This document shows positions 1 through 28,413 of a DNA stretch of 28,413 bases, piece by piece. A program made the position numbers and the translations under genes. The DNA is taken from NCBI GenBank assembly GCA_002398485.1, contig DGYV01000041.1:8717-37129 (forward strand), written 5' to 3'. This DNA is from Peptococcaceae bacterium UBA4997 (GTDB lineage Bacteria; Bacillota; Dehalobacteriia; UBA4068; UBA4997). The notes beneath the pieces are model-generated. The model saw nothing but the letters and a program-made list of their open reading frames with translations, was not told the origin of the DNA and ran no database searches. Each line of letters starts with the position of its first letter. The stretch's first letter is position 1.

Positions 1-40
1 ATTAATAAACAAAATATATTTTGCCCTAATTGTTTTTTAT

Positions 41-898
41 TTAAACATCCAGTAATACACCATCCAAAAGGCCGGAATTACTGACAATGATTTTTTCCGC
101 TTTGAGTATTTTTAAAAGCATAAGGTAGATCCTAGTACCAGGAATAATGGTATCTGTACGTTCTTTAAGTACAGGCCAAGTTAAAAGCCTTTCCTGAACC
201 GTAGCATTGCAAAGGGTTTTATAAATCCTTTCCAAAGGCTCCATGGACATAACATAACCTTCAACAGGGCCTCTGCTGTAAGTACTCAAGCCGTTCAAAA
301 CAGCCGCCAAGGAAGTAATAGTACCGCCTACACCTACCAAGGTTCTTTCACCTTCAGGCAAGCCTTTTAAAAGCGGGTTTAGGGCTGCTTCCAATTCTTC
401 ATCATCCAAAGCACGTTTCAATAAACGCACTGAACCAACTTTTACACTGCGGCTTTGCAAAGTACCGTCCGCAGCGCGCCAAATCAATTCCGTACTGCCG
501 CCGCCCGCATCTATAACTATGCAATTGCCCAAAACAGCTGAAGTAGCACCCCTGTACGCATATTCAGCTTCTTCCGCTGCCGAAAGCACACGTACATTCC
601 AGCCCATGGTTTCATTTATCTGTTGAATAAATTCAGCACTGTCCAGGGCTTCCCTTACCGCACTGGTAGCTACCACAATAGGTTCTTTTTCAATACGTCT
701 GGCCGCTATTACGCCTTTAAATGATTTCAATGCTTCCAGGGTTTGGTTTACAGCAACTTTATTCAAAGGCTCACCCGGTGAAGTTTGCCCCAACCGCGTA
801 ATAGCCATATAATCATCCGCCACGCGCACCTTATTATCTTCTACAGTACCAATCAACATTCGTACACTGTTGGAACCAATATCAATACCTGCCAGCAT
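41..898 (-). CDS. ppx: Ppx/GppA-family exopolyphosphatase / pppGpp phosphatase
   Basis: 285-residue member of the Ppx/GppA phosphatase family (ASKHA fold), which hydrolyses polyphosphate or pppGpp in the cytoplasm. Visible family motifs: GIDIGSNSVRMLIG at the N-terminus (phosphate-1 loop), VATSAVREA near residue 85, DAGGGSTEL near 138 (phosphate-2 loop), GVGGTITSLAAV near 195, and the closing SNSGLLDGVLL. The length matches the short two-domain form found in Firmicutes, without the C-terminal HD-like domain of E. coli Ppx. Start chosen at 898 because a strong AAAGGAGGGG ribosome site lies just upstream; the in-frame start at 919 would overlap that site. Last gene of the minus-strand mazG-to-ppx block, behind the terminator that follows yabR. 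Substrate preference cannot be read from sequence. Confidence 0.9.
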   Translation of the reverse strand: MLAGIDIGSNSVRMLIGTVEDNKVRVADDYMAITRLGQTSPGEPLNKVAVNQTLEALKSFKGVIAARRIEKEPIVVATSAVREALDSAEFIQQINETMGWNVRVLSAAEEAEYAYRGATSAVLGNCIVIDAGGGSTELIWRAADGTLQSRSVKVGSVRLLKRALDDEELEAALNPLLKGLPEGERTLVGVGGTITSLAAVLNGLSTYSRGPVEGYVMSMEPLERIYKTLCNATVQERLLTWPVLKERTDTIIPGTRIYLMLLKILKAEKIIVSNSGLLDGVLLDV

Positions 899-954
899 AA
901 AAACCCCTCCTTTTAACATTTTTCAACAGATTCTCCCATAAAAAGATACAAAAA

Positions 955-975
955 AAGGCATCTTGACGATGCCTT
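955..975 (-). terminator. Rho-independent terminator after yabR
   Basis: Inverted repeat AAGGCATC / GATGCCTT with a 5-base loop, followed on the minus strand by a run of T (951-956). It lies a few bases past the yabR stop, so ppx probably depends on read-through or its own promoter. Confidence 0.8.
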
Positions 976-979
976 CAAG

Positions 980-1345
980 CTAACGACCTCGCCTACCTTC
1001 TTGGTGGCGTTTTAGGGCAACCAGCTTTTCATTACTGTCTTTCATAAAATCCGCAAGCTTATCCTCAAAGCATAAATCAGGCTTTACCGGCGCAGGACGA
1101 CTAGCCGGCTTAACAGTAGCTTGCTTAATAGACAGGCCTACTTTGCCGTTTTCCCCTATACTCACTACCTTTACCTTGATTTGTTCATTTTCTTTTAAAA
1201 ATTCGTTGATATCCTTAACATAAGCATCCGCCACTTCGGAAATGTGTACCAGCCCAACCGTGCCGTCTTCCAATTTTACGAAAGCGCCAAATTTGGTAAT
1301 ACCGGTTACCACTCCGTCAACAATAGTGCCAACGGCTATAGACAT
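980..1345 (-). CDS. yabR: S1-domain RNA-binding protein, YabR-like
   Basis: 121-residue protein with one S1 RNA-binding domain at about residues 1-72: MSIAVGTIVDGVVTGI, then FGAFVKL, GLVHISEVA and GKVGLSIKQA. It aligns in order with B. subtilis YabR (general-stress protein 13 family), a cytoplasmic RNA-binding protein. The tail is rich in Pro, Lys and Arg (KPASRPAPVKP and a RRGR end), typical of this family. The reading frame is open up to 1519, but the added residues do not resemble the family and overlap divIC. The ATG at 1345 is preceded by a GGGAGGA ribosome site and gives the family's usual N-terminus. The gene lies downstream of divIC, as in B. subtilis, with about 100 bases between them. 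Confidence 0.93.
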   Translation of the reverse strand: MSIAVGTIVDGVVTGITKFGAFVKLEDGTVGLVHISEVADAYVKDINEFLKENEQIKVKVVSIGENGKVGLSIKQATVKPASRPAPVKPDLCFEDKLADFMKDSNEKLVALKRHQEGRRGR

Positions 1346-1448
1346 ATAAATTTTATCCTCCCTCAAAAAAAATGGCAAAAAGCCTTGTATAGTTATTATA
1401 ATACCCTTAACTTGTACTGTCAATGGATAAAGATTTTTAAAACCGATT

Positions 1449-1883
1449 TTAATGAAGATCCGACGCATTTGTACCATCCTTAACCAGGTCCAAAGCATCG
1501 CTCTCCTCCGCAGGTACAATTAAATATTCTCCCGGCTTGACAAGGCGCAGGTTCTCCCTGGCTATGCGCGCCAAATAACTTGCGTTTTGGAACAAAGCCA
1601 GCTGTTCTTTTAATTCATTCTGCTCTTTTTGGGCATCCTCATAAGCAATATTATAGACATTGAGCTGGTCCTTCATGTCCTGTATCCGCATATACTGCTT
1701 GCTACATTCCGCAATGGCAAATATTAAAAAACCCGTTAATATTATGCTTGCCCAACGAATCTTGCGGTGGCTTTTCTTTTCATAACAAGATACATCCTCA
1801 TCCCTGTTTTGCTTTGAGGACACAGGTTTTAGCTTTTGCTTATTTGCATTAAAATTTTTTAAGATAAATTTCTTTTTAGTCAT
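1449..1883 (-). CDS. divIC: Septum formation initiator, DivIC/FtsB family
   Basis: 144-residue bitopic membrane protein. A basic cytoplasmic N-terminus (about 1-45), one membrane segment at about 46-64 (WASIILTGFLIFAIA), then an extracytoplasmic coiled coil at about 65-105 (heptads such as QKEQNELKEQLALFQ) and the family's YLARIARENLRLVKPGEYLIV closing region in short form. DivIC pairs with FtsL in the divisome and is needed for septum assembly. Its start overlaps the end of the upstream HTH gene by 8 bases, implying translational coupling. Position between yabQ and yabR matches the B. subtilis order yabP-yabQ-divIC-yabR. Confidence 0.93.
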   Translation of the reverse strand: MTKKKFILKNFNANKQKLKPVSSKQNRDEDVSCYEKKSHRKIRWASIILTGFLIFAIAECSKQYMRIQDMKDQLNVYNIAYEDAQKEQNELKEQLALFQNASYLARIARENLRLVKPGEYLIVPAEESDALDLVKDGTNASDLH

Positions 1884-2106
1884 TTCCCGCCTCCTCTTCA
1901 GAGAAGATAGCCAAAGGATCGCCCGAAAGTACTATCACTACCTGATACCCCTTGGCTTTAGCCCTGTTGTACATAGTAGCTACAGATGAAGCACTTATAT
2001 TTAATTTTTTGGCGATAGCGTCGGTGGCTTGTCCCATTTCCTTCAAAGTCACCACCTGTTTTTCCCTGAAGCTTAAACGCTCCGCTCCCCTTATTTCCAT
2101 TTGCAT
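1876..2106 (-). CDS. Small helix-turn-helix protein (sigma-70 region 4 / LuxR-like)
   Basis: 76-residue protein. Residues about 10-55 look like a sigma-70 region 4 or LuxR-type helix-turn-helix: LSFREKQVVTLKEMGQ, then AIAKKLNISASSVATM with the turn at about NISAS, then a basic recognition end (YNRAKAKG). The C-terminus is acidic. No receiver or other sensor domain is present. The start at 2106 has only a weak upstream AAGGCGG; a second ATG two codons on is possible. It overlaps divIC by 8 bases, so the two are probably co-translated. A regulator confined to this division/sporulation operon is inference; the domain call is moderately sure. Confidence 0.7.
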   Translation of the reverse strand: MQMEIRGAERLSFREKQVVTLKEMGQATDAIAKKLNISASSVATMYNRAKAKGYQVVIVLSGDPLAIFSEEEAGND

Positions 2107-2206
2107 AAATCTTTTTCCGCCTTTTGAGAGTAGAAGAACCCACTATCTTTTTCATATCTTATTCACATTATATCCACAAATTGTGGAAAAATCAACTACA
2201 AATTTA

Positions 2207-2767
2207 CTACGAATTATGATTTTTTGGTTTTTTAAACCTGCCTGCCGCCTTTTTAACTTTATTTTTTAATTTTTTACTGCCCGCAGCTGCTTTTTTAGCT
2301 GCAAAGCCAGAACTTTTTTTAAATTTTTGCCCTGTTTTATGCAGGCCCTTAAACCCTAAATAGAATATACGGTAAAATAAACCGCTTATTAAAATAATGG
2401 GCTTGAATATGATTATTAAAACCGTTGTTGTTATTTTAAACAAAAACCTTAGCATAGAGCCTATAGCGCTGAAAAACCTTTGCCAAAACGGCAGTAAATA
2501 AGGGGAACACCATTTTAAATAAACTAAAAGCCCCAAGCCTATGGCCAACAGGATATAAAAGCGTACTTCCGCCTTGTTCAGCCATAACAAAACCACAAAG
2601 GTACTGCCAAGAGCCAAGCAGGTAAACACGGCATCACCCAAGGCTGTGGCAAGCCTACTCCTACCCTTTTTCAGCCAAACCCTGTAAAAATCGTATAAAA
2701 CAGCTAAAGCAAAGCCTATCCCCATGGAAGCTAAAAACTGAACTATTTGTAAGGTTGCCCTGCTCAT
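2207..2767 (-). CDS. yabQ: Spore cortex biosynthesis protein YabQ
   Basis: 186-residue membrane protein. Three to four hydrophobic segments lie in residues 1-140 (QFLASMGIGFALAVLYD, AVFTCLALGSTFVVLLW, FYILLAIGLGLLVYL, and a long one near 110-130), with the family signature YDFYRVWLKK near residue 25-34. The C-terminal 45 residues are highly basic (AAKKAAAGSKKLKNKVKKA), like other YabQ proteins. In B. subtilis YabQ is made in the mother cell and is required for the spore cortex. It starts one base after the yabP stop, so both are surely one operon. Confidence 0.9.
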   Translation of the reverse strand: MSRATLQIVQFLASMGIGFALAVLYDFYRVWLKKGRSRLATALGDAVFTCLALGSTFVVLLWLNKAEVRFYILLAIGLGLLVYLKWCSPYLLPFWQRFFSAIGSMLRFLFKITTTVLIIIFKPIILISGLFYRIFYLGFKGLHKTGQKFKKSSGFAAKKAAAGSKKLKNKVKKAAGRFKKPKNHNS

Positions 2768-2768
2768 T

Positions 2769-3053
2769 TTAACGCATCAGCCTTTGCACAAGGTTTTGAT
2801 TGCGTTTTTGGCGGCCTCGCTTACCTGTTGCTTCTACATAAGCTATACTGTTTATTTGCCCCCGCACCACCAAACGCTGCTCCTCCAGATAAAGGTGCTC
2901 TATATGCAGATCTTCCCCGCAGATCAAAAGATCGCCCAGGGTAGTTTCCAGGCTGATCTTTTCCGTATCGAAATTTTCCACTTTCAAAACACCCTGCATA
3001 CTGAAATCCTTGCGGCCAGTGATATGTATGTGATGACTAGCATTTTCGCCCAT
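2769..3053 (-). CDS. yabP: Sporulation protein YabP
   Basis: 94-residue protein of the YabP/YqfC family: HIHITGRKDFSMQGVLKVEN, EKISLETTLGDLLICGEDL and LHIEHLYLEEQRLVVRG correspond to the conserved beta-rich core, which closes with the usual INSIAY segment. The family is made under mother-cell control during sporulation and acts in spore envelope assembly. A GGGGAGGT ribosome site precedes the ATG. It heads the yabP-yabQ-HTH-divIC-yabR run. Upstream, the divergent hemolysin III gene separates it from rqcP. Confidence 0.92.
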   Translation of the reverse strand: MGENASHHIHITGRKDFSMQGVLKVENFDTEKISLETTLGDLLICGEDLHIEHLYLEEQRLVVRGQINSIAYVEATGKRGRQKRNQNLVQRLMR

Positions 3054-3139
3054 GATTCTTACCTCCCCTTTTTTCCCCTATATATTTTTATGCCCCAAAG
3101 CCATTGATTATGCCCAAAAGCTTAAGACATATTTAATCT

Positions 3140-3168
3140 TTGCTTTTAATATTTAATAGGAGTATAAT
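3140..3168 (+). promoter_or_regulatory. Sigma-A type promoter of the hemolysin III gene
   Basis: TTGCTT (3140-3145), 17-base spacer, TATAAT (3163-3168), about 30 bases before the translation start on the plus strand. The -10 is a perfect consensus, the -35 is partial. Confidence 0.5.
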
Positions 3169-3200
3169 GATTTTATTCTTAAAAAAGTCAGGAGATGTTT

Positions 3201-3845
3201 ATGAACATATTAACCTGCTCACGTGATCCTATCAGCAGCTTCAGCCATTTTATAGGTGCTGTTCTAGCTGTGTTTGGTACTGTTGCCATTATCATAAAAG
3301 GAATAATAACAAAAGTAGAAGCTCTGAATTTAATAGGAGCCTTGATTTTTGGTTTTTCCATGATTGCACTTTACAGTGCCAGCGCTATTTACCACTATGT
3401 AAACACTGAACCCAACAAGCTGTTCAGGCTGCGCAAGCTGGATCACGCCATGATCTACGTTTTGATTGCGGGAACCTATACCCCCGTACTTTTAACAGCC
3501 TTTGAACGCCCTCAAGGCTTGTGGCTCACAGCCGCCATTTGGGCAATAGGCTTTACAGGCATTATTCTGAAGCTTTGCTGGTTTAAGGCTCCGCGCTGGC
3601 TTTCCACCGTATTTTATATAGCTATGGGCTGGTTTATTGTAATAGACTTAGCCGCAGTGATGAATTATGCGGGCAGTGGTATCCTGCTTTTGATAGGAGG
3701 AATTTTCTATACCATAGGCGGTGTGATTTATGCCATAAAAAAACCTTCTATTAACGCAATGTGGGGTTTTCACGAAATTTTCCATGTTTTTGTGATTTTG
3801 GGCAGTGTCTGCCACTATTTCTATATTTATCTCTATATGCTTTAA
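3201..3845 (+). CDS. Hemolysin III / PAQR-family membrane protein (YqfA-like)
   Basis: 214-residue integral membrane protein with seven hydrophobic segments. Family marks: DPISSFSHFIGAVLAVFG at the start, SASAIYHYV near residue 60-68, KLDHAMIYVLIAGTYTPV near 80-98, and HEIFHVFVILGSVCHYFYIY at the end. The conserved His residues in the HY, DHAMIY and HEIFH...H segments form the presumed metal site of the PAQR/HlyIII fold. The function in bacteria is not settled; homologues were named from haemolysis in heterologous tests. Start set at 3201, not 3195, because the AGGAG ribosome site (3190-3194) directly abuts the earlier ATG. It is on the opposite strand to its neighbours and splits the rqcP-yabP operon. 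Confidence 0.9.
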   Translation: MNILTCSRDPISSFSHFIGAVLAVFGTVAIIIKGIITKVEALNLIGALIFGFSMIALYSASAIYHYVNTEPNKLFRLRKLDHAMIYVLIAGTYTPVLLTAFERPQGLWLTAAIWAIGFTGIILKLCWFKAPRWLSTVFYIAMGWFIVIDLAAVMNYAGSGILLLIGGIFYTIGGVIYAIKKPSINAMWGFHEIFHVFVILGSVCHYFYIYLYML

Positions 3846-3920
3846 ATTAACTAAAAATAGAAACCGTAAAAATCACAGAAAATGGTTTTACAGCAAAAAA
3901 CTCTTATTTTAAAAACGCAA

Positions 3921-3956
3921 AAGCCGAAACCGCTTTTTACACAGCTGTTTCGGCTT
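3921..3956. terminator. Bidirectional terminator between hemolysin III and rqcP
   Basis: AAGCCGAAAC / GTTTCGGCTT 10-bp stem between convergent genes. T-rich DNA follows on the plus strand (GATTTTTAC), and A-rich DNA precedes it, giving T's on the minus strand. Confidence 0.75.
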
Positions 3957-4024
3957 GATTTTTACTTAAAATCTATTTAATTTAAATTTATTGCATCAAA
4001 GTAAAAGCTGTTTTAGAAAAATAT

Positions 4025-4300
4025 TTACCAATCTTCCCTTTCCTGCCTTAAATTTACCTCTTTGATAATTTTATACATATTGCAGGCTTCTTCCGCTCTT
4101 TTGGTTTCACAAACTTCCAAAACCTCTAGCTCTAACTGCCTGCCGCCAAAGCTTAGGGACAAAATATCGCCAACTTTGATGTCAGTTCCCGCCTTGGCAG
4201 TCCTTCCGTTCAAAGTAATACGGCCTGCATCACTTACTTCCTTGGCTACGGTTCTTCTTTTTATCAATCTTGAAACCTTTAAGTATTTGTCCAAACGCAA
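4025..4300 (-). CDS. rqcP: S4-domain ribosome quality control protein RqcP (YabO)
   Basis: 91-residue S4 RNA-binding protein. Conserved run RLDKYLKVSRLIKRRT at the N-terminus, then AKEVSDAGRITLNGR and AGTDIKVGDILSL, colinear with B. subtilis YabO/RqcP. In that system RqcP binds stalled 50S subunits with RqcH and supports C-terminal alanine tailing. The frame is open to an ATG at 4318, but AGGTG lies between 4318 and 4300, and a TTG at 4300 gives the family's exact N-terminus (Leu/Met-Arg-Leu-Asp), so TTG at 4300 is preferred. Lies downstream of hup, which has its own terminator. Confidence 0.88.
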   Translation of the reverse strand: MRLDKYLKVSRLIKRRTVAKEVSDAGRITLNGRTAKAGTDIKVGDILSLSFGGRQLELEVLEVCETKRAEEACNMYKIIKEVNLRQEREDW

Positions 4301-4382
4301 AAACTTCACCTCATTCAAAAACTTATTTTATAATATGATTATATATAAAAAATGCTACTTGTACAAGTATATTACAAAATAA

Positions 4383-4401
4383 GCCCCGACAAAGTCGGGG
4401 C
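4383..4401 (-). terminator. Terminator of hup
   Basis: GCCCCGAC / GTCGGGGC perfect 8-bp GC-rich stem with a 3-base loop, followed on the minus strand by TTATTTTG, about 45 bases past the hup stop. Confidence 0.8.
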
Positions 4402-4446
4402 CTGCATTTTGGCTTAATTACAAATCATGCTTATTGTCTATTATAC

Positions 4447-4719
4447 TTATTGAACGTTATCCTTTAAGGCTTTACCGGCTTTGAAAGCAGGCACTTTTAC
4501 TGCGGGGATTTTCATTTCTTTACCTGTTTGCGGATTGCGGCCAAGGCGGGCAGCTCTTTCTCTTACTTCAAAAGTGCCAAAGCCTACTAACTGTACTTTG
4601 TCCTTAGCTTTTAAGGCACCGCTTACAACGGAGATAAAAGCGTCTACAGCCTTACCGGCATCCTTTTTACTTAAACCGGCATTGTCTGCTACAGCGGCGA
4701 TTAATTCAGTTTTGTTCAA
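4447..4719 (-). CDS. hup: DNA-binding protein HU
   Basis: 90-residue HU-family nucleoid protein, a homodimer that bends and compacts DNA. Family features: N-terminal helices [20 protein letters not shown], the beta-arm segment [21 protein letters not shown] (the arm with the DNA-intercalating proline), and the closing [11 protein letters not shown]. Full length for HU. Starts at TTG 4719 behind a very strong GAGGAGGGG ribosome site; no better ATG exists. Its position between mazG and rqcP matches the B. subtilis order. Confidence 0.96.
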
Positions 4720-4929
4720 AATAACCCCTCCTCATATTTGATATAAAAATAAAGTTATGGAACTTCGTCCAATAAACAATGCCATATTAATTCTCTTTAT
4801 AAAGCATTATTCCTGCTAGAAATAGGTAAATTTTTCAAAAAAATTTTTTTTCTTAAAAATTAAACATCTTTTGCAAAGTTGTATCAACATTTTTTAACAT
4901 ATTTAGACAAAGTACATCTTAACCTACTT

Positions 4930-5727
4930 TTATCCGACTTTGTTTTTCTGTTTTTCAATAGCTTTTATTTCATTCCACCAGGCATCCATTTCGCCAAGGC
5001 TTAGCTCCTGCCAATCCTTGCCGCTTTTTTGCTTTTGTTCTTCGATATAAGCAAAACGGCGGCTGAATTTTTCGTTGGCGGCAGCTAAAGCAAGCTCACT
5101 GTCCACCTCCAAAAAACGCCCTACATTGACCATGGCAAAAAGCACATCACCTATTTCCTCAACTTGATTAGCCCTACTTTCTGGGTTTTGTGCTTCTTCT
5201 ATTTCCTCAAAAAGCTTGTCCCATACATCATTAACTATCGGCCAATCAAAACCTACACGAGCGGCCTTTTCCTGAAGTTTTTGTGCCTGTAAAAGGGCAG
5301 GAAAGTGTTTGGGCATGGCCAATACGGAAGCCTTGGCCTTTTCACCGCTTTCCTCTCTTTTCAAGTCCTCCCAAATATCCATTACATCATCAGGGCTTTT
5401 TATACCGTCTTTATTACCGAAAACATGGGGATGCCTATGCACCATTTTCAGGCAAACCCCTTCTATAACATCCGCCATGGTAAATGCACCTTCCTCAGCG
5501 GCAATTTGAGCATGAAAAACCACCTGGAGCAAGAGATCGCCCAGTTCCTCACATAAATCCTTGTTATTTTTGCGGTCTATAGCATCCAAAACCTCGTAGC
5601 TTTCTTCTATTAAATAGCGGCGCAGGCTTTCATGGTTTTGCTCCCTATCCCAGGGACAGCCACCTTCTGCTCGCAGCCTGGCCATTATATCCGTTAAAGC
5701 TTTCATATCCCTATAATTTTCTGCCAT
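4930..5727 (-). CDS. mazG: Nucleoside triphosphate pyrophosphohydrolase MazG
   Basis: 265-residue protein with two MazG domains. The first (about 5-115) has CPWDREQNHESLRRYLIEES, the metal-binding EES-Y-E and EELGDLLLQVVFHA helices, and HRHPHVFG. The second (about 160-255) has LFEEIEEAQ and EEIGDVLFAMVNVGRFL. Length and order match E. coli-type MazG, which converts NTPs and non-canonical NTPs to monophosphates plus pyrophosphate. It lacks the N-terminal methylase-like domain of B. subtilis YabN. Start at 5727 follows AGAGGGAT. First gene of the block; nothing related lies upstream. Confidence 0.95.
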   Translation of the reverse strand: MAENYRDMKALTDIMARLRAEGGCPWDREQNHESLRRYLIEESYEVLDAIDRKNNKDLCEELGDLLLQVVFHAQIAAEEGAFTMADVIEGVCLKMVHRHPHVFGNKDGIKSPDDVMDIWEDLKREESGEKAKASVLAMPKHFPALLQAQKLQEKAARVGFDWPIVNDVWDKLFEEIEEAQNPESRANQVEEIGDVLFAMVNVGRFLEVDSELALAAANEKFSRRFAYIEEQKQKSGKDWQELSLGEMDAWWNEIKAIEKQKNKVG

Positions 5728-5858
5728 TTTATCCCTCTTTTCTTACTTCACGATTATATGATATATGATAAAATAACGGTTTGCAAGGCATTATTCCATA
5801 ATAGCAGATTGTATTTTAACCAAAGCGAGTATAAAATAAAGTAAAGACCTTGCTTTAA

Positions 5859-6102
5859 GGTTACCCCAAAAACTATTTATTATATAACAGTTTTGCCCAA
5901 ACCTTGGGCTTTTATATGCTTGGCCTTGCTATTCTATATCAAATTAATAAATAAAGCTTAAAAAGAAAGCATTGATATGTGGCTGCTTTACAGTTTGCTT
6001 GCGGCCTTTTTTGCCGCTATCTTCCTGGGTGAGGCGTTTAACCTTAAAATAGCTTTAGGCGGCACCTTGATAATCATAGGAACTTTAATGATAGTAATGT
6101 AA
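5859..6102 (+). pseudogene. Remnant of an EamA/DMT-family transporter
   Basis: Two hydrophobic fragments on the plus strand. Frame 5859-5954 reads LLYNSFAQTLGFYMLGLAIL, like the penultimate helices of EamA permeases. After a stop, 5977-6102 encodes 41 residues including LAAFFAAIFLGEAF and GGTLIIIGTLMI, which match the family's C-terminal FLGE...G-LII-G pattern. The first roughly 200 residues of a normal EamA protein (about 300) are absent. The 41-residue part has an ATG but no clear ribosome site. The match is from motif memory; decay by deletion and stops is what the sequence shows. Confidence 0.55.
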
Positions 6103-6176
6103 GGCAGGACTTATAGCAATAAAAACCTGCTTATAAAGCTTTTCTGTAAAACATACATTAAACATAACTGCACATA

Positions 6177-6226
6177 CAAAAGAACCGCTTTAAGGCATAC
6201 TTTACCCCCTTAAAGCGGTTCTTTTG
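6177..6226. terminator. Strong bidirectional terminator
   Basis: Perfect 19-bp inverted repeat: 6177-6195 pairs with 6208-6226 (CAAAAGAACCGCTTTAAGG and its complement), loop of 12 bases. A and T runs lie on both sides. It sits after the selenoprotein gene (minus strand) and after the transporter remnant (plus strand). Confidence 0.9.
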
Positions 6227-6280
6227 ATTTTTACTTATTAGCCTATTGAACAATAGACTTAGCTTCAAAACCTATATAGC

Positions 6281-6580
6281 TTAGCAATGCGATACTCCGC
6301 CGCCTTTGACCATAAAACCACGGCCGAACCAACTATCGGAATAATCTATAACTGCGCTTTTTAAATACTCGTCCAATTGAGAATCATAAACAACTTTTAT
6401 TTTTTCTTTTTCCATAACTACATCGGTTTCATTTATTGACTCATCCAGAGTCAATTCAAATTTGGGGCCGCCTCAACCAAAACCACCAAAAGCTACTCTG
6501 AGCATGGTATTTTCGTTATTGCCACCGTTTTTCAATATTTCCTTGAATTGTTCAATGGCTTTATCGGTTATATTAATCAT
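6281..6580 (-). CDS. HesB/IscA-like selenoprotein (in-frame UGA = Sec36)
   Basis: 99-residue protein if the UGA at 6475-6473 is read as selenocysteine. From ATG 6580 the frame gives INITDKAIEQFKEILKNGG, then TMLRVAFGGFG-U-GGPKFELTL, then DSWFGRGFMVKGGGVSHC and TAA at 6281. Nothing else breaks the frame. It has the HesB/IscA core: an N-terminal helix, LRVAFGGFG-x-GG where IscA-type proteins have their first cysteine region, and a C-terminal GGGVSHC. HesB-like selenoproteins with Sec at this place are known from Clostridia and relatives; their role is unclear, probably redox or Fe-S linked. Conventional callers would stop at the UGA and miss the gene. GGAAAGGG lies upstream of the ATG. The gene is monocistronic between the terminator at 6177 and divergent sodC. 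It implies selA, selB, selC and selD elsewhere in the genome. Confidence 0.85.
6435..6455 (-). promoter_or_regulatory. SECIS-like hairpin of the HesB-like selenoprotein
   Basis: On the minus strand, 17 bases after the UGA, ATTGACTC pairs perfectly with GAGTCAAT around a 5-base TGGAT loop. The loop G residues lie 27-28 bases past the UGA. Bacterial SECIS elements sit inside the coding region just after the UGA and carry G in the apical loop, so distance and shape fit. Confidence 0.75.
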
Positions 6581-6712
6581 AACTATTTTAACACCCTTTC
6601 CGTTTATTTATTAAGTATCTTTAGCATCATCTTAACATGTTCACCAAATGTGTTCAGTGATGATGTTACATTATTGCAGGATAAAATTAGGCTTAAATAT
6701 ATTTGTCCGTTT

Positions 6713-6741
6713 TTGACAAAATACTCAGTTTTTCTTATTTT
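6713..6741 (+). promoter_or_regulatory. Candidate promoter for sodC
   Basis: In the 330-base gap between the selenoprotein gene and sodC: TTGACA (6713-6718), 17-base spacer, TATTTT (6736-6741). Perfect -35, weaker -10. It would give a leader of about 160 bases. The gap also holds a 7-bp inverted repeat CATCATC / GATGATG (6625-6665); no other gene is visible. Confidence 0.4.
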
Positions 6742-6910
6742 TATAGCCAAATAGCCCCAAACCAAAAACGACACATACAAACTTGGCACTATATATTTGC
6801 CTATCATATATCATTCCCTGAATAAAAAATGGTACTTAAAACAATATCCCTCACTGTACAGTCATAATATGGGGGCATATCCTCATACACTTAAACAGGA
6901 GGTGGTTTAT

Positions 6911-7408
6911 ATGTTTTGGATGTTAAGGCAAAAACCAAAAAACTATTTGAATTTATTACTTAAACAACAGCCGAGTGCAAAAGCCGTTATAAAGGGTAGC
7001 TCAGCTTATCCAAACATTTGCGGGATAGTGTATTTTTACCAAACAAAGGATGGTGTATTGTTGATCACAGAGGTTTCGGGTTTGCCGCATAATGACAATC
7101 CATGTGATACAGGGGTTTTTGGTTTTCACATACATGAAGGATCTGCCTGCATAGGAAAAGCCAATGACCCTTTTGCAGATGTGGGAATGCACTATAACCC
7201 AAAAAATTGCAAACATCCACACCATGCGGGAGATCTTCCGCCCCTCTTTGAAAACCATGGATATACCTTCATGGTATTCTTAACTGACCGTATCACGGTA
7301 GATGAAATAATTGGCCGTACCGTAATAATACACGGCTCACCCGATGATTTTACCACTCAGCCATCAGGTAATTCAGGGCAAAAGATAGCCTGTGGGCAAA
7401 TAAAGTAA
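6911..7408 (+). CDS. sodC: Cu/Zn superoxide dismutase-like protein, cytoplasmic
   Basis: 165-residue SodC-family protein. Ligand pattern is visible: His73 and His75 in GFHIHEG, bridging His94 in GMHYNP, His102/104/105 and Asp108 in HPHHAGDLPPL, His141 in VIIHG, and the disulfide pair Cys80 and Cys161 (IACG). The usual active-site Arg of the GxRxACG stretch is Lys158 here. No signal peptide or lipobox precedes the domain, so unlike classic bacterial SodC it should stay in the cytoplasm; signal-less forms like this occur in clostridia. Start set at 6911 because AGGAGGTGG lies just upstream; the frame is open to 6797 but the extra residues are low-complexity and unlike the family. Superoxide dismutation is the family reaction; the Arg-to-Lys change makes the level of activity uncertain. 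Confidence 0.85.
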   Translation: MFWMLRQKPKNYLNLLLKQQPSAKAVIKGSSAYPNICGIVYFYQTKDGVLLITEVSGLPHNDNPCDTGVFGFHIHEGSACIGKANDPFADVGMHYNPKNCKHPHHAGDLPPLFENHGYTFMVFLTDRITVDEIIGRTVIIHGSPDDFTTQPSGNSGQKIACGQIK

Positions 7409-7799
7409 AGCTGAAGCCATAATCGCCCCTGCTTATTCTTGCTTTTACCTGCCATTTATTGTATATGCTGCCTAAGGGAAAAATCATTTTAATACAAAGC
7501 CTATCAACCATTTTTTGTTTCTTAGGCTAACTCATAAGTATCCAAAGAAGCCTTATCATCAAAAACAAATATGAAATCTCTTCTATTAACAATAGTTGAA
7601 AAGTATAACCTAAAGTAATTTTTCCCTTAAAATAAAAAAGCCCTTTCTTACTCAACTGTACAAACAGGCAAGAGAGGGCTTTTATGGTTGCAGAACGTTA
7701 TAACATATTTTGCCTGCAATAATGTTTCATTATATTTATAAAAATTGACTTATATAATAAGGTCAAATGCTAATATGTTTATATCAAAAATACAAGTTA
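7409..7799. other. Intergenic region, no intact gene
   Basis: Between sodC and the 143-residue membrane protein gene. It holds the terminator at 7638-7681. On the minus strand, 7522-7596 reads a short gene-like peptide (RDFIFVFDDKASLDTYELA) without a start codon or ribosome site, possibly a scrap of a lost gene. Nothing else is recognisable. Confidence 0.4.
7638..7681 (+). terminator. Terminator downstream of sodC
   Basis: AAGCCCTTTCTT (7638-7649) pairs with AAGAGAGGGCTT (7670-7681) with one G-T wobble. A-rich DNA precedes and TTTTATGG follows, so it may work in both directions for the convergent genes. Confidence 0.7.
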
Positions 7800-8231
7800 T
7801 TATTTTAATACTTTTTTCCTAAAAAAAACACTTATAAAACGGGTCCCGCACGAAAATAATGCTATACCCAAACCCGTATAAAAAAATGCGATTACCCAAT
7901 CAGGAATTATATGGGCAGATCGCAGTGTAATGCCTCCGCTCATCATGATTATCATTATTATATAGGAAGGCTTATCAAAAAACTGCCAAAAAGGCATACA
8001 TTCCCTTGGGTTTTCCCGAATACGAATCGTATGCTTTTTTACAAGTTTAGAAAAAATCAACAGATAAAAAGCTAAAAACACAATCACCGCAAGTACGGAT
8101 AACCAAATGTTACCTGATAAATCTATCAGCAAAGGCAGCCCCAAAACAGTAACCATGGTACCTGCCGCAAGCCATACCACTCCTGCAATCAGCATAAGAT
8201 AATTTTTAGGTATAGAAAATTTATCTTTCAT
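7800..8231 (-). CDS. Uncharacterised four-helix membrane protein
   Basis: 143-residue protein with four hydrophobic segments: YLMLIAGVVWLAAGTMVTVL, WLSVLAVIVFLAFYLLIF, SYIIMIIMMSGGITLR and WVIAFFYTGLGIALFSCG. A conserved-looking cytosolic loop lies between helices 2 and 3 (RIRENPRECMPFWQFFDKPS). I have seen the pattern MSGGITLR...IPDW-IAFFYTGLG in unannotated Firmicute proteins but know no function. AGCAAGGGGT precedes the ATG. It lies 110 bases downstream of the PAP2-like gene on the same strand and may be co-transcribed with it. Confidence 0.75.
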   Translation of the reverse strand: MKDKFSIPKNYLMLIAGVVWLAAGTMVTVLGLPLLIDLSGNIWLSVLAVIVFLAFYLLIFSKLVKKHTIRIRENPRECMPFWQFFDKPSYIIMIIMMSGGITLRSAHIIPDWVIAFFYTGLGIALFSCGTRFISVFFRKKVLK

Positions 8232-8341
8232 TTTACATACCCCTTGCTAAAGTAATATATTATATTATGCAGCACCTGTTATATTTGTGATACTGAATAT
8301 ATAGCTTCCTACCTTAAATAAATGTTTATTGAATTTTTACA

Positions 8342-8926
8342 TCAAGCAGTTAAAATCCTGGCATCGGCAAGCAATACTGATATAAAAAATGCCAAAACAG
8401 CTATGCCGGATCCAAGTAAAAATTGCACTATCGTATGCCTTTTCATGGCTAAGCTTGAAAACAGGGAAAGTATAAAAACAGGTAATCCCCAAAAACCCGA
8501 CGGCCCAATAAAATACACAAGAATAGTTATTGGCCCGGCAATACCGCAAGCGTGTCCGCTGGCACGAAACTTAATAAGTTTATTAAATATAACAATGCCC
8601 ATACCTGAAAACAAATAAGTAAGATAGATTATCCAAACGGCTTTGGTTGCATCTGTACATATAGCCACAACAATACCCAATACATAACCAATAACCGCCA
8701 TAACTATTGCCAAATTCCGTTGGCCCTCCCTTCCCGCATTTTTATATTTGGGAATTACAGGCTGCAACGGATATGCTAGCATTGGCAAAACCGTAAGAAA
8801 AAGAACAGCAAAAACATATTGCATTATGCTGCCAAATAATACAGGCCTTAAGCAGTACATGATCGTCAACATTGCAAATGCCATTATTGGAACAATAGTT
8901 ATCACTCTAATGATTTTATTATACAA
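8342..8926 (-). CDS. Membrane protein, divergent PAP2-like
   Basis: 194-residue protein with about six hydrophobic segments. Two PAP2-type signatures are suggested: KFRASGHACG near residue 120-129, resembling the family's (P)SGH motif, and MKRHTIVQF near 160-168, resembling the R-x5-H-x3-D motif, but with Gln in place of the catalytic Asp. The K-x6-RP motif is not clear. It may be a divergent lipid phosphate phosphatase relative or have lost catalysis. Starts at TTG 8926, 11 bases after AAGGAG; no nearby ATG fits. It precedes the 143-residue membrane protein gene. Confidence 0.6.
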   Translation of the reverse strand: MYNKIIRVITIVPIMAFAMLTIMYCLRPVLFGSIMQYVFAVLFLTVLPMLAYPLQPVIPKYKNAGREGQRNLAIVMAVIGYVLGIVVAICTDATKAVWIIYLTYLFSGMGIVIFNKLIKFRASGHACGIAGPITILVYFIGPSGFWGLPVFILSLFSSLAMKRHTIVQFLLGSGIAVLAFFISVLLADARILTA

Positions 8927-9463
8927 AGTAACCTATTCTCCTTATCATTGTTTTGGGGATATAAAATTTACCCAAAACCATATTGGAAAACATTTTTATA
9001 TATAAAAAAGCAGTGGCATAGTTTTTATTTTATATTTTTATTTTGAAATAATCTATAAAATTTTATAAAGTTTTTATATAATTTCCATACCTTACTCATC
9101 ATTAAAGCAAACCTAAAGTTGATAATACTTGCTTGTTATCTTGAAAATTTATTACTTATAAAATATCAAACAAGCTTATATTTCGATAATAACACGGTAG
9201 CACCGTAATGTCAAAATAATACTTAAAAGCTGCACTTATAAAAAATAAAGGTTCGTTTTTCGGTATCGATTTTGGGAATCATCTTTTGTTAGCGTCAAAA
9301 GCTTTAGGCAGAGCAGCCATTACAATAACGCTGAACGATATGCCGCTTTGAAAAGTATCTGCTAAAAAGCCGTTAAACATACAGCCTTAAACAAACATTA
9401 TTTCCGTAAATGTAAAAAAACCATTTATCCAATCCGCAATAAACCAAGTTTTTTTAATTATTT
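8927..9463. other. 537-base AT-rich gap with possible gene scraps
   Basis: No intact gene. On the plus strand, 9247-9351 reads a 34-residue open stretch without start (FGIDFGNHLLLASKALGRAA then ITITLND) that faintly recalls a PP-loop/LarE N-terminus. On the minus strand the same area also reads plausibly (ADTFQSGISFSVIVMAALP), so neither can be claimed. A small hairpin ACGGT-AGC-ACCGT is at 9193-9205. Confidence 0.35.
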
Positions 9464-10834
9464 TTAAGGCTGCAGGGCAGTTTTATATTGTTGGTAAATA
9501 TCAGTAAGCTTTCCGTTAGCTAAAGCATCATATTCCTGCCAAGCCAAATAATAAGCATAGCCTGCATTTGATTTTGCCAGTTCGGCTTGCTTATAAACAA
9601 GCTCTGCTCCACGAAACTCCAAAGGAGAAATCAATCCCAGTGCCAATGAGGTTTGAGCATTTTTAAGTTTAGTTTTAGCATTGGCACAAGCCTGTATTTT
9701 TTGTTCATATGTATCACCGGTAAGCTTTATATTATCAATCTTTTTCTTAACCTCATTAGCCAAATCCTGTTCGGCATCTATTATAGCAAGCTCTTTTAAA
9801 TCGATACAATATTCCAAGGCTTGTTTTTTATTGCTATCTTTTACTTTCATACTGCCTATCTGCCTGCGGTAATTTTTTATGTCCCGCTCCAAGGCTTGAA
9901 TAGCATAACTTTTATCCGTTATTTCACTTACCAGCTTACTGTTGTATACAGGCACCTCGTCAATAATACCTTCCCCAACCACATATTCGGCAAGCTGCAA
10001 TTCCTGATCCAGTGGGTGCCCAATCAAATTATTTATTTGTCTTTTTATCATCTTAAGGCCGTTTTGAGCTTCTTGCAATTGGAGAGCAGTTTGAGCGGCT
10101 TCCTGTTTTTTAGTTTCCAATTCGGTAATTGTAGTATAACCTATACTCATTTTTACCTGTTCCACCTCATAAAGTTTAAGCTGGAATTGGTGCTTTTCAG
10201 TTAAAAGATCAATGGACTTTTCCAGCTCCTTAGTTTTAGTAAATAACAAGCCGCAAACCATGCGTATTTGATTATCAACATCCTGTGAGCTTTTTTCCAG
10301 GTCATCCGCCTGTGCATCATAATCCAGGTATTGGCCATTTAAATCATCATAGGCAGAATCCAAAATACCGCCAACACTTTGCGCAGATAAACCTGTTAGG
10401 GATACATTGGTGGTGAGCTGCTGCTTTTCAAATTCCAAAAGCATTTTTTGGGCCTCCAAGCCTCTATCTGCCGCTAAAGCAGGATCAGCAGCCATGGCAG
10501 TATTCAGCTTACTCAAAGCCGCATCTATTTGTGCAAGGGCGGCATTGGTTTTAGCGGCTGCAGAACTGTAAGTATTATTCAGCGTATTTGTACCTGAATT
10601 GAGCGTATTCATACCATTTTTTAATGCCTTCTTGCTTTGCTCCAATAAATCCAAACCTGTATTTATTTTATCGCTGATACGGTTTTGTTTTACAGCCATT
10701 TGTTGAATTTGGCTAAGCGTATAATAAGAAGCTGTAGGGTCGGTATTATCATCACTTGCCCAAGCAGGAACAGCCATAAGCAAAATAAAACTGAATGTCA
10801 GCAGTAATGTCATAGGTGTTTTTATGATTTTCAT
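9464..10834 (-). CDS. TolC-family efflux protein
   Basis: 456-residue exported protein. A signal peptide at 1-26 (LLLTFSFILLMAVPAWA, cut likely after AWA) is followed by almost continuous alpha-helical coiled coil: SLTQ-like opening YTLSQIQQMAVKQNRI, long Ala/Leu/Gln/Lys heptads, and two repeats of similar layout (about 45-230 and 260-456), as in the TolC/outer-membrane efflux family. The repeat-end sentences KTKELEKSIDLLTEK and ANAKTKLKNAQTSLALGLIS (as in TolC's repeated LGLIS/xxLxGxxS turn) support this. Last gene of the operon, 38 bases after the second ABC-2 permease. Start at 10834 (ATG) follows AAAGGAAG; the TTG at 10852 would overlap it. In a monoderm the protein would act at the cell surface rather than as an outer-membrane channel. 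Confidence 0.8.
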   Translation of the reverse strand: MKIIKTPMTLLLTFSFILLMAVPAWASDDNTDPTASYYTLSQIQQMAVKQNRISDKINTGLDLLEQSKKALKNGMNTLNSGTNTLNNTYSSAAAKTNAALAQIDAALSKLNTAMAADPALAADRGLEAQKMLLEFEKQQLTTNVSLTGLSAQSVGGILDSAYDDLNGQYLDYDAQADDLEKSSQDVDNQIRMVCGLLFTKTKELEKSIDLLTEKHQFQLKLYEVEQVKMSIGYTTITELETKKQEAAQTALQLQEAQNGLKMIKRQINNLIGHPLDQELQLAEYVVGEGIIDEVPVYNSKLVSEITDKSYAIQALERDIKNYRRQIGSMKVKDSNKKQALEYCIDLKELAIIDAEQDLANEVKKKIDNIKLTGDTYEQKIQACANAKTKLKNAQTSLALGLISPLEFRGAELVYKQAELAKSNAGYAYYLAWQEYDALANGKLTDIYQQYKTALQP

Positions 10835-10872
10835 CAATATACTTCCTTTCAAATACTTTTTCGGTTAAGCCT

Positions 10873-12048
10873 TTACTTATTTTCCTGATAACAGGCTTTG
10901 ATTCTTTTTGATTTCAACCAATATATTAAGGTTGCTAAAACCAATGCAACTAAAGTAATCGCCGCCATTATCATCATATTCTGCCGTAAACTATCAAAGC
11001 CACAGCCTACCAAAGCTATATTCCTTACAGAAGTGGCAAAGTAGGTAAGCGGAAAAACCAAACCGAATATTTTATAAAAACCCGTCATGGCTATCTTGGG
11101 CCACATATAACCACCCATCAGCAAAGCAGGCGCGGTTAAGGTAATGGAAACCGAGGTAGCCCAAACTATAGTGGGAGCAAAAGCGGATACAAAGGCTCCC
11201 ACGCTTGCCACACAAACAATAAATATAAAACTGAATACGAACCATACCCACCAGCTGCCCAGCATAGGAGTAGCAAAGCCATATATACCTATCATATAGC
11301 AGGCAGTCCAGCTTAGCATAGCCAAGATGATATAAGGGCATATTTTGGCAACTACAGTACAAAAGGCCGAGCGTTCCAGCTCAAAAACCTCTGCCCAAGT
11401 ATCATCTGTTTTTTCCCTGATTATGCTGGCCGCTGTAAAATAGAACAATACTTGGTATACGGCCACCACTATCAAACCGATTATCAAAAAATGGCTGATA
11501 TTGCTGGTAGGATTATACCACGGGCGAATGCTGAAGCTTATAGGCATTACCTGCCCTAAAGCTTTATCCACGGTATCTCCCCCGGCAACCAAATTTTTTA
11601 CCGCTATTTGCGTGGAAACAGTGCTGATGATTTCCGAACCCTTTACCATCATGGTAGCCCCTATACCTAAATTGGATGCATTAGCACCTATGAGCACCTC
11701 TGCTCCCTCGCTTCTTTTCAACTTCCGGGCAAATTCAGGCGGTATTACCAATACACCATCCAGCTCACCCTTAATGAAAGCTTCCTTGATGGCATTTTCC
11801 GTAGGATAATAACCCCGTACATCAAAAATACTGGATTGATCAAAACTATTGATCAACTCCCTGCTGGCACTGCTATGGCTGTAATCCACTATACCTAAGC
11901 GCAGATGGTCAAAGGTTTGGTTGCTGAAAGTAAAGCCTATAATAAGAGTAGTAATTATAGGTACTATAAAGAACAACACCAAAGTACGGGGGTTAGCTTT
12001 TATATACCTGCACTCTCTCATAAATATTTTGTTAAAAGACTCTAACAT
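10873..12048 (-). CDS. ABC-2 type permease, second copy
   Basis: 391-residue permease of the ABC2_membrane_3 (YhhJ/YbhR-like) type. One N-terminal membrane segment (TLVLFFIVPIITTLIIG), a large extracytoplasmic domain at about 40-175 (DQSSIFDVRGYYPTENA, GELDGVLVIPPEF), then five hydrophobic segments to the end, with MRPW/IRPWYNPT before the second one as in this family. It starts at ATG 12048 inside the last 7 bases of the first permease gene, behind AAGGGGGG, so translation is coupled. Paralogous to the first permease over its whole length; the two likely form a heterodimer. Neither carries a nucleotide-binding domain. Confidence 0.87.
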   Translation of the reverse strand: MLESFNKIFMRECRYIKANPRTLVLFFIVPIITTLIIGFTFSNQTFDHLRLGIVDYSHSSASRELINSFDQSSIFDVRGYYPTENAIKEAFIKGELDGVLVIPPEFARKLKRSEGAEVLIGANASNLGIGATMMVKGSEIISTVSTQIAVKNLVAGGDTVDKALGQVMPISFSIRPWYNPTSNISHFLIIGLIVVAVYQVLFYFTAASIIREKTDDTWAEVFELERSAFCTVVAKICPYIILAMLSWTACYMIGIYGFATPMLGSWWVWFVFSFIFIVCVASVGAFVSAFAPTIVWATSVSITLTAPALLMGGYMWPKIAMTGFYKIFGLVFPLTYFATSVRNIALVGCGFDSLRQNMMIMAAITLVALVLATLIYWLKSKRIKACYQENK

Positions 12049-13214
12049 GTGGCTTTGCCCCCCTTCTTTTTGCTTTGCCAAACAAAGAGGAGCAAGCCGA
12101 TAACCGTAGCGGCTACCGCCATGGCAGATAAGATGAGCAGATCCTGCTTGATATAGCTGAAACCATGGCCCAATAAAGCTATATCCCTGGTATGCTGGGC
12201 TATATGGGTAATAGGTACTACCTGCGAAAGCTTTACCAAAAAATCAGGCATCAAGCTATGCGGCCAAGCATAACCGGAAATCAAATAACAAGGGTAAGTC
12301 AAAAGCATGGTCCAATGCATGGCATTGATTTGGTTTTTGCATAAAAGCCCTATACACATACCTATACCTAAAGAAGCGATTATAAAAGGTATGCCCAAAG
12401 CTATAATATCCCCAGGTTTGCCCCGCATGGGAATGGCATATACCTTAAAGGTTATATAATATACCGAAACCATTATTATAAGAGCTATCACCCAATAAAA
12501 CAGCAGTTTACCCAAACCTGCCAACACGCTGTTAGAGGCACAGCTTACCAGTTCGGGTAAAGTTTTTTGTTCCTTTTCCTTGGCAAAACTTGTGGCAGCG
12601 GCCAATATCATCAACTGCTGCAAGGCTATAGCCACTACACCCAAAAAAAAGTAATTCAAATAACTGTATTGGGAATTGAACCATGGTCGCATTACACCCG
12701 TTATAGGCATTATCTTGTTTTTTGCCATATCCACAGTAGCACCTTTTGCTATAAGACCTGCCGCGGAAAGCCTTACTGAACAATTTTGAATTATCTCCAT
12801 AGCCCCCGCGATAGAAGTGTTATTGATAATACTGTTTACGGCATTTATGCCAATCAGCACATTGGTATTCTTGCCCCTGTTCAAGTTATAAGTAAAATCC
12901 TTAGGTATAAGCAGGATCACATCCACCTTATCCTGTTCTATCATTTTTACTGCTTCGGCTTCGCTTTCCAAGTAATATTCAACATCAAAACGCATGGATT
13001 CATCAAAGCTGCGGCTGATATAACGGCTTACTTGTGTATTGGCTTGGTCTACCACCGCTACACGAATACCTATCACCATATGATTTATAAATAAAAAACC
13101 AAATAAAAAAGTAACTATAAAAGGCACCACTAAAAAAAACATGAATGCCCGCGGGTCATGTAAAATCATTTTAGCTTCCCTTATACCAATACGCCACATT
13201 TTCCTAATGGACAT
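12042..13214 (-). CDS. ABC-2 type permease, first copy
   Basis: 390-residue ABC2_membrane_3 permease. N-terminal anchor FMFFLVVPFIVTFLFGF, an extracytoplasmic domain at about 45-180 (ESEAEAVKMIEQDKVDVILL, PKDFTYNLNRGKN), the marker GVMRPWFNSQYSY near 190, then five C-terminal membrane segments and a basic tail. The ATG at 13214 shares a base with the stop of the upstream membrane-fusion gene (TAATG), so the proteins are coupled. Together with the second permease, the fusion protein and TolC it resembles E. coli YhiI-RbbA-YhhJ or YbhGFSR systems, except that no ATPase gene is present. Confidence 0.88.
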   Translation of the reverse strand: MSIRKMWRIGIREAKMILHDPRAFMFFLVVPFIVTFLFGFLFINHMVIGIRVAVVDQANTQVSRYISRSFDESMRFDVEYYLESEAEAVKMIEQDKVDVILLIPKDFTYNLNRGKNTNVLIGINAVNSIINNTSIAGAMEIIQNCSVRLSAAGLIAKGATVDMAKNKIMPITGVMRPWFNSQYSYLNYFFLGVVAIALQQLMILAAATSFAKEKEQKTLPELVSCASNSVLAGLGKLLFYWVIALIIMVSVYYITFKVYAIPMRGKPGDIIALGIPFIIASLGIGMCIGLLCKNQINAMHWTMLLTYPCYLISGYAWPHSLMPDFLVKLSQVVPITHIAQHTRDIALLGHGFSYIKQDLLILSAMAVAATVIGLLLFVWQSKKKGGKATC

Positions 13215-14224
13215 TATTGCACCTCAGCTTCGGATACCACAGGCTCAAGTATCACGTTGGTGAGCATACCGGGATAAAGCAAGTTATCATCAAGGGGAAT
13301 AGCTATTTTAACCTCATAAGTAACTATATCTTGGTCATTCAATTCATTGGTGGATTTTTTGGTAGCAAAATCCGGCGTTTTGCTTACATTTAAAATAGTA
13401 CCCGTGAATTTTTGATCAGGATAAGCTTTGGCGGTAAGCAATAAATTTTGCCCCGCAGCCAATTTTCCTATATGTAACTCATCCACATTCACCAGCACCC
13501 ATCTTTCCGAATAATCGGTTATGGTAACTACAGGCGTGCCGCTTGCTATCAACTCTCCCACCTCACTGGAAAGCATAGTTACAATACCGTCTGTGGGTGC
13601 TACCACTTTTGTAGCGTCCAAATTCAAATCCACTTCAGCCAATACAGCCTTAGCCGCTTCATATTGAGCTTCCAAAGCTTCTATATCTTCGCTTCTGGCC
13701 CCATTCAAGGCTGTGTTATATTGTTCCCCAGCCATGTAGGCATCCAGCTTAGCAGCCTCTAATTGTGTAGTAAGCTTATCTAGATTATCCTCAGAAAGCC
13801 CGCCCGTATCATACATTATCAGCATTTTATCATATTCTTTTTGCAAAAGATCCACATTTAGCTGGGCCTTATCGGCCAAAGCCTTAGCTGATCTTATTGT
13901 TTCATCAGTGGCACCGTTTTCAGCTTTATCCAATTGGGCTTTAGCTGCTTTTACACTGGCTGCCGCTTGTAATTTTTTTACTTTCAAGTCCCTGTCATCT
14001 GTAGTAAAAAGCAGTGTTCCTGCCTTTACTTCCTGCCCTTCCTTCACATATATGTTAATTATTTTACCCGGTATTTTAGCCCTAATATCAACTTCCTTAC
14101 ATTCAACTATGCCTGTGCTGCTATAACTTGTATCTAAAACGGCAGCTTCGCCGGCAGAACAACCTGATAATAAGGTCATAATACCAAACATCACAATCAA
14201 TCCAAAAAACCTTTTACTTCTCAT
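13214..14224 (-). CDS. Lipoprotein membrane-fusion protein (HlyD/YbhG family)
   Basis: 336-residue periplasmic adaptor. A type II signal with lipobox LLSGC (lipidated Cys near residue 22), then a beta-hairpin/lipoyl half (KIPGKIINIYVKEGQEVKAG, about 50-70), a coiled-coil hairpin (about 80-190, Ala/Lys/Glu rich, AKAQLDKAENGATDE), the second lipoyl half (VVAPTDGIVTMLSSEVGELI, about 205-225), and a beta-barrel (about 230-320, GQNLLLTAKAYPDQKFTG). Order and length match YbhG/YhiI adaptors that join ABC exporters to TolC. First gene of the operon, facing the tetR-type gene across a 219-base promoter region. Confidence 0.9.
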   Translation of the reverse strand: MRSKRFFGLIVMFGIMTLLSGCSAGEAAVLDTSYSSTGIVECKEVDIRAKIPGKIINIYVKEGQEVKAGTLLFTTDDRDLKVKKLQAAASVKAAKAQLDKAENGATDETIRSAKALADKAQLNVDLLQKEYDKMLIMYDTGGLSEDNLDKLTTQLEAAKLDAYMAGEQYNTALNGARSEDIEALEAQYEAAKAVLAEVDLNLDATKVVAPTDGIVTMLSSEVGELIASGTPVVTITDYSERWVLVNVDELHIGKLAAGQNLLLTAKAYPDQKFTGTILNVSKTPDFATKKSTNELNDQDIVTYEVKIAIPLDDNLLYPGMLTNVILEPVVSEAEVQ

Positions 14225-14262
14225 TTAAAATTTGCCCCTCCTCTTTAATTTACTACCTATAT

Positions 14263-14290
14263 ACTATACTGGCTTTTGTTTATTTTGTAA
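14263..14290 (-). promoter_or_regulatory. Candidate promoter of the efflux operon
   Basis: Reading the minus strand: TTACAA (14290-14285), 16-base spacer, TATAGT (14268-14263), about 40 bases before the adaptor gene. It lies in the divergent intergenic region where the TetR-type regulator would be expected to bind. Confidence 0.4.
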
Positions 14291-14381
14291 TTAAGCAAAT
14301 CCAGCATGTGCCTAAAAACTGTGCAATTGTTCAATTATGTTGAAAAACCTATTTAAAGCGGCTTAGCGCAATAAAAGCATA

Positions 14382-14410
14382 TTGCAAAAGGCGGTACCTT
14401 ATTATATTAT
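14382..14410 (+). promoter_or_regulatory. Promoter of the TetR-family gene
   Basis: TTGCAA (14382-14387), 17-base spacer, TATTAT (14405-14410), about 34 bases before the ATG at 14444. Confidence 0.55.
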
Positions 14411-14443
14411 GAAATAAATAAAAACATAAAAGGGGCGTATAAA

Positions 14444-14992
14444 ATGCCGAATGCGGAAATAACTAAAAATGCTTTAGCAACAGCCATGAAGGAATTGATG
14501 CAGCATAAACCCTTCGATAAAATATCCGTAAGCGATATAACAAAAAAATGCGGTGTTAACCGCAATACTTTTTATTATCATTTTCAGGATAAATATGAAC
14601 TGGTAAACTGGATATTTTATACAGATACCGCTCCTTATATAAACACTGTAAAATATAATGATAACTGGACAGACGGCATTTTGAACATTTGTTTATATAT
14701 AGAGGCGAACAAAAAGTTTTATATAAATGCTCTTAACCATATGGGTCAAAATTCCTTAAGCGAATATCTATTAACGTTTATCAAAAAGATCATTTTGGAA
14801 TTTATTGAAGACTTGCCCAAGAAAAATATCACAGACCCAGAAGAAATAAATTTTATTATTAATTTCTATGCCTCTGCTTTTGTTGGTTTGATCATCTTAT
14901 GGGCAAAGGGCGGCTTGCAGGAAAACCCCAAAACTCATGTAAAACATATTGAAGACCTTATCCATAAAGGCCTTTTAAGCGCGCTGCAATAA
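14444..14992 (+). CDS. TetR/AcrR-family transcriptional regulator (DhaS-like)
   Basis: 182-residue regulator. N-terminal helix-turn-helix at about 5-55: ITKNALATAMKELMQHKPFD, then KISVSDITKKCGVNRNTFYY with the recognition helix NRNTFYYHFQDK, the standard TetR end. This N-terminus resembles the DhaS-like subgroup. The C-terminal half (60-182) is an all-alpha ligand/dimer domain ending in ...GLIILWAKGG, without known ligand residues. It is divergent from the efflux operon, so by the usual arrangement it represses that operon and is released by an exported compound; this is inference. AAGGGGCG precedes the start. Confidence 0.88.
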   Translation: MPNAEITKNALATAMKELMQHKPFDKISVSDITKKCGVNRNTFYYHFQDKYELVNWIFYTDTAPYINTVKYNDNWTDGILNICLYIEANKKFYINALNHMGQNSLSEYLLTFIKKIILEFIEDLPKKNITDPEEINFIINFYASAFVGLIILWAKGGLQENPKTHVKHIEDLIHKGLLSALQ

Positions 14993-15010
14993 TAAGCTAT
15001 ATAAAAAACA

Positions 15011-15043
15011 AAGCCTGCCTTAAGGGTATACCTACAGCAGGTT
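15011..15043 (+). terminator. Weak terminator after the TetR-family gene
   Basis: AAGCCTGC pairs with GCAGGTT (one G-T wobble), followed by TTAAAATTTCTT on the plus strand, 19 bases after the stop. Confidence 0.4.
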
Positions 15044-15126
15044 AAAATTTCTTATTTATTGTTTTTTCTAATATTAATTTAAAATTTAATCCTACAATAG
15101 ACAACTTAGCACATCTTATACTTCTT

Positions 15127-15270
15127 TTACATCTTCAAGATTTTTACAGAGTTATCATTAACAATGAATTTAACTGCTGATTCAGCAGCCATAGCGGGCT
15201 CAATAGTTGCAGAAACCATTAAACCAACTAAAAGCACCGAGGTTGTAAATTTAATTAATTTATTTTTCAT
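15127..15270 (-). CDS. 47-residue secreted peptide, possibly a truncated gene
   Basis: Starts at ATG 15270 behind a good AAAGGAG ribosome site. Residues 1-27 are a clear signal peptide (MKNKLIKFTTSVLLVGLMVS... ending PAMAAES, cut likely after AMA). The mature part is only about 20 residues (AVKFIVNDNSVKILKM) and recalls the first strand of copper-amine-oxidase-N-like surface domains, so this may be the stump of a longer surface protein. No homologous reading follows the stop. The frame is open upstream to 15312 but that part lacks a ribosome site. Confidence 0.5.
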   Translation of the reverse strand: MKNKLIKFTTSVLLVGLMVSATIEPAMAAESAVKFIVNDNSVKILKM

Positions 15271-15358
15271 TTTTTCTCCTTTCTCAAAATTTTTACACAT
15301 TAAGCGTAACATACGCGTGTCAAATCCAAGACAAAATCAAATAAAATTTGTGTAAATT

Positions 15359-15401
15359 CTAAAAGGCCTAACTCCTATACTATAGGAATTAGGCCTTTTA
15401 G
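15359..15401. terminator. Bidirectional terminator
   Basis: CTAAAAGGCCTAACTCCTAT (15359-15378) and its near-perfect complement (15382-15401), one mismatch, 3-base loop. It carries A/T runs on both arms. It lies downstream of the broken lipoprotein gene and upstream of the small peptide gene on the minus strand. Confidence 0.8.
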
Positions 15402-15520
15402 TATCATATTTTTAGTTTTTCATCTATCTTTGTGCAGTTGCAATGGCAGCTAATGTTTGATAAATTACTAAAAAAACCTTACTCTGTTTCATTACTTTTG
15501 TATAGTTCAGGATAATCTGC

Positions 15521-16260
15521 CTAATTCAGTTCAGGGAAACCCAATTCTACACCGCCATATTGAGTAAAGGTAATTGTATAGCTTTGATCCCTAGTCATAG
15601 CACTTCTGTCTGCGTTGACCGTACAAAAATGGCCGGTAACCTGCTTAATTCGACCATGCTGATCCAAAAGTACGGTTTACATCGGTGGCTTTCTATAAAA
15701 ACTGAATTCACCATAGCTGTATTCCTCGGCAGTCATGGGAAAACGATATGTATAATATTTTTCACTATCTAATTCAAAGGTAAACAGACGTCCATCAAGG
15801 TTATCTTGTACACTCTCCTTGGTGATAACGTTTTTAGGAAAATAGATGATCCCCTCGGTTGCAAGGTTTCAGGGAAAGTCATCTGCGTACTTTTTTCCAT
15901 ACTTTTGCTCCGGGTTAGTCATGCTCTGTTCATATAGTTAACCATCACGAAAATACCATTTTGTTATATAAGCTTGTGCCTCCTTATTATCCTTTACAAC
16001 AGAATCTACAATAGCCATAACTTTATTATCTTTATAGATTACTTTCCAAGTTAACGTTTCAGTCATGTGTGTTTCATCCACCGAGTCAATCAGATTCATT
16101 AAAGTGGTCAAGAAGGATTTGTTTTCCACAATAAAAGAATCCGCTTCTTTTAACTGCTGATAGGCCTGCAGGTATTGCTGATGGGGTTGCTCATTGGCGC
16201 AGGCGGTAAAGAAGAGTAAAGCAAAACCTAAGCAAGCAAGTAGCAATACTATTTTTTCAT
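15521..16260 (-). pseudogene. Broken lipoprotein gene (frameshift plus three stops)
   Basis: From ATG 16258-16260 (with GGGAG upstream) the start is followed by six A's; a seventh would give MKKIVLLLACLGFALLFFTAC, a textbook lipoprotein signal. One base is therefore missing right after the start. The downstream frame runs 240 codons with gene-like composition, broken by TAA (15940-15938), TGA (15871-15869) and TAA (15679-15677), ending at TAG 15521. Readable segments include NPEQKYGKKYADDFP, ATEGIIYFPKNVITKES, YYTYRFPMTAEEYSYGEFSF and QSYTITFTQYGGVELGFPEL. It is a solute-facing lipoprotein-like protein of unknown function, reminiscent of clostridial DUF6612-like lipoproteins. All lesions lie in one frame, so recent inactivation is likely. 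Confidence 0.8.
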
Positions 16261-16286
16261 TGCTATCTCCCTATCTAAAATAAACT

Positions 16287-16466
16287 TTATAAGCCAATTG
16301 AAAAATTATTAGTCCGTATTGTTATTGGCTCAGCACCAAGGCTAGGAGTACAATCATCAACATATAGTCCTCCCATAGCTTTAATATAATAGTAAATCTA
16401 GAGAGAAGAAACGCCAAGAATAAATATTATAGCAATACAGCAAATAGCAAAAAATAAATAATTTTT
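16287..16466 (-). pseudogene. Decayed small membrane-anchored protein
   Basis: Minus-strand frame with a hydrophobic segment (NYLFFAICCIAIIFILGVSS), an in-frame TAG at 16400-16398, then IYYYIKAMGGLYVDDCTPSL and EPITIRTNNFSIGL to TAA 16287. No start codon fits the front. It ends 26 bases before the broken lipoprotein gene and may have been its operon partner. Function unknown. Confidence 0.4.
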
Positions 16467-16512
16467 TTATTAGTTTGTTTTCTATCTATTGTAATTTTAT
16501 TGAAGAGGTTTC

Positions 16513-16670
16513 CTATTTAAAATCACAGCATCTCATAATTATTTCATAAGCATCTCCAATTTCGTTTTCATTGAAATTTACATCTATATACTTAGATAGA
16601 CACCATATTGTTTAAAAAGTTCCTAACTTTTAGGATGGTTGATTAAGTCCCCGCTATAAATAATATGCTC
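16513..16670 (-). pseudogene. Fragment of an unidentified decayed gene
   Basis: Minus-strand reading EHIIYSGDLINHPKS, a TAG, ELFKQYGVYL, an apparent frameshift, then SKYIDVNFNENEIGDAYEII and a MRCCDFK end at TAG 16513. Composition is gene-like but broken; no family recognised. The surrounding 16671-16775 is AT-rich and holds only an AAACAGTT / AACTGTTT inverted repeat (16681-16708). Confidence 0.35.
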
Positions 16671-16775
16671 CCTTTAAATTAAACAGTTAAAAAATTAAAA
16701 AACTGTTTATGAAGGGGGGCATAATAAGCTCCTATATAATGTATAAAAACTTTTTTCTTTTGATCATATATAAAT

Positions 16776-16830
16776 AACAAAAAGCCAAAGACAATTCAGG
16801 TTAAATATGAATTATCTTGGGCCTTTTGTT
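16776..16830 (-). terminator. Terminator of the cotJ operon
   Basis: Long imperfect stem: AACAAAAAGCCAAAGACAAT... (from 16776) against ...ATTATCTTGGGCCTTTTGTT (to 16830), followed on the minus strand by T-rich DNA. It lies about 40 bases past the cotJC stop. Confidence 0.65.
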
Positions 16831-16868
16831 TTTCACCATATTTTTTAAATTATTGCATCAAAATATAA

Positions 16869-17471
16869 TTATCTTTTACGGTCAAATTCCGGGTTAAAGG
16901 CATAGAAGTTTTTGCAATTCAAGTCGTCCTGCACAATACCCAAGGCTTCACCAAAACGCTGAAAATGCACAATTTCCCGCTCACGCAAAAAGCGTATAAC
17001 ATCTTTTACCTCAGGATTATCCACCAGCCGCAAAATATTATCATAAGTGGTGCGAGCTTTTTGTTCTGCCGCCATGTCTTCAAACAAATCCGTAAGCGCA
17101 TCTCCTTTGGAAGCAAAAGTAGCAGAGCTGAAAGGCATACCGCCTGCCGCTTGCGGCCAAATACCAACAGTGTGATCAACAAAGTAGGTATCATAACCCT
17201 CTGCTTTTATTTGATCTACACTCAAATTGCGCGTAAGCTGCCAAACCAAAGTACTTACCATTTCCATATGTCCTAGTTCTTCGGTACCGATATCCGTAAG
17301 TACGCCTGCTACCTTGCGGTAGGGCATGGAATAACGCTGGGAAAGGTAGCGCATGGCCGCACCAAGCTCACCGTCAGGTCCACCAAACTGAGTCATAATA
17401 ACTTTAGCGGCTTTAGCATCCGGCTTGCTTATTTTAATAGGAAATTGCAGCATTTTTTCATAAGTCCACAT
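16869..17471 (-). CDS. cotJC: Spore coat protein CotJC, manganese-catalase family
   Basis: 200-residue ferritin-like protein of the non-haem manganese catalase family. The di-metal ligands are in place: Glu35 (DGELGAAMRY), Glu65 and His68 (TEELGHMEM), Glu136 (AAEQKA), Glu166 and His169 (REIVHFQRF). Full length for CotJC. In B. subtilis CotJC is a spore coat component made in the mother cell; peroxide removal is the presumed activity. Third gene of cotJA-cotJB-cotJC, starting a few bases after cotJB. The CDS ends at a clear terminator. Confidence 0.95.
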   Translation of the reverse strand: MWTYEKMLQFPIKISKPDAKAAKVIMTQFGGPDGELGAAMRYLSQRYSMPYRKVAGVLTDIGTEELGHMEMVSTLVWQLTRNLSVDQIKAEGYDTYFVDHTVGIWPQAAGGMPFSSATFASKGDALTDLFEDMAAEQKARTTYDNILRLVDNPEVKDVIRFLREREIVHFQRFGEALGIVQDDLNCKNFYAFNPEFDRKR

Positions 17472-17474
17472 CTA

Positions 17475-17729
17475 CTACATCTCTCCTTCCCAGGGCCAGG
17501 GGCCTTCTACCCATGTCCAAGTATTTTTGATATTTACATTATCGGCGGTAATGGGGCCAAATTCCATAGTATACTGTTCCAAAAGTTGCTGCCTAAGTTG
17601 CTGGTAATGTTTGTAGTACCTAAGAGCAGAAGCATCTTCAGGATGGGTATCCAAATACAGATTCAAATCCTCCAACACAAAGCTAACCTGTTGTAATTCG
17701 GCAAAAAGCCTGCTTTTATTATCTGCCAT
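17475..17729 (-). CDS. cotJB: Spore coat protein CotJB
   Basis: 84-residue CotJB-family protein: LFAELQQVSFVLEDLNLYLD, then THPEDASALRYYKHYQQLRQ, and a Trp-rich tail (TWTWVEGPWPWEGEM) typical of the family. It overlaps the end of cotJA by 11 bases and is followed by cotJC after 3 bases, so the three are one operon. CotJB helps build the coat layer with CotJA and CotJC; the biochemical role is not known. Confidence 0.93.
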   Translation of the reverse strand: MADNKSRLFAELQQVSFVLEDLNLYLDTHPEDASALRYYKHYQQLRQQLLEQYTMEFGPITADNVNIKNTWTWVEGPWPWEGEM

Positions 17730-17904
17730 TCATCAGCGCCTCCTTGCCTAAAAAGGGTAAGTAAAGCTCGGGAAAAACAGTACCTTTCATAAGTGCCGCT
17801 TCTGCCTTATAAATATTTTGCCATTTTTGCACAGGCACATAGGCCATGCCAATAGGATAACCAACACAGCCTTCAAAAGGGCTGTTCACAGTATTTTGGC
17901 TCAT
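17719..17904 (-). CDS. cotJA: Spore coat-associated protein CotJA
   Basis: 61-residue protein with the CotJA signature GYPIGMAYVPVQKWQNIY and FPELYLPFLGKEA. Start chosen at ATG 17904, six bases after AAAGAGGT; the frame is open to a TTG at 17949, but the added residues (ERTETQMYMERGSN) are not family-like. First gene of the coat operon. Confidence 0.88.
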   Translation of the reverse strand: MSQNTVNSPFEGCVGYPIGMAYVPVQKWQNIYKAEAALMKGTVFPELYLPFLGKEALMNGR

Positions 17905-18253
17905 ATTGCTACCTCTTTCCATATACATTTGAGTTTCCGTCCTCTCCAAAATGTATAGCCTCCCTTCTGTTTTTTATCAAACTTCACAGCATTATATGCG
18001 TTAAGCTCAAACTAAGTGAGACATGGAAAAGCCCAAAATACCTCTTACTATAAAAACAAGCTTGACTTTTTTTATTGTACTGCCCTAGTTATATCAAAAG
18101 AGCACTCTTTTTCATATAATCAATATACAGCTATTCTTGCCTTTGCCTTTAATAAATATATTATTTATAAGTTTACAGTACAAAAAACCACACCAGGCTG
18201 TGTTTTAACATAACTTTGGTGTGGTTTAATTGTTTCTATTTTATATATCGGCT
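17905..18253. other. Intergenic region between hydA and cotJA
   Basis: AT-rich, no gene visible. It must hold the mother-cell sigma promoter of cotJABC on the minus strand, but I could not find a convincing sigma-E or sigma-K -35/-10 pair. The hydA terminator lies at 18185-18227. Confidence 0.5.
18185..18227 (-). terminator. Terminator of the hyd operon
   Basis: AAACCACACCA (18185-18195) pairs perfectly with TGGTGTGGTTT (18217-18227); the minus strand then continues TTTTTTG. It lies 26 bases beyond the hydA stop. Confidence 0.85.
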
Positions 18254-20053
18254 TTAAATTTCTTCCTGTAAACGATCGTTATATAAACCGCGTTCAGTAT
18301 AATGCGTATGCAAAAGTTCATGTGAAGTATGGCCGTTAGGTTCGCCCAAAAAGTCTTTATACAGTTTTTGGATATCAGGGTTTTCATGGGATTTACGTAA
18401 TGGCTTGCCTTCATCCTCTTCATAAATGGCAGCCATACGTTTTTGCCTGAGTTCATCGGTAGTCATCCTAGGCTGGCCGCCGCCCGCAATACAGCCGCCG
18501 GGGCAACCCATAACTTCAATGAAGTGGTAAGGCGAAATGCCTTCCGCTATTTGCTTAACCAATTTTTTAGCACCTTTCAAGCCGCTGGTAACCGCAACCT
18601 TAACTTCCACGCCTTCCAAGAATTTATATTCGGGAAGGGTATCAGTAATTTTAATAGTAGCTTCCTTTACCTGCTCTAAACCAACAATCGGGGATACATG
18701 CAGCTCGGGGAAGGGAAGCTCTCTGCCGGTCACCAATTCATAAACTGTACGCAAAGCAGCTTCCATAACACCGCCAGTTACGCCGAAAATATCGGCAGCA
18801 CCCGTGGATAAACCTAAAGGATTATCAAAGTTCATTTCTTCCAAGTTAACAAAATCTATACCGTTTTGCTTAATCATTTTGGCAAGTTCACGGGTAGTCA
18901 AAACCGCGTCAACATTGGGTACACCGTCGTTCATCATTTCGGGGCGGGTAACCTCAAATTTTTTGGCAGTACAGGGCATAACGGAAACTACATAAATATC
19001 CTTGGGGTCCACACCAATCTTTTTGGCATAGAAGGATTTTATAAGAGCGCCCAACATCATGTGTGGTGATTTACAGGTAGATAAGTGGTCAAGTTCATCA
19101 GGAAAAGTATGCTCAACATATTTTATCCAACCGGGGCTGCAGGAAGTTATCATAGGCAAGGTAGCTTCGCCGCCTGTTAAGGCTTTGGCTACACGACCCA
19201 AAAATTCCGTACCTTCTTCCAAAATGGTCAAGTCAGCCGCAAAGTTGGTATCAAATACATCATCAAAACCAAGTTCATGCAAAGCAGCAGCCATTTTGCC
19301 GGTAACACAGTGGCCTGCTTCCATACCAAATTCTTCGCCCAAGGCCGCCCTTACTGCAGGAGCGGTTTGCACGATAACACGCTTATTCGGGTCTTCCAAG
19401 GCTTGCCATACCATATCTATGGCATCGGTTTCCTTCAAAGCACCTACAGGGCAAACAGCAGTGCATTGCCCGCAATAAGCACAATCCACACTGCCCAAGG
19501 GCAATTCCATGGCGGGGCTTATAACGGTATTAAAACCACGTTTTTGGGAACTTATAGCGCCAACGCCCTGGATCTGGTTGCAGGCAGTAACACAACGACG
19601 GCATAAAATACATTTGGCCATATCACGCGTAATGGAAGGGGTAATTTCCACTTCACCTTTTTCATTATCACCGCCGAAACGAGCTTCCGTAACACCCAAA
19701 AGCTGGCCCATAGCCTGCATTTCACAATCCTGATTGCGAGTACAGCTCAAGCAATCCTGCGGGTGATTGGAAAGCATCATTTCATAAAGCATTCTTCTGT
19801 GTTTTCTTACTTCACCGCTATTGGTGTGTACTTTCATACCCTCCCAAACAGGAACCATGCAGCTGGCCTGTAAGTTACGAGAGCCTTCCACCTCTACAAC
19901 GCAAAGACGGCAAGAACCGAATTTATGCACATTTTCCAAATAGCAAAGATGAGGTATGAATATATTATTTTGTTTGGCGGCTTCCAGTATGGTAGTACCT
20001 TCGAGCACCTGAACAGCCTTGCCGTTAATAGTAAGATTAATCATTTTAGTCAT
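18254..20053 (-). CDS. hydA: NAD-linked [FeFe] hydrogenase catalytic subunit HydA
   Basis: 599-residue catalytic subunit of a HydABC-type hydrogenase. Domains in order: an N-terminal [2Fe-2S] ferredoxin domain (Cys37, 48, 51, 65), a His-ligated [4Fe-4S] segment (HPQDCLSCTRNQDC, about 95-110), two [4Fe-4S] clusters (CILCRRCVTAC and CAYCGQCTAVCPVG), and the H-cluster domain with L1 TSCSPGW, L2 MPCTAKKFE and L3 VMGCPGGCIAGGGQP. The C-terminal small-subunit tail (KSHENPDIQKLYKDFLG) is present. It reduces protons or oxidises H2. In HydABC complexes this is coupled to ferredoxin and NAD(P)H, often by flavin-based electron bifurcation. L1 is the TSCSP variant instead of the textbook TSCCP. It follows hydB after 5 bases; GGAGGT precedes ATG 20053. 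Confidence 0.96.
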   Translation of the reverse strand: MTKMINLTINGKAVQVLEGTTILEAAKQNNIFIPHLCYLENVHKFGSCRLCVVEVEGSRNLQASCMVPVWEGMKVHTNSGEVRKHRRMLYEMMLSNHPQDCLSCTRNQDCEMQAMGQLLGVTEARFGGDNEKGEVEITPSITRDMAKCILCRRCVTACNQIQGVGAISSQKRGFNTVISPAMELPLGSVDCAYCGQCTAVCPVGALKETDAIDMVWQALEDPNKRVIVQTAPAVRAALGEEFGMEAGHCVTGKMAAALHELGFDDVFDTNFAADLTILEEGTEFLGRVAKALTGGEATLPMITSCSPGWIKYVEHTFPDELDHLSTCKSPHMMLGALIKSFYAKKIGVDPKDIYVVSVMPCTAKKFEVTRPEMMNDGVPNVDAVLTTRELAKMIKQNGIDFVNLEEMNFDNPLGLSTGAADIFGVTGGVMEAALRTVYELVTGRELPFPELHVSPIVGLEQVKEATIKITDTLPEYKFLEGVEVKVAVTSGLKGAKKLVKQIAEGISPYHFIEVMGCPGGCIAGGGQPRMTTDELRQKRMAAIYEEDEGKPLRKSHENPDIQKLYKDFLGEPNGHTSHELLHTHYTERGLYNDRLQEEI

Positions 20054-20058
20054 ATTCC

Positions 20059-23000
20059 CTACCTCCTATCACAGCGTAAGCAACGCATAGATTCAGCGAT
20101 TGCATTAAGCTTATGGTAACCTTTCACAACTTCTTTATTACAATGTTTGCGTATTTCGGGAGCCATAACTTCCATGGGGAAGCGTTCATGCTCAACAATC
20201 TCATCTTCGTTATTGGGTGAAGGAATATCTATAACCCTGCCTTTGTTCAGCACACCTTTGCCGCCCAAATACAGGTCAATGGATACCGCGGCATTTTTAC
20301 CGTCGGCAATAGCACGGATGGCAACATCGGAACCGCGAGCAACGTCGCCGCCTGCGAATACACCCTCCATAGATGTCATCAAGGTATCTCTATCGGTAAT
20401 AAAGGTGCCCCATTCGGTTATGCTTACTTCATCTTTGTTAATGAAGGGGAAGTCGGAGAACTGGCTTACAGCGGGAATCACCATATCAACATCCAGGCTG
20501 TAAACTTTGCCTTCAATAAGCTTGGGTTTGCGGCGGCCATCACCACCGAAGCTAGCAAGCTCCATAACATTGCATTCAACACCTGTTACATGATCTTTGC
20601 CGTTGAATTTGGTGGGAGCAACCAGCTCAACTATCTTAATACCTTCCTCCATAGCGTCAATGATCTCACGCTTGTCGGCAGGCATATCCGCAATAGTGCG
20701 GCGATATAAAACAGTAACTTCCTCAGCGCCCATCCTTACAGCGGTACGAGCAGCGTCTATAGCTGTATTACCACCGCCAATAACAGCAACCTTTTTGCCT
20801 ATTACAACATCTTGGCCTAAGTTTACTTTACGCAAGAAATCCAAACCGTGGATAACGCCGGGCAATCCCTCGCCGGGTACGTTCACCTTACGGGATAACT
20901 GGGTACCTGTGGCAATATAAACCGCATCATGTTTTTTCCTTAATTCATCAAAGCTAATATCACGGCCTACACCGGTATTTAAATGAATATTTACACCCTG
21001 CTGTTCAATAAGCTTAATTTCATGGCTTAAAACCGCATTAGGCAAACGGTATTCGGGAATACCAAAGGCCAATACACCGCCTGCTACAGGCTGGCTTTCA
21101 TAAACATGAACATCATAGCCCAAACGAGCCAAATAATAACCGCAGGATAAGCCCGAGGGGCCTGCACCGATGATACCTACGGATTTACCGTTTTTGACAT
21201 ATACTATATCCTGTGTTGTATAAGGTTTTTCATTTTTGAAAGCATAATCAGCCACAAAACGTTTCATATCCGCAATGGCTATAGCTTCATCCAACTGAGC
21301 CCTGCGGCACTTGCTTTCGCAAGGACGGGTGCAGATCCTGCCACAAACAGCGGGGAAAGGATTTTCCTGCATAATCAGCTCATAAGCATCCTGGAAGCGG
21401 CCTTCTGCTACCAAGGCCATATAACCCGGTACGTTAACACTGGCGGGGCAAGCATTTTCGCAAGGAGAAATAAACATTTCGGAACAAACACCCGCATCAC
21501 AATGTTTATATTTAATGTGATCCTCAAATTCATTACGGAAATAACGCAAGGTGCTCAAAACGGGGTTGGGTGCAGTTTGTCCTAAGCCGCACATAGCAGT
21601 TTGCTTGATGGTTGCGGAAAGATCTTCCAACAGCTCGATATCACCTTCCATACCTTGTCCGCGAGTCATCCTTTCCAAAGTTTCCAACATGCGTTTAGTA
21701 CCAACACGGCAGGGCAGGCACTTACCGCAGGATTCGTCCTGAATAAATTCCATAAAGTAACGAGCGGTATCCACCATACAAGTGTCTTCATTCATGACGA
21801 TCAAACCACCCGAACCCATGATAGCGCCCAACTTGCTTAAGGACTCATAATCCATGGGAGTGTTCAGGAAAGCTTTGGTGATGCAGCCACCCGAAGGGCC
21901 GCCTGTTTGAGCAGCCTTAAATTCTTTACCATCGGGAATGCCGCCGCCGATTTTATAAATGATATCACCCAAAATCATGCCCATGGGCACTTCAACTATA
22001 CCTGCGTTCACAATATCGCCCGCCAAAGCGAATACTTTGGTGCCTTTACTGGTTTCAGTACCCCACTGGGTGTACCAATCAGCGCCATTAAAAATTATAG
22101 CGGGGATATTGGCAAAAGTCTCCACATTGTTGATAATGGTAGGCTTGCCGAACAAGCCACGTTCAAAGGGGAAGGGTGGCTTTTGCTTGGGTTCGCCTCG
22201 TTCGCCTTCAATAGAAGCCATCAGCGAGGTTTCTTCACCACAAACAAAGGCACCTGCGCCAATACGGATTTCCAAATCAAAGCTGAAATCGCTGCCAAAA
22301 ACATTGTTACCCAAAATACCGCGTGCGCGGGACTCTTCAATGGCCGCACCCAAACGTTCAACCGCAATGGGATACTCAGCACGTACATATACATAACCCG
22401 TATCAGCACCTATGGCATAACCACCCAGCATCATACCTTCGATAATGCAGTGGGGGTCCCCCTCAAGCAAGCTCCTGTCCATAAAAGCACCGGGGTCACC
22501 TTCGTCAGCGTTACAAACTATATATTTTTGATCGCTTACCGCTTTCATACCGGCTTCCCATTTTATACCTGTGGGAAAACCGCCGCCGCCACGGCCGCGC
22601 AAACCAGATTTTTTGATTTCTTCTACTACATCCGCTTGGCTTTTACTGTTCACTACATTGGCAATTGCAAAATAACCATCCTTGGCAATATAGGCGTCCA
22701 TGGAAGAATAATCTATAGCGCCGCAATTCCTTAAGGCTATTTTTACCTGATCCTTAAAGAAGTTTATATCGCTCATTTTCGGTACATACTGCTTTAAAGC
22801 TTCATCATAAAAAGTATATTCTTTAATTATTTTACCCGCCACCAAATGGGAATCCACTATTTCTGCCATTTTTTCAGGCGTTACATGGGTATAGAAAATT
22901 TCATCCGGCATGATCAAAAGCACAGGGCCTACCGCACAGGTGCCCATGCAGCCTGTTTCAAGTATTGCAACTTCATCAGTCATACCAACTCTGGCCAAAT

Positions 23001-23154
23001 TTTCCCTCAAGGCCTTTTGAGTTTCAGCACAGTTGGAGGAAACACAACCGGCACCGCCGCAAACCAAAACCTGGTACTTAAAGCCTTCCATCTTGGCTTG
23101 ATATTCGCTTTTTATTTTCTGCAAATCTTGAATATTGTTAATATGTTCTGCCAT
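20059..23154 (-). CDS. hydB: HydB: NuoF-like NADH/FMN subunit fused to a GltD/NfnB-like flavoprotein
   Basis: 1031 residues, about 400 more than a usual HydB. Order: thioredoxin-like [2Fe-2S] domain (Cys32, 37, 69, 73); NuoF core with GLRGRGGGGFPTG (FMN/NADH loop, about 190), CNADEGDPGAFMDR and GAGAFVCGEETSLM; a [4Fe-4S] segment ESCGKCLPCRVGT (about 470). Instead of the usual 2x[4Fe-4S] tail there follows a GltD/NfnB-like half (about 555-1031): Cys-rich CENACPASVNVPGYM...CGRICTRPCESKC, FAD loop GIIGAGPSGLSCGYYLA, NAD(P)-binding VAVIGGGNTAIDAARTA then YRR, and closing GVFAGGDVARG. The last residues carry CLRC. Start at ATG 23154 behind GGAGGTGA; earlier in-frame sites overlap hydC. Fusions of this sort are known in some bifurcating-type complexes; which nucleotide each site uses is not known here. 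Confidence 0.93.
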   Translation of the reverse strand: MAEHINNIQDLQKIKSEYQAKMEGFKYQVLVCGGAGCVSSNCAETQKALRENLARVGMTDEVAILETGCMGTCAVGPVLLIMPDEIFYTHVTPEKMAEIVDSHLVAGKIIKEYTFYDEALKQYVPKMSDINFFKDQVKIALRNCGAIDYSSMDAYIAKDGYFAIANVVNSKSQADVVEEIKKSGLRGRGGGGFPTGIKWEAGMKAVSDQKYIVCNADEGDPGAFMDRSLLEGDPHCIIEGMMLGGYAIGADTGYVYVRAEYPIAVERLGAAIEESRARGILGNNVFGSDFSFDLEIRIGAGAFVCGEETSLMASIEGERGEPKQKPPFPFERGLFGKPTIINNVETFANIPAIIFNGADWYTQWGTETSKGTKVFALAGDIVNAGIVEVPMGMILGDIIYKIGGGIPDGKEFKAAQTGGPSGGCITKAFLNTPMDYESLSKLGAIMGSGGLIVMNEDTCMVDTARYFMEFIQDESCGKCLPCRVGTKRMLETLERMTRGQGMEGDIELLEDLSATIKQTAMCGLGQTAPNPVLSTLRYFRNEFEDHIKYKHCDAGVCSEMFISPCENACPASVNVPGYMALVAEGRFQDAYELIMQENPFPAVCGRICTRPCESKCRRAQLDEAIAIADMKRFVADYAFKNEKPYTTQDIVYVKNGKSVGIIGAGPSGLSCGYYLARLGYDVHVYESQPVAGGVLAFGIPEYRLPNAVLSHEIKLIEQQGVNIHLNTGVGRDISFDELRKKHDAVYIATGTQLSRKVNVPGEGLPGVIHGLDFLRKVNLGQDVVIGKKVAVIGGGNTAIDAARTAVRMGAEEVTVLYRRTIADMPADKREIIDAMEEGIKIVELVAPTKFNGKDHVTGVECNVMELASFGGDGRRKPKLIEGKVYSLDVDMVIPAVSQFSDFPFINKDEVSITEWGTFITDRDTLMTSMEGVFAGGDVARGSDVAIRAIADGKNAAVSIDLYLGGKGVLNKGRVIDIPSPNNEDEIVEHERFPMEVMAPEIRKHCNKEVVKGYHKLNAIAESMRCLRCDRR

Positions 23155-23173
23155 TTGTATGTTCACCTCCGCC

Positions 23174-23680
23174 TTAATCTTTGTATTTTGCCAAAATGGC
23201 ATTCAATTTGTCAGGATTCACTTGTTTGTATACCACATCATCTATCATCATAGCAGGAGCCAAACCGCAGGCGCCAATGCAGCGAGCAACCTCAAAGGTA
23301 AACTGTCTGTCCGCTGTGGTATCACCAACCTTTATATCCAGGATATCACATAACCTATCAACCAATTTTTTACCGCCGCGTACATAGCAAGCAGTACCAA
23401 GGCAAACACGAATGGTGTGTTTACCACGGGGCTGGGTGGAAAAGAATGAGTAAAAGCTTACTACGCCGGAAACCTCGCTTACAGGCTTGCCCAAACCGTC
23501 GGCCACCAGTTTTTGCACTTCCAAAGGCAAATAACCATATATGTTCTGAGCCTGGTGCAGCACTTGAATCAGGCTGCCCTCCTTATTTTTGTAATGCTCG
23601 ATTACCTCGTTGATTTTAGCAATCAATTCTGCTTGATTTTCTTCCTCGCAGCAGCAGCAAATAGACTTTTCTTCCTTCAT
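23174..23680 (-). CDS. hydC: HydC: NuoE-like [2Fe-2S] subunit
   Basis: 168-residue thioredoxin-like ferredoxin of the NuoE/HydC family: an N-terminal helical part (LIQVLHQAQNIYGYLP, then SGVVSFYSFFSTQPRG), then the four cluster cysteines in VCLGTACYVRGG and ARCIGACGLAPAM. It passes electrons between the NADH/FMN site of HydB and the hydrogenase. The extreme N-terminus has four Cys in a row (SICCCCEEE), which is odd. First gene of the operon; GGAGGT lies before ATG 23680, and hydB starts 19 bases after its stop. Confidence 0.94.
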   Translation of the reverse strand: MKEEKSICCCCEEENQAELIAKINEVIEHYKNKEGSLIQVLHQAQNIYGYLPLEVQKLVADGLGKPVSEVSGVVSFYSFFSTQPRGKHTIRVCLGTACYVRGGKKLVDRLCDILDIKVGDTTADRQFTFEVARCIGACGLAPAMMIDDVVYKQVNPDKLNAILAKYKD

Positions 23681-24609
23681 GATAAACCTCCTATCTTAAT
23701 TTAATATTTTCAGTTATTATAAAAAACCATACAGACATACTGTACAAAGCATAACCGAACAGGCCCTTAAAGTATTTATAAACATTATACAGCCCAACTG
23801 GACAGAATACCAGTATTATTGTGAAATTTTCAGAATAATTGCAACAACTAGACAAATGAACCAATAAAAAAACGCCTTTTTTCTGCAATTATAGATAAAT
23901 TTCGCACATCATGTTTCATTTTGCAATTATAGCACCAAGGTATTTGGGATACAATGTAAAAAACTCCTTTTATTCAGAATATTTTACAGTAATTTTTTAC
24001 AAATTTCATATTTTAAAGCTCGTTTTATCCAAAAAGCATATATAAAAAACGTTTTTAGTGTATTTTTAGCCATGTAAGCAGCTCATTTGTTGAGATTTTT
24101 CAGAATCATCCTGCAATACACCAGCTTTATTATGTTGTTTTTGTAGTTATTACAAGTAGAAAAGCAAGCAAATAAGACAATCTATATTTTATAAATAGCA
24201 AGCAGTGGTATTGCACCATCATCTTTGAAGTATAGGTCATTTCATAATTCACGCTCTGGGCAATTAGAAATTATAAAAATTTTGTTTTATTCTACCAAAC
24301 ATTATTAAATAAAAGCTTCTAGGTATGTTAAGATATAATTTTTATTTTTCTATTTATACTTGCTTAAAAGCTGTTTTAAACTGCTTAGAAAAATAACAGG
24401 AAATTGGCATTATATAGTAAAGTCAAGAAAAAAACCACTTATTCCCTTATTATATATTGGGAATATAGGGAAAATTATCTATATTCCCAATATAGGCAAA
24501 ACCGGTGGTGAAGCATTTGCTTAATATAATAATATATAATAATTAAAATTTATGGCTTTGATTTAATTTAAAATTTTTGAGCTTAAAGATATTTTTATTA
24601 AAAAACATA
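23681..24609. other. Long AT-rich non-coding region
   Basis: About 930 bases between hydC and the ars promoter with no gene I can support. It contains the hydC leader (TATAAT on the minus strand near 23720), an 11-base direct repeat (TGCAATTATAG, near 23884 and 23931), and the perfect inverted repeat at 24453-24494. Confidence 0.6.
24453..24494. repeat. Perfect 16-bp inverted repeat of unknown role
   Basis: TATATTGGGAATATAG (24453-24468) and its exact complement (24479-24494) with a 10-base spacer. An outer ACCAC / GTGGT pair and an alternative TATTCCC / GGGAATA pairing are also present. On the minus strand the outer arm runs into TTTTTTT, as in a terminator, but no minus-strand gene lies upstream within 2 kb. 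Confidence 0.75.
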
Positions 24610-24638
24610 TTGACATCGGCCTATACGTACTATAAAAT
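24610..24638 (+). promoter_or_regulatory. Promoter of the arsR operon
   Basis: TTGACA (24610-24615), exact 17-base spacer, TAAAAT (24633-24638). Strong sigma-A type promoter directly before the operator palindrome. Confidence 0.8.
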
Positions 24639-24639
24639 A

Positions 24640-24663
24640 ACATATAGACAGTCATCTATATGT
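24640..24663 (+). promoter_or_regulatory. ArsR operator palindrome
   Basis: ACATATAGA (24640-24648), six-base centre, TCTATATGT (24655-24663): a perfect 9-bp inverted repeat at the expected transcription start, between the promoter and the arsR ribosome site. Placement and shape are those of SmtB/ArsR-type operators, so autorepression is likely. Confidence 0.75.
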
Positions 24664-24676
24664 GGGAGGTTGCATT

Positions 24677-25000
24677 ATGTTTGAACAATACAAAGAAATT
24701 GCCGAAATCTGCAAAGCCCTTTCTGACTCTAACCGCCTGATGATCTTAGATATGCTTTCCGAAGGTGAGCTTTGCGCTTGTAAAATTTTAGAGAAGTTTC
24801 AAATCACCCAGCCCACCCTTTCCCACCACATGAAATCCTTGTGCCAATGCGGCCTGGTTGAAAGCCATAAAGTAGGCAAATGGACGCATTACAATATAAA
24901 TCAAGCTAAGTTTAAGGAATTTTACGCGGTTTTAATGGCTATGACTTCATTTAAACAGCCCCAAAAACCTGAAGGAGGTAATTGCAAATGCAAACCTTAA
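24677..25000 (+). CDS. arsR: ArsR-family metalloid-responsive repressor
   Basis: 107-residue winged-helix repressor. Cys33 and Cys35 in ELCACKIL match the ELCxC arsenite/antimonite-sensing motif of the alpha-3 helix, and TQPTLSHHMKSLCQCGLVE is the recognition helix region. The tail is GGNCKCKP, an additional CxC pair (Cys103, 105) that could bind metal. Binding of As(III)/Sb(III) normally releases the operator. Start at ATG 24677 behind GGGAGGT; the GTG at 24662 falls within the operator. Its stop overlaps the next gene by 13 bases. Confidence 0.93.
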   Translation: MFEQYKEIAEICKALSDSNRLMILDMLSEGELCACKILEKFQITQPTLSHHMKSLCQCGLVESHKVGKWTHYNINQAKFKEFYAVLMAMTSFKQPQKPEGGNCKCKP

Positions 25001-26001
25001 GTTTATTCTGGGATTTTTTCCAATATCAGTTTTTAGGTATGCAATGGCTGAACAAGCTGGTAGGTAAAATGCTTACTGCTTTTGGTATGTCTACAGATAG
25101 CCGCTTAACAGGCAGCCTGCAATTCTTTATTTACGATACTATAAAAATATTTATTCTTTTGTGCAGCCTTATTTTTATTATTTCATATATCCAAAGCTAT
25201 TTCCCACCCGAAAAAACCAAACAGATATTAGGCAAGTTCAAAGGCATTTCAGCCAATATTTTAGGTGCGCTTTTGGGTACGGTAACACCTTTTTGCAGTT
25301 GCTCCTCTATCCCTTTGTTTATAGGCTTCAGCAGTGCGGGCGTACCTATAGGCGTATCCTTTTCCTTCCTCATTTCCTCTCCTTTAGTAGATTTAGGAGC
25401 ATTTATTCTTTTAACCAGCATATTCGGAGGCAAAATAGCTGTTGTTTATGTGCTGGTTGGGCTTATTTTGGCTGTGTTCGGCGGCATGCTGATAGATAAA
25501 TTAAAAATGAGTGACCAAATAGAGGATTATATCAAAAATATCCAAAACAATATCGATATAACTCTGCCTGACCTAACTAAAAAAGATCGTGCCATATATG
25601 CCAAAACCCAGATGCAGCAAACCTTCAAAAAGGTATTCCCTTATGTGCTTATAGGTGTAGGCATTGGCTCCCTAATCCATAACTGGATACCGCAAAGCTT
25701 TGTGGAAAATGTTCTGGGCAGCGGCAACCCCTTTTCCGTACTTTTGGCAACCCTTATTGGTATGCCCATGTATGCAGATATTTTCGGCTCTATACCCATT
25801 GCGGAAGCACTTTATTATAAAGGTGCGGGATTAGGTACTATTTTATCCTTCATGATGGCCGTAACAGCACTTTCCCTGCCCTCGGTAATAATGCTCAGAA
25901 ACGCCATCAAACCCAAACTTTTAGCTACCTTTGTAGCCATTGTAGGTATTGGTATTATCATCATAGGCTACTTTTTTAACTTTACTCAATTTTTATTTTA
26001 A
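24988..26001 (+). CDS. ArsP-like permease (DUF318 / putative permease family)
   Basis: 337-residue membrane protein with about eight hydrophobic segments in two homologous halves separated by a charged cytosolic loop (about 170-205, KMSDQIEDYIKNIQNNID). The family motif TPFCSCSSIPLFIGF lies near residue 100-115 and the counterpart GMPMYADIFGSIPIAEAL near 255-272. ArsP-type members export trivalent organoarsenicals; the DUF318 family also has members with unknown substrates. Start at ATG 24988, 8 bases after GGAGGT, within the end of arsR, so translation is coupled. The thioredoxin-like gene follows after 28 bases. ArsR-permease-thioredoxin order supports metalloid export. Confidence 0.85.
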   Translation: MQTLSLFWDFFQYQFLGMQWLNKLVGKMLTAFGMSTDSRLTGSLQFFIYDTIKIFILLCSLIFIISYIQSYFPPEKTKQILGKFKGISANILGALLGTVTPFCSCSSIPLFIGFSSAGVPIGVSFSFLISSPLVDLGAFILLTSIFGGKIAVVYVLVGLILAVFGGMLIDKLKMSDQIEDYIKNIQNNIDITLPDLTKKDRAIYAKTQMQQTFKKVFPYVLIGVGIGSLIHNWIPQSFVENVLGSGNPFSVLLATLIGMPMYADIFGSIPIAEALYYKGAGLGTILSFMMAVTALSLPSVIMLRNAIKPKLLATFVAIVGIGIIIIGYFFNFTQFLF

Positions 26002-26029
26002 GTTTTTATTTTAAGGAGGTAATATTAAA

Positions 26030-26266
26030 ATGATGGAAATCAAAATACTTGGTTCAGGCTGTAAAAAATGCCAAGAAACCAAAGCAGTAGTGGATAAGGT
26101 AATTGCCGAACTTGGCTGTGAAGCCAATATTGAAAAGGTAGAGGATTTTGCTAAAATCGCTTCTTACGGTGTAATGCAAACACCTGCTGTAGTAGTTAAC
26201 GGCAAGGTAAAAATAGTTGGCAAAGTACCCACTCCTGCCGAAGTAATGAGTGTACTTGAACCCTAA
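26030..26266 (+). CDS. Small thioredoxin-like redox protein (redox-active disulfide protein 2 type)
   Basis: 78-residue glutaredoxin/thioredoxin-fold protein: IKILGSGCKKCQETKAVVDK with the CKKC active site (Cys11, Cys14), then MQTPAVVVNGKVKIVGKVP with the cis-Pro segment. The family is often encoded next to DUF318/ArsP permeases. Presumed role is thiol exchange for the metalloid or for the transporter; this is inference from context. AAGGAGGT precedes the ATG pair at 26030/26033; either ATG is possible. Confidence 0.9.
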   Translation: MMEIKILGSGCKKCQETKAVVDKVIAELGCEANIEKVEDFAKIASYGVMQTPAVVVNGKVKIVGKVPTPAEVMSVLEP

Positions 26267-26302
26267 AAACAAACCTAAAAAATGCTAAAGGAGGCTGTTT
26301 TT

Positions 26303-26626
26303 ATGAGAATGCTTGCAGAATTTTTCCCTGAATTTGCGGAAAAACTGGATGAGCTGGATACCCTTTATAACGAAAAACGCCTGATCGATGAAAAAACTTA
26401 CCAATTTATTTGTTTTGCCCTTTCCATAAAGGGCCGCTCTAAACCTTGCGTACTCAAGCATTTTAAAGGTGCTTTAGAAGCAGGCGCCACAGTGGAAGAA
26501 CTAACTTATATTTTGGCACTCACCATGCGTGAAGCCGCAGGCGCCGATGATTGCTGGACTCATGATGTAATAGGTAATTGGCAGGAAATAATCAAAGGTA
26601 ATATCAGCTGCAATTGCCAAAAATAA
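26303..26626 (+). CDS. AhpD/carboxymuconolactone decarboxylase-like protein
   Basis: 107-residue all-alpha protein of the AhpD-like/CMD family: LIDEKTYQFICFALSIKGRS, PCVLKHFKGALEAGATVEEL and EAAGADDCW. The usual AhpD CxxC-x3-H motif reads Ser46-x-x-Cys49-x3-His53, so the resolving cysteine is missing and AhpD-type disulfide chemistry is doubtful. The tail ISCNCQK has a CxC pair like ArsR's tail. Start at ATG 26303 after AAGGAGG; an ATG at 26282 would overlap the ribosome site. Last gene of the arsR operon. Confidence 0.82.
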   Translation: MRMLAEFFPEFAEKLDELDTLYNEKRLIDEKTYQFICFALSIKGRSKPCVLKHFKGALEAGATVEELTYILALTMREAAGADDCWTHDVIGNWQEIIKGNISCNCQK

Positions 26627-26670
26627 TAATACTTTAATTTTTATAAAGCTTGGTCTTTTATTTAAACAAC

Positions 26671-26700
26671 CAAAAAGTGCGGTATATACCGCACTTTTTG
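26671..26700. terminator. Bidirectional terminator of the arsR operon and the ArsS-like gene
   Basis: Perfect palindrome: CAAAAAGTGCGGTAT and its complement in direct continuation (26671-26700), a 15-bp arm with A/T ends, followed by TTTTTA on the plus strand. It separates convergent genes. Confidence 0.9.
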
Positions 26701-26744
26701 GCTTTTTATAGTTGTTTATATATATTATCAAAAGCTAAACGGCT

Positions 26745-27626
26745 TTAGGCCTTATCGGCCGTACAGGCAAAACAATGGCTCGCTACCCGGATCGGCCGTG
26801 AACAAAGCAAGCCATGCCGGTAAAACCTGATATTGCTAATATCCGCTCTTATAGCCAACGCAATGTCAGCACTATATTCACAGTCGAAAATACTGCCATC
26901 CGCAGCCACAAAAATTTGGTTAAGACAGCATAAGTCATTTACTCTTTCCGCATTGAAGGCATCCTGCAAAAGCGCATTATAAGTATTCCTGGCTTCTTCT
27001 CCCTTAAGATGAGTTTTAGCAAAACAACCTACGGGAGAATTGGCAGCCACAAGCAGCTTGCTGAATTTAATGCGCCAAGTTTTTTCAAGCTCTTGCCTGC
27101 ATTGTTTTTCCAGCTTGGCCTGCGCTGCGGGCAAAGTTGCGGAATTAGGCTTGTAGAACAGATCCAGTTCCAAATCTTCCTCCATGCCATAACCTGCGGC
27201 GTTCAGCTTTTTTAAGGCCAATATGGTTTTTTGGTAAAGCTCGCTTGTCTTCAAGGTTTCGGCATCAGCCTCAACAAAAGGAAAATTTATAACTAGGGCA
27301 ACCTTATGCTCAAGCAAAAGCTCAAGCAGGTTTTCCGCTTCCTTCAACAATAAAACTTCGGGGTTGATGTGCAAAATTATCCTTCTATCCAAAGTTGCGG
27401 CCTTATTGATTATGGCCAACAATTCAGGATGTTGTTTTGGGGCTTTGTTTCTAAGCTCAAGCGTAGTAAAATGATAATCCTGCAAAGCCACCAAACAATC
27501 CTCCACTACTTCGGGGCTCATCATTTCATCATCCGCTGTACCTGCCAAATCTATTTGCATTTTTACTATATCCCTGCTGGTAAGCGTACCCAAGCCCGCC
27601 TCGGCAATCTTATTATAGAATTCCAT
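26745..27626 (-). CDS. ArsS-like (radical SAM/Cys-rich, DUF3641) protein lacking the radical-SAM motif
   Basis: 293-residue protein similar in layout to ArsS-type radical SAM/Cys-rich proteins. It opens FYNKIAEAGLGTLTSRDIVK then MQIDLAG, where the family has ...LQVNVG followed by CNxxCxHC, but continues directly with TADDEMMSPE: the CxxxCxxC loop is gone with the frame intact. Further family-like parts are present: LKKLNAAGYG, LELDLFYKPNSATLPAAQ with AKLEKQC, SPVGCF, DGSIFDCEY and CFACTA. The GGAPE motif is changed (NKAPKQHPEL) and the end stops at CTADKA, without the family's GSSC end. Cys pairs near 234-235 and 285/288 could still bind a cluster or metal. GGGAGGAATAAT precedes ATG 27626. 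Convergent with the arsR operon. Family assignment is from memory of motifs. Confidence 0.65.
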   Translation of the reverse strand: MEFYNKIAEAGLGTLTSRDIVKMQIDLAGTADDEMMSPEVVEDCLVALQDYHFTTLELRNKAPKQHPELLAIINKAATLDRRIILHINPEVLLLKEAENLLELLLEHKVALVINFPFVEADAETLKTSELYQKTILALKKLNAAGYGMEEDLELDLFYKPNSATLPAAQAKLEKQCRQELEKTWRIKFSKLLVAANSPVGCFAKTHLKGEEARNTYNALLQDAFNAERVNDLCCLNQIFVAADGSIFDCEYSADIALAIRADISNIRFYRHGLLCSRPIRVASHCFACTADKA

Positions 27627-27769
27627 ATTATTCCTCCCAGCTTTTTATTAATTATTATTAAATAACCGTATCATCAATCATTTGAATACGTTATTGTATC
27701 CCAAACAATTATAACACAAGTTAAATTTGTTGATAAGAGGTATAGAATAAATTTTTCAGCAAAACAAAA

Positions 27770-27807
27770 AACCGTTTCAGCATGGCTAAAAGCCCGTTGA
27801 AACGGTT
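27770..27807 (-). terminator. Terminator of the SLH-domain gene
   Basis: AACCGTTTCA (27770-27779) pairs with TGAAACGGTT (27798-27807), 18-base loop; on the minus strand TTTTTTGTTTTG follows. 33 bases past the stop. Confidence 0.8.
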
Positions 27808-27840
27808 CTATTTTAAATTCAAACTTACCCCAAATATAAA

Positions 27841-28413
27841 CTAATATAAACCATAAAGTATTTTGGCTATTTCCGCCCTGGTTATATTTTTCTGAGGAGC
27901 TATGCTGCCATCGCTGTAACCACCAACTATACCCAGGCTTACCAGAGTATTTATATGTTCTGCCGCCCAAGCCGGTATTTTTGCGCTATCAGTAAAATTA
28001 TGCTGGGTTATGGTATAACCTTTAGCCAGGGAACGTCCTATCACCGTCATTACTTCACTTCTTACAATACTGGCTTTGGGATTAAACAAGGTTTTACCGT
28101 TCACCGTACTGCCCTGCATAATGCCCGCTTTATAAACAGCTTTCACAGCCCCCAAAGCCCAGGCCGGAATATCCACCGCATCGCTATAAGGCAATTTTAC
28201 TTCCGCTTCCGTATCCAACCCCAGGTAACGTGCCATGATAACGGCAAATTCCATGCGGCTTAAATTACGGGAAGGCGCAAATATCAAGCTGCCCGAGGCA
28301 TCTGTTTCCCCTTTTATTACAGATTTTGCAGCCATAAAATCAATATAGCTTGCGGCCCAATGATTAGCCGTATCCGTAAATTGAGAGCTTGCCGAGCCGT
28401 TAACGCTGATATT
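27841..28413 (-). CDS. Surface protein with three C-terminal SLH domains (5'-truncated by window edge)
   Basis: The frame is open through the window edge at 28413, so only the C-terminal 190 residues are seen. Three S-layer homology domains: the first from FTDTANHWAASYIDFMAAKS to LSRMEFAVIMARYLG, the second from YSDAVDIPAWALGAVKAVYK to VRSEVMTVIGRSLA, the third from FTDSAKIPAWAAEHINTLVS to ITRAEIAKILYGLY. SLH triplets bind pyruvylated secondary cell-wall polymer or peptidoglycan, anchoring the protein outside the cell. Upstream of the triplet is Ser/Gly/Asn-rich (NGSASSQ), probably a linker. The internal ATG at 28335 is not the start. The exported function is unknown. Confidence 0.92.
   Translation of the reverse strand, partial: NISVNGSASSQFTDTANHWAASYIDFMAAKSVIKGETDASGSLIFAPSRNLSRMEFAVIMARYLGLDTEAEVKLPYSDAVDIPAWALGAVKAVYKAGIMQGSTVNGKTLFNPKASIVRSEVMTVIGRSLAKGYTITQHNFTDSAKIPAWAAEHINTLVSLGIVGGYSDGSIAPQKNITRAEIAKILYGLY

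Follow-up and report, generated by a model that had tools for sequence, protein, structure and literature searches.

A predicted HesB/IscA-like selenoprotein gene with an in-frame TGA and a SECIS-like hairpin in Peptococcaceae bacterium UBA4997

By 2005, HesB-like selenoproteins already figured among those known (PMC1088965), and 11 of them were counted in 2006 (PMC1794560). The member from Methanococcus maripaludis was found by mutagenesis and 75Se labelling, its function is called unclear, and a disruption mutant still fixes nitrogen (PMC11097638). The portions of the literature covered here, on HesB-like selenoproteins and on HesB combined with selenocysteine (Sec) and IscA, contain no assigned function, which agrees with an earlier note on this DNA that described such proteins as known but uncharacterised. 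A UxGP motif has been given as their mark (PMC13188914), and the cysteine motif of IscA itself is C-Xn-CGC (PMC5471300). Here, we analysed a 28,413-nucleotide stretch of Peptococcaceae bacterium UBA4997 (the window), whose source assembly comprises 1.71 Mb in 72 contigs and is 81% complete.

A 99-residue frame in a Sec-decoding genome

When TGA is read as a residue, positions 6580-6281 of the minus strand translate as a single open frame of 99 amino acids ending in a TAA stop. The only internal TGA is codon 36 (6475-6473, minus strand) in the context GGFG-U-GGP, and the C-terminus reads ...GGGVSHC, with the Cys99 codon and the stop at 6281-6286. The frame and its UGA thus match base for base what the earlier note had proposed, as does its remark that ORF calling misses the gene, since in a protein search the exact frame was represented only by a 57-residue downstream piece (P0007). 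The protein belongs to the IscA/HesB domain family PF01521. In an alignment to Escherichia coli IscA (chain 1s98), the TGA falls on the position of the first conserved cysteine, and the residues that follow give a UxGP motif (UGGP, residues 36-39).

The source genome encodes the complete machinery for Sec decoding, with selA (537.7 bits over model positions 54-453, the gene apparently truncated at a contig end), an adjoining selB (365.2 bits), selD (373.5 bits; L010, G000:C67:24926-25849), and the tRNA-Sec gene selC (65.2 bits, gathering score 47) all present. The earlier note had proposed a search for these four genes and held that the absence of all of them would count against its reading. 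The selD gene contains one in-frame TGA, and its product, selenophosphate synthetase, is therefore likely a selenoprotein itself. A search of the source genome for GrdA (glycine reductase), in which the control likewise matched nowhere, gave no match.

Taken together, the open frame, the four sel genes, the retention of the TGA in relatives, and a stem kept through two-sided changes (see below) make us highly confident that the UGA is read as Sec and that the product is a protein of 99 residues, which is predicted to adopt the IscA fold. SelB would insert selenocysteine at residue 36 by means of the conserved hairpin that follows the in-frame UGA.

Conservation of the TGA and of the SECIS hairpin

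Across 149 genomes (own included), we found 38 matches to this family in 29 genomes. One in-frame TGA is present in 27 of the matches (22 genomes), and the other 11 have none. All 22 genomes with the TGA form have selA above its cut-off, compared to 93 of the 149 overall (about 1e-5 in a hypergeometric test that ignores kinship), and in the nine other genomes of this set that belong to the taxonomic family of the source genome neither the gene nor selA was seen. When 398 genomes sampled from the phylum were searched with a profile, 109 gave matches, Cys forms included; among the best 30 rows of this search, 28 carry an in-frame TGA. Using the 99-aa protein as a single query, no relative was found among viral contigs, and a scan of genome contigs with the same query yielded a single, partial match, covering residues 54-80 at 56%, in a Bathyarchaeota MAG.

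At the level of DNA, 30 loci were read, own included, and the site holds TGA in 22 (all first copies) and a Cys codon in seven, while one locus (L041) is unaligned. The frame is kept in these relatives, so stops or indels throughout it, the second outcome named beforehand as damaging to the Sec reading, were not encountered. In the phylogenetic tree, the window gene groups with P0002-P0004 (100/98), and L042, which is of the Sec type, sits inside a Cys group (99/97); the deep forks are too weak to give the order of Sec-Cys conversions. Three genomes (G045 with L021 and L042, G376, and G414) each contain a TGA-type and a TGA-free copy. The second copy of G045 has Cys; the two together form a natural Sec/Cys pair, perhaps regulated by selenium. 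Two distant HesB-like paralogues, L069 (G037) and L074 (G041), have a GCG-U motif with a Cys two residues before the Sec codon, lack both UxGP and a UGGAN loop at the usual place, and perhaps represent a separate Sec subfamily.

Database proteins appear at first sight to tell a different story. A motif search of 124 proteins (120 listed among 326 matches, plus earlier matches) found W at the site in 73, C in 50 (including P0001, where C stands for U), and one fragment (P0007). The W entries, among them the 91% identical P0002, would be expected if the TGA were read as tryptophan in a table 4-like code. Yet none of the 30 loci read as DNA has a TGG at the site, and the C-terminal ...SCW of P0022, itself a W entry, looks as though it arose from translating a terminal TGA as W. 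Judging from these sequences, the W entries, many of them on short contigs, are most likely code-4 gene calls in which TGA was called as Trp, and a genuine tryptophan reading is extremely improbable. Public protein collections probably represent such genes either with Trp in place of Sec or in truncated form.

The other way to dispense with Sec is to regard the locus as a decayed HesB/IscA gene, its TGA being a nonsense mutation and the hairpin a product of chance. Decay does occur in the family, as two distant matches in the wider 398-genome search have a TAA in frame (G312, G168:C11). Against this stand the occurrence of the in-frame TGA in 27 of the 38 family matches, at the aligned codon in 22 first copies, the frame that is open on either side of it, and the presence of selA in every one of the 22 TGA-form genomes. 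The hairpin provides a further line of evidence bearing on decay.

Seventeen bases (6472-6456) after the TGA, a perfect 8-bp stem is formed by ATTGACTC (6455-6448) and GAGTCAAT (6442-6435), enclosing the loop TGGAT (6447-6443); the 8-bp stem, the five-base loop containing G, and the spacing described in the earlier note are exact. The model for bacterial SECIS elements calls for a loop of 3-9 nt, a stem of 4-16 bp, a G at loop position 1 or 2, a distance of 16-37 nt between UGA and loop, and a minimum free energy of at most -7.5 kcal/mol (PMC13188914). The predicted hairpin (6435-6455, minus strand) agrees with all four numbered constraints, having a 5-nt loop, an 8-bp stem with G at loop position 2, an apical loop 25 nt after the UGA, and an energy of -10.1 kcal/mol when folded alone (z -4.46, 0 of 200 shuffles as good). 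The usual N1-N2 loop pair of the model is U-U here and unpaired. We also scanned the entire window for frames of at least 70 aa containing one TGA and otherwise open, with a stem of at least 5 bp after it and G among the first two loop bases. This gave 14 candidates, and none of the others has a stem as long as that of the HesB-like gene (8 bp, the others 7 or fewer).

Of the 27 TGA rows (the window gene among them), 24 served to assess covariation at seven stem pairs; L034 (one extra codon after the TGA) and the GCG-U-type L069 and L074 were left out. In these 24 sequences, the pairs are formed in 90.5% of cells; shuffles give 81.0%, with none of 500 reaching the observed share, and sliding the stem leaves only 21-46%. 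Five pairs changed on both sides (2 of 500 shuffles reach that); the inner five are formed in 24/24, four of them with changes on both sides, and the outer two counted pairs are broken in 11/24 and 5/24. The number of further pair types gave a weaker signal (25 of 500 shuffles as high). The loop reads UGGAN in 23 of the 24 aligned TGA genes. As the stem also encodes a conserved LTLDES-like stretch, part of its constancy may be coding, and with this in mind, selection seems to act on the hairpin as an RNA. The fit to a bacterial SECIS suggested from the window alone is thus borne out by the model and by a stem conserved with changes on both sides. Such conservation also argues against decay. 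The 51-nt piece that includes the TGA folds less strikingly (z -1.57, 17 of 200 shuffles as good), as a chance hairpin might; weighing both sides, we consider decay very improbable and retain the reading of the UGA as Sec.

Genomic surroundings of the gene

The HesB-like gene is isolated, with 557 bases separating it from the nearest same-strand ORF of at least 50 aa. Downstream of its stop lies a strong hairpin (6226-6177, minus strand; 19 bp, -30.6 kcal/mol, z -8.9) whose 3' arm ends in UUCUUUU, making it a likely terminator. Of the earlier description of a gene standing alone with its own terminator, the isolation and the strong hairpin are thus plain from the sequence, and termination itself is deduced. 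The hairpin is near-palindromic and could serve both strands.

To compare neighbourhoods, we used 28 regions, several of which end at contig ends; the gene is present in 27 of them, as a TGA copy in 26 and a Cys copy in one (L057), and absent from the remaining region, L075. When the ORFs of these regions were clustered together with those of window positions 1-14000, no gene family apart from the gene itself was common to more than four loci, and no operon partner was found. Leaving aside the gene itself, none of the window ORFs in 1-14000 recurs in the 27 neighbourhoods, save for a weak match of ORF 980-1519 at one locus, and the clustered regions contain no recurring neighbour pointing to Fe-S assembly. 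Since the neighbours are not conserved, context does not tell the function of the gene.

This also applies to the Cu/Zn superoxide dismutase SodC (6911-7405, plus strand; PF00080, 91.8 bits), which is divergently oriented to the selenoprotein gene and likely starts at 6911 behind an AGGAGG. SodC was considered as a partner and has no match in the 28 regions. The oxidative-stress context that had been read from it is consequently left without support, as neither SodC nor the other neighbours recur around relatives. A link to the Sao system, considered on account of Cys-Cys ends, was likewise dropped, as the neighbours are not shared and a CC end is found in only some of the tails.

Elsewhere in the window, an ArsR-type regulator, an ArsP_1/SaoE-like permease (PF03773, far below the cut-off of the SaoE model), a small thioredoxin (PF13192, its CxxC containing Cys, not Sec), and a CMD-domain protein lie in a row (24662-26626, plus strand), likely forming a metal or metalloid efflux cluster. 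A 41-residue piece of an EamA transporter (5977-6099, plus strand; 23.0 bits against a cut-off of 28.2, only the domain end matched) is likely a gene remnant. On the minus strand at about 15679-16246, a lipoprotein-like ORF without a Pfam match (15938-16246) precedes a frame that looks coding and contains a TGA at 15871; together, these are perhaps one broken gene.

Proposed role and place among known families

A Cys is found within the last two residues of 19 of the 22 Sec-type first copies. The Sec-type L038-L040 are without a C-terminal Cys, which counts against an obligatory Sec-Cys pair; these three and a near copy (L023) were left out of alignment A3, where the invariance of Cys99 is therefore by choice. 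Some tails are cysteine-rich, with three Cys in L022, L027, L036, and L042 and four in L060. Of the five additional copies, two (L060 and L070) have Cys as the final residue and L068 has CG as its last two; L074 carries a Cys at the third-last position, and L069 has none. In the predicted structure, residues 97-99 have a pLDDT under 50, and the model does not give the Cys99-Sec36 distance.

In our proposed scheme, Sec36 would replace the first Cys of C-Xn-CGC, the lone Cys99 would replace the CGC pair, and the two residues would meet, either as ligands in a dimer or as a redox couple. In the former case, iron or an Fe-S cluster would be held by four soft ligands, two Sec36 and two Cys99 of a dimer, a proposal drawn from the sequence for which we consider the chances nearly balanced, leaning slightly towards doubt. 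In IscA, the loop of the first Cys is predicted to contact the C-terminus, which supports a part for the first Cys in cluster binding, although an older view held Cys35 of IscA to be idle in this respect (PMC5471300).

Alternatively, the protein may be a genuine selenoprotein acting as a selenol redox enzyme with a Sec36-Cys99 selenenylsulfide instead of an iron or Fe-S ligand protein. The frequent C-terminal Cys (19/22) is in line with this, and according to a 2026 review, redox functions are to be expected for most selenoproteins that are still uncharacterised (PMC13188914). The predicted fold and the family are those of Fe-S carriers, however, and tails with three or four Cys exceed what a redox pair needs, so that we regard a redox enzyme as possible without being probable.

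Returning to metal binding, the source genome encodes the IscU scaffold (153.6 bits), and in its assembly (81% complete) neither SufB/D nor another PF01521 protein was detected; the HesB-like protein would therefore be the only A-type carrier-like protein. This leads to a broader and more speculative proposal, namely that HesB-like selenoproteins are selenolate-ligated Fe-S (or iron) carriers, with the two Sec36 and two Cys99 of the dimer holding the cluster, and that the present protein works with IscU as the sole A-type carrier. We consider this unlikely as a whole; if true, it would tie Fe-S delivery to selenium supply.

The gene is a well-supported addition to a selenoprotein family known since 2005 or earlier, and it very likely represents a divergent member of that kind. 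Its divergent group is common in the phylum, yet all 11 scanned members score below both curated Sec models, which is relevant for counting selenoproteins and for building families of Fe-S carriers. Compared with A-type Fe-S carriers (IscA/ErpA/SufA), the window protein has a predicted Sec in place of the first Cys and one terminal Cys instead of the C-terminal CGC pair. Having only Sec36 and this Cys, it lacks the C-Xn-CGC motif, and it scores below the cut-off of each of their equivalog models. With the M. maripaludis HesB-like selenoprotein, compared by description, it shares the character of a Sec-containing IscA relative; that protein is archaeal, and archaeal SECIS elements lie in 3' UTRs (PMC13188914), unlike that of the window gene. 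The closest match is with the HesB-like selenoproteins represented by TIGR01911 and NF038090 (PMC1794560, PMC13188914). The window protein falls short of both models (59.4 bits against 66.35 for TIGR01911 HesB_rel_seleno, 54.7 against 85 for NF038090 IscA_HesB_Se), and it shares with these proteins the IscA/HesB domain, a predicted Sec at the conserved Cys site, the UxGP motif, a SECIS-like hairpin downstream, and a Sec-decoding host.
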